From positions 1 to 64,000 of the forward strand of contig JABAQZ010000001.1 of assembly GCA_019187405.1 (NCBI GenBank): a stretch of DNA of 64,000 bases. Reading direction: 5' to 3'. Under the pieces are notes generated by a model. That model did not search any database, was not told where the DNA came from, and worked only from the letters and a program-made list of their open reading frames with translations. This DNA comes from Ignavibacteria bacterium (lineage in GTDB: Bacteria > Bacteroidota > Ignavibacteria > Tepidaquicellales > Tepidaquicellaceae). The translations under genes and the position numbers were made by a program. The stretch's first letter is position 1, and every line of letters starts with the position of its first letter. This document shows, one piece after another, positions 1-64,000 of the stretch.

Positions 1-240
1 GACAGAGTCTGTGCTTAAATGCAGTTTAAGCATCAACAGATGCTGAAACAAGTTCAGCATGACAGGGTGTTGTTCAGCATGACAGGAGTATACTTGTTTC
101 GGGATCTGACAGAGTCTGTGCTTGAATACTGTTTAAGCATCAACAGATGCTGAAACAAGTTCAGCATGACAGGGTGTTGTTCAGCATGACAGGGTGTTGT
201 TCAGCATGACAGGAGTATACTTGTTTCGGGATCTGATAGA
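1..240. repeat. Tandem palindromic intergenic repeat, two long units plus a third start
   Basis: A unit beginning GACAGAGTCTGTGCTT starts at 1 and again at 108, and a third start (GATAGAGT) appears at about 235. The second unit is longer because a 20-bp piece (TGTTCAGCATGACAGGG...) is repeated once more inside it. Each unit contains the hairpin TGCTGAA-acaag-TTCAGCA. This resembles the CTGAAACAAGTTCAGxATGACA type of dispersed intergenic repeat known in many bacterial genomes. It lies just upstream of tRNA-Ser and has no coding potential that I can see. The array may continue to the left of the window. Confidence 0.75.
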
Positions 241-317
241 GTATATTTCGCAATATTACTCTGAATTTTTTTTGTGATGATATTAAAACTGTAAAAACTT
301 ATTTTACAATTAAATCC

Positions 318-404
318 GGAGAGGTGGCAGAGTGGTCGAATGCGGCGGTCTCGAAAACCGTTATAGGCGCAAGTCTATCGAGGGTTCGAATCCCTCCTTC
401 TCCG
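318..404 (+). tRNA. tRNA-Ser(CGA)
   Basis: The acceptor stem GGAGAGG (318-324) pairs with CTTCTCC (397-403), with one G-U pair, and G404 is the discriminator. The anticodon stem GCGGT/ACCGT encloses the loop CTCGAAA, so the anticodon is CGA at 352-354 and reads the serine codon UCG. A long variable arm and the T loop TTCGAAT confirm a class II tRNA. The 3' CCA is not encoded: CAA follows the discriminator. Confidence 0.95.
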
Positions 405-487
405 CAATAAGCCTTCTGTGTTAGGTTTCTTCTATAATAAAACGCTTAACTACCGCACAATTCAATTTCTCATTGTAATTTAAAAAT

Positions 488-3385
488 TCACACTGTTGAA
501 TTTATAAGTTCAACTACTTCATCAATTGACATTTTTTCTCCTTTAGTCCAGTATTTTTCATAATCTTCCGGAGATAAATTTTTTTTCAGTTCTGTTTTTA
601 CTTCCTCTATTCTGGCAACTTCCGGCGGTATCAAGTATGCATTTGTACTTAGCATCATTGAAATATAATTTGCCGAAAACAAACAGCCGTTCTCATAATC
701 GTCCAAGCCAATATATGCAACGGAAATACCCTGAATGGCTTTGCACAAAAAAAACTTCTCACCTACTTCATGACTTATGTTCATACTTTCTTTAAATAAT
801 TCCATTGCTTTTTTATATTCCTTTTTCTCATTTGCAATATTCCCGATAGTATTAAGCGGCGTCGCATATAATCTTTTGTCCCCGATCTCTTTCAGCATTT
901 CAAGACTTTTATAAAGCGATTCTTCTGACTTATCAAACTGATACAGCATGCTGTAAGTTGAACCGAGATTGCTGTATGAAAGCGCAATACCGTGTCTGTC
1001 GCCGAGTTCTATTCTGTGATTCAGACTTTCCTCCATAAATTTTAATGCAGATTCATAATCACCGCTGTAATATTCAAGAGCTCCAATATTTCCGATTATT
1101 TTTGCAAGTTGTACCTGATCGCCGATCTCTCGGTACAGCTCCATACCTTCTTCAAATATTTTTCTGGCTTCGTCAAGCTTTACTGCATTCATGTTACACA
1201 CTCCCAAAGTGCGGAGACTAACTGCAATCAATGATTTTTTTCCTGATTCTCTTGAAAGATTCAGACTCTCTACTGCATAATCGGTTGAAGTTTTGAAATC
1301 CTGTTCGAACAAAGTTATTACCGTCAGAGCTAATAAGGTATTAACTGTTCCTTCAATATTGTTTTCTTTTCTGAACAATGATAAGCATTCCTCAAGTAAA
1401 ATTTTTGAATCTTTATAATTTCCTAAAAATGTTAGAAAATATCCGATCCAATATTTTGCTTTTATTTTTAAAATTAAATCATCTTCCTTATAAACCTCGA
1501 GTGCATTCTTTAGATAATCATGTCCTTCAGAAAAATAACTTCGCAACTCAATGTATTTTCCAAGCTCAACGGCAAATTTTAATGCTGTTTCCGGATGGTG
1601 TGTAAGACTGAATTTCACTGCTTCTCTTATGTTATCATAATCCGAATCAATGCTTTTAATTCGTTTTCTCTGATTTTTTCCCAATAAATCACTTTCGGAG
1701 TTTTTTACAAATTCATAAAAATATTCACAGTGTCTTGTCTGCAAAATCTGTTTGTCCGGTGAGGCATCGAGCTTTTCTTCGGCGTATTTTCGTATTGTTT
1801 CCAGCATCCCGTATCGCAGTTCAGCGCTCGATTCGGAAATTTTGATTAGTGATTTGTCAATCAAGTTTGAAAGCAAGTCGAGAATTTCGTATTCATCCAA
1901 AGGATCAAAGGAACAAATCTTTTCGGCAGCTTCAAGTGTCCATCCTCCGTAAAATACGGCTATTCTTTGAAGCATAATTTTTTCATTATCTGAAAGAAGA
2001 TCATAACTCCAGTCTATTAGAGCTTTTAATGTTTGCTGTCTTGGAAGCGAAGTTCTTTTTCCTCCTGTAAGAAGCTTGAATCGGTCGTTTAATCTTTCTA
2101 CTATTGTTTCGACTTTCATCACTTTTATTCTTGCTGCGGCAAGTTCAATCGCAAGAGGAATTCCTTCAAGTTCATGACAAAGCTGCATTACGGCTTTTGC
2201 ATTATCATCGTTGACTCTGAAATCGGGATCAACTGCCAATGCTCGGTCGATGAACAATTGAACTGATTCATATTTCGAAAACTTTTCTAAAGTCAACTTT
2301 TCATTTTTATCAGGTAACGACAGTGAAGTTACATGCAGAATTTTTTCACCTGAAATATGCAAGGGTTCTCTGCTGCTTGTTAGAATTTTGAGTTTTGAAC
2401 AAGTTCGCAGAAGCTCTTCGGAAAATCTTGCACACTCTTCTATCAGATGTTCACAATTATCCAGAATCAGAAGCAGTTCTTTTTCCCGCAAATAATTTTT
2501 TAATAATTCCTTACTTTCTTTTTTCCCATCCGAACTAAGTTTAAATACTGATGCAACTTCCGTAACAATATGCTGCGGATCAGAAATCGACGCCAGCTCT
2601 GCTAGCCAGACGCCGTTTTCAAATCTGTCAATCAAATCAGCGCCTGCCTGAACGGAAAGCCTCGATTTGCCCGTTCCTCCGGGACCTAGAAGAGTAAGTA
2701 GCGAACATTCCGACAAATTGGTTTTGATTTCCTCTTTTTCTTTCTCCCTGCCAATGAAATTATTGAGTTGTATGGGAAGGTTATTTGGTCTGGCATCGAG
2801 TGTTTTCAGCGGAGGAAAGTTTTTTTGCATTCCTTCGGTTACAATCTGATAAAGTTTAACCGGCTGAATCAAATCTTTTAATTTTCTTTCGCCTAAATCC
2901 AGAAAAGTGATTTTCCTTTCGTCACTATTCTTGCTGTTAAATTTCTGAAATGAATTTTCATTAAGCGCTGCATCATATACCTGCTCTGTGATAATTATCT
3001 GCCCGCCATAAGCAGCCGACATTACTCTTGCGGTTCTTGCCAAAGTTATATATCCTGAATACTTTCCGTTTATTAATTCCACTTTTCCGGAATGCATTCC
3101 GATTCTAACTTTAATTTCAGCTTGATTCCATTTTTGATCTGCCAGCTCTCTTTGAATCTGTACAGCTGCATTAATAGCATTTCCGGGTTTGTCAAAAGCG
3201 CTGCAAAAGGCATCTCCAACCATTTCAAACACATATCCTTCGTTGGTCTCGATTGCATTGTTCAAAATTGCATTGTGAATATCGAGCGATGCATGAAGCT
3301 CTTCCGGGAAATCCTGAGATAATTTTGTACTGCCTTCAATATCCGTAAACAAAAAAGTTACTATTCCTGTTGGTAAAGTCTGCAT
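488..3385 (-). CDS. Class III nucleotide cyclase fused to an NTPase and TPR domain (signalling protein)
   Basis: A 965-residue cytoplasmic protein with three parts. Residues 5-185 form a class III nucleotidyl cyclase domain, with metal-binding Asp15 in FTDIEGST and Asp58 in VGDAF. Residues 205-560 form a STAND/AfsR-like NTPase, with Walker A GPGGTGKS at 234-241, Walker B LLLILDN at 304-310 and the sensor-like TSSREP. The rest is a TPR array. This cyclase-ATPase-TPR architecture is widespread in bacteria and is generally thought to couple protein or ligand sensing to cyclic nucleotide production or transcription control. The residue before MVGD is Glu54, as in guanylyl cyclases, where adenylyl cyclases usually have Lys, so the substrate is uncertain. 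The canonical Asn of the VNxAAR motif also seems to be missing, so activity is not assured. It stands alone, with no HTH domain seen. Confidence 0.85.
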   Translation of the reverse strand: MQTLPTGIVTFLFTDIEGSTKLSQDFPEELHASLDIHNAILNNAIETNEGYVFEMVGDAFCSAFDKPGNAINAAVQIQRELADQKWNQAEIKVRIGMHSGKVELINGKYSGYITLARTARVMSAAYGGQIIITEQVYDAALNENSFQKFNSKNSDERKITFLDLGERKLKDLIQPVKLYQIVTEGMQKNFPPLKTLDARPNNLPIQLNNFIGREKEKEEIKTNLSECSLLTLLGPGGTGKSRLSVQAGADLIDRFENGVWLAELASISDPQHIVTEVASVFKLSSDGKKESKELLKNYLREKELLLILDNCEHLIEECARFSEELLRTCSKLKILTSSREPLHISGEKILHVTSLSLPDKNEKLTLEKFSKYESVQLFIDRALAVDPDFRVNDDNAKAVMQLCHELEGIPLAIELAAARIKVMKVETIVERLNDRFKLLTGGKRTSLPRQQTLKALIDWSYDLLSDNEKIMLQRIAVFYGGWTLEAAEKICSFDPLDEYEILDLLSNLIDKSLIKISESSAELRYGMLETIRKYAEEKLDASPDKQILQTRHCEYFYEFVKNSESDLLGKNQRKRIKSIDSDYDNIREAVKFSLTHHPETALKFAVELGKYIELRSYFSEGHDYLKNALEVYKEDDLILKIKAKYWIGYFLTFLGNYKDSKILLEECLSLFRKENNIEGTVNTLLALTVITLFEQDFKTSTDYAVESLNLSRESGKKSLIAVSLRTLGVCNMNAVKLDEARKIFEEGMELYREIGDQVQLAKIIGNIGALEYYSGDYESALKFMEESLNHRIELGDRHGIALSYSNLGSTYSMLYQFDKSEESLYKSLEMLKEIGDKRLYATPLNTIGNIANEKKEYKKAMELFKESMNISHEVGEKFFLCKAIQGISVAYIGLDDYENGCLFSANYISMMLSTNAYLIPPEVARIEEVKTELKKNLSPEDYEKYWTKGEKMSIDEVVELINSTV

Positions 3386-3538
3386 ATCTGAATTTGTATA
3401 AATATAATTTATTTCTTTGAGAATAATATTACAAAAATCAATTTTAAAATTAAATTATTTTATATTAAAATTTAATTGATGATAGTGTACTGAACAAATA
3501 AAAACGTTGTTAATTTAGGAGATGTTTTAAAGTATAAA

Positions 3539-3721
3539 TTGATTTTTTACTCTTTGAAACTGCGCTATCGAGTCCAAGAAACTCTCGGCGATAAAATGTG
3601 TAATCCGGAAATCCAGACAAATAAAAAAGTTTTATTTGTATCCGATTGCTGCGATGTGGAACTCAGCGGGATAATGAAATTTAAACTTATGCGGGACGAT
3701 TTTAACTATCTCCTTTTATAA
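3539..3721 (+). CDS. Possible small protein, 60 aa, unrecognised
   Basis: A TTG-started reading frame in the 378-bp gap between two minus-strand genes. The codons look less AT-rich than the surrounding spacer, which hints at real coding. An AGGAG-like stretch lies about 17 bases upstream, which is farther than usual. The product contains three cysteines, including a Cys-Cys pair, and no signal peptide or membrane helix. I recognise no family. It may be a chance frame or the remnant of a longer gene. Nothing else is visible in this gap. Confidence 0.25.
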   Translation: MIFYSLKLRYRVQETLGDKMCNPEIQTNKKVLFVSDCCDVELSGIMKFKLMRDDFNYLLL

Positions 3722-3763
3722 AAATTAAATTAATGGACTGCGAAATATTCAGTTTGAATAAAT

Positions 3764-4510
3764 TTAGTCAATTGAGAAGCTCATGTTTACTACAACAGTC
3801 ATTGTTTTATCGATGGATGAAACGTCATTCATACCGTAATCGGAAATTTCAGTTGAATTTTTTGGTGTAATCTGTATGACTCCCATTTTGGAAGATCGAA
3901 CTTCGCCAATGGAATTTCCTGTACTTTTTGCAATCTGATCTGCTCGTTGCTTTGCATCCTGTGCGGCAAGTCCTACAAGTTCGATTTTCAGATCACCTGT
4001 TTTTGTATAAAGAAATTCAGGCGGGAAAGAATTTATTTCAATTCCTTCGTTAATTAGCTCGGTGGCTTCTCTCGACAGCTTGTCTATTTTATCAACATCG
4101 TTTGATTCTATCGATACGTTTTGCGAAAGCCTGTATCCAGTTATTTCGTTTGTCAGATTACCCTGAGCATTAGTTACATACTGGGTTTGTGTATTAATCG
4201 AAGATAAAGATATTTTATCCTGCGGGAATCCTTTTGAAATCAGATATGCTGTTACGGTTTTATTATTCTCCTGTAGTTTTGAATATGCTTCTTTAAGTGA
4301 GGAGGATTCTGCCGAAAACATGCCGCTCCACTTTGCAAAATCTGATTTGATGTCTCTGGAAACCGAACCCGTAACTGTAATCGTAACATTGCTTCTTGAA
4401 ACATATCTCCATGTGGATGAAAGAAGCAACGCAGCTATAATCAGACCTCCGGCAAGTATTACTGCGGCAACTGTATAATTTTTTTTATTAATATTCGTAA
4501 CGTTGTTCAT
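3764..4510 (-). CDS. SIMPL domain (DUF541) envelope protein
   Basis: A 248-residue protein with a short cytoplasmic N-terminus, one membrane segment at about residues 13-32 (VAAVILAGGLIIAALLL), and an extracytoplasmic SIMPL/DUF541 domain. The hallmark opening VTGSVSRDIKSDFAKW and the repeated beta-alpha pattern that follows fit this family, whose members are periplasmic or surface proteins of poorly defined role (the eukaryotic namesake is an IRAK-interacting protein). The membrane segment looks like an uncleaved anchor because no clear signal peptidase site follows it. It appears to be a single-gene unit, divergent from the DUF1232 gene. The 238-bp spacer upstream is AT-rich, with no motif I could assign. 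Confidence 0.8.
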   Translation of the reverse strand: MNNVTNINKKNYTVAAVILAGGLIIAALLLSSTWRYVSRSNVTITVTGSVSRDIKSDFAKWSGMFSAESSSLKEAYSKLQENNKTVTAYLISKGFPQDKISLSSINTQTQYVTNAQGNLTNEITGYRLSQNVSIESNDVDKIDKLSREATELINEGIEINSFPPEFLYTKTGDLKIELVGLAAQDAKQRADQIAKSTGNSIGEVRSSKMGVIQITPKNSTEISDYGMNDVSSIDKTMTVVVNMSFSID

Positions 4511-4748
4511 GTATTTTTTTTTAATTTATAACTTTAATCATGAAATTTCAATAATGTATTGTGTCGATTCATTATGAAAAAAATTAATTTCATATATCGG
4601 AATTTTTAATAAAATAAATATGAGCATTTTCACATTATTGCAGGTTTTTAAACAGATTGTGTAATTATATGCCTGATTTTCATAAGTGTGCTATACCTGT
4701 AAAGTATTGAATTACTTTTTTTTTAAGCATATATTGTAAAAAAATTTT

Positions 4749-5165
4749 ATGAGCAAAAATAAGATTTCTGAAGAGTTTATTTTAGATGAAATAAAAACTG
4801 CTTCGGAAGATATCGGTAATGATCAAATTGAAGAAATAATTTCTGATGAAGATATCATTGCAGAAAAGTCCAGAAGGTTAGACACCGGAAAATTTAAAAA
4901 ATTTATAAATAAAGTCAGGCTTTCTTTCAGTCTGATAAAAGATTACAAAAGCAGAGTCTATACCGACATACCTTGGAGGACAATAGCAATGACAGCAGTT
5001 TCATTACTTTATTTTGTCAATCCATTTGACATGATGCCTGACCTGCTTCCGGTTCTTGGATTTGCAGATGATGCGATTCTGTTTGCATCATTATTTAAAT
5101 CCATTCAGGCTGATCTTGAAAAATACTGTCAATGGAAAGGTCTTAATCCGGAAGAATATTTTTAA
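4749..5165 (+). CDS. YkvA-like DUF1232 membrane protein
   Basis: A 138-residue protein with an acidic N-terminal region (about 1-55) followed by the DUF1232 core. The core shows the diagnostic VNPFDMMPDLLPVLGFADDA stretch: a hydrophobic segment, the proline/aspartate turn, and a second helix. DUF1232 proteins (YkvA and plant relatives) are small membrane-associated proteins of unknown function. The gene heads a plus-strand run, and the next gene starts about 30 bases after its stop, so the two are probably co-transcribed. The ATG at 4749 is the only sensible start. Confidence 0.8.
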   Translation: MSKNKISEEFILDEIKTASEDIGNDQIEEIISDEDIIAEKSRRLDTGKFKKFINKVRLSFSLIKDYKSRVYTDIPWRTIAMTAVSLLYFVNPFDMMPDLLPVLGFADDAILFASLFKSIQADLEKYCQWKGLNPEEYF

Positions 5166-5195
5166 ATCAAAAAATTAGAAAGCAGAAGTAAATAT

Positions 5196-5993
5196 TTGCA
5201 GGAAAAAATAAAAGTTCTTTTTATAGGCGATATAATCGGCGATGCCGGTTACAACCTGACAAAAACTCTTCTACCGAGTTTCATTACCCAGTATAAAACG
5301 GATTTTATCATAGCTAACGGCGAGAACATCACCGATGGAAAAGGTATTCTCGAAAAGGACGGAAAAAAACTTCTTGATCTTAATATAAACGTTCTCTCAG
5401 GTGGAAATCATACTATGGATAAAATTCAGGCACATAAATATCTGAATGATACTTTCAACGTTCTCCGACCTCTGAATTATCCCAAAGGTGCATACGGTCA
5501 CGGATTTGGAGTTTATGAAATTCCCGGTACTAAATTTAAAATTGCGGTAATTAATCTTCAGGGAAGAGTATTCATGAAGTATATTGACTGTCCATTCAGA
5601 GCATTTGACTGGGCTTATGAAAAAATCAAATTTGAAACAAACATTGTATTTGTCGATTTTCATGCCGAAGCAACGGCAGAGAAAATTGCATTCGGATGGT
5701 ATGTAAACGGAAGGGCTTCGGTTGTTGTGGGAACACACACACACGTTCCCACAGCCGATCACAGAATTTTACCAAACGGAACGGCATATATTACAGATGT
5801 TGGCATGACAGGTCCTTATGATTCAGTCATCGGAATGAAAAAAGAAGGTTCGATAAAGAGATTTCTTTATTCTACTCCTCAAAAATATGAAGTTGGAGAA
5901 GAAGATCTCAGATTTTCAGCGGTGCTTTGTGAAATCGATCCCGAAACAGGGAAAGCAGTAACCATAAAAAAAATTTTTTATCCGGAATTTTAG
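5196..5993 (+). CDS. YmdB-family metallophosphoesterase (TIGR00282)
   Basis: A 265-residue protein matching the YmdB family of calcineurin-like phosphoesterases. Visible metal-site motifs are GDIIGDAG near the N-terminus, NGEN, GGNHTMDK and GTHTHVPTAD. In Bacillus, YmdB hydrolyses 2',3'-cyclic nucleotides and affects biofilm and sporulation choices; the cellular role here is unknown. The start is TTG, placing the first strand KVLFIGD six residues in. No ATG lies upstream in frame close by. It is cytoplasmic and followed 18 bases later by an O-methyltransferase gene on the same strand. Confidence 0.88.
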   Translation: MQEKIKVLFIGDIIGDAGYNLTKTLLPSFITQYKTDFIIANGENITDGKGILEKDGKKLLDLNINVLSGGNHTMDKIQAHKYLNDTFNVLRPLNYPKGAYGHGFGVYEIPGTKFKIAVINLQGRVFMKYIDCPFRAFDWAYEKIKFETNIVFVDFHAEATAEKIAFGWYVNGRASVVVGTHTHVPTADHRILPNGTAYITDVGMTGPYDSVIGMKKEGSIKRFLYSTPQKYEVGEEDLRFSAVLCEIDPETGKAVTIKKIFYPEF

Positions 5994-6011
5994 TCTTCCA
6001 TACTTACCGAA

Positions 6012-6671
6012 ATGAAAAAAATGAAATCGCCTCCGCTTAGCGAAGAGGTTTATAATTACATACTGGATCATTATGTTCCTGATAGTGTCTTGCTGAATGA
6101 ACTGTTGAAAGAAACAGAAACTCTTAACATTCCACTTATTCAAATCTCACCTGAACAGGGAAAATTTTTGTATCTGATTTGTAAAATGATCAAAGCAAAG
6201 AATGCATTGGAAATCGGGACTCTGACAGGATACAGCGGCATACATATTGCATCGGGACTAACGGAAGGAGGAAAGCTGATTACAGTCGAGAAAATAAAAG
6301 ATCATGGTGAAATTGCCAAAAAGTATTTTGCAAAATCGGGATTATCCGGTAAGACTGAAGTTGTAATTTCACCCGCGCTTGAATACATGAAAAAGCTGAC
6401 TTCAGAAAATAAAAATTTCGATTTCATATTTATCGACGCCGATAAAACATCATATCCCGATTACTTTAATGAAGCTCTGAATCTTTCACATTCGGGGACG
6501 GTAATAACTTTTGACAATATGTTAAAAGACGGCAGAGTTGTGCTTGACCCGGGAGATGACGCCGACCTTAAAGCTGTTCAACTGACAAATAAAATTATTT
6601 CACAAAACCAAGCAGTGGAATCTTTGCTGATACCTGTCGGTGACGGTATAACATTGTGTGTTGTAAAATGA
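6012..6671 (+). CDS. SAM-dependent O-methyltransferase, family 3 (COMT-like)
   Basis: A 219-residue cytoplasmic methyltransferase. The SAM-binding motif is ALEIGTLTGYSGIHIASGL, followed by the acidic strand end TVEK. The DFIFIDADKTSYPDYF segment carries the metal-binding aspartate of catechol O-methyltransferase-type enzymes, and TFDNML supplies the next metal ligands (Asp-Asn). Family members methylate hydroxyl groups of small aromatic compounds or, in some bacteria, tRNA (TrmR), so the substrate cannot be assigned from the sequence. It follows the phosphoesterase gene closely. A rho-independent terminator sits about 180 bases past its stop. Confidence 0.85.
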   Translation: MKKMKSPPLSEEVYNYILDHYVPDSVLLNELLKETETLNIPLIQISPEQGKFLYLICKMIKAKNALEIGTLTGYSGIHIASGLTEGGKLITVEKIKDHGEIAKKYFAKSGLSGKTEVVISPALEYMKKLTSENKNFDFIFIDADKTSYPDYFNEALNLSHSGTVITFDNMLKDGRVVLDPGDDADLKAVQLTNKIISQNQAVESLLIPVGDGITLCVVK

Positions 6672-6853
6672 ATTTTTGATTTTTTTTAGATCTAAATTCT
6701 CTTCTTATAAAATCAAATTAAACGGATTTTGAAACCTACGCAATTTTTTGAAATTAGCGGGTGAGGTGAAGTAAATTAAATTTGTAAAAGATTGATTTCG
6801 TGCAGTAATTGAACTTTCTTAAACTTTATGCCACCCCGACTACAGAAGTCTTA

Positions 6854-6902
6854 GACTTCTGAAGTCCGTAGAGTTTAAAACCTACGGAAGTCTCTTTTTT
6901 TT
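6854..6902 (+). terminator. Rho-independent terminator after the 4.7-6.7 kb operon
   Basis: CCGTAG (6866-6871) pairs with CTACGG (6882-6887), and the stem is extended by GACTT/AAGTC around a 7-nt bulge. A run of eight T follows at 6895-6902. A second small hairpin, AGAAGTC-tta-GACTTCT (6844-6860), overlaps its 5' arm and could form instead. The rest of the 405-bp gap between 6672 and 7077 is AT-rich and holds nothing else I can identify. Confidence 0.75.
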
Positions 6903-7077
6903 CCATAATCTTATCTTCCTATATTTAAAATTCCTGAAAGTAAGCTCTCTTTGTTTTTATCACTCTATATATATGTAATTTAATATCTCTGAATGTAAGA
7001 TTAGTTTATTTATAAAGTTAATATTGTTATCTTTGAAAGGTGTTTTATGATTGTGATTGTCTGCAGGAAAGGAATTT

Positions 7078-7608
7078 ATGAACAGGTTTTTAAATTGTGT
7101 TTCTTTTACAAAAAAGGAAATCAGAGTTATTATTTTTCTTGTTTCAGTATTTATTGCCGGATTTATAATTAAGAATTTCAATTTTTTACTGAATGGATTT
7201 AATAAAGGTGTTTACGATTATTCCGCATCAGATAATAAATTCTTAAAGCTCTCAGATGAAACAGGAAAAGTTCGTGTTTATAATGCAAGCGACTCCGGAA
7301 ACTTTGACCGCTCTTCTGCAAGAAAATTTGTGTTTGATTTGCTTTCAGCTGAAGATTCTGTAAGGAAAACTGCTGAATCACTTAAAGTTTCGGTTACAAA
7401 TATCATTGATTACGAAAAGATTAATCTGAACACTGCTTCAAAAGATGAGCTTACTGAACTTCCCGGTGTTGGTGAATCTACTGCGGAAAAAATATTGATA
7501 TACAGGAATGAGAAAAACGGATTCAAAAAAACTGAAGAGCTGCTCAACATTAAAGGTATTGGAAGAAAAAAATATGAAAAGCTGAAAGGTTTTATTAAAA
7601 TCGAATAA
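7078..7608 (+). CDS. ComEA-like helix-hairpin-helix protein, membrane anchored
   Basis: A 176-residue protein with one N-terminal membrane segment (VIIFLVSVFIAGFII), a linker, and a C-terminal pair of helix-hairpin-helix motifs: INLNTASKDELTELPGVG and LLNIKGIGRKKYEKL. This is the ComEA DNA-binding layout, in which the anchored protein binds double-stranded DNA outside the membrane during natural transformation. I chose the ATG at 7078 because AGGAAAGGA lies just upstream; a TTG at 7057 is possible but lacks such a site. It is followed after three bases by a PilM-like gene, which fits a role with a pilus. No comEC or other competence gene is in the window. Confidence 0.8.
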   Translation: MNRFLNCVSFTKKEIRVIIFLVSVFIAGFIIKNFNFLLNGFNKGVYDYSASDNKFLKLSDETGKVRVYNASDSGNFDRSSARKFVFDLLSAEDSVRKTAESLKVSVTNIIDYEKINLNTASKDELTELPGVGESTAEKILIYRNEKNGFKKTEELLNIKGIGRKKYEKLKGFIKIE

Positions 7609-7611
7609 CAT

Positions 7612-8493
7612 TTGGAAACTACCGTAATCGGATTCTCGGATAATATTTTAAGGTTTCTTAAAATAAATTCTTCACGGACTGTTACAGCTTCCGGCGAGAC
7701 AGATATTGGTTTCAGTATTAATGACGTTTCCTACTTCAAAAAAAATAAAGATGATCTGCTTAATGTGTTTCATATTAAAGTCGGAGAATTATTGAAAGAC
7801 AGCGAATTCAAAGATTTAAATACAGGCGTAATTATCGAATCTTCACAGACTTTTCTCATTACAATACCTGTTGATTTTACTGACAATGAAAACAGCATCA
7901 ATTCACATCTGCTTTGGGAATTATCAAACTACTTTCCTGATACTTATAAAAATTACAGCGTTAGATTTTTAAAACTTAGAAAATTTATTACCGGTGAAAA
8001 TTTATACGATGTTCTTATGATTGCAATTGACAAAAACAAATTGAATTTCATTAAATCTTTATGTAACGGGACAGGCATCAAAATCAAAAATATTGAAATT
8101 GACCAGTTTGCTTCGGAAAAATGTATCAGCGATAATTGTAAAATTAAAGGAACGAAGATTCTTTTGGCAGGATTCAAAAAACACAGAATAGATTTCAGCA
8201 TCACTGAGGGAAACAAAATAATTTATTATAATTACGGAAGAACCGTAAGACAAAATTATCTTAATGTCTCTGCCAAATTGCTAAACTCTTTGAAAACATC
8301 TGCGAGCGCTGTTTCTCCGGATAAGATTTTTATTTACGGTGATAGTATCTCCGAAGAACTGAACTCTTTGCTTTTTAATGAATTCGGAAAACAAAATGTA
8401 AATGTGTTGTCTCCTTTTGACAATCAAAAAGAAATTTTAAATTCGAGTGCTTTTGCGCCTCTCTTCGGTCTGGCTCTGAAGAATCTGACTTAA
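7612..8493 (+). CDS. PilM-like actin-fold protein (tentative)
   Basis: A 293-residue cytoplasmic protein without signal peptide. The order of motifs suggests an actin/PilM fold: an N-terminal strand with VIGFSDNILRFLKI, a middle segment VIIESSQTFLITIPVDF, KILLAGFKKHRIDFSITEGN resembling a phosphate-2 strand-turn, IFIYGDS, and a C-terminal FAPLFGLALKNL like the closing segment of PilM. PilM organises the type IV pilus alignment complex at the inner membrane. The gene lies between the ComEA-like gene and rsmD with almost no spacing, and starts at TTG. The assignment is weak: sequence similarity to PilM is low and no pilN, pilO or pilQ follows. Confidence 0.4.
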   Translation: METTVIGFSDNILRFLKINSSRTVTASGETDIGFSINDVSYFKKNKDDLLNVFHIKVGELLKDSEFKDLNTGVIIESSQTFLITIPVDFTDNENSINSHLLWELSNYFPDTYKNYSVRFLKLRKFITGENLYDVLMIAIDKNKLNFIKSLCNGTGIKIKNIEIDQFASEKCISDNCKIKGTKILLAGFKKHRIDFSITEGNKIIYYNYGRTVRQNYLNVSAKLLNSLKTSASAVSPDKIFIYGDSISEELNSLLFNEFGKQNVNVLSPFDNQKEILNSSAFAPLFGLALKNLT

Positions 8494-8496
8494 TCC

Positions 8497-9030
8497 ATGA
8501 GAATTATATCCGGAAAATATAAAAGCAGGAAACTGTTTACTCCGGCAGATGACAATATCAGACCGACAAGCGACAGAGCAAAAGAGACTTTGTTTAACAT
8601 ACTTGAAAACAGATTTAGTTTCCGGGACGCTGTCTGTCTTGATGCCTTTTGCGGAACCGGAAACCTTGGACTCGAATGTATTTCCAGAGGCGCTATGCAA
8701 TGCTGTTTTGTAGATACGGATATCCGACTTGTGAAAAAAAATGTTGAAATGTTGAACGCATCAGACAAATGCAGGGTGATAAGATCTGAAGCTTTGAATT
8801 TTCTTATAGAAAGCAGTGACATAGTCTTTGACTACATTTTTTGTGATCCTCCATACAGCTATAACATGTATGATGAACTGACTGCTGCCGTGTTTTCAAT
8901 GAAAACGATTTTTATCCTTGAGCATTCAGGTAAAACTCCTTTAAACAAAAAGTACACAGATTATTTATTAATTCATAAAAAAATAGGAACGGTAAATTTC
9001 AGTATTTATGATTTCCGAATATTAAAATGA
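8497..9030 (+). CDS. rsmD: 16S rRNA (guanine-966-N2)-methyltransferase RsmD
   Basis: A 177-residue enzyme that methylates G966 of 16S rRNA in the small subunit. It opens with the characteristic MRIISGKYKSRKL, then the RPTSDRAKETLFNIL segment, the SAM-binding LDAFCGTGNLGLECISRGA, and the catalytic DPPY in FDYIFCDPPYSYN. Length matches the family (about 180 residues). Its stop overlaps the coaD start by four bases (ATGA), an arrangement common for rsmD-coaD in many bacteria and consistent with translational coupling. Confidence 0.95.
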   Translation: MRIISGKYKSRKLFTPADDNIRPTSDRAKETLFNILENRFSFRDAVCLDAFCGTGNLGLECISRGAMQCCFVDTDIRLVKKNVEMLNASDKCRVIRSEALNFLIESSDIVFDYIFCDPPYSYNMYDELTAAVFSMKTIFILEHSGKTPLNKKYTDYLLIHKKIGTVNFSIYDFRILK

Positions 9031-9512
9031 AAAAATTAATTTCGATTTATCCCGGAACGTTTGATCCGGTAACTTACGGTCATCTCGATATCATTAAACG
9101 CGCCTCTGATTTGTTTGATAAGGTTATTGTAACCATTGCTGTCAATCCAAATAAGAAACCTCTGTTTTCAATTGAAGAAAGAATAGAAATGTTAATCAAT
9201 GAGTTGACATCAATCAAGAATGCTGAAGTTGATTCATTTAGCGGTTTACTTGTCAAATATGCCGAAGAAAAGAAAGCAGATGTTATTGTAAGAGGTCTGC
9301 GAGCAATTTCCGATTTTGAGTATGAGTTTCAGATGTCTCTGACTAACAGAAAAATGAGTCCTGCAATTAATACCATTTTCATGATGCCAAGCGAGAAATA
9401 TTCTTTTCTGAATTCATCACTTGTCAGAGAACTCGCATCCTTTAATGCTGACGTAAAAGATTTTGTACCGGAAAATGTTAATAACAAACTTAAAGAAAAA
9501 TTTTCACGCTGA
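9027..9512 (+). CDS. coaD: Pantetheine-phosphate adenylyltransferase CoaD
   Basis: A 161-residue enzyme catalysing the fourth step of coenzyme A synthesis, in which 4'-phosphopantetheine and ATP give dephospho-CoA. The nucleotidyltransferase motif is seen as YPGTFDPVTYGHLDII, with the conserved Gly-His, and the C-terminal signature is SFLNSSLVRELA. VIVRGLRAISDFEYE is the usual substrate-binding stretch. Length is typical. It overlaps rsmD by four bases and is the last gene of this plus-strand run. A convergent gene ends 22 bases downstream, with no obvious terminator between. Confidence 0.96.
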   Translation: MKKLISIYPGTFDPVTYGHLDIIKRASDLFDKVIVTIAVNPNKKPLFSIEERIEMLINELTSIKNAEVDSFSGLLVKYAEEKKADVIVRGLRAISDFEYEFQMSLTNRKMSPAINTIFMMPSEKYSFLNSSLVRELASFNADVKDFVPENVNNKLKEKFSR

Positions 9513-9534
9513 ATTTAAATATTGCCAAGTAATT

Positions 9535-10032
9535 TCAGTTGGAAAAAACTGTTGACAGATCGACACTTTTATAATTTTCGTTTAAGAAAAACTCAAGCAA
9601 TTCCCTGAAATCATCTGCTCCGAGAAATCCCGAGAGATTATTTTCTTCGTCGCCGTTGTATTTGAATTTAATCACGCTGCCGTCGGGATTCATGAAGATA
9701 AATGTCGGGTATCCAGTAGAACCCAGCGTTTTTGCAAGTTCGGATGAAGTAAACTCCTTGCCGTTATAAGTAACTTTATCCTGACTATCTGCATTTAATT
9801 TGACAAAAACATAACGGGATAATACTGACTGAATTTCAGGTTTTGAATAAATTTCAGAATCCATTTTGTTAGACCATTTATCAGAACCCGAAAAAACATC
9901 GACAAATATTTTTTTTCCGGTTGATTTTGCCGTTTGAAGACCTTCGTTAATATTCAAAGGTGTTTGAGAGTAAGAGATGGAATAACTTAAAAAGATAATT
10001 GCCGTAACGGCTAAGCTTTTTATCGTATTCAT
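9535..10032 (-). CDS. Secreted thioredoxin-fold protein lacking the CxxC active site
   Basis: A 165-residue protein with a Sec signal peptide (about 1-22, ending SYSQ) and a thioredoxin_7/DUF255-like fold. KKIFVDVFSG, then KMDSEIYSKPEIQSVL, FVKLNAD, and the cis-proline region GSTGYPTFIFMNPDG align with the family. At the place of the usual WCxxC redox motif the sequence reads GSDKWSNKM, so both active-site cysteines are absent (Asp and Ser in their positions by my alignment). It therefore probably does not act as a disulphide oxidoreductase and may serve in binding. It lies alone, downstream of uppP on the same strand. Confidence 0.75.
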   Translation of the reverse strand: MNTIKSLAVTAIIFLSYSISYSQTPLNINEGLQTAKSTGKKIFVDVFSGSDKWSNKMDSEIYSKPEIQSVLSRYVFVKLNADSQDKVTYNGKEFTSSELAKTLGSTGYPTFIFMNPDGSVIKFKYNGDEENNLSGFLGADDFRELLEFFLNENYKSVDLSTVFSN

Positions 10033-10166
10033 AATTCTGTTATTTTGGATTAATTTAACAGTTACTTCAACAATTAAAAATTCAAAATGATTCTTTTTTG
10101 TATCGTGAAATTTTGGAAAGAGTATAAATCTGATTAAATTTTTTTAATTCTCAGCTCGCTTACTTC

Positions 10167-10997
10167 CTAATTCATATTCTGCAGCACTCCCGCTGATAAC
10201 AGTATCAGTATTATAAATCCAAGAATTATTCTGTATATAATGAAAATGTAATTACTCTTTGTTTTCAGATATGAAATGAGAAATGCAATTGCAAGATAAC
10301 CTGAAATACCGGAAATTATTGTCGCTATTATCAGTCCTGTTTTGTTTTCGTTTAGCAATAAATCCCGTTCTTTGTAAAGCTCATAAATTCCGCTTAATGC
10401 AATTGCAGGTATGCTTAATAGAAATGAATATCTTGCAGCAACATCTCTTTTCAATCCCATGAAAAGTCCGGCAGTTATCGTAACTCCGCTTCTTGAACTT
10501 CCCGGTATCAATGCAAGCGCTTGTGCAATACCGATTACTATCCCGTCTTTGACGCCTATCTGAAGAAAATCCGTGTTTCTCTTTCCGGTTTTTTCCGCAA
10601 TGTATAAAAAAATCGCAAGTACGATTAAGGCAAAGCTGATAACATACAATCCTCTTGCCTCGTTCTCAATGAATTTTTTAAAAAGTAATCCGCAAATTGA
10701 AATGGGAATTGTTCCGATAATTATAAGTGTGAATATTCTCGATTCGGGATTTGAAAGGAAATCCTTTTTTTTGACAGCTTTAAAAAATCCTTTCGTAAGT
10801 TCGACAATGTCATTCTTGAAATAAATCAATGTGGCAATCAGAGTACCTATTTGAATAACGGCGCTGTATGCTGCTCCAATGTCTTTCCAACCGAGCAGAG
10901 CCGGTATGATTCTCAGATGTGCCGTACTGCTTATGGGTATAAATTCCGTAAGTCCCTGGATTATGCCGAGTACTACAGCGTGAATTAATTCCTGCAA
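10167..10997 (-). CDS. uppP: Undecaprenyl-diphosphatase UppP (BacA)
   Basis: A 276-residue membrane enzyme that dephosphorylates undecaprenyl pyrophosphate to recycle the lipid carrier for peptidoglycan and other wall polymers, and confers some bacitracin tolerance. The two catalytic motifs are present: QGLTEFIPISSTAHL near the N-terminus and IPGSSRSGVTI in the middle. About eight hydrophobic segments are seen. The start is TTG, 15 bases after the gyrB stop, so it is probably the last gene of the dnaN/recF/gyrB transcript. Confidence 0.95.
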   Translation of the reverse strand: MQELIHAVVLGIIQGLTEFIPISSTAHLRIIPALLGWKDIGAAYSAVIQIGTLIATLIYFKNDIVELTKGFFKAVKKKDFLSNPESRIFTLIIIGTIPISICGLLFKKFIENEARGLYVISFALIVLAIFLYIAEKTGKRNTDFLQIGVKDGIVIGIAQALALIPGSSRSGVTITAGLFMGLKRDVAARYSFLLSIPAIALSGIYELYKERDLLLNENKTGLIIATIISGISGYLAIAFLISYLKTKSNYIFIIYRIILGFIILILLSAGVLQNMN

Positions 10998-11012
10998 TCT
11001 ACTTGAATAAAT

Positions 11013-13318
<2,306 letters not shown>

Positions 13319-14627
13319 GTCTGTTTATCAATGTACCGTTTTCAATTTCAAATACCGATATCTCTTCTTCTCCATAAAAAACTTTTAGATTTTCCAAATA
13401 CCCTTTATCAGTCGTAGTTAAAAATATCTGTCCGTAATCTTTTAAATGCGAAATTATACTCGAAACCCTGCTTTCGTCAAGTTCAGACAGTACATCATCC
13501 AGCAGCAAAATCGGATCGGTTGATTTTTTATGCTTCAGATAATCATACTCCGATAACTTCAGCGCGACAATGCATGTCTTGTGCTCGCCCTGCGATGCAA
13601 AATGTTTAATGTCAAAATAATCACCGTCTCGCTTTTTTAGTCTGAATATATAATCATCTCTTTGCGGTCCTGCAAGTGAAACAGCCCTTGATATTTCCTC
13701 TTCGCTTTTTTCATTTAAAACTCTTGACATGCATTCTTTAATATCGTCAATTGAAGTTTCCTCGCTTCCGTTTAATTCGGTTTCAAATATTTCCGAATAA
13801 TATGTTATCCTGCTCTTATGACCTTCCGAAGAAAGAAATGAAAAATTCTTTTCAAAGTATTTTTCAAACTCTTTCAGAAAATTTATTCTTTTAAAAATTA
13901 TTTTGGATGAAATATCCGACAGCTTTTCATTATACGAATTAAGCATGTCTGTGAATTCAGCTTTGGCGTATTTTTTAAGAACAGTATAATTTTTTAGCAG
14001 AGCATTCTTTTGTTTCAAAATCTTTACAAGCTCTTTTAGATAATCCAGATAAAGTCTACTTGCCTGTGAAATAAGTATATCAAAGAATCTCCGTCTGTCG
14101 GAAGGGTTTCCGTGCGTAATATCCAGACTCTTTGGTGAAAGTATTACCATAGGATATCTTCCGAAAATTTCCGATGAAAAAGCGGAAACCTTTTCCTTGT
14201 TTTTATAAATCGCTTTTAACCTCGCAATGCTGTTATACCCAACTGTTATTTTATCCATGTTTTCAAGATCATTCTCAAAAACAGACTCTATTAAAAACTC
14301 TTCTTTGCCAAACTTTACGCAATCAGTTTCCGATGCTCCGAGAAAACTTTTGCCCAGCGCGGAAAATGAAATTGCTTCGAGTATGTTTGTTTTCCCTTGT
14401 CCGTTGTTACCGGAAATGAAATTAAACTTACCATTAAAAATAATCTCTTCTTCCCCGTAGTTTCTGAAATTCCTCAAAATAATCTTTATTATCTTCATTT
14501 CATTTAAATAACAATGAAGAAACTCCCAAGAGGATATTTATCCGTTACAAAATTATTAATGCTTCGAGAATTAAGGCAATGATCGGAATACTGCATTATG
14601 CCGGTTTTAAAAATAAAAAAGCTGAAG

Positions 14628-15767
14628 CTATCCAACTCTTACAGGCATGATCAGTTCTATAAAATCTTCATTGTCCGCCTGCTTGGAAGGTGTTGTTATT
14701 GCAGCTTTGGAAGAATTGCCGAAGCTGATGTTAATTTCTTCCGTTTCCATCTGTGATACTGCATCGAGGAGATAACTTGCATTGAAAGCTATCACAAAAG
14801 GTGATTTATCAAAATCTTCCGAACCGCTGTTGCTTACAAAAGTACATTCGATTGTCTCTTCCCCTTCAGATACAATTTCAGGATTATCCGCTTTGATTTC
14901 CATCGAACCGCTCTTTATCTCAAGCCTCACTCTTTTAGTTATAACATCAGCAAATATCAATGCACGCTTCAGTGAATCCGACAGCAAGATTTTTGATACC
15001 TTCAAAATTTTATCGTTGTCTTTTGGAATTACGTTTTCATAACTCGGAAAAGAATCATCTATCAGCTTTGAATAAATCTCAACGTCCGAGAATGATACTT
15101 TCAGGTCAATGTCATCAAATTCTATATTGGAATCGTCATTGTTATTCAGCTTCATAATGTGCTGTCCGGTCTTCAGAGGAATGATTATTTTTTCTTCAAT
15201 CTCGCTTTGCTTTTTGAAATCTTTCTTGATAATTTTTGCAAGTCGAAACCCGTCAGTAGCCACAAACTTCAGTTCATTCCTGTTAACATCCATCAATACG
15301 CCGGACATGTTTCTTCTTAATTCATCCGTGTTGACCGCATGAATCGTCTTTGAAAGATATCTTTTAAAAGTGTGACCGTCGAGATTGATGGTATGAAGAT
15401 CGCTTTTTTCTTCCGGAGAAGGAAAATCTTCTGCCGGTTCGCCTCCGATTGTATATTTTCCGTTTGAAGTCTTTATCGTTATTCTGTTTTTGTCATTTAC
15501 TTCTACCGAAAGCGATGCTGAAGTAAGCGTTCTTGAAATATCAAGCAGCCTTCTTGCGGGAATTGCTACTCTTCCGTCTTTTTTACCTTCAACCTCAAGT
15601 GTTGTCCTGATAAAAATCTCGAGATCAGATGCTAACAGCTTCAGTTCGTTTCCTTTCAAATCAAACAATATGTTATCGAGTATAGGTAACGGTGAACGGG
15701 AAGGAATTACTGAATTAAGCTTGGAAAGGTACTCGGCTAATTTATCTCCTTTAACGGAAAACTTCAT
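14628..15767 (-). CDS. dnaN: DNA polymerase III beta sliding clamp
   Basis: A 379-residue protein forming the ring-shaped clamp that tethers the replicative polymerase to DNA. It begins MKFSVKGDKLAEYL and shows the expected three-fold repeat: PILDNILFDLKGNELKLLASDLE in domain 1, RNMSGVLMDVNRNELKFVATDGFRLA in domain 2, and the end motif VELIMPVRVG-like FIELIMPVRVG. It is the first gene of the dnaN-recF-dciA-gyrB-uppP cluster. The spacer upstream (15768-16014) carries the terminator of the ACIII locus. dnaA is not adjacent; it is at about 61 kb. Confidence 0.96.
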   Translation of the reverse strand: MKFSVKGDKLAEYLSKLNSVIPSRSPLPILDNILFDLKGNELKLLASDLEIFIRTTLEVEGKKDGRVAIPARRLLDISRTLTSASLSVEVNDKNRITIKTSNGKYTIGGEPAEDFPSPEEKSDLHTINLDGHTFKRYLSKTIHAVNTDELRRNMSGVLMDVNRNELKFVATDGFRLAKIIKKDFKKQSEIEEKIIIPLKTGQHIMKLNNNDDSNIEFDDIDLKVSFSDVEIYSKLIDDSFPSYENVIPKDNDKILKVSKILLSDSLKRALIFADVITKRVRLEIKSGSMEIKADNPEIVSEGEETIECTFVSNSGSEDFDKSPFVIAFNASYLLDAVSQMETEEINISFGNSSKAAITTPSKQADNEDFIELIMPVRVG

Positions 15768-15954
15768 ATACAGTAAAAATTTTTTTATTAAATTTTATGA
15801 AAAATACATATTAAATAGCCGATTTTCAATGTTTAATGGCAATTGTAAATTCAAACCGACTCTGATATTTAATTCATATTTGTTAATGAATAAATACTAA
15901 ACTATATCCTAAATAATTTTGAAACATTGTCTCCAAAAACTTTTTTAAAATAAA

Positions 15955-15987
15955 AAAAAAATTCCGTCTTTCATTTGACGGAATTTT
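15955..15987 (-). terminator. Rho-independent terminator ending the ACIII distal genes
   Basis: A perfect stem AATTCCGTC (15960-15968) / GACGGAATT (15977-15985), extendable by two A-T pairs, with an 8-base loop. On the minus strand it is followed by a run of nine or more T. It lies about 30 bases past the stop of the mono-heme cytochrome gene and before dnaN. Confidence 0.85.
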
Positions 15988-16014
15988 CTATTAATGATAA
16001 AAATACGTTTTTGA

Positions 16015-16965
16015 TTATGCTTTGTATTTTGCAAAGAGATCTTTAAGATAAACGTAAATTCTGTTCATGGTATCGGGTTTTATCTGATAAACAGAAGCTT
16101 TAAGTCCTTTGTCAATCGGATCGGTTCCGGCAAATTTGATAAATTCTTCCGGGCTTTCAGTCCATTTTGTATTGGATGCAAGCGATGTCAAAGCTTTTTT
16201 CTTATCTGAAATTAATTCATTCAGCAAAAAGGCAATTGTGTCTTTTGTCGAGGCATCTATGTCTGCAACAATTTTGGCAATATTTGCTTTAATCGTATCT
16301 GCCTTTAGTATATTCAGATCCATAGCAAGTGAAATGGGAATCTGGTTGGGTTCCTTCACTCCATTTGACAGACTGTATTTTTCATCAAGCGCTTTGAGAT
16401 CTTCGGGACTGTCTTTTGGATAAGCAGGATTGAACGTTCTGACATATTGTATGATTGCAAATCTGTCCTCAGGACTTATAGTGCTGAAGCTTGCCATTCC
16501 GGTATTTGGAATACCTTCCTGAAGAGTAACATACATATTTGAAATTTTTTGTCCGATTTTCCATTGCTGTGCCGACAGGTCAACAAAATTTCTCGGCGGA
16601 GGATTGAGCGCTCCTCCTGCAGGTCCGTTACCGGCGCCGGTTTCTCCGTGACAGCTTGAACAATAGGTGTTGTAAAGATTCTTTCCCTTATCCGCAATTT
16701 CCTGCGAAGGCGTGCTTAACTTTATCACGTCCACCGGCGGACTGATGCTTCCTTTCTTGACAGGAAGCGAAACTCTCATGTTTGAATCCGAAGACAGAAG
16801 CTCTTTTGCATAAAATAATTTATTGTAATCAATCGTCTTTACGTATCTTGCGCCGAGAAATACAATAAATACAAGAAGAAGCATGTAAATAACTCCGTAA
16901 AATTTTTCCAGATCCCTGAAGTAATCAAAAATGTTAAACTTTTTCTTATTGCTGCCGTGTGACAT
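16015..16965 (-). CDS. Membrane-anchored mono-heme cytochrome c of the ACIII locus (ActE-like)
   Basis: A 316-residue protein with one membrane segment at about 24-40 and a cytochrome c domain outside. The heme site is CSSCH at residues 102-106, and Met157 in NTGMASF is the likely axial ligand. The GNGPAGGALNPPPRNF stretch after the heme is typical of ACIII-associated cytochromes. The C-terminal 140 residues are helical and unrecognised. It lies 23 bases after actF and ends the transcript. Because an ActE-like heme domain is also fused to ActD upstream, this may be a second, extra cytochrome of the complex or its electron acceptor. Confidence 0.8.
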   Translation of the reverse strand: MSHGSNKKKFNIFDYFRDLEKFYGVIYMLLLVFIVFLGARYVKTIDYNKLFYAKELLSSDSNMRVSLPVKKGSISPPVDVIKLSTPSQEIADKGKNLYNTYCSSCHGETGAGNGPAGGALNPPPRNFVDLSAQQWKIGQKISNMYVTLQEGIPNTGMASFSTISPEDRFAIIQYVRTFNPAYPKDSPEDLKALDEKYSLSNGVKEPNQIPISLAMDLNILKADTIKANIAKIVADIDASTKDTIAFLLNELISDKKKALTSLASNTKWTESPEEFIKFAGTDPIDKGLKASVYQIKPDTMNRIYVYLKDLFAKYKA

Positions 16966-16988
16966 ATTGTTTTTATAAAATGTACTTT

Positions 16989-18161
16989 TTAATTCAAATG
17001 AAATTTTAATCCCGCTTCGAGTTTAGGATCTCCGACAGGAATCATGTTAACCTTGTTTGCTCTAATTCTGAATACCGTAATGATGAGTCCAACAGCAAAC
17101 ATCATGAAGCCGAGTTCGCTCCAGCCGAATTCAAAACCGTCCTTGAAATAAGTCGGCATGATCATCCAATATAGATCATAAAAATGAACCGCAAGTATCC
17201 AAACTGCCATAATCTTAAGCAGTTTCGGGCTTACTTTAGCGCTTCTCGGCATAAGTAAAATAAAAGGAATTACAAAATGCAATATCACAAGCCCTACCGA
17301 AAAATATGTCCAGCTTCCTTTCATTCTCATCATAATCCAGAATGTTTCTTCGGGAATATCAGCATACCAGATTAGCATATATTGAGAAAAACCAATATAT
17401 GCCCAGAATATATTAAAAGCAAACATCAGCGTACCAAAGCTGTAATAATTATTATTGCCGATTCTTTTATCGAGATATCCGTTTTCATTGAGCATCACTG
17501 CGCAAAAAGTAGCTGCTGCAAATGAAGACAACAGCGTCCCTGCAAAATAATAAACCCCGAACATTGTAGAAAACCAGTGATACTCCAGACTCATCATCCA
17601 GTCAATAGCTGTAATTGTTATTGTTACAATGAACAGTATAGCAAAAATTGTAGAAAACCTGATATTCTTTTTTGTCAACAAAGGATCTTTTGAGATGTCC
17701 TGCTTCTGTGAATTGCTGATAAACAGATAAAAGAAAATTAACCAAATCAACAGAACAAATCCTGTTCTGAAATAAAAGAAGTTTTCATTAAGATATGGTT
17801 CCTTTGAACGCAAAAGAGGATCTGTCTCCAGCATTTCCTTGTGTGTCCAGTGAAATATATCGTGCATGCCGATGATTAACGGAATTACGAGTATAACAAG
17901 CAGAGGAATTATTGAAGCCAGAAACTCCGATATTCGTCTAAACGGAGTGCTCCATGTGGCTCCTGCAAGATATTCAAGCGCTACGAGAGCAAGCGAGCCG
18001 ACACCTATGCTGACAAGAAACATATACATCCACAGGTAATCAAAAAAAGCTCTGTGAGGATTTACGGCGAATGCAAGAATTATCAGAACTATTCCTGCGC
18101 CGAGAAGCGCAAAACCGGTAGTTCCGACTTTTGATGGTAAAGGTTTTTTCTGATATTCCAT
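16989..18161 (-). CDS. Alternative complex III membrane subunit ActF
   Basis: A 390-residue NrfD/PsrC-related membrane protein with about ten hydrophobic segments. Recognisable stretches are DYLWMYMFLVSIGVGSLALVAL, the WSTPFRR loop, HKEMLETDP, and AIDWMMSLEYHWFSTMFGVY, all typical of the ActF/'quinol:cytochrome c oxidoreductase' membrane subunit. In ACIII, ActC and ActF form the two membrane modules that bind quinol and may move protons. It sits downstream of the ATP-grasp gene, not directly behind actDE, and upstream of a cytochrome c gene. Confidence 0.9.
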   Translation of the reverse strand: MEYQKKPLPSKVGTTGFALLGAGIVLIILAFAVNPHRAFFDYLWMYMFLVSIGVGSLALVALEYLAGATWSTPFRRISEFLASIIPLLVILVIPLIIGMHDIFHWTHKEMLETDPLLRSKEPYLNENFFYFRTGFVLLIWLIFFYLFISNSQKQDISKDPLLTKKNIRFSTIFAILFIVTITITAIDWMMSLEYHWFSTMFGVYYFAGTLLSSFAAATFCAVMLNENGYLDKRIGNNNYYSFGTLMFAFNIFWAYIGFSQYMLIWYADIPEETFWIMMRMKGSWTYFSVGLVILHFVIPFILLMPRSAKVSPKLLKIMAVWILAVHFYDLYWMIMPTYFKDGFEFGWSELGFMMFAVGLIITVFRIRANKVNMIPVGDPKLEAGLKFHLN

Positions 18162-18240
18162 GATAAAATTAATGTATGCAATTTACTTAATTTTATTCAT
18201 TTTTTTTACCACAAAATTCTTACCGAACTGAAATTTTTTT

Positions 18241-19809
18241 TTAACCGCTGCATTCAAAATCAAGTACTCGGATCGCTTTATCGTAAAATTTTTTTGCTCT
18301 TCCCGGAGAGCTGCCGATACATACAAGTCCGAGCTTGCCGAATTCCGAAAGCGCTCCCAATAAATGAAAGACAACGCCTTCCTGCGCGGCTCCGTCATAC
18401 ATCAAACCGTGAAACATTGCTATGTCTATCAGATCATCGGGCGTGGTACCGATATATTTATCACTCTGCACATTATCCGATGCGAAATAATATCTTTGAT
18501 TTCCGCTTGCGGTTACATAGACTCCCTCTTCTGAATTGTATTTTCCATTTGTAAGAAACTGTATCATCATAAAAGGATGAGTTGTGCCGCCTTTGCGGAG
18601 ATTGATTTCGATTGCGTAATGTTTCCATTTGTCGTCATCCTGCTTTATGGAAATGAAATCCACCGCAAATCTCCCCATCACTCCTTTTTTGGATAGATAA
18701 AGCGAAACCTTAGTACCCATGTCAGCCAACTCTGAAGCATACTGCCTGTCTGCGGGAAAAATCGCACCGAGAAATACCTGAGCGTCATCACCGCCAAGAA
18801 GCTGATCATGCGTACTTGCAATCTCAATCTTATCCGAAGTTCCGATGACGCACTGAACAGATGGAGAAACCTTTATTTCACCTTCAAGGAACTCCTCGAC
18901 TATACCTTCCATTTCATAAAACCTATCAAAGAACATATCTTTATTTAAATCTTTGGCAACCGTGCTAATATTTTCCCCAAGAGATTTAAGTATGTTTTTT
19001 TTCAGAGATGCATCAATCTTTAGTTCAGGATATCTGTAAACGGCATTTCCATCTCCGCTGAATCCATCATTCATTTTAACGACAGCTTTTTTTATTGCAG
19101 GATTTTTTCTTTTTAGTTCAGCCAAAGCGCTGGCAATATCCTCCTTAGTTTTCAGATCTTCGCTGCCATCGGGCATGTCGATGCCGCATGCACGGAATGT
19201 CTTGCGCGCTCCTGACTTTGAACCTTCATAAAACATGGCTGGGTCGGTGCCAAACAGAGGTATCCCTAACCTTACAGCAAGAGATTTTTCCAGAGGAGTG
19301 ATGTTATAACATGTAAGGTGTGTTGAATCTTTGTCGCTTATGAGTCTTTTTATTCTTTCAATTAGTCGTGGGCGTTCAAGAATTTTTTCTGTCAATGGTT
19401 TGCGCGAGAGATCATAACAGCTGAACATGGTCAGTCTCTGTCTGGCATGACGTCCGGTTATCCCCTGAAGAAGATGAAGATAATAATCAATGATGACTTC
19501 CGATATTGGCATGCTGGAAATATAAATCACTCTTGTTCTCGGCAGTCTTAATAGCATGAGAAGACACAACAATCTTTCCTCATAATGTATCGAACCTTTA
19601 ATCTTTGAAAGTATTTCCATGTCGAGCGTAAGCGAAGGGACAATTACGACTGTTCTCGGTGCGAGGTCATCGGGGAATATTTTTTCGTACTGAACAGCCA
19701 TGCTTTGCTGTAATAGCTCAAAAAGATCATGCTCTTCAGACGTTCCCTGAGGGGGACTTGTATCGTATAAATCAAAGATCTTTTGTTTTGTTATAGTTTC
19801 TAATTTCAT
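18241..19809 (-). CDS. ATP-grasp ligase, PGM1-like
   Basis: A 522-residue cytoplasmic protein. The first 200 residues form a pre-ATP-grasp region (TVVIVPSLTLDMEILSKI, then GRHARQRLTMFSC). The ATP-grasp fold follows, with GARKTFRACGIDMPDG, KKAVVKMNDGFSGDGNAVY, the hinge IVEEFLEG, and the magnesium-binding FAVDFISI and YAIEINLRKGGTTHP. The closing half resembles the family of the peptide ligase PGM1, which joins amino acids or peptides using ATP. The real substrate is unknown. The gene lies between the terminator after actDE and actF on the same strand, so it could be co-transcribed with actF. An unrelated insertion into the locus is the plain alternative. Confidence 0.7.
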   Translation of the reverse strand: MKLETITKQKIFDLYDTSPPQGTSEEHDLFELLQQSMAVQYEKIFPDDLAPRTVVIVPSLTLDMEILSKIKGSIHYEERLLCLLMLLRLPRTRVIYISSMPISEVIIDYYLHLLQGITGRHARQRLTMFSCYDLSRKPLTEKILERPRLIERIKRLISDKDSTHLTCYNITPLEKSLAVRLGIPLFGTDPAMFYEGSKSGARKTFRACGIDMPDGSEDLKTKEDIASALAELKRKNPAIKKAVVKMNDGFSGDGNAVYRYPELKIDASLKKNILKSLGENISTVAKDLNKDMFFDRFYEMEGIVEEFLEGEIKVSPSVQCVIGTSDKIEIASTHDQLLGGDDAQVFLGAIFPADRQYASELADMGTKVSLYLSKKGVMGRFAVDFISIKQDDDKWKHYAIEINLRKGGTTHPFMMIQFLTNGKYNSEEGVYVTASGNQRYYFASDNVQSDKYIGTTPDDLIDIAMFHGLMYDGAAQEGVVFHLLGALSEFGKLGLVCIGSSPGRAKKFYDKAIRVLDFECSG

Positions 19810-19939
19810 TTTATTCTTTTTTAGAGATCCATTTTTCTGAAAATTAAGAAAAGTTAATCTTTAATACAGCATTTAAATCTCATTTATAAATTTAATTTGA
19901 ACCGAGATTTATTTTTATATATGCAAAACACCAAAGATT

Positions 19940-19985
19940 TTTCAAAAAAGAAAACGTGCAGTAAGCATTGAAGCATACTGCACGT
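19940..19985 (-). terminator. Strong rho-independent terminator after the actD-actE fusion gene
   Basis: ACGTGCAGTA (19954-19963) pairs perfectly with TACTGCACGT (19976-19985). On the minus strand the stem is followed by TTTTCTTTTTT. It lies 22 bases past the stop of the actDE gene and 130 bases before the start of the ATP-grasp gene. This splits the ACIII locus into two transcription units, or at least attenuates the distal part. Confidence 0.88.
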
Positions 19986-20006
19986 CAATCAGAAAATTTT
20001 CGGATC

Positions 20007-21212
20007 TTACTTTGCTTTTGTCAGATCTTCATCGCTTGCATTCTTTGATCTTTGTAAAACTCTGATGTAGTTTACAATGTTCCATCTATCATTGACACTG
20101 ATTTGTTCAGCATAACTCGGCATTACATTCTGTCCGTTGGTAATTACGTGATAAATGTTTCCGTCAGTCCAATTCATAACTTTCTGGTTGTGAAGACTCG
20201 GCGGTTTAGGAAACTGGTCTCTCAGTCTGCCATCTCCTTCTCCGTAATATCCGTGACAGGGACTGCAGAAAATGTTATATCTGTCCTGCCCTCTTTCAAG
20301 CGATTCCTTTGATACAGCAAGCGGGTTTGCGAGCAGTCGAACGGAAGAATCAGGCATTCCTTTGTATTCATAAGGAAGGAAGCCTCTGGCAATGGTTCCG
20401 TTTACGGGCATTCTCATACCTGAATTATTAGGAAAGAAATTGGTTTTACTCTGTGCATCTATTCTGTCTTGCTTCCACATCCAGTCAAAAGGCACAACAT
20501 CATAAAGCACCCAGTTAAGCGTAAAATAGCTTACTATTGCCGTAACAACTGCCGTTCCGATAATTGCCACAAAAAACTTTCCGTTAAATAACGGAGTTTT
20601 ATTTGTCAGGTTTGATTCTCTGTAATAAATTTCCTGAATCTCAAAAGCTCCGGCTGTCTGAAAAAGTAATTTCACATCATCCGGAATAAATTTTTCATCA
20701 TCAGCTTTAACGACTATTCCAAATTTATCCGAAGTTACCCTTCCCATAAATTCCGTATCCTGAATCGGACTATTGATGGATGGCAGTTTTGCAAAAAGTA
20801 TAATGAGTCCGATAGTCGTAGCAATACCCGTAAGCAGTACTGTGCCTTCGAAGGTAATCGGTATTGAAGGCGGGAGCGAGAAAAACGGTTTACCGCCTAT
20901 GATATTCTGATAATCAATTCCCGACATCCACCACATCATCAGCAAGACGAGAATCAATCCTAAAAATCCGAATACAAATGAGACGTATCCGATTTTAGGT
21001 TTTTCCATTCCCATTGCATCATCCATTCCGTGCAAAGGATAAGGAGTATAAACATCGAATTTTTCAAAACCTCTACCGGCAACAGCAGCGGCAGCTTTGA
21101 TTATTTCATCAGGAGTATTGTATAGAGATGCAAGACCGTAAAGTTTTTTGCTTCTCGGCTCGTTGTCTTCTTTTGAAAGTAATTCTGTTATTTTATTTAA
21201 AAGTTTTTTCAT
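20007..21212 (-). CDS. ActD-ActE fusion: DUF3341 membrane protein with C-terminal cytochrome c
   Basis: A 401-residue protein joining two ACIII subunits. Residues about 15-175 are DUF3341 (ActD), with LYGLASLYNTPDEIIKAAA, the KFDVYTPYPLHGMD motif, and two membrane segments. After a third membrane segment (about 225-250) comes a mono-heme cytochrome c (ActE) with CSPCH at 316-320 and a likely axial Met364 in NVMPSY. The ATG at 21212 is preferred over an upstream ATG at 21281. It follows the actC stop by seven bases and has GGAAAG upstream, while the longer form would overlap actC by 62 bases. In Rhodothermus and most Bacteroidota these are separate genes. Confidence 0.88.
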   Translation of the reverse strand: MKKLLNKITELLSKEDNEPRSKKLYGLASLYNTPDEIIKAAAAVAGRGFEKFDVYTPYPLHGMDDAMGMEKPKIGYVSFVFGFLGLILVLLMMWWMSGIDYQNIIGGKPFFSLPPSIPITFEGTVLLTGIATTIGLIILFAKLPSINSPIQDTEFMGRVTSDKFGIVVKADDEKFIPDDVKLLFQTAGAFEIQEIYYRESNLTNKTPLFNGKFFVAIIGTAVVTAIVSYFTLNWVLYDVVPFDWMWKQDRIDAQSKTNFFPNNSGMRMPVNGTIARGFLPYEYKGMPDSSVRLLANPLAVSKESLERGQDRYNIFCSPCHGYYGEGDGRLRDQFPKPPSLHNQKVMNWTDGNIYHVITNGQNVMPSYAEQISVNDRWNIVNYIRVLQRSKNASDEDLTKAK

Positions 21213-21219
21213 AATCTGA

Positions 21220-22614
21220 TTAATGCTTTCCGTTACTGCCATTGGGATGCGGATGAATTGTCGGCTGTGCTCCTTCGACAACGGCTTTCAATTCAGCTAT
21301 TGAAACAAGCGGCAGGAATTTTAAGAATAATAATAAAAACGTAAAGAAAAATCCGAAACTTCCCAGCAGCAGTCCAAGATCAACTAACGAAGGATAAAAC
21401 ATTGCCCAGCTGGCCGGGAGAAAGTCCCTGTGAAGCGAAGTGATTATAATTACAAATCTCTCAAACCACATTCCCACATTTACGAATATTACCAATACAA
21501 AAGTAATAGGAATATTTCTGCGGATTTTTTTAAACCAAAATAGCTGCGGTAAAATTACGTTGCAGGTTATCATCGTCCAGTATGACCATGCATAAGGTCC
21601 CATAGCTCTGTTGATGAATACAAACATTTCAAAAGTGTTACCGCTGTACCATGCAATGAAAAATTCCATCGAATAAGCATAACCTACCATCATTCCCGTC
21701 GCCAATAATATCTTATTCATCTTTTCGAGATGATTAACCGTGATGATATGTTCCATTCCGAAAACTTTCCTTACTATAATGAGAATCGTGGACACCATTC
21801 CGAATCCGGAAAAAATTGCACCGGCAACAAAGTATGGCGGAAATATAGTCGTATGCCAACCGGGTATTACCGATACGGCAAAGTCGAAACTAACAATGGA
21901 GTGAACGGACAATACAAGCGGAGTAGAAATTCCCGCAAGTATTAGATAAGCTCTTTCATAATTGCTCCAGCTTCTGTTTGAGCCGCTCCATCCGAGTGCT
22001 AATACTTTATAAATGGTTTTCTTAACTCCGTTTTTTGCCTTATCTCTCATCGTGGCAATATCCGGTATAAGCCCAAGACTCCAAAACAAAAATGAAATCG
22101 TAAAGTAAGTCGATACGGCGAACACGTCCCACAGCAACGGCGAAATAAAATTAACCCAAACGCCGTTTTGATTTGGCAACGGCAGAAGATATCCTGCAAG
22201 CCACGGTCTTCCTGTATGAATAACCGGGAAAATACCAGCAGTCATTACCGCAAAAATCGTCATCGCTTCGGCAAATCTCGCTATTCCGGTTCGCCATTTT
22301 TGTCTGAACAGATGCAGAATAGCAGAAATAAGAGTTCCTGCATGTCCGATACCGATCCAGAATACAAAATTGATGATGCCAAATGCCCAACTGACAGGCT
22401 GGTTGTTTCCCCACATTCCAATACCGTAATAAAATGTGAGTCCGAGACAGTATGCGCCAATCATCAGCGCAGTAAAAGAAATCCCGAATGCCACCCACCA
22501 CCCTTTGCGAGGTTTTTCTTCGGTAGGCTTTATTATTGCATCGTCAATCTCTCGGAATGAAGCTTTAGATTCTACGAGAGGAAGCTCTCTCGCATACGTA
22601 GCGTCAAAACTCAA
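21220..22614 (-). CDS. Alternative complex III NrfD-like membrane subunit ActC
   Basis: A 464-residue member of the NrfD/PsrC family with about ten membrane segments. The N-terminus has [20 protein letters not shown], then [28 protein letters not shown] and [24 protein letters not shown], all hallmarks of ActC. It forms the quinol-oxidising membrane module that hands electrons to the Fe-S clusters of ActB. It lies 62 bases downstream of actB. The histidine-rich C-terminus ([14 protein letters not shown]) is unusual and may be cytoplasmic. Confidence 0.93.
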
Positions 22615-22676
22615 TACAACTCCTTGATTTAAATTTTAAAATCATGAAATATTTTTCTTTAAATGTCATAGTGATC

Positions 22677-25600
22677 TCAATGACTTCCCGTCTCTTCAGT
22701 CTCATACACATTCCTAAGCTTTGCCAGATAAGTTATGTTCGGCTTTACTTTGATTTCTTCTAAGACATAATACGCAAGTTTGCTTTTGTTAAGTCCTGAT
22801 ATCGGATCCGTCTCGTCATTCTGATCTCCGAAATATATCGCATTCGTATTGCACGCTTCCTGGCATGCGGTCTTTACGTTCGAGCCTTTCACTTGTCTAT
22901 TTTCCTCAATCGCATGCTGTCTTTCCAGCATTATTCGCTGTAAGCAGAATGTGCATTTCTCCATTACGCCTCTCGAGCGAACAGTAACTTCCGGATTCTG
23001 CATCAATGAAAAAGATTCTTCCTGCTGTATTCCTTCCCTGAAATGATCTCTGAAGTTGAAGTAATTAAATCTTCTTACTTTATAAGGACAGTTATTTGAA
23101 CAGTATCTCGTCCCAACGCATCTGTTGTATGCCATTGCATTAATGCCGTCGGGGGTATGCGTCGTTGCAGCAACAGGACACACGTTTTCACATGGTGCAA
23201 AATCGCAGTGTTGACAGAGCATTGGCTGGAAACTTGCCTTCGGAACTTCCGGCGTTCCCGAATAATATCTGTCAATCCTCATCCAATGCATGCTTCTATG
23301 CTTACCCATCTGCTCTTTACCGACTACAGGAATGTTGTTTTCCACATTGCATGCCGCTATACATTCATTGCATCCGGTACATTTATTGAGGTCAATCACC
23401 ATTCCCCATTTTGTTCCGGTATGCACATACTGTTCATTAATGCTTCCGACTTTCAGCTTTTCTTTTTCCTCTTCGGTATATTTTGTATGACGATCGCTTA
23501 AGAAATCGGGATTCTTTTTATACTGTAAGTAAGTGCCTTCCTGAATTATTTCTCTTCTGTATTGTATGTCTTTGTAGAGCTTTTCCTCAAAAGCATAATG
23601 ATCCTGCGTCGTGACAAGCTTATGTGTTCCGGAAGATTTCTCCATTTTTGCATCGGAATATAAAAACGGAGTGAGTGAAGAATTTTTTGATATAAGTTTT
23701 ACGGAATTAAATCCAACATCTTTGCCGACAATTCCACAAGCGCTTCTGCCATATCCAAGATCGATAACAGTCATATCATCAGCCATTCCAGGCTGCACGA
23801 AAACGGGTAGTTCGAGAGTTCCTCCGTTTGTAGTAATCTTTACTAAATCATTTGATTCGATGTTCAAGGACTTTGCGGTCTTTGGTGAAATAGCTGCATA
23901 GTTGTCCCATACTATTTTAGTTATAGGATTGGGAAGCTCCTGAAGCCAGCCGTTGTTTGCAAATCTTCCGTCGTCAAGTGTGTTGCTTTTGGAAAGGACA
24001 ACTGTCATTCCCGTCCCTGCGGTCATTCTCTGATTTATTCCCGTAAATGCATCTGCTTTGAATGCCGGTTCGGCTTCTCCCGACGATTGAGCAGTACCGG
24101 CATTCGTCATGACGACACCGTCATTTAATGCTGCATACCATTGCTTCATAAACTCTTTATCGCCTGATACATTTGTAAACACGCCTGCTTTCCAATTGTC
24201 AATTATATAACTGTGATAAATCTCATTATTGAATTCATTCTTTGAACCTTTAATCCATGTAAGAAGTATTTCCTCTTTCTGTCTTGTATTATATAAAGGT
24301 GAAATTACCGGCTGCTGAAGACTATAGAAATCGCTTCTTGTTCTGTAATCACCCCATGATTCGAACATTGTATTTACAGGCAGTACATAATTACCTGATT
24401 CACATGTTTCGTTAATTCCTTCCGACATTGTAATGACAAGCGGCACTTTTTTAAGCGCTTCCGCATACCCTGAATCACCCGGCATGTTATAAACCGGATT
24501 TGTATCAAAGTGAATTACTATGCCTGCTTTTCCGGAATTCATATCAGATACAAGATTTTCAATATCTGCCTTACTGCTCATTGGCTGATGTTCAATAAAT
24601 GCATCTTTGAATGAATAAAGTTCGTTTCCGCCGATCACTTCGTTAAGCAGATTAACCGCAATGTGCGTTGATTCGGGAAGCATGTTTCCTGCAATGACAA
24701 ATGATTTACCGGCATTTTGTCCAAAGTCGCTGATGAGATGATCGAGAACTTCTTTCTTAAGATTATTCTTTGAGGCGAAGTTATCGAGATTAAAATTTCT
24801 TATTTTAGACAATACTGCTTCATCTTGTGCTAATGCTGATTTCTTTTGAACCAAAAGCAATTCGTTTAACAAACTCAATACAAATTCTTCTAACAGGTCA
24901 GTCTTTAAGATAAGTCTGTAATCAGCATTCAATCCAGTAACGCTTGCATTACCTTCGACGGAATAAAGCCGGTTGAATTTTCCTTCTGTTTCAGTGTCTC
25001 TGTTTGCAGCAAAGAGTCTGGAGTTTACGACTTTGTTTCCGTCAGAGCCTAGAAAATCGGCTTCAAGGGAAAGTATTATCATAGCTTTGTCAAGCTGAAC
25101 CGGCGGATAATATTTCGATCCGTAACATTTTTCCCATGCGGCATTTTTAGCTGAATCATTATAAAGTTCATAAGAATAAACTTTTGCAGTTGGAAATGCT
25201 TTTACAAAATCTTCGAGCAGTTTTTTCTGTGATGGTGAAATTATTTTACCTGCTACAACCGCAATTTCTTTTCCGGATGATGCGGCATTTTTCAGTTGCG
25301 CAATTATTGCATCGTCAGCATCTCCCCATGAGATTTCTTTCGGCGATGTTTTGTCTGTTCTTTCAACTGGATTTTTTAATCGTTCCGGATCATACAGACT
25401 CATTACGCTTGCCTGAGCAATTGCACAGATTTTTCCTTTGCTGACCGGATGGTCGGGATTACCATCAACTTTTATAGGTCTTCCTTGCAGAGTTTTTATA
25501 AGTATTCCGCAAGCTGAAGAACAACCAGTGCAGGTTGACGCATAATAGTTAGGAAGTCCGATTGTAACTGAATCGGGTTTTGCGTTATATGGAACGATTT

Positions 25601-25931
25601 CGCCCCTGTCTCTGAAATTGGAGCATCCAGAAGCCGCCACTGCAGCTGACGCGCTGAGCAGTGCAAGGAATTTTCTCCTTGAAAACTTAGAGCCTTCTTC
25701 AATATCCGGTCTTTCGAGAGCATCTTTTGAAAATTCATTTTCTCTTTCTTTAATAAAATCGGGATCGCTATAAAGCTCTCTGAAGCTTCTCCAGTAGTTT
25801 ACATCTTTTGTCGGAGCTTCGGGAACAATGCTTTCCAAGCTTACTTCATTGCTATCTTTATAAATCTTATCGCTTATATCGTAAACTTTATCATGCATTT
25901 CCGTATCGGTTTGATTTTCTTTTGACTGCAT
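22677..25931 (-). CDS. Alternative complex III iron-sulphur/molybdopterin-fold subunit ActB
   Basis: A 1084-residue subunit, the largest of ACIII. A twin-arginine-type motif SRRKFLALLSASAAVAASG starts at 84, about 80 residues in, as usual for ActB. The N-terminal molybdopterin-oxidoreductase-like domain follows, with Cys134, Cys137, Cys141 and Cys169 in a 4Fe-4S-like pattern. The family is thought to lack the molybdenum cofactor. The C-terminal 260 residues form a ferredoxin-like domain with four cysteine groups (CTGCNECIAACN, CQHCDFAPCENVCP, CVGTRYCSNNCP, CTFC...CQEAC). It receives electrons from ActC and passes them to the hemes. The start overlaps the preceding small ORF by 41 bases; Met12 (25898) is an alternative start. 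Confidence 0.95.
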   Translation of the reverse strand: MQSKENQTDTEMHDKVYDISDKIYKDSNEVSLESIVPEAPTKDVNYWRSFRELYSDPDFIKERENEFSKDALERPDIEEGSKFSRRKFLALLSASAAVAASGCSNFRDRGEIVPYNAKPDSVTIGLPNYYASTCTGCSSACGILIKTLQGRPIKVDGNPDHPVSKGKICAIAQASVMSLYDPERLKNPVERTDKTSPKEISWGDADDAIIAQLKNAASSGKEIAVVAGKIISPSQKKLLEDFVKAFPTAKVYSYELYNDSAKNAAWEKCYGSKYYPPVQLDKAMIILSLEADFLGSDGNKVVNSRLFAANRDTETEGKFNRLYSVEGNASVTGLNADYRLILKTDLLEEFVLSLLNELLLVQKKSALAQDEAVLSKIRNFNLDNFASKNNLKKEVLDHLISDFGQNAGKSFVIAGNMLPESTHIAVNLLNEVIGGNELYSFKDAFIEHQPMSSKADIENLVSDMNSGKAGIVIHFDTNPVYNMPGDSGYAEALKKVPLVITMSEGINETCESGNYVLPVNTMFESWGDYRTRSDFYSLQQPVISPLYNTRQKEEILLTWIKGSKNEFNNEIYHSYIIDNWKAGVFTNVSGDKEFMKQWYAALNDGVVMTNAGTAQSSGEAEPAFKADAFTGINQRMTAGTGMTVVLSKSNTLDDGRFANNGWLQELPNPITKIVWDNYAAISPKTAKSLNIESNDLVKITTNGGTLELPVFVQPGMADDMTVIDLGYGRSACGIVGKDVGFNSVKLISKNSSLTPFLYSDAKMEKSSGTHKLVTTQDHYAFEEKLYKDIQYRREIIQEGTYLQYKKNPDFLSDRHTKYTEEEKEKLKVGSINEQYVHTGTKWGMVIDLNKCTGCNECIAACNVENNIPVVGKEQMGKHRSMHWMRIDRYYSGTPEVPKASFQPMLCQHCDFAPCENVCPVAATTHTPDGINAMAYNRCVGTRYCSNNCPYKVRRFNYFNFRDHFREGIQQEESFSLMQNPEVTVRSRGVMEKCTFCLQRIMLERQHAIEENRQVKGSNVKTACQEACNTNAIYFGDQNDETDPISGLNKSKLAYYVLEEIKVKPNITYLAKLRNVYETEETGSH

Positions 25932-26115
25932 TAGGGTTTTCAGTGATTTTTAATGATGATTTCTTTTCATTCAAAACTTTTGCTTTTAAAATGCCGAAAG
26001 GAAATTTTGTAAACGTAAAAATACCTGCAGCTGCAAAAGCCGATGTTAAAAAGAATTTTTTTCTTTTCATTTTTTTTGTCTGATTTATTGAATCAGAAGA
26101 TTTATTGATTTCCAT
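25891..26115 (-). CDS. Small Tat-like membrane or exported protein between actA and actB
   Basis: A 74-residue ORF in the same direction as the flanking ACIII genes, starting 11 bases after the actA stop. A basic MKRKKFF is followed by a hydrophobic stretch (LTSAFAAAGIFTF, about 23-36), then a short tail KITENPNAVKRKSNR. It resembles a degenerate Tat or Sec leader or a single-pass membrane peptide. The 41-base overlap with actB in another frame makes it less certain, but the position and the leader-like composition suggest a real gene. I do not recognise a named family. A role as a small accessory subunit of ACIII is inference only. Confidence 0.5.
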   Translation of the reverse strand: MEINKSSDSINQTKKMKRKKFFLTSAFAAAGIFTFTKFPFGILKAKVLNEKKSSLKITENPNAVKRKSNRYGNA

Positions 26116-26126
26116 TATAAATGATT

Positions 26127-26714
26127 TTATCTGTGACAATATCCGCAATTTACGGGACCGTTGTTAATCTGCAAATTCTGTTTTCCCGGAATTATGTTTT
26201 TAATGTTTGCCTCTGGGTTTTTGTGGCAGTCGAGGCATGCGCGCATTGTAAAATCTTTTACCTGCTCGACGACCTCCATTTCAGCAACGTTTCCGTGACA
26301 ATTAGAACAGTCGATGCCTTTATTTACGTGTACGCTGTGATTAAAATAAGCAAAATCAGGAACCCTGTGTACGCGTTTCCATTCAATAGGAACTCCGCGC
26401 GTATAATAATCCGTAAGTTTAATTATTTCCGGTTTGTCCTTTCGTGCTATGGAATGGCAGTTCATACAAACTTTTGCAGACGGTATATTTGCATGACGCG
26501 ATTTTTCCACATCGCTGTGACAATACCGGCAGTCTATTTTTAGATCTCCGGCATGGAGTTTATGCGAATAAGCAATCGGCTGCGCCGGCATATATCCGAC
26601 TCCGATTCTTTCGGCATAAGATACATAATATGTGATTACAAACACGGCAAGAACTACAAACAACAAAATCGGCAAACGGACTTTGATGTTGTAATCGAGT
26701 AGAAAATTTTTCAT
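26127..26714 (-). CDS. Alternative complex III pentaheme cytochrome c subunit ActA
   Basis: A 195-residue protein with an N-terminal membrane anchor (about 13-31) and five CxxCH heme sites with first cysteines at 62, 83, 136, 160 and 190. The heme pattern CRYCHSD...CMNCH...CSNCH...CLDCHKNP...CGYCHR is that of ActA. It is located on the outer side of the cytoplasmic membrane and carries electrons to cytochrome c or directly to an oxidase. It is the first gene of the ACIII operon, and a promoter should lie in the 250-base AT-rich spacer upstream, where I see no convincing box. Confidence 0.93.
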   Translation of the reverse strand: MKNFLLDYNIKVRLPILLFVVLAVFVITYYVSYAERIGVGYMPAQPIAYSHKLHAGDLKIDCRYCHSDVEKSRHANIPSAKVCMNCHSIARKDKPEIIKLTDYYTRGVPIEWKRVHRVPDFAYFNHSVHVNKGIDCSNCHGNVAEMEVVEQVKDFTMRACLDCHKNPEANIKNIIPGKQNLQINNGPVNCGYCHR

Positions 26715-26963
26715 TAAAATGCGTTAAAATATTGCGACAAATATATATTTTTTCTTTTTCGTTTTCTATGAAAAATTTAATGTAATTTGTTAAACAGCAG
26801 ATATATTAAAATTTAAAAAGCAACCGAAATTTTTTTTATGCAGAAACAACTTCTTGAAAATGAAATTGTCTTATCAATTATCAGCAAACCATCCGATCAA
26901 AAGTAATAAACACTTCAAAAAAAATTCAATTGTAATCCGCTGTCGCAGATTAATTATAATTGA

Positions 26964-27362
26964 TCAGTCATGTCCATCGACTTTACAGCAGTCGTCAAGT
27001 TTTTCATAAGCCTCGGGATTTGCAGGCTTGTCGTTTGCCTGATAACCCGTCATGACAATTGCTGTTTCGATTTTTGCGAGATCTGTTTTTGATTTGTCAA
27101 AACTTACTTTTGCTATTTTATCGTCAACAGAAATTTTAAACTCACTGATCCCTTCGACTTTTTTGAGAGATTTTGTAATGTTCTTTCTGCATGTGCCGCA
27201 TTGAATTGTGGGGAGCTTGATTTCAACCGTTTCTGCATTTTCAACCAAAGCTGTTTCCTTAACGCCGGATACTCCTTTATCTTCAGTTACTTCTTTATCT
27301 TTTGAGCAGCAGCAACCGCTGATTATCAGTACAATAATAATTTTAATTAAAAAAAATTTCAT
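26964..27362 (-). CDS. Lipoprotein with heavy-metal-associated (HMA) domain
   Basis: A 132-residue protein when started at the ATG at 27362 (an in-frame ATG at 27413 adds 17 residues before the signal peptide). The leader MKFFLIKIIIVLIISGCCC has a lipobox-like cysteine run. The HMA domain reads VEIKLPTIQCGTCRKNITKSLKKVEGI, with the metal-binding Cys-x-x-Cys, then KIAKVSFD and IVMTGYQAN. The tail ends DDCCKVDGHD, a second cysteine pair. This looks like a periplasmic copper- or mercury-binding protein. It is monocistronic, upstream of the ACIII locus; a link to copper supply for respiration is speculative. Confidence 0.78.
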   Translation of the reverse strand: MKFFLIKIIIVLIISGCCCSKDKEVTEDKGVSGVKETALVENAETVEIKLPTIQCGTCRKNITKSLKKVEGISEFKISVDDKIAKVSFDKSKTDLAKIETAIVMTGYQANDKPANPEAYEKLDDCCKVDGHD

Positions 27363-27547
27363 CGGTATGGATTTATAATAAAATATTTTTTTCAAAAATA
27401 TACATTTGAACAAATAATTGTAATGCTCTTTGTTCAGAATTTTAATTTTCCCGATTCAAAAAATTAACACAAAATGTTACATGTACCGAATGAAAATCCT
27501 GTTTGTAATTTTCAATACGCAGCAGCGTAGTAATTTGTAATTAAAAA

Positions 27548-29638
27548 TTACGGTCTTATCACCGATATAAACTGTGATGAATTATTTTCTATAATCATCA
27601 GATCAGTACCGTCAACTGTGTTGTTTCCATTAACATCGGACGGCACATAACCTGTCAGATAAGCTGACGCATCATTATCGGCAACGCTACCGTCAACGCC
27701 GTCAATTACTCCGTCCTGATTGATATCGCCTCCGAAAAGTACATAGGCTCCTGTTGTTTGTTTTCCGATAGCTGCAGAAGAGACATACTTCATATTTCCG
27801 CCGTAAGATTTTGAAAGGGAATCCGTAAAGTTATAATGATTTTCACATGAGTCAATTTTTTCAGGTAAATTATGACTCCATGTTTCGAGATGATTTCTGT
27901 GGTTTATTACAAAGAAGTAATTTGAAAATTTATCAGCCTGCGGGAAATTGAAATATCCGGTTCCGCTTGAATCCAGATATGACGTGTCGCGGCTGACTTC
28001 ATTATACGGCGAATTGAAATTTCTAAGAACAACCACGGCTTTGTCGTTGATCATGGATGTGCCGTTAAAAAATCCTTCCAGATAAACTTTAAGAGTCAGG
28101 TTTTTGCAGGTTCTCGGTGAAATATCGAGACGATAAAATGAAGAGTCATTTTCAAAATCAATCCATGTTGTGCTCGATACCGGAGTCGAATAAAAGAATG
28201 TCCTGTGTCTTACTGGCGCTTCATTCTGATAACATGCAGAAAGATTTATCAACTGCAGCTGACGGTATCCAACATAAAATCTTGAATTAGGCGGAATTAT
28301 CACCGAAGCAGGAAGTTGGTGAGTAACTTTCTGATATGTATTGTTTCCCAAAGGAGTAAAAAGCAGAGGCGAAATATAAAGCAAAGCTCCGGGACTGTGC
28401 GAGCCATTGTCTCCGTAAATTACAATATTATAAGGTTGATTTCCTTTTCCCGAATCATTGACAAAGCAATGATCAACTGCATCTATAGAAAACTGCTGCA
28501 GGCTGTAATTAGAAAATCGTGCAACGAAGTTTCCGTTTGCACCCGTAAAGCCAAGTCCACCGTCATCCGGTATGCAAAGATCTGCATAATTATAGGCATC
28601 GTTTGTTATCTCGTGACAGTATTCAAAAACATGATCGAGCACATCTCCCGGAATGGCTTTAACGACAACAAGGTCATGCTGTGGAAAAAATAAATCAGGC
28701 AGCTTCATGCTGATTGAAGAAATGGAAGACGAAATAGTAAAAGTTGTGTCCAATATAATCTGTGAATTGTCCTGATTTACAGATTTGACATTGATTTCGT
28801 TTGTTGACTGCGAACCGAAATTTTGAAGACTTATGCCAAGCGTATCGGGAAATCCCCAGGGAACAGGTATTTGACCCATTGTATAAATATTTTGAACTTC
28901 CACATCTTCGGGTGAAGAATCACCGAATCTTGTTTCGGGTCTGATACCTGAAACAGAAAGCGAATCGAGATTAAGTGTCTGGCTTGTGAAAAATGCCGAT
29001 GAAGTTCCGAGCGAGTCATTGCATGAAACCGTTGGCGATCCAAGCGGTAATGCAAGCGAGGTTGTCGTTTCATATTCAAATGCAACGTAAACTCCGTTGC
29101 CGGGTAATGTCGAAAAAGATGAAGTTCCCGGACCTCCGGCATCTGTATTGATCTCAAAGGTTCCTTCATCTGCCGGAATAGTTATGCTGTCATCGATTAC
29201 TTTGGTCATTCCGGTTATGGCAGAAGCAAAACTTGTGCTTTTTGAATAAGAAACGTCTGTAGTATTTTGAAGATAAACTTTTATTGTTCCCGTAGCGCTG
29301 CCAGACTGTTGAGCAAGAGCTATCCATGACCAACCGACGGAGGTTACTGAATTTGTTCCGAACTGTGAATTTGTCATTTCTTGCGGAGTTATGAGATAAC
29401 ACACCTTTATATATCTTCTGCTACCTTGCGGAGCCAGCGGTAATTCGGAATTAAAACCGCTGTTCGGTAAAACTGTTTTGTAATTGGTAATACCGGATGT
29501 TTGATGTATAACCAGAGGGTTAATTATTTTATTGGGTTGAATTTTTACCTTCGGTTTAGCGGAGAATTGATTCTGATAAAATGAGAAACCTGTAAAACAC
29601 AGCAGGCAAAAAACTGCAGAAATTATTGGGGTTTTCAT
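27548..29638 (-). CDS. Secreted protein with C-terminal dockerin-like module
   Basis: About 696 residues from the ATG at 29638, which begins the signal peptide MKTPIISAVFCLLCFTGFSF. A 13-residue longer form is possible. The body is beta-rich and unrecognised. The final 160 residues carry a module with SPYNE, INHRNHLETWS, HYNFTDSLSKSYGGN, and two calcium-loop repeats, GGDINQDGVIDGVDGS and SDVNGNNTVDGTDL, ending FISVIRP. The same module closes two other secreted proteins in this window (29786-31018 and 40220-42160). There is no YPNPFNP T9SS domain. The calcium loops resemble type I dockerin. It is presumably exported, but the anchoring role of the module is inferred. Confidence 0.7.
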   Translation of the reverse strand: MKTPIISAVFCLLCFTGFSFYQNQFSAKPKVKIQPNKIINPLVIHQTSGITNYKTVLPNSGFNSELPLAPQGSRRYIKVCYLITPQEMTNSQFGTNSVTSVGWSWIALAQQSGSATGTIKVYLQNTTDVSYSKSTSFASAITGMTKVIDDSITIPADEGTFEINTDAGGPGTSSFSTLPGNGVYVAFEYETTTSLALPLGSPTVSCNDSLGTSSAFFTSQTLNLDSLSVSGIRPETRFGDSSPEDVEVQNIYTMGQIPVPWGFPDTLGISLQNFGSQSTNEINVKSVNQDNSQIILDTTFTISSSISSISMKLPDLFFPQHDLVVVKAIPGDVLDHVFEYCHEITNDAYNYADLCIPDDGGLGFTGANGNFVARFSNYSLQQFSIDAVDHCFVNDSGKGNQPYNIVIYGDNGSHSPGALLYISPLLFTPLGNNTYQKVTHQLPASVIIPPNSRFYVGYRQLQLINLSACYQNEAPVRHRTFFYSTPVSSTTWIDFENDSSFYRLDISPRTCKNLTLKVYLEGFFNGTSMINDKAVVVLRNFNSPYNEVSRDTSYLDSSGTGYFNFPQADKFSNYFFVINHRNHLETWSHNLPEKIDSCENHYNFTDSLSKSYGGNMKYVSSAAIGKQTTGAYVLFGGDINQDGVIDGVDGSVADNDASAYLTGYVPSDVNGNNTVDGTDLMIIENNSSQFISVIRP

Positions 29639-29728
29639 TTGGGTATAAAAAATTTTATTTAATATAATTTTAATCAAAGTTAATTCCTAATTTAATTTTT
29701 TTCTTTTCAAATATGATTTTAAATATTG

Positions 29729-29756
29729 AAACCGGCAGTTTGAAAACTGCCGGTTT
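29729..29756 (-). terminator. Perfect hairpin, probable terminator
   Basis: AAACCGGCAGTTT (29729-29741) pairs with AAACTGCCGGTTT (29744-29756), 12-13 base pairs with a tiny loop. It lies 30 bases past the stop of the 410-residue gene. The T tract after it on either strand is weak, so it may be a transcript-stabilising hairpin. Confidence 0.6.
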
Positions 29757-29785
29757 ATAAATAAGCTTAATACAATTAATTAATG

Positions 29786-31018
29786 CTACGGTGAAGGTAT
29801 GATTGTTACAACAAACCTTGAAGCATTATTATCCACATACGCATAATCGCTTGCATCTACAAATAAAGACAGATCAATATCAGTAATGGTGTAACCGACT
29901 TCAAAATTCGTCGCAGCATTTTCAACGAGGCTTAAATCAGTCGCATCAACAACTCCGTTTTTATCTATGTCGCCGCTGTATTCAGCATATCTAGTACCCA
30001 TCTGCAATTGATTACTGCCGTATGCTTTGTTAGCAGCAGTAGTGAAATCAAAGTTCATCTGATTTGAAATGAATCTGTTCATTCCGTCATAGCTCCAGGT
30101 TTCAATACCATTTTTATAATCAAGCACTAACCAGTAGGGTACATTGTTTTGGGCATTTGCAAAAAAGAATCTTCCGTTTCCGTTTGAATCAAGAGATGTC
30201 CCTGTGAAATCAACAAGATTATATGGTGATACGGCGCTTCTCAACTGCACGGTTGTATAATCCATTTTCAATTTATTCAATGACGGATTGTAAAGACCTT
30301 CTATTAAGCCTGTCATATTCAGTTTATTTAACGAAGATTCAAGCAGCATTACTGGCTGAGAAAGGTCCATGGCAATTATTTCAATTTGAATTTCATCGAT
30401 AGGATTTCCGAGTCTGTTGCTTTCCACGCAGATTTGTCTCGGCGAGGTTTGGTTTAGAAATACTCTTTTAATTCCGCCGAAGTTATAATTATTCTGCATG
30501 AAATTCAGAAACATAACTGCTGTCTGTTCGGGCAGAAAACCGGGGATGAAATTAAACATAGTATTAATACCCTGACAAGAAACGCTGATTAATCCGTTAC
30601 CTGTTGCCGGTCCTCCGTTGAATGAAAGATTATTTGTAAAATTATCGGCTTTGATTTCGCCTTCTCTTTGACCGTCTGCAATTGCATTTCCGCCGATTGT
30701 CCACCACCACCTGTTAATGGTAATATCTCCGTTAGCCAATTTGAACGACATAGTAGCTGTACCTCCGTTTGGTATGGCAGTTCCGTAAAAATTATGATTG
30801 TTTTTTCCTGCGTCATGTCTTTCGCTATTGAATGTATGCGGTTTGGTATCGTCCCATTCCGTATTTTTATTTGTAAATTCAATGTGAAGGTCATCTACAG
30901 TTTTGCCTGTATTGTTGGTAAATGTGATTTCTCTTTCCGAAGAATATGATTTTAAAGAAGTAAAAGTCTGGATAGTTAATACAGCTATAATTACTGTTAA
31001 TATATTTGAGATTTTCAT
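29786..31018 (-). CDS. Secreted protein with C-terminal dockerin-like module
   Basis: A 410-residue protein with a Sec signal peptide (about 1-27). The N-terminal part (REITFTNNTGKTVDDLHIEF, then INRWWWTIGG) looks like a beta-sandwich of unknown family. The C-terminal module has SPYNLVD, DYKNGIETWS, NFDFTTAANKAYGSN, and the calcium-loop-like repeats SGDIDKNGVVDATDL and ITDIDLSLFVDASD. It ends FVVTIIPSP, similar to the two related proteins in this window. Export by an ordinary Sec route is expected; the final location is unknown. It lies between two other secreted-protein genes on the same strand. Confidence 0.7.
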   Translation of the reverse strand: MKISNILTVIIAVLTIQTFTSLKSYSSEREITFTNNTGKTVDDLHIEFTNKNTEWDDTKPHTFNSERHDAGKNNHNFYGTAIPNGGTATMSFKLANGDITINRWWWTIGGNAIADGQREGEIKADNFTNNLSFNGGPATGNGLISVSCQGINTMFNFIPGFLPEQTAVMFLNFMQNNYNFGGIKRVFLNQTSPRQICVESNRLGNPIDEIQIEIIAMDLSQPVMLLESSLNKLNMTGLIEGLYNPSLNKLKMDYTTVQLRSAVSPYNLVDFTGTSLDSNGNGRFFFANAQNNVPYWLVLDYKNGIETWSYDGMNRFISNQMNFDFTTAANKAYGSNQLQMGTRYAEYSGDIDKNGVVDATDLSLVENAATNFEVGYTITDIDLSLFVDASDYAYVDNNASRFVVTIIPSP

Positions 31019-31052
31019 TTTGATTTTCTCCTATGATTTAAATTTTAATGGA

Positions 31053-31907
31053 TTATTTTATTAATAACATTTTAAGAGTCTGCGAATAATTTCCCGCATT
31101 TAACCTGTAAAAATAAACGCCGCTTGACAAGCTGTGTCCGCTGAATGAATATTCATAAGAGCCGGGTTCGAGATTTTCGTTTACCAGTTCGGCAATTTCT
31201 TTTCCCGTAATGTCATAAACTGCGAGTTTTACATTAACTGCGCCATCGCTTAAAGACGGTATTGCGAATTTAATTTTGGTTTCCGGATTAAAAGGATTCG
31301 GATAATTCTGTGACAATTCAAATTTTTCCGGAATGATATTTCCTTTTAAGTTTAATTGTGCAGAGGTATTATTTTCATTAACATGATATTCAGGATTAGT
31401 GATTTCGGTATTCAGATTGTTTGTAAAAGTAAAGATTTTTGTTTTGTATTTATTTTTCGCATTTGTCCAGTTAAGCAAAATTTGATTTCCCGAAAATTTT
31501 CCGGCAGTTGTTTCTATTCTCATTTTGACGATAAGCGTTCCTTTGCCGTCTTTTGAAATCAAAGGAAGATTATTCTTATTTACATTAAGCGTATTGCATG
31601 CAAGTCTAAGAGTGTTACCGTCAACCGAAGGATTTCTCGGAATGAATTCCTGCGGAAGATCGGAACCGGCGATTGAATATTTTAAGATTCCTTCGCCGGT
31701 TATTTCCGGATTGAAGTCAATAAAATACTGACCCAAAAGATAACTCAGTTCGGCTTTATCGGTATTAAGCAGATAAATTCCGAATTCAAGAGAATTTTCC
31801 GAAGTGAATTCAGGGGTGGATATTGTGAGTCTGTATGCAGCTGCATAAACATTTGCAGAGCAGATTAAAAATGTTAAAACTGTCAAGATTTTTGTTAGCG
31901 TTTTCAT
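31053..31907 (-). CDS. Secreted protein with T9SS type A sorting domain
   Basis: A 284-residue protein with signal peptide (about 1-22, ending NVYA) and a beta-sandwich N-terminal half resembling a cohesin-like or fibronectin-like fold (YRLTISTPEFTSENSLEFGIYLLN). The last 90 residues are the T9SS type A sorting domain: LSQNYPNPFNPETKIKFAIP, VYDITGKEIAELV, LSSGVYFYRL and the terminal KMLLIK. Such proteins cross the outer membrane through the type IX system and are attached to the surface or released. The domain layout suggests a carrier or scaffold piece; its partner is not evident. Confidence 0.8.
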   Translation of the reverse strand: MKTLTKILTVLTFLICSANVYAAAYRLTISTPEFTSENSLEFGIYLLNTDKAELSYLLGQYFIDFNPEITGEGILKYSIAGSDLPQEFIPRNPSVDGNTLRLACNTLNVNKNNLPLISKDGKGTLIVKMRIETTAGKFSGNQILLNWTNAKNKYKTKIFTFTNNLNTEITNPEYHVNENNTSAQLNLKGNIIPEKFELSQNYPNPFNPETKIKFAIPSLSDGAVNVKLAVYDITGKEIAELVNENLEPGSYEYSFSGHSLSSGVYFYRLNAGNYSQTLKMLLIK

Positions 31908-32166
31908 TTTGTTTTTAAATTTTGATTAATGAATTTTGTTAATTAAACTGAATTTGTTTTTTTGATTTTGCTTCATTTAATTTTTCTCCTTTACTTAAGT
32001 TTTTGAAAAATTTATTCAAACTTATCCATAATCACTGAACTGCTCAAAGAAAGATTTTAAGATTTTCTCACAATAATTTTTCAAAAAAAGCCGGAATTTC
32101 TTGTTTTTTGATAGTAATTGCTAATTATTGGATTTATTTTCTCACAAAATCAGGTTAGATTTTTTC

Positions 32167-33651
32167 ATGCAAAACAGCAGATTGATTGAAATACTTAAAT
32201 CTTTTGATAAATCGGAATTGAAATTATTCGAAAAATTTCTTGATTCGTCTTTTGTAAAATCGAGAAGAGTTATTAAACCCGTGTTAAAATACATTTCCGG
32301 ATTTCATCCTGATTTTGCATCATCGGACTTAGATAAAAAGCGAGTTTCGGAAAAGCTTTTTCCCGGAGAAGCATATTCCGAAAAAAAAATCATAAATCTG
32401 ATGGGAGATTTGACAAAGGAATGCGAAAATTTTTTGAAACATAAAACATTGGATGATGACGAGATTACATCAATGCTTTTGACAAGCAAGGAATTTTTCA
32501 AAAAGAAATTGTTCAGGCATTCATTTCGGATTGCCGAAGGAATTTCAAAGAAAATAACTTCAGGTTTTTCACCGGGCAAGGATTATTTTTCAAAATTAAG
32601 GCAGCTGTTGTTTTTAAAAAGTTCATACTACATAACGGTAAATGATTATGGAAAGATGATTGACTGCAAAAAGGATTTCTTTGAAGCGTCTGCCGCACAG
32701 TTTATAATTGATCTGATACAAATCAGGAGTTCGATGGATCCGGCGCTGATCACTTACGGAAAAAAAATCGAGAATGATTTTATCAAAGCATTAACGGAAA
32801 GTTTTGACATTGATTTATTTTTTGAAAAACTTGAAAAATCAAATTACGCACATAAGTCTCTGATTGACATTCATTATTTTCTGTTTAAAACTCTTGAAAT
32901 ACCCGAAGAGAAAAAGTATTATTTTCTTTTGAGAGATTTATTTTATGGAAACACAAAAAACTTTGACAGGGAAGAAAAATATTTTTTGTTTAATCATTTA
33001 GCCAATTACTGCTCTAATGAAGTCAGCAAAAGAAACGAGGAATTTTATTTCGAAGCTCTCGATGTTTACAAGCAGATGCTGAAGAATGAGGCATATTCTT
33101 TTTCCGAAAGCGAATACATGCAGACTGTTACATACAGAAACATCATATATTACTGCAACACCGTAAAAGATGACAAGTGGTTTGAGCATTTCATTGACAA
33201 ATATTCCGGAGTCATTGCACCGAGGCACAGAGAAGAAATGAAGAACTTTGCTCTTGCAAATCTATATTTTTTGAGAAAGGAATTTGAAAACTCTTTGATG
33301 AGCATTTCAAGGATCACGTATGAATTTTTTCTATTCAAGCCTGATTTGAAAAACCTTATGCTTAAGGTATATTATGAGCTTGAATATTTCGAACAGGCAT
33401 ATTCACTGATAGATACATACAAGCATTATCTTTCCGGAACCAAGGAAATTTCCGAGTCATATAAAGTATTTTACAGAAATTTTGTTAACAGGTATCTGGA
33501 ACTTATCAAAATCAAAACCGGTACCGGCAGAAGGCAGACGGGGTATCTGAAATCAAAAATTGTAAAGGAAAACAAGATCGTAAATAAAATCTGGCTTTTG
33601 GAGAAAGTTGAAGAATTAATATTAAAAAATAATTCGCAGAAAAAAGATTAA
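32167..33651 (+). CDS. Conserved helical protein of unknown function (Bacteroidota/Ignavibacteriota-type)
   Basis: A 494-residue cytoplasmic protein (ATG at 32167; a TTG at 32128 would add 13 residues). The opening RLIEILKSFDKSELKLFEKFLDS and the later VSEKLFPGEAYSEKKIINLMGDL are, from memory, shared by large families of unknown proteins in Bacteroidota and Ignavibacteriota. The rest is almost entirely alpha-helical with a TPR-like rhythm (FALANLYFLRKEFENSLMSIS). No catalytic motif, membrane segment or signal peptide is seen. It stands alone, divergent from the secreted-protein genes. Confidence 0.6.
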   Translation: MQNSRLIEILKSFDKSELKLFEKFLDSSFVKSRRVIKPVLKYISGFHPDFASSDLDKKRVSEKLFPGEAYSEKKIINLMGDLTKECENFLKHKTLDDDEITSMLLTSKEFFKKKLFRHSFRIAEGISKKITSGFSPGKDYFSKLRQLLFLKSSYYITVNDYGKMIDCKKDFFEASAAQFIIDLIQIRSSMDPALITYGKKIENDFIKALTESFDIDLFFEKLEKSNYAHKSLIDIHYFLFKTLEIPEEKKYYFLLRDLFYGNTKNFDREEKYFLFNHLANYCSNEVSKRNEEFYFEALDVYKQMLKNEAYSFSESEYMQTVTYRNIIYYCNTVKDDKWFEHFIDKYSGVIAPRHREEMKNFALANLYFLRKEFENSLMSISRITYEFFLFKPDLKNLMLKVYYELEYFEQAYSLIDTYKHYLSGTKEISESYKVFYRNFVNRYLELIKIKTGTGRRQTGYLKSKIVKENKIVNKIWLLEKVEELILKNNSQKKD

Positions 33652-33799
33652 CATAAAAATTCAATTAAGTATTTGTATGGGTTTTGTCATCAGAATTTAA
33701 AAACAGATTAAGATTTAATATATTATAAAAAATCAAACTTAAAACACTGCGCTGGAAATCATAAGTAACATTCCGGAGATTCTGATAAAGTTTGTCATT

Positions 33800-35023
33800 G
33801 TGCTTTTATTTTCATTGTTAATCGGACTTGAGCAAAGGAAACTGCACAATGAGAAAGTTGGTAAGTTATCCGTATTCGGAACAGACAGGACATTTTCTTT
33901 TATAGGGATACTTGGATTTATACTATACATATCCGAGCCGGAAAAATTTTCTTTATTTATTACGGGGGCAATAGTTCTTGGAATTTTATTCGGGGTATAT
34001 TATTATAAAAAAATAGAAATTAATAGAGCATTTGGATTTACGAATATAATAGTTGCATTTATTACCTATTCTTTAGGACCAATAATAATTACGCAGCCGA
34101 ACTGGTTTTCAATAACGGTAGTAGTATCAATATTGATACTGGCAGAACTTAAAAGTTTTTTTCAAAAATTTTCCAAGAGGCTCAATGAAAATGAGTTTAT
34201 TACGCTTGGAAAGTTTCTCATCATAGCGGGAGTCATACTTCCGATAATTCCCAAAGACACAATAATTAAATTCACAAACATTTCGTTTTACAATTTGTGG
34301 ATAACGGTAGTGGCGGTTTCGAGCATTTCATATTTAAGTTATTTGCTTCAGAAGTTTGTCTTCAGGAAATCGGGATTAATGTTTACAGGACTTCTTGGAG
34401 GATTATACAGTAGTACGGTAACAACGATTGTATTATCAAAAAAGAGCAGGGAAAAGCCAGAGCACGGAGGATATTTTGCATCTGCAATAATAATAGCGAC
34501 AGCCATGATGTATTTAAGAATATTGATACTCATGTATATTTTTAATCCGGCGCTTTCCGCAAAGATGTTTCCATATTTTATAATTATGATTTTATTTTCT
34601 TTAACGGTATCGATAGTGAATTATTATATAGATAAGAAAGGAAATAAAATATCAGACGGGTTTGAGATTGATGAGATAAATCCTCTTGAACTCAAGATAG
34701 CATTTTTATTTTCAGTACTTTTTGTATTATTTGGATTAATAACAAACATTACGTTAACATATTTCGGAGAATCGGGATTAAACATACTCTCATATATTAT
34801 CGGGTTTACAGACATTGATCCTTATTTACTGAATTTATTTGAAGGAAATTTCGGAATAAGTTTAGAATTAATTGGTCTTTCAACCTTTAAGGCAATTATA
34901 TCGAATAATATTTTAAAAATGTTATATACATTTTTTTTAGGAGAAAGGAAAGCAGCGAGAATAGTTATGGTTGGGATAGGAATCATAACTTTGTTAAATA
35001 TAATATTTTTATTTTTATTTTAG
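33800..35023 (+). CDS. MgtC/SapB-type DUF4010 integral membrane protein
   Basis: A membrane protein of 407 residues if it starts at GTG 33800. The MgtC-like start SLLIGLEQRKLHNEK, then a run of about ten membrane segments with GLLGGLYSSTVTTIVLSKKS, the DUF4010 hallmark. The function of this family is unknown; MgtC relatives affect magnesium homeostasis and virulence. The GTG start would cut the first membrane helix. The open frame continues upstream to a TAA at 33740 and encodes SNIPEILIKFVIV, which completes that helix, but holds no ATG, GTG or TTG. A non-standard start such as CTG 33752 is therefore possible. Confidence 0.72.
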   Translation: MLLFSLLIGLEQRKLHNEKVGKLSVFGTDRTFSFIGILGFILYISEPEKFSLFITGAIVLGILFGVYYYKKIEINRAFGFTNIIVAFITYSLGPIIITQPNWFSITVVVSILILAELKSFFQKFSKRLNENEFITLGKFLIIAGVILPIIPKDTIIKFTNISFYNLWITVVAVSSISYLSYLLQKFVFRKSGLMFTGLLGGLYSSTVTTIVLSKKSREKPEHGGYFASAIIIATAMMYLRILILMYIFNPALSAKMFPYFIIMILFSLTVSIVNYYIDKKGNKISDGFEIDEINPLELKIAFLFSVLFVLFGLITNITLTYFGESGLNILSYIIGFTDIDPYLLNLFEGNFGISLELIGLSTFKAIISNNILKMLYTFFLGERKAARIVMVGIGIITLLNIIFLFLF

Positions 35024-35043
35024 AGAATGAGACAGGGATGAGG

Positions 35044-35272
35044 AACCCTGACAGCGTTTTGGAAAGTTTTTGGGAGTAGAGAGATTTTGGGAACGCTGTC
35101 AGGGTTTTCGATTTGATTCAAAGGCATCAACCTCAAAAAAAAGATTCCACTTTTCTGCGGGGGTTTTTGTACTTTTCAGATTTGAGATTCTTCTTCGAAA
35201 AACGCCAACCCTGACAGCGTTCCAAAATTCCCACTCCCCAAAAAAAAATCCCCTCAAAACGCTGTCAGGGTT
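35044..35272. repeat. Inverted pair of 63-66 bp hairpin elements with 15-bp ends
   Basis: The 15-mer AACCCTGACAGCGTT occurs at 35044 and 35207, and its reverse complement at 35092 and 35258. Each pair encloses a short segment and forms a hairpin element (35044-35106 and 35207-35272). The interior of the second is an approximate inverted copy of the first (for example TTTTGGGAG / CTCCCCAAAA). The roughly 100 bases between are less structured. The element fills the convergent gap between the DUF4010 gene and a secreted-protein gene. It may be a MITE-like insertion or act as a two-way terminator. Confidence 0.8.
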
Positions 35273-35278
35273 CCATCA

Positions 35279-37072
35279 TCACTTGAGCAACAACATCCCC
35301 TTTACCTGCGAAAATGTACCCAACCTTAACTCGTAAAAATATATCCCGCTCGGCAATTCACTACCGTCAAATTCAACTTGATGATTTCCACCTGTTATTC
35401 TTTCGTTAACTAATGTAGCAACTCCCTTTCCTAATAAATTATATACTTTCAACGTTACAAAATTTGCCGCTGATAATTGAAATCTGATAATTGTCCTTGG
35501 ATTAAATGGATTCGGATAGTTCTGTGATAGACTGAATTCTTCTATTTCACTCGAACTTGCACTGCCAATCGATACTATTCCGTTATCACCATACACTCCA
35601 TTGTGTCTTGTATTAAACTGCCATACCGGATTCACTATTCTTTGTGCATTATATGTTATTCCTGTATTCCATGCATATACAAATGTCTGATTGCTTCCTC
35701 CTGCTGTAAATCCAGCGCCGATTACGTCAAGTATTCCGTTTGAATTAATGTCACCAAGACATGGCATATTGAAAAATGATGTTCCTGTTACTGGCAGTGT
35801 CCATTCGTTTAAAGGCGTTCCGTCATGATTAAAAGCAAGATACTTCCCCGCACCGCTCAGCTGTGTGTTGTCATCGATCAGCAACTCGAGTCTGTTGTCA
35901 TTGTCGATATCTCCAAGTGCAATCTGATTATTCACGGCATTAATCGGTCCAATGGGAAATCCGCTTAATACATTACCGTTTTTATCCCAACCATAAACAT
36001 AATTAGATGGTGAAGCGCTTCCTATCTGATCTCCGACGAGTATGTCTATTATGTTATCATCGTTCACATAACCAAGTACGGGCGGTCCGTAAATCCACCA
36101 ATTTGTCTGCTTCGGCCAACCGTTTAAAACCGTTCCGTTATTCTTAAGTATATAAAGAAAACCTCCGCCTCCGGATCCTGTTACATGAGTACCAAATAAA
36201 ATTTCTCTTATATTATCTCCGTCTACATCAGCGAGTACTGGCGCAGAATATGAATTCACATCATTATAAGGCATGCTGTATGGAAATCCATTAATGAGAT
36301 TTCCGTCTCTGTCCCAGGCATAAAGACTTGTGTATGATTCGGAAATGATTTCCGGAATGCCGTCGCCGGTAATATCTCCCGCTGCTGAACTCGATGCAGG
36401 TACATGATTTATTGTTTTAGGCCAGCCGGGGTAAACCGTTCCGTTGCCTTTGTATATCCAAATTTCTCCTGCAGATGAAAGTCTTTTGTTTGTAATAATT
36501 TCAAGCGCGCCGTTATTATCAAGATCACTTAAAACAATGGTTCGAGAAGTTGCTCCCAAATTTACGGGAAATCCGGTTACGGCTGTACCATTTTTTCTGA
36601 ATGCATAAATTGCTCCCGCTGTCCCAAAAAAATTCGAAGTTCCCAATACTATCTCATCTTGTCCGTCACCGTCAATATCTCCCAATGCAGGCGCTCCTTG
36701 AGCATTATATGAAAGATTAATTGGCCAGCCGCTCACACTGCTTCCGTCTGGATTCCATGCCTGAAGCGTTGTGCCGATGCCGTAAACAATCTCAAGTTCA
36801 GTGTCGGAATCCATCTGGCAAATTATCCCGCCTTCATACGATTGGCCATTTACTATTACCGGAAAACCGCCGAATACCGGAAAAGAATCTGTTTCATTGT
36901 TATTCACTACGGAAAATTTTCCGGATGAATTAATCACTCCCGATTTATTCATCACATCTGGCTGAATACGTATTTCTCTTCCTTTATCATTTATGAAAAG
37001 ATTATTCTGAAATTCACCGCTATATGAATCTCCGAATAGAGACATTATTAAAACTATAAAAAATATTTTCAT
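35279..37072 (-). CDS. Secreted FG-GAP/VCBS beta-propeller protein with T9SS sorting domain
   Basis: A 597-residue protein with a signal peptide (about 1-19). Seven or more propeller repeats are visible with the calcium-binding pattern xGDIDGDGxxEI, for example ALGDIDGDGQDEIVLGT, VLADVDGDNIREILFG and ALGDIDNDNRLELLID. The C-terminal 85 residues are a T9SS type A domain (LSQNYPNPFNPRTIIRF, SGIYFYELRLG, KGMLLLK). It is probably a surface-displayed binding or scaffold protein. It ends seven bases from the inverted repeat. No enzymatic domain is visible. Confidence 0.85.
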   Translation of the reverse strand: MKIFFIVLIMSLFGDSYSGEFQNNLFINDKGREIRIQPDVMNKSGVINSSGKFSVVNNNETDSFPVFGGFPVIVNGQSYEGGIICQMDSDTELEIVYGIGTTLQAWNPDGSSVSGWPINLSYNAQGAPALGDIDGDGQDEIVLGTSNFFGTAGAIYAFRKNGTAVTGFPVNLGATSRTIVLSDLDNNGALEIITNKRLSSAGEIWIYKGNGTVYPGWPKTINHVPASSSAAGDITGDGIPEIISESYTSLYAWDRDGNLINGFPYSMPYNDVNSYSAPVLADVDGDNIREILFGTHVTGSGGGGFLYILKNNGTVLNGWPKQTNWWIYGPPVLGYVNDDNIIDILVGDQIGSASPSNYVYGWDKNGNVLSGFPIGPINAVNNQIALGDIDNDNRLELLIDDNTQLSGAGKYLAFNHDGTPLNEWTLPVTGTSFFNMPCLGDINSNGILDVIGAGFTAGGSNQTFVYAWNTGITYNAQRIVNPVWQFNTRHNGVYGDNGIVSIGSASSSEIEEFSLSQNYPNPFNPRTIIRFQLSAANFVTLKVYNLLGKGVATLVNERITGGNHQVEFDGSELPSGIYFYELRLGTFSQVKGMLLLK

Positions 37073-37212
37073 ATGAATAACCTCCGTGGTTAGTTAATTG
37101 TAAAATTTATTCAAACAAGTATTTAGGTTATACTTAAAAATTTATTCATAAACTTTTATAAAATTTAAGTCAAATTTTAAATTGCATGCATTTAAACTCC
37201 AACAAAAATACC

Positions 37213-38124
37213 TCATATCATCCTCCCCCCTATCTCCGCCGCAAGCCGCGCATTGCTTATCACAAGCCGTATATTCGTCTCGAGACTCTTTCCTCCCGTG
37301 ATGTTTTTAATTTCCGAAAGCAGAAATGGGGTGATGTCTTTGCCTTTGATGTTCAAATCATCGGCTTTATTCAATGCAATGCTTATTGCTTCATCTATGA
37401 TTTTTTTATCAAATGAAAATTCCTCCGGCACCGGATTTGCAATTAATACCCCGCCCCCTAATCCAAGTTTTTCCTTTGTCCTTAGCATATTTGCTATCTC
37501 ATCTGCAGTATCCAATCTGTAATCGGTTTTAAATCCGGACTCTCTTGTATAAAATGCCGGAAACTCGTCAGTGCAGTATCCGATTACCGGAACTCCCATT
37601 GTTTCGAGATACTCCTGTGTCAAACCAATATCGAGAATCGATTTCACTCCCGATGATACTACTGCTACATTAGTCTTTGCAAGCTCCGTCAAATCAGCCG
37701 ATATGTCAAATGTATTCTGCGCATTTCTGTGAACTCCTCCTATTCCTCCGGTGGCAAATATTTTTATCGAAGCAAGCGAAGCACATATCATCGTCGCCGA
37801 TACGGTAGTTGCTGCATTCATCTGCCGTGAAATTATTACGGCTATATCTCTCCGCGAAGCTTTGAGTATGTTTTTTTCCTTTGAAAGAAATTCAAGCTCG
37901 CCGCTGTTTAATCCGATTTTAATTATTCCGTCTAAGATTGCTATTGTTGCAGGCACAGCACCGCATTGTCTTACTTCCGACTCAACTTTTACCGCCGTTT
38001 CATAATTATCCGGATAGGGCATCCCGTGTGATATGATCGTTGATTCCAGCGCAACAACAGGTTTGTTTTCATTCAATGCAGCTGAAACTTCCGGTGATAT
38101 TTTAATATATTCTCTTTCTCTCAT
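37213..38124 (-). CDS. psuG: Pseudouridine-5'-phosphate glycosidase PsuG
   Basis: A 303-residue enzyme that reversibly cleaves pseudouridine 5'-phosphate to uracil and ribose 5-phosphate. The family signature is clear: VALESTIISHGMPYPDN, ATIAILDGIIKIGL, a lysine-containing SRRDIAVIISR, FATGGIGGVHR, VVSSGVKSILDIG and NPVPEEF. Length is typical. It is a single-gene unit here; no pseudouridine kinase (psuK) is next to it, so the pathway partner must lie elsewhere or be absent. Confidence 0.95.
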   Translation of the reverse strand: MREREYIKISPEVSAALNENKPVVALESTIISHGMPYPDNYETAVKVESEVRQCGAVPATIAILDGIIKIGLNSGELEFLSKEKNILKASRRDIAVIISRQMNAATTVSATMICASLASIKIFATGGIGGVHRNAQNTFDISADLTELAKTNVAVVSSGVKSILDIGLTQEYLETMGVPVIGYCTDEFPAFYTRESGFKTDYRLDTADEIANMLRTKEKLGLGGGVLIANPVPEEFSFDKKIIDEAISIALNKADDLNIKGKDITPFLLSEIKNITGGKSLETNIRLVISNARLAAEIGGRMI

Positions 38125-38214
38125 AAAAATTATTTGAAAATCTTAGTTTTGAATTAAACCCTGACATTATTTATTTTATCTAATAATAAATCTTTTTAAA
38201 AAATAATTGAAGAC

Positions 38215-39813
38215 ATGTCAGCAAAAATTCAATTCCGCATTTTCAATTTACTTTTTATTTTTTTAATCTCAAACTGTATTTTATATTCACAGCACGGAGT
38301 AAATCCCAACTGGGGACCGGAATATGCTTTACCTAAATTCAATTCCTCTCACTCGCAGCGTGGCACATTGTTTAATAACATGGCAGTATCATCAACAGGA
38401 AGAATATTTGTTCTTACTGTTGAAATTAATCCACTAAACGGAATCTCTTCAGGTATTTATCTGAATTATTCTGATAATAAAGGAGTAAGCTGGCTAAAAA
38501 CTCCGGTGAGATTCACTCCGGCAAATCTTGTTATCGGAGCAGCTCCTCCAAGACTGGAAATTGATAATAATAATACTCTGCATCTGATTTGGTCTTCCAA
38601 GGTTCCTGCCGCAATGTTCTATTCAAAATATGATCTGAATCTGAATCTTATAACGGATACAGTGAGAATTGCAAATAAAGTATTGTACTCTTCATTCACT
38701 TATCATCTGACGGTTGACAAAAATAATAACCTGCACGCTGTCTGGCACGAAGGCAATCCGGGCTCGGCTGAAACTGCAGAAGTCTATTATTCCAAATCTC
38801 AAAATTCAGGCAACTCCTGGACTTCAGCTGTTAGATTAAGTAATAATGACGACAGACATTCGGCATTCCCGAGAGTCCAGCTAAACGAATCACGCGGTGA
38901 CACTATTGCTGTTGTCTGGCGTGATTCGGTAAACATTGGAATGAAATGGGATATTTTTATGGCTGTAAGTACAAACGCAGGCATTAACTGGTCTTCTACT
39001 TTTAATATTGCCGCTGGTCAGGATCTGGACTCGGATCCCGATCTCTTAATTGACAACTCAAATCGTTTCCATCTTTTTTTTCATAAATATCCATTTTCTG
39101 ATCCGTTTGACGGAGCTAATGTCAGATATGGTTATTCGGATAATCTTGGATCATCCTGGATGCCTGCAGGTTTCTTTCAGATGTCTGAACCGGGAATGCG
39201 CTCTCATCTTGTTGAAGGCAGCCGCTACGATTCCAAACGAAATATTCTTTGGACTTTCTGGAAAGATGAACGTGATTTTTTTGAGGGACAGGCAAGAGCT
39301 GATATGATGTGCAGTTATTCTTTAAATAGAGGAGCTAACTGGTCAGCTCCCGAATTTGTAACTGACAAAGATACTTTTTCCATCGGCTTCAAAGCTGCCG
39401 CACTTATGATTGACGGCGGAGTCTGCACTAATTATGAAGTTACTGAAGGAAATGGTCTCTCGAGAGTTTATTTCAGGAGTAGAAGCTGTCCGTTTACTTC
39501 GTCAATTGGAAATGAAAAACCTCTGAAAAATTATTTGTTCGAACTCAAACAGAATTATCCAAATCCCTTTAATCCCGAAACATACATCGAGTTCAGTCTG
39601 ATAAAAAACAGCATGGTCCGACTTGATATTTTTGACATTAATGGAAAGCTTGTATTAAATCTCCTTAATAATGAAAAACCTGAAGGTCTCGTTTCGGTAA
39701 AATGGAATGGCTTAGATAACTTCGGAAATAAAGTTCCATCCGGAATTTACTTTTATAAAATCACCGTTGACGGAAAATACTCGAGTTCAAAAAAAATGAT
39801 ACTAAGTAAATAA
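38215..39813 (+). CDS. Secreted sialidase-like/BNR-repeat protein with T9SS sorting domain
   Basis: A 532-residue protein with a signal peptide (about 1-26). The body has repeated BNR-like Asp-box features (SDNKGVSW, SQNSGNSW, STNAGINW, SDNLGSSW, SLNRGANW), which place it in the six-bladed sialidase-like propeller superfamily. Sialidase catalytic residues are not evident, so the name is structural. The T9SS domain begins ELKQNYPNPFNPETYIEF and ends KKMILSK. It is followed by the long repeat region at 39.8-40.2 kb. Confidence 0.8.
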   Translation: MSAKIQFRIFNLLFIFLISNCILYSQHGVNPNWGPEYALPKFNSSHSQRGTLFNNMAVSSTGRIFVLTVEINPLNGISSGIYLNYSDNKGVSWLKTPVRFTPANLVIGAAPPRLEIDNNNTLHLIWSSKVPAAMFYSKYDLNLNLITDTVRIANKVLYSSFTYHLTVDKNNNLHAVWHEGNPGSAETAEVYYSKSQNSGNSWTSAVRLSNNDDRHSAFPRVQLNESRGDTIAVVWRDSVNIGMKWDIFMAVSTNAGINWSSTFNIAAGQDLDSDPDLLIDNSNRFHLFFHKYPFSDPFDGANVRYGYSDNLGSSWMPAGFFQMSEPGMRSHLVEGSRYDSKRNILWTFWKDERDFFEGQARADMMCSYSLNRGANWSAPEFVTDKDTFSIGFKAAALMIDGGVCTNYEVTEGNGLSRVYFRSRSCPFTSSIGNEKPLKNYLFELKQNYPNPFNPETYIEFSLIKNSMVRLDIFDINGKLVLNLLNNEKPEGLVSVKWNGLDNFGNKVPSGIYFYKITVDGKYSSSKKMILSK

Positions 39814-39833
39814 TTGATAATTTACAGTTAGCT

Positions 39834-39945
39834 GTTAACAGTTAATAGTTAACAGTTAATAGTTAACAGTTAACAGTTAAGTGTTAACAGTTTAAAATTA
39901 ATAGTTAATTGCTATGAGTATACAGTTAAGAATTAACAGTTAACA
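39834..39945. repeat. Short 7-bp tandem repeat GTTAACA/GTTAATA and derivatives
   Basis: Six perfect alternating or repeated heptamers run from 39834 to 39875 (GTTAACA, GTTAATA, GTTAACA, GTTAATA, GTTAACA, GTTAACA), then degenerate copies to about 39945. It sits directly after the BNR protein gene. Such GTTAAC-rich intergenic repeats are common in Bacteroidota-type genomes. No protein or structured RNA is seen. Confidence 0.8.
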
Positions 39946-39966
39946 ATTTATAATGACTAATAACAA

Positions 39967-40046
39967 TTGATCCGCTGTGGCGGATTGAACATTTTACATT
40001 GTACATTGATTATTGATCCGCCGTAACGGATTGAACATTGAAAATT
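39967..40046. repeat. Palindromic spacer between the two tandem arrays
   Basis: Two small hairpins, ATCCGC-tgtg-GCGGAT (about 39970) and ATCCG-ccgtaa-CGGAT (about 40016), flanked by ATTGAACATT-type words related to the array that follows. No open reading frame of note. Confidence 0.6.
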
Positions 40047-40220
40047 CAACGTTGATAATTAAACATTGATAATTCAACATTGATAATTGAACATTGATAA
40101 TTCAACATTGATAATTCAACATTGATAATTCAACATTGATAATTCAACATTGATAATTCAACATTGATAATTCAACATTGATAATTCAACATTGATAATT
40201 CAACATTGATAATTCAACAT
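40047..40220. repeat. Twelve-copy 14-bp tandem array ending at a stop codon
   Basis: The unit CAACATTGATAATT repeats 12 times in phase from 40047 to 40214, followed by a 6-base partial unit. The first four copies carry single-base differences (CAACGTTG, AAACATTG, GAACATTG); copies 5-12 are identical. The last base of the partial unit is also the final base of the stop codon of the minus-strand gene at 40220. Having no spacers, this is not a CRISPR array. Confidence 0.92.
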
Positions 40221-42160
40221 CACGGTTTCTCCACCGAAATAAAATTCGCAGAATTATTATCTATGATTGCCGAATCAGATCCATCAACTATTCCATCTCC
40301 GTTTACATCCGTATCAACATAGCCAAATACAAAATTCGCCGCATCATTGTCGCAGATGCTGCCGTCTGCACCGTCAATAACTCCGTCCTGATTTACGTCT
40401 CCGCTGTATGCACAGTATCTGCCGCCTTTTAGAACTATGTTATTTCCGTATGCCGTTGATTGCGAAGTTGTAAAATCATATTCAGAAATACCGGATTTCA
40501 TCCATACAGGATTTGCGCTCCATGTTTCAAGAGCGTTCCTGTGTCTAATCTCGAGAAAGTAATTTCCTCCCGATGTTGTTGTAAAACTCATTGATCCTTC
40601 ACCGTTTGAATTAAGATACATCTTTCCCGTTTGCACTAAATTATATGGAGATGCTGATTCTCTCATATTGCATGTAATCGTATCCTGCACCTGAGTAGGT
40701 GAATTCCAGAATCCTTCGATTCCGTATTTGAGATTAAATTCAGACGCGCCGAAACTTCCGTCAAAGTTCATGTTCTGCGCAATGATGTCTCCCGTGCTCC
40801 ATGCCATTACTGTCATACCGGAATTTTTATCAAATGCCGACATCTTTCTGATTTTACTTCCTGATGATGTGCTTGCCGAAACAATGTTTCCAGTCCAGTG
40901 GAAATTTCCCGAAGGTCCCGTTCCCATTCCTTTGATTAATACATTCGAACTTCCGAATTGCGTCTCGCTGTAATTTACAATTACGGTTGTATCTTTGTTC
41001 CATGACTGAATAAAACTCAATTGATTATTATCCATCGATTTAAACTCTTTGCCGTTATCGCCCCATTGCCTGTTTCCTGCCGCATCAAACTTCTGTCCGT
41101 AAAGTCCGCCTACTACAGTCTGTCCGCCGTTTGTTTCCGTCCAGAACATTACCGTTTCACCCGTTGATTCTATATAATTCACCGTCGGAAGAAAGTGATT
41201 GTTTGTCGAAAGTAGTGAACCTTCCGAACCGTTTTTCGGAAACTGTATGACGCCGTTTGAATTAATTCTCTGAACAAAAACGCTCGCTCTTGCATCCGCG
41301 TTTCTGTCATCCTGCCAGCAAAGTACCGCTCCGTCGTTTCCGTCACTTATAATGTATGGTATGAATGAAATCCCCGACAACCTTCCGAGATTCTGAATGG
41401 TGTCCTGCGGATCCATCCAGAGCTTTGCTCCGGCTGAACTGAATTTCTGTATGAATAATTTTATTGATGAAGAAGTTGCAAAGTTTCCCGTCCATGCATC
41501 CCAGCTCATGATTACGCTGCCGTTATCTGATTTCACAAGCCGTGCATAACTGAAATTCTCCGTGCCGGTGCCTCTTAACTTCATCGGAGCCGTGCCCCAT
41601 TGAGGGTTTCCGTTTACATCAAGCTTCTGCATTGCGATTCTGTTGGGTCCGGATGCATAAGTCCATGCAAAAACATAATTACCGTCACCGGTAGCGCGCA
41701 CAACTGGTATATTCTGTGAAACTGCTGTTGAGTCAGTAAGTGAAATACCGCTTGTTCCCCAAAGCAACGTTCCGCCCGGACTGACAAGATACGCAAATGG
41801 ATTAAGAGTTCCGTTTCTGGTATCGGTAAACACTATGACTGCATTGTCATCAGCATCCACATCAATATTAAAATCCTGCAGAAAATTATTCTGCGCAAAT
41901 CCGCTCACAAGCATACCGTTAGTTCCAAACAAAGGATTCCCCGCAGGATCTAATCGCTGAAGATATACTTTATAATTCGGGACCCTGTTATCAAACCACA
42001 TGATATAGCATCCGCCGTCTGATGTCATTGCAGCTTTCGGGGTTGCCTGATCTCCGACTTCATTGCAGATGGTTGTATTAGCTGAAGTATTGGAAGTCCA
42101 TTGCGCATTTATGAATGCTGTGTTTATAATTAAAATAAGTATTAAATAAAAATTTTTCAT
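40220..42160 (-). CDS. Secreted propeller-like protein with C-terminal dockerin-like module
   Basis: A 646-residue protein with a signal peptide (about 1-19, ending INA). The main body has propeller-type repeats with alternating GGCYIMWFDNR, DNAVIVFTDTRNG and GAVLCWQDDRN, a pattern seen in large beta-propellers. The C-terminal 160 residues repeat the module of the 27.5-31.0 kb proteins: SPYNLVQ, IRHRNALETWS, YDFTTSQSTAYGNN, SGDVNQDGVIDGADGS, TDVNGDGIVDGSD, ending FISVEKP. There is no T9SS type A domain. The stop codon touches the 14-bp tandem array. Confidence 0.72.
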   Translation of the reverse strand: MKNFYLILILIINTAFINAQWTSNTSANTTICNEVGDQATPKAAMTSDGGCYIMWFDNRVPNYKVYLQRLDPAGNPLFGTNGMLVSGFAQNNFLQDFNIDVDADDNAVIVFTDTRNGTLNPFAYLVSPGGTLLWGTSGISLTDSTAVSQNIPVVRATGDGNYVFAWTYASGPNRIAMQKLDVNGNPQWGTAPMKLRGTGTENFSYARLVKSDNGSVIMSWDAWTGNFATSSSIKLFIQKFSSAGAKLWMDPQDTIQNLGRLSGISFIPYIISDGNDGAVLCWQDDRNADARASVFVQRINSNGVIQFPKNGSEGSLLSTNNHFLPTVNYIESTGETVMFWTETNGGQTVVGGLYGQKFDAAGNRQWGDNGKEFKSMDNNQLSFIQSWNKDTTVIVNYSETQFGSSNVLIKGMGTGPSGNFHWTGNIVSASTSSGSKIRKMSAFDKNSGMTVMAWSTGDIIAQNMNFDGSFGASEFNLKYGIEGFWNSPTQVQDTITCNMRESASPYNLVQTGKMYLNSNGEGSMSFTTTSGGNYFLEIRHRNALETWSANPVWMKSGISEYDFTTSQSTAYGNNIVLKGGRYCAYSGDVNQDGVIDGADGSICDNDAANFVFGYVDTDVNGDGIVDGSDSAIIDNNSANFISVEKP

Positions 42161-42302
42161 TTTGAATTTAATTAAAATTAAAAACTTGTTTTTGTAAAAT
42201 AGAAAAACTGAATAAGCATTACAAATTAGAAATTGAATTTGTATACATTATTGAATTAGATTGATACTAAGACACAAAAATAGTAATTTGCATTGTATTT
42301 TT

Positions 42303-42375
42303 GGACAGGTAGCTCAGTCGGTAGAGCAACGGCCTGAAAAGCCGTGTGTCGCCGGTTCGATTCCGGCCCTGTCCA
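42303..42375 (+). tRNA. tRNA-Phe(GAA)
   Basis: The acceptor GGACAGG (42303-42309) pairs with CCTGTCC (42368-42374), discriminator A42375. The anticodon stem ACGGC/GCCGT frames the loop CTGAAAA with anticodon GAA at 42336-42338, and the T arm GCCGG-TTCGATT-CCGGC is intact. CCA is not encoded. Its 3' half and downstream terminator are duplicated 139 bases further on. Confidence 0.96.
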
Positions 42376-42415
42376 CTTTTTTAATTTTCAATTTTAAATG
42401 TGCAATGTTCAATTA

Positions 42416-42438
42416 GCGAAGACTCCTTCGCTTTTTTT
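42416..42438 (+). terminator. Rho-independent terminator after tRNA-Phe
   Basis: GCGAAG-actc-CTTCGC (42416-42431) followed by seven T. It belongs to the 82-bp segment that is repeated downstream. Confidence 0.88.
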
Positions 42439-42460
42439 ATTGTACAAATGTCTTTATTCA

Positions 42461-42540
42461 ACGTAACAGTCTGAAAAGTCCCGACTTGTCGGGATTCGAT
42501 TCCGGCCCTGTCCACTTTTTTAATTTTCAATTTTAAATGT
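42461..42540 (+). pseudogene. Truncated tRNA-Phe 3'-end copy
   Basis: An 82-bp segment starting with the T loop of tRNA-Phe (42356-42437) is repeated exactly at 42495-42576. Upstream of it, CAGTCTGAAAAGTC recalls a degenerate anticodon arm, but the 5' half is missing. TCCCGAC-tt-GTCGGGA then replaces the T-stem 5' side, so a cloverleaf cannot form. It is an apparent tRNA pseudogene or a duplication scar. Coordinates cover the tRNA-like part only. Confidence 0.75.
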
Positions 42541-42554
42541 GCAATGTTCAATTA

Positions 42555-42576
42555 GCGAAGACTCCTTCGCTTTTTT
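42555..42576 (+). terminator. Second copy of the tRNA-Phe terminator
   Basis: GCGAAG-actc-CTTCGC followed by six T, an exact copy of the hairpin at 42416. The 300 bases from here to the cytochrome gene are AT-rich. They contain the perfect inverted repeat GGTATAATTTC / GAAATTATACC (42626-42636 and 42650-42660), a possible operator. Confidence 0.85.
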
Positions 42577-42868
42577 GTTTTATTTAAGTTTTTTATTCAT
42601 CTTTACAACCTGAAAAATTACCTAAGGTATAATTTCCAAATTACTCATTGAAATTATACCCGATAATGTATATACCTCTGATATAATTTCTAATTTCCTT
42701 CATTCCCCTTTTTCAAAATTCCAATTTGTCCCCAAAATGTGTCCATTTTTTCCCCACTTGAAAAATCTAATGCTTAAAGCTGCAAAATAAATGTGTGTTT
42801 TATTCTGGAACGGTTATTGATACTATTATTCTCAAGAACAAACTTTAAGGTAATTAAAACCAAAAATC

Positions 42869-44953
42869 ATGAAAGCTTTAATACTAAACTTTGCAATTTT
42901 ACTTATGTGTGCGGGACTGGCATTCTCCGCACCAAGACCAAAAATATTTAACCATGCCACAAATCCGGAAATGATAAAAACCCTGCCGGAACTGGTTCCT
43001 GATTCCTGCGTTGCTTCAGGTCTCGTTGCAGTCGGAAAAGGACAGTTTGTCTATTTGTCCGCTTTTAATTTCGGCGATACTTCTTCCATTTTAAGTCAGA
43101 CTTGGTCTTTTGTATCGAGACCAACTGGTTCAAATGCAACTCTTGTGAATATTCCTTCACTGAACTGGTACAAATTCAAAGCTGACTCAATGGGCACATT
43201 TGAAATCAGGGTTTCAATTACTACTTCTACCGGCACAAAAGACACTACAATGAAAATCTTTTCCACAAAGTATGTCGGAACCGGTAATTTCGAAGGAGTC
43301 CCTGCCCTTTATCCCAACTGTATGGTCTGCCACTCGGGCAATCCGAACTTTGCAGACATATTCAACAGATGGAAAGTCAGCGGACACGCAAACATTTTTA
43401 GATATGAAATTGACAGCGGAGCTGCATATTACAATACAAGCTGCATGAAGTGTCATACCGTCGGCTATGACCATAACACAGTTACCGACAATAACGGATT
43501 CGATGATGTTGCGCGAAGAGTAGGATGGACTTATACAGCTCCTCCAAATCCTGGAAAATGGGACAGTTTAAAAACCCGTTTCCCTGAACTCGTGGCTTTT
43601 GCAAGCATCGGCTGCGAAAACTGTCACGGCGCGGGATTCTCTCATGCATCAAACGGCGGTGATACAAACAGAATCGAAATTTCATATAATTCAGGTATGT
43701 GCGGCAACTGTCACGGCGAACCGTGGAGACACAGCAAATTCCAGCAATGGGAAAATTCACTCCACTCTGAAGCTGTATTCGAAGGAAGAACCGTAAGCGC
43801 AAGCCAGAGAAATACACTTAATGATTGCAATAGATGTCACGATGGAGAATCTTATGTTGATTTTACTAAAAACCGTATTGGGAAACTTAATCTTACAACA
43901 GCCGATCAGCAGATGATTTCATGTCAGGCATGTCACGATCCGCACGGCAACAGCAATGAGTATTCTCTTAGAAGCATTGCCACAGGAGCGGATACTCTGG
44001 CAAACGGAGTTTCATTTGCTAATGCCGGAACAGGCAAGGTCTGCATGACTTGTCACATGGCAAGAAGAAATACTTCCACTTACGTTACTGCAGGCGGCTC
44101 GCTTACCAGCACCTGGGGTCCGCACCACAGCGTTCAGGCTGACGTGCTTCTCGGTACTAATGCCGCTACTTTCGGCTTCCCTTACATAACTGGATCTCAT
44201 AAAAACATCGAAAACACATGCGCCACCTGTCACATGGCGGAAATAACGGACACAGGCACAGTAACAAGAGACAAGGTCGGAGGTCACTCAATGAATCTTC
44301 ATTATGAAGCTACTAATTATGATCATACCGAAGGATGTCAGAGTTGTCATGCAGGCGTTACTTCTTTCGAACAGTTCATGGCTCCGCAGGACTTTGACGG
44401 TGACGGAACAACCGAAGACTGGATGAGTGAAGTTAACGGCTGTCTTACAAATTTAAGAATTGATCTGCCTCCGAGAGGAGTTGACTCTGTTGCCTGGCAA
44501 CTCATTGCTCAGGATTCATCCAATCTTAATTTAAGAAAAGCTTACTGGAATTATCTGCTAATTACCGAAGACCAGAGCGCCGGAATGCATAATCCGTTCT
44601 TTACCATTCAGGTATTACTGACATCGAGGAATTATACCGTGGGAATTCAGCAAGCAGGAACGGAAATTCCGGGTGTTTATGAATTATCCCAAAACTATCC
44701 GAACCCGTTCAATCCGACAACAAAAATAGATGTTTCAATACCAAAGACAGAACAGGTTACGCTTAAAATATATGACATAACAGGAAGAGAAATCAAAACT
44801 CTTATTAACAATCAGACATTGCTTGCCGGGAAATATACGGTTGACTGGAATTCACTCGATAATAATGGACTGCAGGTCTCTACGGGGGTTTATTTCTACA
44901 GGATCACTGCAGAAGGTTTTGTTACCACGAAGAAAATGATGCTGATCAAATAA
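42869..44953 (+). CDS. Nine-heme cytochrome c with T9SS type A sorting domain
   Basis: A 694-residue exported protein. The signal peptide is about 1-20 (ending AFS-AP). Residues about 45-135 look like an immunoglobulin-like or PKD-like beta domain. Nine CxxCH heme sites follow, with first cysteines at 151, 192, 249, 278, 320, 352, 392, 451 and 490. A linker leads to a T9SS type A domain at about 606-694 (ELSQNYPNPFNPTTKIDVSIP, ITGREIKTLI, VYFYRITAEGF, KKMMLIK). T9SS export would place the hemes at the cell surface, suiting extracellular electron transfer. The partner is not seen, and a detoxification or nitrite-type role cannot be excluded. Confidence 0.9.
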   Translation: MKALILNFAILLMCAGLAFSAPRPKIFNHATNPEMIKTLPELVPDSCVASGLVAVGKGQFVYLSAFNFGDTSSILSQTWSFVSRPTGSNATLVNIPSLNWYKFKADSMGTFEIRVSITTSTGTKDTTMKIFSTKYVGTGNFEGVPALYPNCMVCHSGNPNFADIFNRWKVSGHANIFRYEIDSGAAYYNTSCMKCHTVGYDHNTVTDNNGFDDVARRVGWTYTAPPNPGKWDSLKTRFPELVAFASIGCENCHGAGFSHASNGGDTNRIEISYNSGMCGNCHGEPWRHSKFQQWENSLHSEAVFEGRTVSASQRNTLNDCNRCHDGESYVDFTKNRIGKLNLTTADQQMISCQACHDPHGNSNEYSLRSIATGADTLANGVSFANAGTGKVCMTCHMARRNTSTYVTAGGSLTSTWGPHHSVQADVLLGTNAATFGFPYITGSHKNIENTCATCHMAEITDTGTVTRDKVGGHSMNLHYEATNYDHTEGCQSCHAGVTSFEQFMAPQDFDGDGTTEDWMSEVNGCLTNLRIDLPPRGVDSVAWQLIAQDSSNLNLRKAYWNYLLITEDQSAGMHNPFFTIQVLLTSRNYTVGIQQAGTEIPGVYELSQNYPNPFNPTTKIDVSIPKTEQVTLKIYDITGREIKTLINNQTLLAGKYTVDWNSLDNNGLQVSTGVYFYRITAEGFVTTKKMMLIK

Positions 44954-44991
44954 CTTACCTGGATTAGCTTTCATGGCTGACTCCTTAAATG

Positions 44992-45023
44992 CAGGGTGCC
45001 GCAGTGATGCGGCATCCTGTTTT
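44992..45023 (+). terminator. Rho-independent terminator after the nine-heme cytochrome gene
   Basis: A 12-bp stem CAGGGTGCCGCA (44992-45003) / TGCGGCATCCTG (45008-45019), with one G-T pair, loop GTGA, and TTTT following. It is 38 bases past the stop codon. Confidence 0.88.
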
Positions 45024-45155
45024 ATCTTAATGAAAGCAGAAGCCGGCAAAAATGGATTCAAATACTGTGATAAAAGTAAGATAATTTTTGAATATCATTG
45101 ACAGTCACAATATTTTAGTCTTAAGTAAAAATTAAAGAATGAAAATTTTCGGAAA

Positions 45156-45248
45156 ATGAAAACGCTTGCCAAAATAATTTTACTTTTCTTATTAACAATT
45201 TCAATCATTACAAATGCATATGCATTTAATCAAATTAAATGTAACTAA
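45156..45248 (+). CDS. Orphan 30-residue signal-peptide-like ORF
   Basis: An ATG-started 30-codon frame encodes a textbook Sec leader: basic MKTLAK, hydrophobic IILLFLLTISII, then TNAYA with a likely cleavage site, followed by only seven residues and a stop. It could be a remnant of a secreted-protein gene or a real tiny secreted peptide. The 547-bp gap that holds it (44954-45500) also contains a terminator and the hairpin element at 45260. Confidence 0.4.
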   Translation: MKTLAKIILLFLLTISIITNAYAFNQIKCN

Positions 45249-45259
45249 GCTGTATATTA

Positions 45260-45343
45260 CAGTTCACTAAAGTTAACTGCAATAGATACTAAAAAATATA
45301 TTTTCTTTTGCAGTTGCTTTTAAGCAACTGAATTAGTGAACTG
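45260..45343. other. Large imperfect palindrome, possible structured RNA or insertion remnant
   Basis: CAGTTCACTAA (45260-45270) pairs with TTAGTGAACTG (45333-45343). Inside, AGTT/AACT continues the stem across a 3-base bulge. AACTGCAA (45275-45282) pairs with TTGCAGTT (45308-45315), and GCTT-tt-AAGC (45316-45325) forms a small hairpin. Together these allow a three-way-junction fold of 84 bases. No T tract follows, so it is not a simple terminator. I do not know a matching RNA family. Confidence 0.55.
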
Positions 45344-45500
45344 AAATAGAATTAAAACTATGTCGTTGCCTAAAAAAGGATGTTATCGCAAATCTTTATA
45401 TATTATTTGGAATATAATATTAGCAAAGCCGGTAACATTTTTAAAACAAAATCCTATGCATTAAACCATTTAAACATTTTAGCAGAATAATCACAGCAGT

Positions 45501-47144
45501 TTAATAAATCCCCGTTTCGCCTTCGGTATTATCTTTTTCCATTGATGCACGTTCCAGGCTCCTGATCATTATTGTGACTGAACCCGTTCTGTAATCGTCT
45601 TCATTATACTGAATTTCAACCGGCATGTCATAAATAAGCTTAACCTTCTTTCCGGGTGAGAGAGTGTTTTTTGAAAAATTGAAGCTCAAGTCGCCAAGCA
45701 GTGACTTCTTTATATTGCCGAGATCTCCCGCCATTCCCTTTGAAACGGTGAACGAAGAAAATCCGCCGAGACATATATCCTGTTCATCTGCATTATCGGT
45801 TATAAGCCTGAAGCATTTTTTCTTCAGTATTAAATAAATAAGCAGAGCAGCGGCAAGCAGTACTGCCGCAATAATTCCGATCAGCACAAATAATCTCCAA
45901 GGTCCGTATTTCATTCTGATCTCGAGAGGAATTTTCGTAATAATCTTTTTGTCTTTTAACACCGGCTGAAAAATCTCAGGAACTGTCTGCAGTGCAAACA
46001 ATTCCCTGAACGAATTCACATACTCCTGATCAAGCAATATGTCAACGTCGCTTACCGTCAGCACAAGATCTCCGCCGATTGCAAAATCTTCTTTGAATAT
46101 CGTATTGAAAGAAAAATTCGGGGTTATTTCAGGCAGATTAAAAATTACGGAAAATCCCGTTACCTCTCCTTCGGGAGAAACATTGCTTACTGTCGAAGGC
46201 GATATGGTCTGCGTTCCGAGCGACTTTACCGAGTAATCCGTCGAAGTGAAATTCTCAAGCCCGACATTAAGCCTTGCGCTTCTTATTATGTATGGATACA
46301 AATTCGATTTTAAAGAAAGATCGTTAAATGTTTCTCTGACCTTTTCGCCTTCTTCAAAACCGTAACCGCGCAGGTATGATCCGTCATAATAAAGCTTTCC
46401 TTCGGTAACCCTGCTTTGAGTGATTCTCGGTCTAAGGACAATCGTTCCCATGTCAAGAGGTTTAAGCGTAATCGCTTTCTGCTTTATTCCTGCTCCGCGA
46501 AGTATTGAATCGAAATAAACAAGATCTTGCTGCGAGAGAGTTTTTGCCGAATGGACTATGCCGTATGCTACAAATCCTTTTGCCGTGTCGCCGCCGTCTA
46601 TCGCCTTTTCAGGAAAAGGATACAACAGAATTTTCTGAATCGCCGGATCGCTGCGGAGCTTATTGTAAAAACCCAAAGTATTCTGAAACGACGAATCGCC
46701 GCTTCCCGAATTGTCATTTATATTGTCGGTAATCAGCCAAATAATTCCCGTCTTCCCTTCCAGCGCGGATATGCCATCGTTAAGAGCTTCAATCAGATCG
46801 GTTGTTCCCGTCCTGTTGTCATTGCCGATCATCATTTCAAACTTGCCCATTACCTCGTCCGGATTAAACTGCCCGGCGTTGCCTTTGAAAATTACTTTGG
46901 GAGATGAAATGTTTCTCTTTGCATCGGTTTTTGTAAAAAGCATTACTTCAGCATTGTCATTTTTGTTTATTGAATTTTTAATCAGTGCTTTGCTGAAAGT
47001 TTTGAAATTACTTTGCGGAGAAAGGTAATAAGGCGACATGCTGCCTGAATTGTCAAAAAGAAATATAAAATTGTTTTCCTTTTGCGCGTAAGTTTCAGTA
47101 AACAAAAAAATCAATACGAGTAATTTCAGCAAAAAAATTTTCAT
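45501..47144 (-). CDS. Membrane-anchored von Willebrand factor A domain protein
   Basis: A 547-residue protein with a signal peptide (about 1-20) and an extracytoplasmic vWA domain (about 24-215). The MIDAS motif FDNSGSMS, the later TGTTDLIEAL threonine, and IIWLITDN aspartate are all present. A beta-rich middle region follows, then a membrane segment at about 418-440 (LIGIIAAVLLAAALLIYLIL) and a cytoplasmic tail of about 105 residues. Metal-dependent protein binding outside with signalling or anchoring inside is the plausible role. It follows the propeller gene immediately (47145), so the two form one unit. No MoxR ATPase, the common partner of vWA proteins, is nearby. Confidence 0.78.
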   Translation of the reverse strand: MKIFLLKLLVLIFLFTETYAQKENNFIFLFDNSGSMSPYYLSPQSNFKTFSKALIKNSINKNDNAEVMLFTKTDAKRNISSPKVIFKGNAGQFNPDEVMGKFEMMIGNDNRTGTTDLIEALNDGISALEGKTGIIWLITDNINDNSGSGDSSFQNTLGFYNKLRSDPAIQKILLYPFPEKAIDGGDTAKGFVAYGIVHSAKTLSQQDLVYFDSILRGAGIKQKAITLKPLDMGTIVLRPRITQSRVTEGKLYYDGSYLRGYGFEEGEKVRETFNDLSLKSNLYPYIIRSARLNVGLENFTSTDYSVKSLGTQTISPSTVSNVSPEGEVTGFSVIFNLPEITPNFSFNTIFKEDFAIGGDLVLTVSDVDILLDQEYVNSFRELFALQTVPEIFQPVLKDKKIITKIPLEIRMKYGPWRLFVLIGIIAAVLLAAALLIYLILKKKCFRLITDNADEQDICLGGFSSFTVSKGMAGDLGNIKKSLLGDLSFNFSKNTLSPGKKVKLIYDMPVEIQYNEDDYRTGSVTIMIRSLERASMEKDNTEGETGIY

Positions 47145-48398
47145 TTATATGTGAATGTTAAGTTTATCGTTTGTAAATACTTTCAGCAATCCCGAAGTTG
47201 TAAGTACTGCAATTTCGTTCCCCGAAATCAATGCTGAGACTATTTCCTCCGATTTATTTTCATTTTCCGAAGATATGATACTGCTTTCGGCTTCCTGAAA
47301 TCTGTTGAGATTACAAAATACGATTTTGTTTTTCTGGGAAACAACAAGAACGTTTTTGCTGATGCATTCTATTTTATTTTCAGATTCATCATCAAATCTA
47401 AACACCTGCATACCGCCGGCTTTAAAAAATTTCCATCCGTCAATCGTCCCCGTAAAAAGATTATCAGCAAATCCTCCGGCAGAATTCAGATAAGGATCTT
47501 TTATTCCCGTGTATCTGAATTTGTAATTGTCCGAAGGCAGATCCAGATAATAAAGCTCGTTTGCAGAAGTTGTCAGATACAATCTGCCGTTTGAAAAAAA
47601 CATGATTGAATTTTCGTTGGTTTCAATTCCCGTATCAAAAATTTCTCCCGAACTTTTTCCAAAATCATATTCTATCAGCTTTTCATCCGAAAGCAGATAT
47701 GATTTACCAAAAGCAATACAGAGCGAATCGCTTAGAAAACTCCGCACTTTAAAATTAAATTCTTTTATTCCATGATTTTCATTGAGTCTTATTGCTTTGA
47801 AAGATGCATTTCCCGAACCCGGGTCATACTCGCTGAATACCAGTTTATCTTCGTGACGGTTTAGATTGCTCCAGATATATTGATTATCGCTGGAGTTGTA
47901 TATTACTTGTTTTGAAATACCGATCTTTCCCAGCTCGTAAATTTTTTTCAGTGAATTAATGTAAATTCTGTTCTCAAATACAAGCCCCGTTTTCTCGAAC
48001 GTTTCGTTTTCAAAAAAAATGCTTTCGTTTATTTTTCCAGTAAATCTATCCGTAAGAAAAATCTTACCCGATTTTGATGATAGTATGAAATAGCGGTTGT
48101 TTTCCAAAATGGAATTTAAAAATTCATCGCCGAGGTCAATGGCGTATTTTATTCTGAATCCTTTTTCAATGCCTTCGGGAAACTTCAGTCCGCTTTCAAA
48201 GTATGAGCTTAGTCCTGAATTTCCTTTATAAAAAGAATTTATCTTTGAATTAAGAATTTTCTTTTCCCTGCTCTCTTCGATTTCACCCACATCAATTTTT
48301 TTGTTTTCTTTATCCAGCTCAATAATAATCCTTTCTTCTTCCGGATTTTGCTTCTTCTCCTGCTCGTCGCCGAAATCTATGATTATTCTATCAGGCAT
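47145..48398 (-). CDS. Cytoplasmic PQQ-like beta-propeller protein, unrecognised family
   Basis: About 417 residues from the ATG at 48398; an ATG at 48407 adds three. The N-terminal 75 residues are acidic and lysine-rich with two similar pieces, RIIIDFGDE and RIIIELDKE. The remainder is propeller-like, with repeated strand patterns such as NRYFILSSKSGKIFLTDRFTGKI and NRIYINSLKKIYELG, similar to PQQ/WD-type blades. There is no signal peptide. Its stop abuts the start of the vWA gene. I recognise no family name. A cytoplasmic partner for the vWA protein's internal tail is an inference from adjacency only. Confidence 0.55.
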   Translation of the reverse strand: MPDRIIIDFGDEQEKKQNPEEERIIIELDKENKKIDVGEIEESREKKILNSKINSFYKGNSGLSSYFESGLKFPEGIEKGFRIKYAIDLGDEFLNSILENNRYFILSSKSGKIFLTDRFTGKINESIFFENETFEKTGLVFENRIYINSLKKIYELGKIGISKQVIYNSSDNQYIWSNLNRHEDKLVFSEYDPGSGNASFKAIRLNENHGIKEFNFKVRSFLSDSLCIAFGKSYLLSDEKLIEYDFGKSSGEIFDTGIETNENSIMFFSNGRLYLTTSANELYYLDLPSDNYKFRYTGIKDPYLNSAGGFADNLFTGTIDGWKFFKAGGMQVFRFDDESENKIECISKNVLVVSQKNKIVFCNLNRFQEAESSIISSENENKSEEIVSALISGNEIAVLTTSGLLKVFTNDKLNIHI

Positions 48399-48455
48399 TA
48401 AATTCAAATGTTGTTTAATAATTTTTTAAAACTAATATTCGGATTGGAATTGCGG

Positions 48456-49385
48456 CTAACCGCTCAGCTCTTTCGGCAAATAACCCTTAGCCGCTTTTTC
48501 AAGTCTTTCGTTAATTGCAACTCCGAGTCCGCTTTCTTCCGTTTTTTTACAAACTATAAAATCAATATTCATTTCATCAAGATTTCTCAAATCGGAAAAC
48601 AAATTCAATGCAATTTCTCTGCTGTCTTTGTAACCGGAAAAATCGAGAAGACCGATTTTCCTGTCGTTGATATGCTTAACTTCGTCAAAACTTTTTACAA
48701 AATACATCGGCTTTTCAGGCGCATAATGAACCTTCAGCATTCCGGGAGATATGTTTTTTTTGGAAAATCCCGAAATTGTTTTGCCTATGACTTTTTCTAT
48801 CTCCTCTTTTGTTATGAATCCGTTCCGCAAAATTTCAACCCCTTCTTCCGTAAAATTTACCACCGTAGATTCAATTCCCAATACGCTTTTTCCTCCGTCA
48901 AGTATGTAATTAATTTTTCCTCCAAGCTCTTTCATTACATCTTCTGCGCATACGGGAGAGATTCCCGAAAATCTGTTTGCAGAAGGAGCGCAGACAGGTA
49001 TTCCCGATTCCTCGAGCACCTTTCTGAAAAGTTCATGCGACGGTACTCTTAAAGCAACAAATTTACTTCCAGAAGTAATAATGTCCGGTATGATTTTCTT
49101 TTTTTTGACAATATAGCTTATAGGTCCCGGAGAAAATTTTTCAGCAAGTTTGTAAACATCATCGGGAATATCTTCGGCGTACTTTTCAAAGTCGGTTACA
49201 TTTTTCACATGCACAATCAACGGATTGAAACGAGGTCTTTGCTTCGCTTCAAAAATCTTCAGCGCCGCATCTGCATCGAGCGCATTTGCCCCCAGCCCGT
49301 AAACCGTTTCCGTCGGAAGCGCTACAATGCTTCCTCCAAGCAATTCCTTTACTGCTGTCTCGATATTTTTTATAATCTGAGTCAA
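48456..49385 (-). CDS. Threonylcarbamoyl-AMP synthase, Sua5 type
   Basis: A 309-residue enzyme that makes threonylcarbamoyl-AMP from threonine, bicarbonate and ATP for t6A37 modification of ANN-reading tRNAs. The YrdC domain shows GSIVALPTETVYGLGANAL, KQRPRFNPLIVHV, and a KFSPGP-type substrate loop, then SKFVALRVPSH and CAPSANRFSG. The C-terminal 100 residues (ISPGMLKVHYAPEKP onward) are the Sua5 domain, absent from the shorter TsaC form. It shares an ATGA start/stop overlap with the upstream membrane gene. Confidence 0.93.
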   Translation of the reverse strand: MTQIIKNIETAVKELLGGSIVALPTETVYGLGANALDADAALKIFEAKQRPRFNPLIVHVKNVTDFEKYAEDIPDDVYKLAEKFSPGPISYIVKKKKIIPDIITSGSKFVALRVPSHELFRKVLEESGIPVCAPSANRFSGISPVCAEDVMKELGGKINYILDGGKSVLGIESTVVNFTEEGVEILRNGFITKEEIEKVIGKTISGFSKKNISPGMLKVHYAPEKPMYFVKSFDEVKHINDRKIGLLDFSGYKDSREIALNLFSDLRNLDEMNIDFIVCKKTEESGLGVAINERLEKAAKGYLPKELSG

Positions 49386-49846
49386 CTCTGTTTTCCCGCC
49401 AACACAATTGCTTCAAGTCTGTAAACGCGTTTACGCAATTCAATCCCTCTGTAAGCAAGATGAAAAATTACGGCAAACATGAGAAATACTACAGAAACAA
49501 ACATCATTGCAAACCTGAAAATTTGATTTAACATATTAATCAGCGGGTCGTAAATATTTTTCTGCAGCAATGCCGTGTTTTCCCTCTGATACTTGCTCTC
49601 GTCAATTTTTTCCTGACTGAAAAAATTTTTTATACGTTCGATTTTAAGCTCTATCTGTTTCGATTTGTAAATCAAATCGTCAATTTTATTATCAATGTTT
49701 TGAACGGAATTTTTTTTTAAGCCAGAATATTCGAGCGTCTTTTCGGAGTATGAATCGAATAAATCTTTTGTAATCGAAGAACCGAGCATTGCAACAATAA
49801 AAAGCAACGCGCTAATGCAGTATAAAACGATATAGAAGATTTTCAT
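49382..49846 (-). CDS. Small two-helix membrane protein with coiled coil, unknown
   Basis: A 154-residue protein with two membrane segments, at about 7-24 (CISALLFIVAMLGSSI) and 112-130 (FAMMFVSVVFLMFAVIFHLA). A charged, likely coiled-coil region lies between them (IDDLIYKSKQIELKIERIKNF). It has no motif I recognise. The stop overlaps the Sua5 start by four bases, so the two are co-translated, though no functional link is known. A divergent radA gene starts upstream. Confidence 0.65.
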   Translation of the reverse strand: MKIFYIVLYCISALLFIVAMLGSSITKDLFDSYSEKTLEYSGLKKNSVQNIDNKIDDLIYKSKQIELKIERIKNFFSQEKIDESKYQRENTALLQKNIYDPLINMLNQIFRFAMMFVSVVFLMFAVIFHLAYRGIELRKRVYRLEAIVLAGKQS

Positions 49847-49977
49847 GCGTTAAAATAACTTATCGGAATTTTAAAAAGAATGTGATTTGCTGTGCCGATA
49901 TGACGTTTCAATGCAAAAATGTATCTGACTTTCTTAATGACACTTATTGTATTTTTTCAATTCTTTATATTAAAGCC

Positions 49978-51339
49978 GTGTCAAAGTTGAAATCAAAATA
50001 CGTTTGTCAGAATTGCGGATTTTCTTCACTGCGCTGGAGCGGAAAATGTCCCGAGTGCGGTAACTGGAGTACAATGTCAGAAGAGATTATCAGTATTGAT
50101 AAAAGAAAATCTCCATCTGGCAGTGTTAAGCTGAACAACGGAACGTACAATCTTATCACTGACGTTTCAGCCGAGCCTGAGCAAAGGACAAAAACTCAGA
50201 TAGATGAGCTTGACCGAGTCCTCGGAGGTGGAATCGTTAAAGGCTCTGTCATATTGATAGGAGGCGATCCGGGAATTGGTAAATCCACACTGATGCTTCA
50301 GATTGCCGATAAAGTCAGAGACAGAAAAATACTTTACGTAAGCGGTGAAGAATCTGCAGTTCAGATAAAAATGCGCGCAGACAGATTGAAATTTCACCTT
50401 AATAATTTCTACATATTATCGGAAACCAATCTTGACATCATTCAGGCTGTAATTGAAAAAGAACAGCCTGACATCGTTGTAATTGATTCCATTCAAACAG
50501 TATCGAGACCTGATCTGGAAAGCGCGCCCGGCACCGTTACGCAGCTTCGCGAATCTACTTCGCTTCTGATGCACATTTCAAAAAAGTTCGGAGTGTCTGT
50601 TTTCATCGTAGGACATATAACCAAGGAAGGCGTCATTGCCGGACCGAAAGTACTTGAACACATGGTGGACGTAGTTCTGCAGTTTGAAGGAGAAAGAACT
50701 CACTCATACAGAATTCTCCGCGGCATAAAAAACAGATTTGGCTCTACAAATGAAATCGGTATTTTTGAAATGTCAGACGGCGGATTAAAAGAAGTAAAAA
50801 ATCCGAGCGAAGTTTTTCTCTCGCAGAGAAATTACGGAGCATCGGGATGCGTTATTTCTGCATCCATCGAGGGAACGAGGCCTCTGCTTATTGAAGTGCA
50901 GGCGCTTGCATCAGCTACAAGCTTTGGCATTCCGCAGAGAACATCTATGGGTTATGATTACAAAAAGCTAAGCATCATCATCGCCGTTCTTGAAAAAAAG
51001 CTCGGACTTTTTCTTAACAAGTATGATATTTTTCTTAACATTGCCGGCGGAGTCAAAATTGACGAACCTGCGATAGACCTTGCCGTTGCCATGAGCATAT
51101 ACTCTTCATTCAGAGATATTCCCGCCGATTCAGATACGGTAGCGCTTGGGGAGATAGGATTGTCCGGAGAGGTGAGAACCATTTCATACATTGACAAAAG
51201 AATTTCCGAAGCATCAAAACTCGGTTTTAAAAAAATTATTTTGCCGAAAGGAAATCTGAAAAACATTAATCGGAAAAATTCCGGCATTGAAATAATAGGC
51301 GTTGAAAGGATTAAAGATGCAGTTGATGCGTTATTCTGA
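49978..51339 (+). CDS. radA: DNA repair protein RadA (Sms)
   Basis: About 453 residues. The zinc motif CQNCGFSSLRWSGKCPECGNW starts near the N-terminus, followed by the RecA-like core with Walker A GGDPGIGKST and the RadA-specific KNRFGSTNEIG. The closing Lon-like domain (GGVKIDEPAIDLAVAMSI, ALGEIGLSGEVR) completes it. RadA helps branch migration and recombination, including during natural transformation. The preferred start is GTG 49978; TTG 49987 is close behind. An ATG at 49882 would add 32 residues before the zinc finger, which is atypical. Confidence 0.93.
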   Translation: MSKLKSKYVCQNCGFSSLRWSGKCPECGNWSTMSEEIISIDKRKSPSGSVKLNNGTYNLITDVSAEPEQRTKTQIDELDRVLGGGIVKGSVILIGGDPGIGKSTLMLQIADKVRDRKILYVSGEESAVQIKMRADRLKFHLNNFYILSETNLDIIQAVIEKEQPDIVVIDSIQTVSRPDLESAPGTVTQLRESTSLLMHISKKFGVSVFIVGHITKEGVIAGPKVLEHMVDVVLQFEGERTHSYRILRGIKNRFGSTNEIGIFEMSDGGLKEVKNPSEVFLSQRNYGASGCVISASIEGTRPLLIEVQALASATSFGIPQRTSMGYDYKKLSIIIAVLEKKLGLFLNKYDIFLNIAGGVKIDEPAIDLAVAMSIYSSFRDIPADSDTVALGEIGLSGEVRTISYIDKRISEASKLGFKKIILPKGNLKNINRKNSGIEIIGVERIKDAVDALF

Positions 51340-52302
51340 ATACAAAATAATCTGTCCGCCCGGATCGAGTATTTTGACTTTCTCTTTTTGGGCAGGATTT
51401 CCCGAAATTAATTCTTCGAGCACAACTTTCGGATAATCGGGTTCGGATAATTCACTTATGGTACCGTAATGAACGGGTATCATAAATTTCGCTTTTGTAT
51501 CTTCGAGAATTTTTAAAACTCCTTTCGGATAGACATGTCTGTTCTTTTTATCAATTTTGTAGCAATCGCTGCAAGGACCTATTGGCAGTATGTCGAGGTC
51601 TATCTTATAATTTCTGCCCAGATATTTATAAAAATTCTCATCATAAGAAGTATCGCCCGAAAAATAAACAGTAACATCTTTGTACTTTATGATAAACCCG
51701 CAGTAACCATCGTAACCCCATAGGAGTCCGTCAATTCCGAACCTTCCGCCCCAGTGATAGGCATGAACCGAAGTAATTTCCATTCCGTCTATGATTTTAG
51801 TTTCGCCTATGTATGCTTTGTCGCTTCCTGTTTTAAAAGCAAATGCATTAAAATCAAGACCCGGCAAGAATTCTTCGACACCTTTTGGATAAATCAAATA
51901 AGCATCGGGAAATTTTTCTTCAAGCATTTTTAAACTCGAAAGATTGCAATGGTCAAAATGCGAATGCGAAATGAGAATAAGATCGCATTTGTCAAGATAC
52001 TTAAGGTCAATTCCCGGCTCTACGATTCTTTTCTGAATTTGTCCTATAAAATCGGTAAAGAATGGATCGGTAATTATTACTTTATCATAAATCTGAAGCA
52101 AAACTGTTGCATGACCTACCCATAATGCAGAGAGTTTTATGTTGTCTTTTACCGGTTGAGTAATTTTGTTTTTTATTTTGCGGGGGCTGCCGAAAACTCT
52201 GCCTACATTATCCGTTACGTCATAAAATGTCCGGCATCCGGCAAAAAAAAATGTTAAAATTAAAATTGTGGGAAAAAATTTTGTGGGAAGGATTTTCTTA
52301 AT
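51331..52302 (-). CDS. Metallo-beta-lactamase-fold lipoprotein (NAPE-PLD-like hydrolase)
   Basis: The catalytic part has the family opening LWVGHATVLLQIYDKVIITDPFF, the zinc site HSHFDHCN, and later GDTSYDENF and PVHYGT. The frame without stops extends about 67 codons above the first TTG (52101). It encodes a leader KILPTKFFPTILILTFFFAGC with a lipobox cysteine, and the WVGHAT motif, which the family needs. I find no ATG/GTG/TTG for that stretch. An ATT at 52302 overlaps the GntR stop (ATTAA) and follows AGGAG, so ATT initiation or a base error is likely. The stop overlaps the radA end. The likely substrate is a phosphodiester or lipid. Confidence 0.75.
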   Translation of the reverse strand: MKKILPTKFFPTILILTFFFAGCRTFYDVTDNVGRVFGSPRKIKNKITQPVKDNIKLSALWVGHATVLLQIYDKVIITDPFFTDFIGQIQKRIVEPGIDLKYLDKCDLILISHSHFDHCNLSSLKMLEEKFPDAYLIYPKGVEEFLPGLDFNAFAFKTGSDKAYIGETKIIDGMEITSVHAYHWGGRFGIDGLLWGYDGYCGFIIKYKDVTVYFSGDTSYDENFYKYLGRNYKIDLDILPIGPCSDCYKIDKKNRHVYPKGVLKILEDTKAKFMIPVHYGTISELSEPDYPKVVLEELISGNPAQKEKVKILDPGGQIILYSE

Positions 52303-52972
52303 TTGTCTTCTCCTGTTCGTTAATAAACTTTTGAAAAGATTCCGATAGCTTGGCTAAATAATCAAACCAAAATTTAACCGCTTCTTCGTTTTTACCTTCT
52401 TTGCAAAGTGACAATAACTTTCTGTGTGGATAAGTGTCGTATTTCATGTTTTGAAGCTTATAGACAATGTCGGCAATCGATCTTATGTTGTGCATGTATA
52501 TATCATTAATGATGCTTTTCATAAATTCAAATTTCGATTTTCCGAAAATCGTTTTGGCAAAATCCCAGAGCAGATGGGAGGTTTTATTAAAATCTTTTGA
52601 TGTATCTATTTTATCAAGAATGCTGTAAGCTTTTTTATATGTACTGCTGTTCCATCTGGGGATAGAATCTCTTAAAACAGTAGGACCTATTAGTCTGTAA
52701 ACCTCGCCATATTCGACGAAATAATCTCTGGTTACTTTTCTCACGTAGCTTCCTCTGTTGGGAATCATTTTAACATAGCCTTCGCTGTGAAGTATTCTGA
52801 ATGCTTCCCTGATTGGTACCCGGCTTACTTTATAAATCTCAGCAATCCTGAATTCTTTAAGATGTTCATCCGGTTTTAATCTGCCGTATAAAATATCTTT
52901 TCTAAGATTATTTACAATCTTAGTTATTGAAGTACTTTTTGATTTAGGCGTTTTTCTTGGAGATTTAGGCAT
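52298..52972 (-). CDS. GntR-family transcriptional regulator, FadR/FCD subfamily
   Basis: A 224-residue regulator. The N-terminal winged helix has LRKDILYGRLKPDEHLKEFRIAEIYKVSRVPIREAFRILHSEGYV, the standard GntR DNA-binding pattern, followed by the wing NRGSYVRKV. The C-terminal 130 residues are all helical and fit an FCD effector-binding domain, though the metal-binding histidines expected there are not obvious. It shares its last bases with the metallo-hydrolase gene, so it probably controls its own transcript and that enzyme. The upstream gap is 662 bases with no clear operator. Confidence 0.85.
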   Translation of the reverse strand: MPKSPRKTPKSKSTSITKIVNNLRKDILYGRLKPDEHLKEFRIAEIYKVSRVPIREAFRILHSEGYVKMIPNRGSYVRKVTRDYFVEYGEVYRLIGPTVLRDSIPRWNSSTYKKAYSILDKIDTSKDFNKTSHLLWDFAKTIFGKSKFEFMKSIINDIYMHNIRSIADIVYKLQNMKYDTYPHRKLLSLCKEGKNEEAVKFWFDYLAKLSESFQKFINEQEKTN

Positions 52973-53634
52973 ATAAATTTTTGATTAATATTTTGAAATC
53001 AGTTAGGTTCAAAATCGAAAGGATACTAAACAGATAAAAAAGTTTCATGATAAGTAATAGTGTTAACTTTCAAATCCCCCTTTATTTTAATCCTATTTAA
53101 AAGGATTTCCCGCTCTAAAATACTTTTCAAAAATTTAAAAGTAAAGATTATTTTTTTATGTTCAATATTTTTTAAAAACACCCATCAAAAACAATTTTAA
53201 ACTGTAAAGTTAAGCAATAGTTTTAGGTTTTTAAATATTTGAAAACATAATTATTCTTCATAAAACCTCTCCCATCCCTTACCTTGCAAGATGGACCAGG
53301 GGTGAGAATGTTTGAATATTAGAGAAATTTTGTTGACAATTATTTCTTAAAAAAGTCTTTATTGAATTGAAAAAATGTCTTGGAAACTAATATTATTAAA
53401 TCTTATTTGCTTAAAAACTTTATTAATCCGGATTTTTAAAAAATTAATTTTAGTAAACAGCGGCAATGCTAATCGAAAATTAAATGCAGAATATAGTTTT
53501 AGTTAATTTGGCATTTTATGTTCTCAGAAAAAGACTAAAAATGCTGACAATTAATATTTTAAGTATCATTTCAAAATTTTTAATATTAAATTAAAAAAAA
53601 AATTTTAAATCAATACAAAGTTTAAAATTGTAAA
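52973..53634. other. Long AT-rich intergenic region
   Basis: 662 bases between divergent genes (the GntR gene and the choice-of-anchor B gene). It is very AT-rich and contains many short poly-A and poly-T runs. Near 53267 the words CCTCTCCCATCCCTTACCTT and AGGGGTGAGAATG look like a degraded dispersed repeat. I find no convincing ORF, tRNA or hairpin terminator. Promoters for both flanking genes are expected here but cannot be fixed. Confidence 0.6.
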
Positions 53635-55002
53635 ATGAAGATAATAATTACATTTATATGTTTGTTTATAACCGGAATTTGTTTTTCGCAGAGCATAAAC
53701 AATATGACTCTTCTCGGAACAAAGCATGAATTCACTTCTGGCGGTACTCCATCCGGATGGCATTATGCTTCTTGCTGGGGATATGCAGCAGGCGGCAGGG
53801 AATATGCCATAATCGGGCATTATGCCGGAACGACCGTATATGACATTACAAATCCCTCATTGATATTAAACAAAGGTACAATTTCCGGACCGGGATCGTT
53901 TTACAATTATCGTGAAATGAAAACCTACTCGCATTATCTCTATATAGTATCCGAAGGCGGTCAAGGCGTACAGATTGTTGACCTTCAATATCTTCCTGAC
54001 TCAATTCATTTTGTCAGAAGCTATACTTTTACCGGATATTCCAGATCACACTCTATTTCGCAGGACGGCAGATATCTTTACTGCAACGGAGGTAATTATA
54101 ACAATGGCGGAGTATTCATACTCGATTTGCTTGATCCGGAAAATCCTGTAAAGCGCGGACAATGGGGCACGCGATACATTCATGACTGCTTCATAAAAAA
54201 TGATACGATTTATGGGGCTTCGGTTTACGACGGTTATCTTGTAATTCTCGACGCAAGAAACAAAGATTCAATAAAATTCATAAGAGAGTTTACATATCCG
54301 GGAGCCGTTACTCACAATGCATGGACTTCGGACGACAGAAGTATTCTTGTTACCACGGACGAAGGCGGCTCGAATCATGCTAAACTCTGGGACATAAGCA
54401 ATTTAACCGCACAAGTACAGATAGCCGATCTTATGCCTTATGACAGCGCTTCGATGGTTCACAATGCATACATAAAAGGCGATTCTCTTTATCTTTCTCA
54501 TTACAGAGCGGGAGTCATTGTCTATAATATCTCAAATCCGTCATCGCCTGTCGAAGTAGGTCATTATGATACGTATCCCGGCGCAAACGGAACTACTTAT
54601 CAGGGCTGCTGGAACGTGTATCCTTATCTGCCTTCAGGAAATATTATCGCAAGCGATATTTCTACAGGCTTGTATGTTTTGAAACTTGGTAAACAGGTTT
54701 CGATAACGACCAACTCCGAAACAGCAGAAAAATTTAGTCTTTCGCAAAATTATCCTAATCCGTTTAATCCGCTTACAACAATAACTTATCACATTCCTCA
54801 ACGCGCTTTTGTTAAACTACAAGTATTTGACGAACTCGGAAGGGAAGTCAATTCATTTATAAATGCTGTTCAGGAAAAAGGAAGTTATTCGGTTGAATTC
54901 AAATCCGAAGGACTTGCATCGGGAATTTATTTTTATACAATAACCGCCCAATACAATGGTAAAGAATTTGTTCAAACAAAGAAAATGTTATTAACAAAAT
55001 AG
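53635..55002 (+). CDS. Secreted choice-of-anchor B/LVIVD-type protein with T9SS sorting domain
   Basis: A 455-residue protein with a signal peptide (about 1-19, ending CFSQ). The central beta-propeller shows LVIVD-like repeats (GQGVQIVDLQYLP, GVFILDLLDPENPVKRGQWG, GVIVYNISNPSSPVEVGHYD) and the phrase IIGHYAGTTVYDITNPS, as in the choice-of-anchor B family. The closing 85 residues are a T9SS type A domain (LSQNYPNPFNPLTTITYHIP, SGIYFYTI, KKMLLTK). It is surface-exposed or released; the ligand is unknown. A lysozyme-like gene follows 23 bases after the stop, on the same strand. Confidence 0.85.
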   Translation: MKIIITFICLFITGICFSQSINNMTLLGTKHEFTSGGTPSGWHYASCWGYAAGGREYAIIGHYAGTTVYDITNPSLILNKGTISGPGSFYNYREMKTYSHYLYIVSEGGQGVQIVDLQYLPDSIHFVRSYTFTGYSRSHSISQDGRYLYCNGGNYNNGGVFILDLLDPENPVKRGQWGTRYIHDCFIKNDTIYGASVYDGYLVILDARNKDSIKFIREFTYPGAVTHNAWTSDDRSILVTTDEGGSNHAKLWDISNLTAQVQIADLMPYDSASMVHNAYIKGDSLYLSHYRAGVIVYNISNPSSPVEVGHYDTYPGANGTTYQGCWNVYPYLPSGNIIASDISTGLYVLKLGKQVSITTNSETAEKFSLSQNYPNPFNPLTTITYHIPQRAFVKLQVFDELGREVNSFINAVQEKGSYSVEFKSEGLASGIYFYTITAQYNGKEFVQTKKMLLTK

Positions 55003-55025
55003 ATTTTTAACTTAACTTTTTTATT

Positions 55026-55607
55026 ATGATCAACAGGGATTTCTTTTTCTTTAATGCAAGAAAAACTCTTTTCAGCGGAAAGTTTAAGCAGTCACAGGTT
55101 TACGGACTGAATGCAATACTTGACGAATGGGAAAAAAATTATTACGACGATGATGACCGGTGGCTGGCTTACATGCTGGCAACGGCTCACCACGAAACCG
55201 ATCGAAGAATGCAGCCGATTGAAGAATACGGCAAAGGAAAAGGCAGGCCGTATGGAACAAATCTGAAAATGAACCGCACTCGGTATTTTGATACAAATAA
55301 TATTTTTTACGGCAGGGGTTTTGTTCAGCTGACGTGGTATGAAAATTACGAAAAAGCAGGTAAAAAGCTTGGAATAAATCTCATTAAGAATCCGGAAAAA
55401 GCTCTTGATTTGAAATATGCCACAAAGATCATGTTTCTCGGAATGATGGAAGGCTGGTTTACCGGCAAAAAACTTTCTGATTATTTAAATGACAATAAAG
55501 GAGATGTATATAATGCGAGAAGAATTATTAACGGAACGGATAAGGCAAGCCTGATTGCAGATTATGCTTTTGATTATTATGCAAGCATTAGTTATACCAC
55601 ATCATAA
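55026..55607 (+). CDS. GH19-like lysozyme/endolysin without signal peptide
   Basis: A 193-residue protein of glycoside hydrolase family 19 type, as in phage endolysins and chitinase-like lysozymes. The likely catalytic glutamate is in AHHETDRRM. YGRGFVQLTWYENYEKAGKKLG is the substrate-groove motif, and NARRIINGTDK closes the domain. It cuts peptidoglycan beta-1,4 linkages (family inference). It lacks a signal peptide, as phage lysins do, but no holin, spanin or other phage gene is near. It may be a domesticated or horizontally acquired gene. Confidence 0.8.
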   Translation: MINRDFFFFNARKTLFSGKFKQSQVYGLNAILDEWEKNYYDDDDRWLAYMLATAHHETDRRMQPIEEYGKGKGRPYGTNLKMNRTRYFDTNNIFYGRGFVQLTWYENYEKAGKKLGINLIKNPEKALDLKYATKIMFLGMMEGWFTGKKLSDYLNDNKGDVYNARRIINGTDKASLIADYAFDYYASISYTTS

Positions 55608-55623
55608 TTGATAAACTTCTGAA

Positions 55624-56184
55624 TTGGCTCAAATAAAAACTTACTGCGACTTCATACGCACGCTTCCGGAAAAAGAATTTAATGTTCACAGAGAATATCA
55701 CGATAACGCATACGGATTTCCTCTGGATGACGATAATGAACTTTTTGGAAGACTGATACTCGAAATAAATCAGGCAGGTCTGAGTTGGACGACCATTCTT
55801 AATAAGCAGAAAAATTTTCGAAAAGCTTACGGTAGTTTTAACATAAAGAAAATCGCAAAATATTCAGATAATGATTTTAAAAGGCTGATGAACGACGCAG
55901 GTATAATAAGAAACCGCCTGAAAATTAACGCTGCAATTTCAAATGCCAATACAGTACTTTCGCTTATAAAAGAATTCGGATCATTCGGAGGCTGGCTCGA
56001 TTTTCATCACCCGAAATCAAAAGATGAATGGATAAAACTTTTTAAGAAAACATTTGTCTTCACCGGAGGAGAAATTGTAAACGAGTTTTTAGTCAGTACA
56101 GGATATCTCAAAGGCGCACATGACAAAAAATGTCCCATTTATAAAAAAATTGAAAAGAAAAATCCGCGCTGGATGAGAAAATAA
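55624..56184 (+). CDS. tag: DNA-3-methyladenine glycosylase I (Tag)
   Basis: A 186-residue enzyme that removes 3-methyladenine from alkylated DNA. YHDNAYGFPLDDDNELF and LILEINQAGLSWTTILNKQKNFRKAY are the family core, with catalytic-site Glu47. The structural zinc ligands are Cys8, His26, His166 and Cys170 (GAHDKKC). The start is TTG at 55624, which keeps Cys8 in place; the spacing from Cys8 to the YHD motif is about five residues longer than in E. coli Tag. The Trp of the usual YHDxEWG motif is Tyr here. It is the last gene of this plus-strand pair. Confidence 0.93.
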   Translation: MAQIKTYCDFIRTLPEKEFNVHREYHDNAYGFPLDDDNELFGRLILEINQAGLSWTTILNKQKNFRKAYGSFNIKKIAKYSDNDFKRLMNDAGIIRNRLKINAAISNANTVLSLIKEFGSFGGWLDFHHPKSKDEWIKLFKKTFVFTGGEIVNEFLVSTGYLKGAHDKKCPIYKKIEKKNPRWMRK

Positions 56185-56652
56185 TTAATCCTCTTTTGGA
56201 GGTTTTAATATTTCCATATCAATTATTTTTTGCTCTTCCCTGCTTATCGAACCGTAACCCCATAATCCGCCGGAAGCTTTTGCCACCTGAACCCGGAAAG
56301 CCAGGTATCCTTTGTAAAATTCAGATGCAAACTTTTTATCGAGCTTCGGAATTATGTTGTTTATTTTTTTAAGTTCGTTAATTATATACTTTGATCTTTC
56401 TTCTGTATCTTTAGGTAAAGTTTTAAGAAGTGATTCAAGCGTTTCGTTAAAATGGCCGGAGACTTCTTCGTAATAATTCTGCATTATAGAATGCCTGTCG
56501 CGCGCTCTGAACTGTGCAATTCTTACTGCCCAGTCTTTTTCCTTGTTGTCAATTTCACCTTCTACTCCGGCGATTAAAATGGTTAAAAGCGCAGGCGCAT
56601 CGAGCATAAGCTGTGCTTCTTCGGGATTTAAAGATTTAAATTCGGGTATCAT
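56185..56652 (-). CDS. TerB-like protein, unknown function
   Basis: A 155-residue helical protein with no membrane segment. APALLTILIAGVEGEIDNKEKDWAVR resembles the TerB-like alpha-helical fold (ADG-type turn followed by acidic helix), and ASGGLWGYGSISREEQKIIDM resembles its end. The identification is weak. It stands alone between convergent tag (adjacent stop) and the divergent small membrane protein gene. It has no clear pathway link. Confidence 0.45.
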   Translation of the reverse strand: MIPEFKSLNPEEAQLMLDAPALLTILIAGVEGEIDNKEKDWAVRIAQFRARDRHSIMQNYYEEVSGHFNETLESLLKTLPKDTEERSKYIINELKKINNIIPKLDKKFASEFYKGYLAFRVQVAKASGGLWGYGSISREEQKIIDMEILKPPKED

Positions 56653-56731
56653 CTGTTTTTAAAATTGTAATTTATTCTGAATTTAAAAATAGTTGCTTTA
56701 TATTATATTTGTTTTAAACTGTTTTTTAATT

Positions 56732-57109
56732 TTGGATAAAAATAACAACTTAAAAAAAGAAAATCTCGGTAAATATTTTTTATACGGAATAATTGCAGCT
56801 GCTGTTTTATTTTTTGTATTAAAAGAAATAAATAAAGACGAGCCTGTTGTTAAAGCATTTAAACATAATTGGTCAACCGAAGCGGATTCAAATTTTGTAA
56901 AGTTATGTTATGATAAATATAAACCGCAGGTTAAAGACGATCTGATTAAACAGGAAACGATGAAAGCTTTTTGCAGATGCATGCTTGAGAAAATTAAATC
57001 AAAATATGACGAACAGGATGCTGATAAGATCTCCGATTCAGATATTAAACAATGGGATTCGGAATGCAGAGCGTCTATTCAAAATCCGAATAATTTAAAC
57101 TTAAAGTGA
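56732..57109 (+). CDS. Small membrane-anchored protein with conserved cysteines, unknown
   Basis: About 125 residues from TTG 56732 (TTG 56693 adds 13). One membrane segment (YFLYGIIAAAVLFFVL) is followed by a soluble domain with cysteines spaced FVKLCYDKY...FCRCMLEKI...DSECRASI, suggesting a disulphide-rich helical domain outside the membrane. Similar small proteins occur in Bacteroidota, to my memory, without a known role. It lies just before lplA with a 7-base gap, so it is probably co-transcribed. Confidence 0.55.
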   Translation: MDKNNNLKKENLGKYFLYGIIAAAVLFFVLKEINKDEPVVKAFKHNWSTEADSNFVKLCYDKYKPQVKDDLIKQETMKAFCRCMLEKIKSKYDEQDADKISDSDIKQWDSECRASIQNPNNLNLK

Positions 57110-57116
57110 AGTTTAA

Positions 57117-58109
57117 ATGCTGAAGTTAATTGATAACGGGAATATTTTTGATGCTTCCGTAAATCTCGCTGCCGAAGAATACTGTGTAAGAAATCTTAAT
57201 ATGGATAATGATTATCTGCTTTTATACATAAACGATCCTTCGGTAATCATAGGAAAGCATCAGAATACAATCGAAGAGATAAATTTAGATTACATTAACA
57301 CAAATGGCGTTAAAGTAGTTAGAAGAATTTCAGGAGGCGGCGCGGTGTATCATGACAGAGGCAATCTGAATTTCAGTTTTATAACCAGGCATTCTCACGA
57401 AAGCATTCATAATTTCCGTCTATTTACCGGACCTGTTATTAAAATGCTGAAAAAACTTGGAATTAATGCCGAACTTAATGGAAGAAACGACATTACTATT
57501 GAAGGCAGAAAAATCTCGGGCAATGCGCAGTTTACTGATACAAAGTCAATGTTCAGTCACGGAACACTGCTCTTTGATTCTAATCTGGAAAATGTTGTAA
57601 AAGCTCTAAATGTCAGACAGGAAAAAATCGAAAGCAAAGGCATTAAATCAGTTAAAAGCAGAGTTGCAAACATATCTGAATTTTTAAAAGAAAAAATCAG
57701 CATGGATGAATTTAAGAACCTGCTGATAAAAACCGTTTTTGAACAATATGAATCAATTCCTTTTTATAAACTGAATGAAGAAGAGTGGAAAGGAATAAAC
57801 AAACTTTCACAAGACAAGTATAAAAGTTGGGACTGGAATTTTGGCAGATCTCCCGAATTCAACATTCAGAAAGTAAACCGTTTTCCAATCGGGCAGATCG
57901 ATGCAAGGATTCATGTAAAAGACGGAATTATTGAAAGCATTAAGTTTTACGGAGATTTTCTCGGAGTAGGAGACTTATCCGAACTCGAGAATAAATTAAT
58001 CGGAAAAAAATATGATAAAAATTTTTTATCTGATTCACTGAAAAACGTCGATTTAAAGAGTTTTTTCGGGGATTTGAATCGTGACGAATTTATTTCATTT
58101 TTAATTTAA
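57117..58109 (+). CDS. lplA: Lipoate-protein ligase A
   Basis: A 330-residue enzyme attaching free lipoate to dehydrogenase and glycine-cleavage proteins through lipoyl-AMP. The family features are NLAAEEYCVRNL, PSVIIGKHQNTIEEINLDYI, VVRRISGGGAVYHDRGNLNFSFI with the glycine-rich loop, GRNDITIEGRKISGNAQ containing the conserved lysine, and HGTLLFDSN. The C-terminal accessory domain (about 240-330) is included. It shares no regulatory feature I can see. Confidence 0.93.
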   Translation: MLKLIDNGNIFDASVNLAAEEYCVRNLNMDNDYLLLYINDPSVIIGKHQNTIEEINLDYINTNGVKVVRRISGGGAVYHDRGNLNFSFITRHSHESIHNFRLFTGPVIKMLKKLGINAELNGRNDITIEGRKISGNAQFTDTKSMFSHGTLLFDSNLENVVKALNVRQEKIESKGIKSVKSRVANISEFLKEKISMDEFKNLLIKTVFEQYESIPFYKLNEEEWKGINKLSQDKYKSWDWNFGRSPEFNIQKVNRFPIGQIDARIHVKDGIIESIKFYGDFLGVGDLSELENKLIGKKYDKNFLSDSLKNVDLKSFFGDLNRDEFISFLI

Positions 58110-58168
58110 AATTTTTTTTAAAAAAATTTTTTTTTACGGAACTTTTCAGGAATCATTTCGTTATGGTG

Positions 58169-58193
58169 AATAACTTGACCTGTTCAAGTTATT
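58169..58193. other. Perfect hairpin in the lplA-recN gap
   Basis: AATAACTTGA (58169-58178) pairs with TCAAGTTATT (58184-58193). It is followed by GTTCTTTC, a weak T stretch, so it is either a terminator between the convergent lplA and recN genes or a small operator. The rest of the 243-bp gap is A/T runs. Confidence 0.5.
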
Positions 58194-58352
58194 GTTCTTT
58201 CATATTTGTTCTTCCTTTATTTTAATCTTCACGCGCTGTTATTTATGAGTGAATTCAGGACAAACGTACTGAAAAATAATGCGTTTATGTTATTAGCATA
58301 ACGATAAAATTTAAGTTCATTTACAAATAATCAGCGTCGTGAAGATTTTTTT

Positions 58353-60062
58353 TTATCCTTTTATAAGTTCCATTGCGCTTTTTCTTGAATTATCCGTTAT
58401 CTTTTCGCCGCTGATTAGTTTTGCAACTTCAATTATTTTTTCTTCTTTGGACAAAATTCTAATTTGAGCCGTTGTAAATCCGTTTATATCTGATTTACTT
58501 ACATTGAAATGCTTTAAGCTCATCGCTGCAATTTGCGGAAGGTGTGTAATGCAGATTATCTGATGTGTTTCTGATAATTTTTTAAGTATTTTCCCAACTT
58601 TTTGAGCTATTCTGCCGCTAATGCCGGCATCTATTTCGTCGAAAATTAATACCGGAATATCTGAATTTCCGGAAAGTACAGTCTTAATGGCAAGCATAAT
58701 TCTCGAAATTTCTCCGCCTGAAGCAGATTTTCTCAATGGAGAAAATTCAGATCCCTTGTTTGTTTTTATTAAAAATTCAGTTTCATCTATTCCATAAGCG
58801 CTTAATTTAATATATTCTTTCTTGTTCTTTACGGAATAAATATCTTTTTCATCACCTGTATTGAATTTAAATTCTACTTTAAACTCAGCTGATTCAAGTC
58901 CTATTTCATTTAGAAGTAAATTTATTCCTTTTTCCAGTTCGGCGGATTTTTTTATTCTTAAACTTGAAATTTTATTTGCCAGATTAAGGATTTTAATTTT
59001 TTGATTATTTAATTTCTGAAGCAGTTGATCCGCTTCAAAATCAAAATTATCCGCAATATTCAATTCCTCACTTAACTCTTCGGCTTTTGAAATTAATTCA
59101 CTTAATGTCAGATTGTATTTCCTTTTTAAAAAAGAAATTTTACTTAACCTATCTCTAATTTCCTCAATTAAAGCAGGATTAAAATCGATACTGCTTCTGT
59201 AATTATTAAGAGAAGCTGCACTCTCTTTGACAAGAATTTCGGCATTTTCGAGATCTTCTACTATTTTAATTAATGATGGATCAAACTCAGACGCTTTCTT
59301 TAATTCTTTTACGGAATAATTTATCAGAGACAAAGCATTTTTTTCATCATCAAAGAGAAAATTCAAGCTTGAATTCAGAGCAAGGGAAATGTCTTCCGAG
59401 TTTTCCATTTTTTTCAGATCGTTTTCAAGTTTTGCATCTTCGCCTTCGGATAAAGAGAGTGAATTGATTTCCTTTAGCTGAAAATCAATAAAGGATTTCC
59501 TAGATATCAGGTCTTCTTTTTTGAGAATGAGATTTTCGTATTTTTTTACATAATTACGGAATACTCCAAACTCATTTTTATATTCGTTTATCATATCAGG
59601 TTTACCACAATAATTATCTAAAATCTCAAGATGCGTATCTCTGTTAAGCAGTGATTGATGTTCGTTTTGAGAATGAATGTCAACAATATTATCACCGAGC
59701 TTTTTCATATCGGAGATATTTACCGGAACATCATTAACAAAATTTCTGCTTATGCCTTTTTTAAGAATTTCTCTTCTAAGAATAAGAGTTTCGGAGAATT
59801 CTTCTTCATCCGAAAGTATTTCTTTCAGCAGGTTTTTCAATTTTTTACTTTTAAGCGAGATAAATGCCTCAACGATTAGTTTTTCCTGTCCCTCCTTAAT
59901 AAGCGAATAATCTGCACGTTCTCCCAGAATCATCGACAACGCGTCGAGTATGACTGACTTTCCTGCTCCTGTTTCTCCTGTTAAAATATTTAGTCCTTCT
60001 GAAAAATCTATTTCAGCTTCCTTTATTATCAAATAATTTTTTATAATCAGTTTTTCTATCAT
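58353..60062 (-). CDS. recN: DNA repair protein RecN
   Basis: A 569-residue SMC-like ATPase that acts in double-strand break repair. The N-terminal half has LIIKNYLIIKEAEIDFSEGLNILTGETGAGKSVILDALS, with Walker A at 29-36, then a long coiled coil. The C-terminal half has the signature SASGGEISRIMLAIK, Walker B VLIFDEIDAGISG, and THLPQIAAM. Length is the family norm. The gap upstream (60063-60319) lies next to dnaA. Confidence 0.95.
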   Translation of the reverse strand: MIEKLIIKNYLIIKEAEIDFSEGLNILTGETGAGKSVILDALSMILGERADYSLIKEGQEKLIVEAFISLKSKKLKNLLKEILSDEEEFSETLILRREILKKGISRNFVNDVPVNISDMKKLGDNIVDIHSQNEHQSLLNRDTHLEILDNYCGKPDMINEYKNEFGVFRNYVKKYENLILKKEDLISRKSFIDFQLKEINSLSLSEGEDAKLENDLKKMENSEDISLALNSSLNFLFDDEKNALSLINYSVKELKKASEFDPSLIKIVEDLENAEILVKESAASLNNYRSSIDFNPALIEEIRDRLSKISFLKRKYNLTLSELISKAEELSEELNIADNFDFEADQLLQKLNNQKIKILNLANKISSLRIKKSAELEKGINLLLNEIGLESAEFKVEFKFNTGDEKDIYSVKNKKEYIKLSAYGIDETEFLIKTNKGSEFSPLRKSASGGEISRIMLAIKTVLSGNSDIPVLIFDEIDAGISGRIAQKVGKILKKLSETHQIICITHLPQIAAMSLKHFNVSKSDINGFTTAQIRILSKEEKIIEVAKLISGEKITDNSRKSAMELIKG

Positions 60063-60319
60063 TATTATTATTATTAATTATTTAAATAAAATTAGAAGCA
60101 GTAGTAGTGTTGTTAGTATTGTAAGTAAACGAACAAACATGATAATGTAAGTTCAAACCTTACTTACAACTTGTTAATAAAAATAACAGAATTAAGAAAT
60201 ATTAACAATTGAAGACAAAAGATTTTAATATAGAGGAATAATATTGTTAAGAAAGTAAAGTTATTAAAAACTTTATAACAAGTTTTTAAAATTTTCAGAA
60301 AAGAAAATTCCGGATATTG
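60063..60319. other. recN-dnaA intergenic region with a TTATTAACA-type box
   Basis: 257 AT-rich bases between recN and dnaA, both minus-strand. It opens with a run of ATT trinucleotides near 60063, and TGTTAATAA (reverse TTATTAACA) sits at 60172-60180. Other near-matches (ATATTAACA) follow. It could be part of a bipartite origin with the region upstream of dnaA. Confidence 0.45.
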
Positions 60320-61846
60320 TCAGAGATTTTTTAAAAGTTCTTTTATTTCCTGAACCTGAAGATTTATAGACGGATCTTTTTTAATTAATGTAGAAATGCT
60401 GTTATACGAATATAAAACTGTAGCATGATCTTTGCCGCCAAAGTTCAACCCGATGGATTCAAGCGTTAGAGAAGTAAGTTCTTTTGCAAGGTACATTGCA
60501 ATCTGTCTTGCCTGCGCAATTTCTTTTGTTCTTTTTCTCGAGAGTATTTGATTTTCAGAGATTTTAAAATAATTAGCAACGGTATAAATAATGTTTTCGA
60601 TGGAAATGTTTTTTGACCTGCGAATATTTCCCACGACTCTTGAAATAACATTTTCGGCTATTTCCATGCTGATTTCGCCTTTATATCTTAACACGCTGTC
60701 GGCGATTATTCCCACGATACAGCCTTCGATGGTCCGTATGCTATCTTTGACGTTGGTGGCAATCATGTGAACAACATCTTCTGGAACTTCAACACCGGCT
60801 TCGTCAAATTTATTCTGGATAATAGCAACGCGCATTTCCCAGTTAGGAGGCTGGATATCGGTCGTTATTCCCCATTGAAATCTTGATATTAATCTTTCTT
60901 CAATTCCCTTGATTTGATTTACTGGTTTATCGCTAGAAAAAATTATATGTTTTTTTTCGTTGTAAAGCGTGTTAAAAATCTGATACATAAAGTCCTGTGT
61001 TTTTTCTTTACCGCTGAGATACTGTATGTCGTCGAGAATGAGAACGTCAAGAGATTTATAGAACGAGTCAAGCTTTTTGGTGCCGTTTTTGTTTTGTGAA
61101 AAATCAATTCTGCTTTGTGCGATGTTGTTTGTAAACTGCGTGGTAAAATCCGGTGCGGTAGTATAATAAACTTTCTTGTCGGGATGTTTTTTTATAATTT
61201 CGTTTCCAATTGCCTGAACAAGGTGAGTTTTGCCCAGTCCAACGCCTCCATAAACAAAAAACGGGTTGTATGTTTTTCCGGGATTGTTTGTAATTGCAAA
61301 TGCTGCTGCAATGGCAAGTTCATTACTTTCGCCTTTTACAAAATTATCGAAAACATGTTTTTGGTTTAAGTTAGAATTAAACTCTTCGTGTGAAATTTCA
61401 TTTTTAATACTTACGGCGGATGTTTTTCCGGAAGTTTCATCTGTCTGGTTGGCATAACCGCTTTCCGTATCAAGCGAAACAGCATTTTCGTTATTGCTGC
61501 TAAAAAGACCCATCTGAGAAATTTCATAATTAAGTTTCCCGTTTTTTCCAAGCAGCGTTTCAACGATACCGGAAATTACTTTATTGTATCTTGATTCGAT
61601 GAGACCGTAGTAATCTTCGCTTGGAACCCTGATGGTAAGTACCGAATCTTCAAAACTTTTTGGAGAGATCACAGAAAACCAAGTGGAGATTTCGTTTTGC
61701 GTAAGTTTATCAGAGAGCAGTTCGAGAAACTGTTCCCAGACTTTATTAACACTATCATTTTGGTTTGAGGCAGCTAAAATTTTTTCGGCAGAGTCTGTTT
61801 TTTGAACAGAATTTTTACCAGAGCGGACGGTAGAATTTTTTGACAC
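60320..61846 (-). CDS. dnaA: Chromosomal replication initiator DnaA
   Basis: A 508-residue initiator. Domain I (about 33-105) starts with VWEQFLELLSDKLTQNEISTWF. A variable linker runs to 150. The AAA+ domain has Walker A GGVGLGKTH at 200-208, Walker B VLILDDIQYL, and the arginine-finger region RLISRFQWG. Domain IV carries the DNA-contact signature GGKDHATVLYSYN. It is a normal DnaA except for a serine-rich N-terminal extension (about 1-30). It is not beside dnaN, which is unusual but known in the FCB group. The strand start at 61846 borders the candidate origin. Confidence 0.97.
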   Translation of the reverse strand: MSKNSTVRSGKNSVQKTDSAEKILAASNQNDSVNKVWEQFLELLSDKLTQNEISTWFSVISPKSFEDSVLTIRVPSEDYYGLIESRYNKVISGIVETLLGKNGKLNYEISQMGLFSSNNENAVSLDTESGYANQTDETSGKTSAVSIKNEISHEEFNSNLNQKHVFDNFVKGESNELAIAAAFAITNNPGKTYNPFFVYGGVGLGKTHLVQAIGNEIIKKHPDKKVYYTTAPDFTTQFTNNIAQSRIDFSQNKNGTKKLDSFYKSLDVLILDDIQYLSGKEKTQDFMYQIFNTLYNEKKHIIFSSDKPVNQIKGIEERLISRFQWGITTDIQPPNWEMRVAIIQNKFDEAGVEVPEDVVHMIATNVKDSIRTIEGCIVGIIADSVLRYKGEISMEIAENVISRVVGNIRRSKNISIENIIYTVANYFKISENQILSRKRTKEIAQARQIAMYLAKELTSLTLESIGLNFGGKDHATVLYSYNSISTLIKKDPSINLQVQEIKELLKNL

Positions 61847-62202
61847 GCTAACAGAGTTTAATAATTATTAACAAATACAAGTGAGTTAATATTTTACTTT
61901 AGATACAAATAAAAAACAGTAAAGAAAAATTTTAAAAACGGGCTGATTTTAAACAGGCATAGAAAGATGTAACAGCTATGTATTTATATGAGTTATCCTT
62001 TATTTTAAAAGTTATTAACAATGCTTGTTAATAATTAAAGTTTCTTAATCCGATACGGGCAAGCGATAAAAAACAAGATAACAGTTATTAACAAAATACT
62101 AACAGAAATTTTTCCGTTTTTTTTCTTTAATAATATTACAGATAATGAATTTTATAGTCAAGTTTTAATTTAAATGTTAATGTTAAATTTTAAAAAAAAT
62201 TT
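61847..62202. other. Candidate oriC: AT-rich dnaA upstream region with TTATTAACA boxes
   Basis: 356 non-coding bases between the divergent dnaA and alr. The 9-mer TTATTAACA occurs at 61865, 62012 and 62085, and in reverse at 62026-62034. A further copy lies inside the dnaA start (61743-61751) and one in the recN-dnaA gap (60172). This differs from the usual DnaA box TTATCCACA only at two positions. A very A/T-rich stretch (about 62100-62200) could be the unwinding region. I found no canonical TTATCCACA here. Confidence 0.5.
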
Positions 62203-63426
62203 TTGAGATTAATAAACAGAAAAATTAATAAATACTTTTTAGAAAAAAGATTTTTTACTTTTAAAAAAAATTTTTCCTTTTTGAAAAAAATAATTAACGA
62301 TACTTATGCCGAGATTAATCTGAGTACATTAAGGAAAAATTTTGAAGCAATAAAAAAGTACGCCGGGAGAAATTCGGACAAAGGGAAGAAAATCTGTTCT
62401 ATTGTGAAAGCAAATGCTTACGGGCACGGGATGAATGAGATTGCAAAAGCACTTCTTGATTACGGGACAGATTATCTTGGAACGGCAAATTATTCCGAAT
62501 CGATCGAGCTTCACGATTATTTTAAAAAAAATACGAAGAAACAATTTTCGCTGTTATGTCTGGGGATACTAACCGAAAACGGAAAATTTTTTGAGGAGAT
62601 TATAAAAAGAAAAATAGAGGTTACTGTATCAGATATTAAAATAGCAGGATATCTGAATGATTATGCGAAAGGATTCAACAAAAAAATTAACATCCAGATA
62701 AAAGCAGACACGGGAATGAACAGAATAGGTTTTCCGGCTGACAGTTTGAAGGAAGCGGTCAGGAAGCTGAAAACTTTTGGCAACTTAAACATAAAAGGAA
62801 TATTCTCTCATTTTGCCGAAAGCGAAAATGCAAAAAGCGGATTTTCGTTGAAGCAGATTGCATTGTTTAAACAGCTGATAAAAGAATCGGAAGACAGCGG
62901 ATTCAAATTTGAGCTGAAGCACATCTGTAATACAGGAGGCATTTTAAATTTCAATGATCCCGAATTTAACATGGTAAGACCGGGAATTTCGCTATACGGA
63001 TATTATCCGGAAATTGGCAGACCGAAAAAAGAAATCGGAATTTCTCCGGTAATGACTCTGAAATCAAAAGTGAGTCAGCTTAAAACAGTAGATAAAAATG
63101 TCAGCATATCATACGGAAGAAAATATATTACGAAGAGAAAAACCAGAATTGCTTCAATACCTGTCGGTTACGGCGATGGGTATCCGCGGCTTCTTACGGG
63201 AAAATCCAAAATTCTTATTAACAAAAAATTTTACAAAGTATCAGGAACGATATGTATGGACTGGATTTTATCTGATGTAGGAAAAGAAAGCAGCGTATCA
63301 GTAAATGACGAAGTAATATTATTTGGCAGGGATCTTCCCGCAGACGAACCGGCAAGGCTTTGCGGAATGATACCTTATGAAATTCTCTGCGGAGTATCGT
63401 CGAGAGTGCAGAGAGTTTACGTTTAA
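62203..63426 (+). CDS. alr: Alanine racemase
   Basis: A 407-residue PLP enzyme converting L- to D-alanine for peptidoglycan. The PLP lysine is Lys69 in SIVKANAYGHG. GILTENGKFF, IQIKADTGMNRIGF, SHFAESEN, NTGGILNFNDPEFNMVRPGISLYGY and SYGRKYITKRKTRIASIPVGYGDGYPR all match the fold-type III family. The catalytic tyrosine is expected in the last part (GTICMDWI region nearby). A lysine- and phenylalanine-rich N-terminal extension of about 33 residues precedes the usual start (TYAEINLSTL). The TTG at 62203 is the only standard start in frame, so the extension may be real or the start non-standard. Confidence 0.94.
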   Translation: MRLINRKINKYFLEKRFFTFKKNFSFLKKIINDTYAEINLSTLRKNFEAIKKYAGRNSDKGKKICSIVKANAYGHGMNEIAKALLDYGTDYLGTANYSESIELHDYFKKNTKKQFSLLCLGILTENGKFFEEIIKRKIEVTVSDIKIAGYLNDYAKGFNKKINIQIKADTGMNRIGFPADSLKEAVRKLKTFGNLNIKGIFSHFAESENAKSGFSLKQIALFKQLIKESEDSGFKFELKHICNTGGILNFNDPEFNMVRPGISLYGYYPEIGRPKKEIGISPVMTLKSKVSQLKTVDKNVSISYGRKYITKRKTRIASIPVGYGDGYPRLLTGKSKILINKKFYKVSGTICMDWILSDVGKESSVSVNDEVILFGRDLPADEPARLCGMIPYEILCGVSSRVQRVYV

Positions 63427-63447
63427 AATTCACGGCATCAACATCAA

Positions 63448-64000
63448 ATGAACGACAAAAAGAAACATAGCTACATAAATTTTCTAATGCAGACAATCTG
63501 CAGGGAAATACTCCGTTACGATATCAGCGAATCACAGAAAAAATTTTTAAAAGAATTTACGACGAAGCTTACAGCTTCAGACGATTTGCTGAGAGATTTA
63601 TATTTGCTTGCGCACGTGAAGAATTTTAAAAATATCGGCAGATATCTAATTTTTGTAACGAAGAAGTTGGAGGAAAATGTAATAAACTTTGACAATCTTC
63701 TTTTTAATGCAGAGAAAGACAAAGCATATCTGAAAAACGAACTACTTATAAATTTTTCAAATCCCGAACTGAAAAATATTACTCTTGAGGATGAAAATAC
63801 TGATACGGCGGAAGATTACACGAGCTTTGAGAAAAACAACGAATCAATAGAAAGAGAATTTGAAGAAGAAACAGACGAAATAGAAACGGAAGACAATGAT
63901 GACGAAGAATTTTCATCAATTGACGAGGAAAGCGAAGAATATACAGGCAGCGGTAAGTATCTCGAGCTGATAAGATCGGAAGAACAATCCGAGATTGTGT
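63448..64000 (+). CDS. Partial protein with acidic C-terminal stretch, unknown
   Basis: An ATG-started frame open to the window edge (at least 184 codons). The first 110 residues are helical and basic/mixed (MNDKKKHSYINFLMQTICREILRYD start, then KKFLKEFTTKLTAS). They are followed by a very acidic low-complexity region (EREFEEETDEIETEDNDDEEF) and a return to mixed sequence (GKYLELIRSEEQSEIV). The 3' end is missing, so domain calls are unsafe. It follows alr by 21 bases on the same strand and may be in one transcript. No membrane segment or signal peptide is visible in the part seen. Confidence 0.7.
   Translation, partial: MNDKKKHSYINFLMQTICREILRYDISESQKKFLKEFTTKLTASDDLLRDLYLLAHVKNFKNIGRYLIFVTKKLEENVINFDNLLFNAEKDKAYLKNELLINFSNPELKNITLEDENTDTAEDYTSFEKNNESIEREFEEETDEIETEDNDDEEFSSIDEESEEYTGSGKYLELIRSEEQSEIV

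What the first reader, a model, noticed from the sequence alone, without database searches (positions are those of the whole stretch)
42869..44953. Nine-heme cytochrome c carrying a T9SS type A domain
Nine CxxCH sites plus a sorting domain predict heme chains delivered to the cell surface by the type IX system. Multiheme cytochromes are usually outer-membrane porin- or lipoprotein-linked, so a T9SS-anchored one would be a distinct route to extracellular electron transfer.
Basis: partly seen in the sequence, partly recalled or inferred. Interest (0 to 1): 0.6.

Follow-up and report, generated by a model that had tools for sequence, protein, structure and literature searches.

The report
Heme protein tagged for cell-surface export
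A nine-heme, metal-reductase-like cytochrome in an Ignavibacteria genome carries the address tag of the type IX secretion system, as do all 75 relatives read in full; this suggests that these bacteria place an electron-passing protein on their surface by a route I found no report of for such proteins.

Summary
One uninterrupted ORF (42869-44953, 694 aa) has a signal peptide, nine CxxCH sites (shuffled mean 0.015) and a C-terminal T9SS type A domain (TIGR04183, 44 bits, cut-off 23). It is not an assembly chimera: the same architecture occurs in 75 of 75 full-length homologues from 69 genomes or contigs. Homologues are found in 219 of 391 genomes of the class. The genome encodes SprA, PorV and PorU and about 150 other tails.

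The heme region is not MtrC-like. Its profile best matches OcwA (6I5B, E 4e-27), the nine-heme surface terminal reductase of Thermincola, then 6QVM, NrfA and octaheme nitrite reductases.

In 13 of 29 relatives in the order that carry both, the gene lies within about 13 kb of a large multiheme locus: quinol oxidase, cytochrome b, 18- and 14-heme cytochromes, porin-like proteins and a 6-heme lipoprotein. The window's genome has that locus on another contig. The cytochrome is its only T9SS-tailed multiheme protein detected.

Best reading: an OcwA-type terminal reductase carried across the outer membrane by T9SS and fed by porin-cytochrome modules. Export, heme loading and electron transfer are inferred, not shown. 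New variant of a known kind.

The parts
42869..44953 (+). nine-heme c-type cytochrome with T9SS type A sorting domain, 694 aa
42869..42928 (+). predicted Sec signal peptide (residues 1-20)
   Evidence: direct reading: charged N-terminus, hydrophobic core, FS-AP boundary; the same pattern in the homologues
43001..43273 (+). Ig/PKD-like beta domain (about residues 45-135), weak assignment
   Evidence: weak profile match to the KIAA0319L beta domain, profile 63-128, E 0.007; strands in a low-confidence model
43319..43714 (+). hemes 1-4, counterpart of the c554-like half of OcwA
   Evidence: CxxCH at residues 151, 192, 249, 278; HMM alignment to 6I5B
43826..44350 (+). hemes 5-9, counterpart of the NrfA-like half of OcwA
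   Evidence: CxxCH at residues 320, 352, 392, 451, 490; HMM alignment to 6I5B, NrfA and octaheme nitrite reductases
44366..44638 (+). region aligned to the C-terminal helical bundle of OcwA/NrfA, with invariant G572-x-H574-N575
44681..44950 (+). T9SS type A C-terminal sorting domain (TIGR04183 match 44696-44941)

Best explanation
The gene encodes an OcwA-type nine-heme terminal reductase (a c554-like tetraheme half joined to an NrfA-like pentaheme half). In Ignavibacteria it is carried across the outer membrane by the type IX secretion system and held at, or released from, the cell surface to hand respiratory electrons to extracellular acceptors. Proposed steps: Sec export and heme attachment in the periplasm (inferred; the maturation system was not tested); export of the folded protein through SprA with PorV, guided by the C-terminal domain, and tail removal or anchoring by PorU (the machinery is present; the event is inferred); electrons arriving from menaquinol through inner-membrane multiheme/cytochrome b modules, periplasmic cytochromes and porin + 14-heme + 6-heme lipoprotein modules encoded at one locus (locus shown; flow inferred); and delivery to an outside acceptor such as Fe(III)/Mn(IV) minerals, humics, an electrode or a partner cell (inferred).
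For: Tail and hemes in one ORF and in 75 of 75 homologues. SprA 904 bits with its frame neighbours, PorV 314 bits next to PorU 916 bits, about 150 other tails. SprA in 387 of 391 class genomes. Profile match to OcwA 6I5B E 4e-27 and 6QVM E 4e-21, against 0.0086 for MtrC; OcwA is a nine-heme cell-surface terminal reductase (PMC6703420). In relatives the gene lies beside 18-heme, cytochrome b, 17-heme NapC-type, 4-heme, porin-like, 14-heme and 6-heme lipoprotein genes. Within the order, the 17-heme gene and this gene co-occur: both 29, cytochrome only 4, 17-heme only 1, neither 10; Fisher p 4e-6, not corrected for relatedness. In 13 of the 29 they lie on one contig within about 13 kb. The window genome has that locus on contig C6. 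Apart from that locus, NrfAH, the ACIII pentaheme subunit and one small hit on C13, this is the only protein found by PF14522, and none of the others carries a tail.
Against: No experiment. Structure prediction failed because only two sequences could be used (pLDDT 33), so the OcwA fold rests on sequence profiles. In the window genome the gene stands alone, away from the locus. Outside its order most genomes with the cytochrome lack a close 17-heme homologue (44 of 391 genomes against 219 of 391), so that exact supply chain is not class-wide. The second His-His motif beside an open heme in OcwA (HH380/381) is not conserved: it reads W-G in the window.
Confidence: 0.62

Rival explanations
1. 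It is a surface-located nitrite/hydroxylamine-type reductase (octaheme nitrite reductase or NrfA relative) that detoxifies small nitrogen compounds outside the cell, rather than an electron outlet to solids.
For: Profile matches to NrfA and octaheme nitrite reductases (E 1e-8 to 1e-12) over hemes 8-9 and the C-terminal region. OcwA itself reduces nitrite slowly and turns over hydroxylamine (PMC6703420).
Against: No CxxCK catalytic heme; the best match is OcwA, whose nitrite kcat is about 1 per min. The genome already has a bona fide NrfAH pair (PF02335, 569 bits). Heme 2, an open-site heme in OcwA, is lost in 7 of 75 homologues while the rest of the chain is kept.
Confidence: 0.15
2. It is T9SS-exported but mainly released into the medium or extracellular matrix, as a soluble shuttle or matrix conductor rather than an anchored surface reductase.
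For: Type A substrates can be released or anchored (general knowledge of T9SS). OmhA, an OcwA relative in Carboxydothermus, is weakly bound and found on the mineral (PMC7829351).
Against: Sequence cannot separate the two; a full-length PorU is present, which fits processing and anchoring as well as release.
Confidence: 0.15
3. The C-terminal beta domain is an ordinary FlgD-like fold without sorting function here, and the cytochrome is periplasmic.
For: The tail also matches FlgD_ig (PF13860, 30.7 bits).
Against: TIGR04183 is the stronger match and hits all 75 tails; the motif NxPNPFNPxT and the end (K or R as last residue in 75 of 75) are kept while the rest diverges to about 30% identity; the T9SS core genes are present.
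Confidence: 0.06

Closest known systems
OcwA, Thermincola potens (PDB 6I5B)
   Same: Nine hemes in the same order; profile match E 4e-27 over hemes 3-9 and the C-terminal region, with a weak match at heme 1; CHM at heme 8; GxHN near the C-terminus.
   Different: OcwA is in a Gram-positive cell and ends after its helices. This family adds an N-terminal beta domain and a T9SS tail, lacks the HH380/381 pair, and has an invariant His (444) where NrfA has a His and OcwA has Tyr with a Met next to it, which suggests bis-His at heme 9 instead of His/Met (inference).
Multiheme cytochrome cf, PDB 6QVM (probably OmhA of Carboxydothermus ferrireducens, from memory)
   Same: Profile match E 4e-21 over hemes 3-9. 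OmhA is a secreted Fe(III)-mineral-associated cytochrome (PMC7829351).
   Different: Eleven hemes in OmhA; it comes from a Gram-positive cell, where T9SS is not expected (general knowledge).
MtrC/OmcA and Geobacter porin-cytochrome outer-membrane cytochromes
   Same: Proposed role as the outermost cytochrome; the Pfam MtrC/F domain II-IV model matches CxxCH-rich stretches.
   Different: Lipoproteins exported by type II secretion (general knowledge); MtrC is only a marginal profile match (E 0.0086).
Porin-cytochrome clusters reported in Ignavibacteria
   Same: Ignavibacterium album and MAGs have such clusters (PMC4245776, PMC7399161); the locus on C6 is of that general kind.
   Different: Searched for secretion terms, those two papers have no mention of type IX secretion or a sorting domain.

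Membership tests
T9SS type A substrate | C-terminal sorting domain above the curated cut-off | tested here: met
   TIGR04183 44.3 bits against 23; 75 of 75 homologues match at E <= 0.001
T9SS type A substrate | N-terminal Sec signal peptide | tested here: met
   read from sequence in the window protein and homologues; no dedicated predictor was run
T9SS type A substrate | T9SS export apparatus in the same genome | tested here: met
   SprA, PorV and PorU above cut-off; PorK/L/M/N not tested
T9SS type A substrate | actual export and tail processing | not testable with these tools
   needs experiment
OcwA-type nonaheme (c554 + NrfA fusion) | nine CxxCH hemes in register with OcwA | tested here: met
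   hemes 3-9 align in the HMM alignment, heme 1 weakly; heme 2 assigned by order only
OcwA-type nonaheme (c554 + NrfA fusion) | C-terminal three-helix bundle | tested here: inconclusive
   sequence aligns over the region; structure prediction failed
OcwA-type nonaheme (c554 + NrfA fusion) | His-His motifs beside open hemes 2 and 5 | tested here: not met
   first pair: one His kept in 45 of 75 (H288); second pair aligns to W-G in the window protein. Filed as OcwA-related, not as OcwA
MtrC/OmcA family | ten hemes in MtrC-like domains, lipobox | tested here: not met
   nine hemes, no lipobox at the signal-peptide end, MtrC E 0.0086 against OcwA 4e-27
NrfA nitrite reductase | CxxCK catalytic heme (typical NrfA) | tested here: not met
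   every heme site in the alignment is CxxCH apart from the lost heme 2 and one CxxxCH

The most novel reading that the evidence does not exclude
Type IX secretion is the class-wide export route for the terminal extracellular reductase of Ignavibacteria: an OcwA-type nonaheme, folded and heme-loaded, moved through SprA and fed by a porin-cytochrome locus; in effect the Bacteroidota-side counterpart of type II secretion of MtrC/OmcA.
Probability: 0.55. Interest if true: 0.72.

Novelty: new variant of a known kind. Interest (0 to 1): 0.6.

Why it matters
If true, it explains how a large environmental class of Gram-negative bacteria, often seen on anodes and in iron-rich settings, puts its terminal reductase outside, and it links two fields (T9SS and extracellular electron transfer) that share almost no literature in the library searched. 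It gives a marker (nonaheme plus type A tail) for predicting the trait from genomes, and it would show that T9SS can move a protein with nine covalent hemes.

Tried and rejected
Assembly chimera: rejected, same architecture in 75 homologues. MtrC-type decaheme: rejected by profile scores. DmsE or UshA-like names from NCBIfam: far below their cut-offs, rejected as generic CxxCH matches. Viral contig scan for more homologues: none. Genome-contig scan: dominated by the tail peptide QNYPNPFN, so mostly unrelated tailed proteins; it gave one full homologue, L002. Literature searches for T9SS with multiheme or extracellular electron transfer: no relevant paper; the library holds open-licence papers only. 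First idea that the window genome lacks the electron-supply locus, because its 17-heme gene was not found: rejected, the locus is on C6 with that gene replaced.

Full report
WHAT IS THERE. The ORF at 42869-44953 (+) encodes 694 aa with nine CxxCH motifs. Shuffled versions of the protein have on average 0.015 such motifs, at most 1. Residues 610-691 match the T9SS type A domain TIGR04183 at 44.3 bits (cut-off 23) and PF18962 at 35 bits (cut-off 27); heme-region matches are generic multiheme Pfam families. A hydrophobic signal peptide is plain at the N-terminus.

IT IS A CONSERVED FAMILY, NOT A CHIMERA. With the tail removed, the query finds homologues in 219 of 391 genomes of the class, mostly one copy per genome, some tandem pairs. 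The class is Ignavibacteria, inferred from a contig-length match: G147 of the same family has a 470,813-base contig, the length of JAQTLX010000001.1, titled Ignavibacteria STA_27. I read 75 full-length homologues from 69 genomes or contigs. Every one carries a TIGR04183-matching tail that ends with the protein (K or R as last residue in all). 67 of 75 keep nine CxxCH; seven lack heme 2 only (CxxCH changed to QFRVH or similar); one has CxxxCH at heme 1. Eight further His are conserved in 70 to 75 of 75 (173, 259, 299, 359, 419, 444, 473, 574), which fits mostly bis-His hemes (inference). A phylum-wide profile search found strong matches almost only in this class; one genome of another class had one.

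THE EXPORT SYSTEM IS THERE. The window's genome (3.78 Mb, 38 contigs) encodes SprA, PorV next to PorU, and 150 listed TIGR04183 tails. SprA is found in 387 of 391 class genomes, so T9SS is near-universal and its presence alone says nothing specific about the cytochrome.

WHAT THE HEME PART IS. A profile of 71 heme regions hits, among all PDB chains, 6I5B best (E 4e-27), then 6QVM (4e-21), NrfA (7e-12), octaheme nitrite reductases (1e-9) and MtrC only at 0.0086. 6I5B is OcwA, the nine-heme cell-surface terminal reductase of Thermincola potens, built as a c554-like tetraheme part plus an NrfA-like pentaheme part, with open hemes 2 and 5 each next to a His-His pair and a His/Met heme 9 (PMC6703420). 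In the HMM alignment hemes 3-9 and the C-terminal GxHN align, heme 1 weakly. The paper's HH281/282 corresponds to R287-H288 here (H288 in 45 of 75); HH380/381 aligns to W-G. At the position of the NrfA His before heme 8 the family has an invariant His (444) where OcwA has Tyr with Met beside it, so heme 9 is probably bis-His here (inference). The protein is therefore OcwA-related but not OcwA in its active-site details.

THE NEIGHBOURHOOD POINTS TO ELECTRON EXPORT. In the window the gene stands between a tRNA-Phe and an unrelated VWA gene. In several relatives (G159, G116, G070, G026, G016, G155, G189) it lies beside a large locus that holds, in most of them, a sigma54-type regulator, 18-heme cytochrome, b561-type cytochrome, 17-heme NapC-type cytochrome, 4-heme c554-like protein, porin-like protein, 14-heme cytochrome and 6-heme lipoprotein; some stretches are cut by the region fetched. 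By coordinates, the cytochrome and the 17-heme gene share a contig within about 13 kb in 13 of the 29 genomes of the order that have both. Presence in the order: both 29, cytochrome only 4, 17-heme only 1, neither 10 (Fisher p 4e-6; related genomes are not independent, and some MAGs are incomplete). Outside the order the association does not hold for this particular gene (44 against 219 of 391 genomes in all).

THE WINDOW'S OWN GENOME HAS THE LOCUS. On contig C6, about 38.3-56.2 kb, lie the regulators, the 18-heme cytochrome, b561-type cytochrome, a 43-aa relic of the 17-heme gene, a Rieske protein, cytochrome b and 11-heme cytochrome in its place, three c554-like proteins, and two sets of porin-like protein + 14-heme + 6-heme lipoprotein. 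The porin-like proteins have a signal peptide, end in Phe, and the one scanned matches no Pfam family; a barrel is inferred. A search with PF14522 finds multiheme genes only there, at NrfAH, at the ACIII pentaheme subunit, at this gene and at one small ORF on C13; compared with the tail list, this gene is the only one with a tail. It is thus the natural candidate for the outermost cytochrome.

HOW IT PROBABLY WORKS. Shown: gene architecture, conservation, export machinery, OcwA-type profile match, genomic link to a multiheme/porin locus in relatives. Inferred: heme loading, export through SprA, tail processing by PorU, electron supply by the porin-cytochrome modules, delivery to an outside acceptor. 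Melioribacter roseus, an Ignavibacteria isolate, was suggested to have an outer-membrane-linked Fe(III) reductase (PMC3534657), and Ignavibacteria are frequent on anodes (PMC7399161).

NOVELTY. Text searches of the open-licence library for T9SS with multiheme cytochromes or extracellular electron transfer found nothing relevant. Both ingredients are known; their combination as a class-wide conserved protein appears undescribed in that library. I call it a new variant of a known kind.

Noticed in passing
G000 contig C6:44140-47300 (L199 8140-11295): The 17-heme NapC-type quinol dehydrogenase of the electron-transfer locus is reduced to a 43-aa relic and replaced in place by a Rieske protein, a cytochrome b and an 11-heme cytochrome: an apparent swap of the quinol-oxidising module.
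   Followed up: partly
L042 5461-8175 (Candidatus Neomarinimicrobiota): A 16-heme cytochrome in another phylum also ends in a type A-like tail, so tailed multiheme cytochromes may be wider than Ignavibacteria.
   Followed up: no
window 42356-42616: A 122-bp direct repeat (88%) duplicates the 3' end of tRNA-Phe (42303-42376) and the sequence after it.
   Followed up: partly
window 27548-29677 and 40220-42160 (-): Two secreted proteins end in a dockerin-like, Asp-rich C-terminus (GDxNQDGVIDGxDGS...) followed by FISVxxP where a T9SS tail might be expected.
   Followed up: no
window 16015-26714 (-): Gene run that reads as alternative complex III, with a pentaheme subunit at 26127-26714.
   Followed up: no
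L190 10713-11525, L191 6970-7782, L193 5687-6472, L194 6920-7717: Next to the cytochrome in several relatives lies a small T9SS-tailed protein with a GC(x)SCHG motif (CxxCH in L194), a possible single-heme surface partner.
   Followed up: no
heme 2 of L097, L108, L110, L111, L112, L131, L132: Heme 2 (an open-site heme in OcwA) is lost in at least two sequence forms (QFRVH-like and RQRTA) while all other hemes stay.
   Followed up: partly

Follow-up and report, generated by a model that had tools for sequence, protein, structure and literature searches.

Two abutting genes, one for a vWA membrane protein and one for a cytoplasmic propeller, lie on the minus strand of the window, a stretch of 64,000 nucleotides from an Ignavibacteria bacterium. 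We propose, with a probability of about 55%, that this pair serves an FtsZl1 (Tubulin_2) envelope system as its trans-membrane arm, to which the propeller would have been added as a cytoplasmic adaptor. The proposal builds on topology motifs, folds, conservation, co-occurrence and one gene cluster in a distant genome (G115), from which the contacts, the use of GTP and the direction of signalling are inferred. Judged from the sequences, the pair would be a new version of the predicted FtsZl1-vWA system, which has itself been in print since 2010 (PMC2875224).

Architecture of the gene pair

According to the ORF calls, the gene for a 154-aa protein on the minus strand of the window is followed, in transcriptional order, by a Sua5/TsaC-type gene, then the propeller gene (48398-47145) and the vWA gene (47144-45501). 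The propeller stop codon occupies positions 47147-47145 and the vWA ATG follows at 47144 with zero gap, both on the minus strand, which confirms the abutting arrangement reported in the preliminary description. The Sua5/TsaC-type gene is probably a housekeeping neighbour outside the system. The features of the locus are as follows:

45501..47144, minus strand: vWA membrane protein gene, 547 aa (ORF; homologs in 24/29 family genomes; structure model)
47085..47144, minus strand: signal-peptide-like N-terminus of the vWA protein, residues 1-20 (hydrophobic helix 2-18 in the model)
46497..47075, minus strand: vWA domain with MIDAS D31, S33, S35, T115 and D140, residues about 24-216 (alignment, model, fold match)
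45825..45899, minus strand: transmembrane helix, residues 416-440 (model)
45555..45821, minus strand: cytoplasmic beta-rich tail as modelled, residues 442-530 (pLDDT about 72-86)
47145..48398, minus strand: cytoplasmic propeller gene, 417 aa (ORF, conserved start, structure model, fold matches)
48279..48398, minus strand: disordered acidic N-terminus of the propeller protein, residues 1-40, with two motif copies DRIIIDF/ERIIIEL (alignment, model, motif scan)
47169..48155, minus strand: propeller domain, residues 82-410 (model, fold matches)
48456..49385, minus strand: Sua5/TsaC-type gene, conserved upstream neighbour (Pfam; 20/21 neighbourhoods)

The Pfam VWA match to the 547-aa protein was weak (E 0.00066, under the curated cut-off), and its AlphaFold2 model reached a mean pLDDT of 72 and a pTM of 0.52. 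Over residues about 22-217 the model matched vWA folds (VIA Z up to 9.4, 140 aligned, rmsd 3.3), and the MIDAS residues D31, S33, S35, T115 and D140 were invariant in 20 out of 20 aligned family members. Residues 220-410 were poorly modelled, with pLDDT mostly 45-65. In the model, lysines lie on the C-terminal side of the helix at 416-440 and a beta-rich tail comes next. According to the positive-inside rule, which is established knowledge, these lysines place the tail in the cytoplasm and the vWA domain in the periplasm. Together with the model and the invariant MIDAS, they support the topology originally read from the letters alone, namely an outer MIDAS domain, one membrane helix and an inner tail. 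In one relative (G004), the vWA gene (L057 8272-9905, minus strand) was split into two ORFs, perhaps by an assembly error.

The conserved start of the propeller is the ATG at 48398, which yields a 417-aa protein without a signal-peptide-like start. Its model, with a mean pLDDT of 86 for the whole protein, places about 31 strands with high confidence in residues 82-409 and predicts disorder at residues 1-40. The best Foldseek matches were BamB and designed eight-bladed propellers (E about 1e-12), and VIA gave Z values of 28-34 against propellers of the eight-bladed kind (Rv3035, YxaL), including Z 33.8 for Rv3035 with 338 aligned residues and an rmsd of 2.6. These matches indicate that the modelled partner has a propeller fold, probably an eight-bladed one. 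Pfam and NCBIfam scans of the partner reported no BamB-type family, the likeness to BamB being structural. The motif [DE][KR]I[IV]I[DE][FL] was present twice within the first 70 residues in 13 out of 16 aligned partners and in 0 other ORFs of the motif-scanned set; the same expression matched the ~1180-aa protein encoded downstream in most relatives 27 times in 34 copies, never twice in the first 70 residues. The cytoplasmic propeller with an acidic, repeated N-terminus that had been described at the outset is thus borne out by the model, the fold matches and the doubled motif.

Among the ORFs flanking the pair (37-56 kb), Pfam named no MoxR, as had also been noted before, and the sole AAA-type match was a RadA-like protein (49882-51339). 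Nor did Pfam name a GTPase, a kinase or an OmpA-family protein in these scanned ORFs. The defence and phage libraries gave zero matches for the vWA protein and the propeller, and the defence library gave zero for Tubulin_2. The next long ORF downstream of the vWA gene in the window genome encodes a multiheme cytochrome on the opposite strand (42869-44953, plus strand). This gene is convergent with the pair, carries a type IX secretion sorting tail and occupies the site where most relatives carry the ~1180-aa outer-membrane-type gene.

Conservation of the pair and co-occurrence with Tubulin_2

The main sample consisted of 59 genomes, the window genome and its relatives, 29 of them from its own Ignavibacteria family. 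The vWA protein was present in 24 out of 59 genomes, all of its own family (24/29), and was not found, even with a profile, in any of the 30 sampled genomes from the rest of the order and class, two matches with E of at least 0.1 being uncounted. The propeller was identified in 20/29 family genomes; this count comprises 20 strong profile matches and leaves aside many weak ones (E 2e-5 and weaker), which resemble generic propellers. All five genomes of genus g8 carried vWA without the propeller, and G024 (67% complete) carried the propeller without vWA. A diverged propeller in genus g8 was considered and rejected, the candidate, a 417-aa ORF beside Tubulin_2 in G007, being an MFS-type transporter by sequence with no propeller-profile match. 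In this genome, the MFS-type transporter and a 97-aa cysteine-containing ORF are found between the SDR gene and Tubulin_2 (L134 10920-12439, minus strand).

Gene order was compared across the window and 20 further loci, 21 neighbourhoods in all. The propeller was directly upstream of vWA in 16 of them (including G004, with vWA broken in two). Among the remaining five, it was missing in the four from g8, and G015 had vWA without it, a propeller fragment being located at the end of another contig, away from vWA. The pairs of G016 and G017 were adjacent too, by coordinates. The pair was therefore adjacent in 18/24 vWA genomes and in 18 out of the 19 genomes carrying both genes, that is, the genes are not separated in most relatives, even with propellers that have diverged to 32% identity within the family. 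Conservation of the pair, which the preliminary description had left to be checked, extends to one Ignavibacteria family, with Sua5 upstream in 20/21 neighbourhoods and the ~1180-aa gene as the other flank in 17/21. The proposed two-gene unit holds as regards adjacency; otherwise it is incomplete: a third gene lies downstream in most relatives, and genus g8 lacks the propeller.

Tubulin_2 was detected in 22/59 genomes, all in the family. The window genome carries it at G000:C11:49471-50526 (E 4.7e-72; full ORF 1134 aa). Across the 59 genomes, both vWA and Tubulin_2 were present in 21, vWA only in 3 (G013, G018 and G026), Tubulin_2 only in 1 (G024) and neither in 34, an agreement of 55/59. Fisher tests gave p values of 8e-12 for the 59 genomes and 0.007 within the family, both of which ignore shared ancestry. 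The two genes are unlinked in the window genome, with vWA on contig G000:C4 and Tubulin_2 on G000:C11, and vWA appeared in 0 out of ten family Tubulin_2 neighbourhoods examined. Due to these separate contigs and the 0/10 count, a single predicted operon with vWA and Tubulin_2 is restricted to the G115 homolog and does not apply to the window genome. The neighbours of Tubulin_2 in the window genome, with names read off the sequences, are EF-P-like, AccB-like, AccC-like, a small membrane protein and SDR. The small membrane protein encoded beside Tubulin_2 was present in 23/29 family genomes, in nearly the same pattern; it was absent from G002, G013, G014, G018, G023 and G025 and had one weak match outside the family (E 0.004). 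G013 and G018 kept vWA and propeller but had neither Tubulin_2 nor the small membrane protein.

In a 27-row tree built from the ~1180-aa protein, vWA, propeller and Tubulin_2 were jointly absent at two separate places, G014 and the group of G023 and G025. G015 groups with the latter two and retains all three genes. The genomes of G014, G023 and G025 are small (2.2-2.7 Mb) and the joint absences could reflect a general loss of genes, so they give moderate support to the link.

When the vWA profile was run against 395 genomes of the phylum, three matched: the window genome, one family member and G115, which belongs to another class (E 4.8e-25). The 510-aa protein of G115 aligned to profile residues 23-486 (hhalign E 2.8e-27), including the membrane helix and the start of the tail, and a homolog was present in 1/61 genomes of its class. 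Gene order in G115 was lipoprotein-like (238 aa), 531-aa CPFC-motif protein, vWA, 133-aa membrane protein, Tubulin_2 and zinc-ribbon TPR protein, which puts vWA two genes upstream of Tubulin_2 (PF13809, 1208 aa, E 1.2e-51). No propeller homolog was detected in G115 (the 531-aa CPFC-motif neighbour gave hhalign E 0.16) and, consequently, recurrence of the pair is limited to the family in these data. The MIDAS of the G115 protein (L118 8138-9670, minus strand) is degenerate, with QNSGW for DNSGS and N for D140, yet the gene is encoded with Tubulin_2. Equivalence of the 133-aa membrane protein to the small membrane protein of the family was no more than hinted at (hhalign probability 9%, E 0.0035) and was uncounted.

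Pairwise alignments, from which row L167 was left out, were used to compare the Tubulin_2 proteins, as the tree had long branches and was unused. Those of the family and of G115 aligned over about 1100 residues (E 1.5e-48); for the other Tubulin_2 of the phylum, significant alignment was confined to the N-terminal part (E 5.5e-14 or weaker). Their C-termini differ, with a weak SHOCT match in the window genome (L131 7225-10629, minus strand) and GYF_2 in G115 (L118 4032-7658, minus strand). Tubulin_2 was above the cut-off in 10/395 genomes of the phylum. In five further phylum loci (G401, G394, G268, G277 and G332), no vWA of this family was found beside it, and G277 had a different vWA protein in that position (Pfam VWA_2, E 2.5e-16).

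Relation to described systems

FtsZl1 (Tubulin_2) was described by Makarova and Koonin in 2010, who proposed a role in membrane remodelling (PMC2875224). According to their account of the predicted operons, most hold a vWA gene, with the MIDAS mostly intact, GTPase and kinase genes are often included and OmpA-type proteins are found in several genomes (PMC2875224). A 2015 paper cites this link (PMC5898192), and a 2023 paper considers Tubulin_2 a divergent FtsZ-like group (PMC9871819). Across the parts of these three papers that deal with FtsZl1, its function is predicted only, as proposed in 2010 (PMC2875224, PMC5898192, PMC9871819). The preliminary description had known of no system with the present pairing. 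This stands for the vWA-propeller combination, which, with or without Tubulin_2, was in no paper among the literature matches listed. It does not stand for the vWA protein, whose G115 homolog lies in a Tubulin_2 cluster and whose association with FtsZl1 was predicted in 2010 (PMC2875224). The earlier interpretation is, in sum, partly supported and the observation behind it confirmed.

As in the predicted FtsZl1-vWA system, at least as outlined in 2010, the vWA protein is membrane-associated, has an intact MIDAS and is co-present with Tubulin_2, also in the window genome, and the full-length G115 homolog shares a gene cluster with Tubulin_2. Unlike that system, the family carries vWA and Tubulin_2 at separate loci, the flanking ORFs scanned include no GTPase, kinase or OmpA partner, and the partner is a cytoplasmic propeller, a protein not met in the description of the operons given there.

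BatA/BatB and other MoxR-vWA systems contain a vWA domain with a MIDAS, membrane-anchored or cytoplasmic, and the window protein has such a domain as well. The MoxR-vWA group also includes the conflict systems of the VMAP ternary type (PMC7159879). In contrast to BatA/B and to the VMAP ternary systems as outlined in that source, the pair has no MoxR among its scanned neighbours (37-56 kb), has a propeller partner and co-occurs with other genes. The partner resembles BamB, Rv3035 and YxaL in fold. BamB is an exported lipoprotein, whereas the partner has a conserved acidic MPDRIIIDF-type N-terminus and no hydrophobic leader or lipobox in 16 aligned rows.

Proposed role and competing explanations

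In the arm model, the vWA protein would reside in the inner membrane with its MIDAS domain toward the periplasm. There, the domain would bind a periplasmic-side partner, as metal-dependent vWA domains do, possibly the ~1180-aa outer-membrane-type protein, which is a plausible candidate, albeit one often found in genomes that lack the pair. On the inner side, the beta-rich cytoplasmic tail would be the docking site of the propeller, whose two short acidic strand motifs might recruit another component, e.g., the 1134-aa Tubulin_2, and GTP-driven assembly in the cytoplasm would thereby be coupled to the envelope. All five genomes of genus g8 encode vWA, and four also Tubulin_2, without any propeller, so the propeller is probably accessory. 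We counted in favour of the arm model the joint absences, which occur although vWA and Tubulin_2 are unlinked in the family. Against it we counted the unlinked loci themselves, G013 and G018 without Tubulin_2, g8 without propeller, the degenerate MIDAS of G115 and the undetected propeller in that genome. The pair is a candidate bridge for FtsZl1: it would cross the membrane once, reach inward with a tail, bring in a cytoplasmic adaptor and offer short motifs open to binding assays. In an extended form, which we regard as unlikely, a continuous envelope-spanning linkage would run from the Tubulin_2 GTPase through the twin motifs of the eight-bladed propeller and the membrane vWA protein to a MIDAS gripping the outer-membrane protein with the SprA-like segment, coupling cytoskeleton to outer membrane. 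If true, such a linkage would answer reviewer 1 of the 2010 paper, whose objection was that the components belong to different compartments and that a cytoplasmic FtsZ-like protein cannot act together with periplasmic and outer-membrane partners (PMC2875224).

The link to Tubulin_2 could also be incidental, with vWA acting as an inner-membrane regulator or adaptor of the ~1180-aa protein, a surface protein with a SprA motif that would be powered or gated together with a TonB-like protein. We consider this explanation possible though doubtful. In 17/21 neighbourhoods, the ~1180-aa gene follows vWA immediately downstream on the same strand, and a single-helix TonB-like protein comes next in many loci. 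The ~1180-aa protein has ~80 consecutive residues in common with SprA (hhalign E 1.8e-5) and begins with a signal-peptide-like segment. Pfam returned no convincing family for either protein, and the labels outer-membrane-type and TonB-like are putative ones drawn from their sequences. The ~1180-aa protein is not SprA itself, because the true SprA, of 2215 aa, exists as a separate gene. What weakens this explanation is the distribution of the ~1180-aa protein, which was present class-wide in 19/21 genomes tested, 16 of these 19 being without vWA and 13 of those from other families; the pair is thus not required by it. Moreover, the ~1180-aa gene is located elsewhere in the window genome, G006 and G018, and G023 and G025 keep it and the TonB-like gene without the pair. 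In G013, two genes separate it from vWA.

A stand-alone two-component envelope sensor, in which vWA would bind an outer metal-dependent ligand or matrix and the propeller would relay its state to a cytoplasmic target, would fit the intact MIDAS, the one membrane helix and the tail, the adjacency in 18/19 genomes with both genes, and the presence of the pair without Tubulin_2 in G013 and G018. The co-occurrence with Tubulin_2, the G115 gene cluster and the vWA of genus g8 without propeller argue against it, and we find it quite improbable. Far less credible is a neighbourhood kept by descent only, in which a stable Sua5 block would hold vWA and propeller together with no joint function: Sua5 is indeed upstream in 20/21 neighbourhoods, but the adjacency was kept though the propellers diverged to 32% identity, while the ~1180-aa neighbour moved in several genomes.

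The ~1180-aa protein of the window genome (L081 7984-11595, minus strand; contig G000:C13) presents a highly conserved TPIQPEGNTQ-type motif, and the TonB-like protein of the same locus (L081 5119-6927, minus strand) has two similar cytoplasmic-side repeats.
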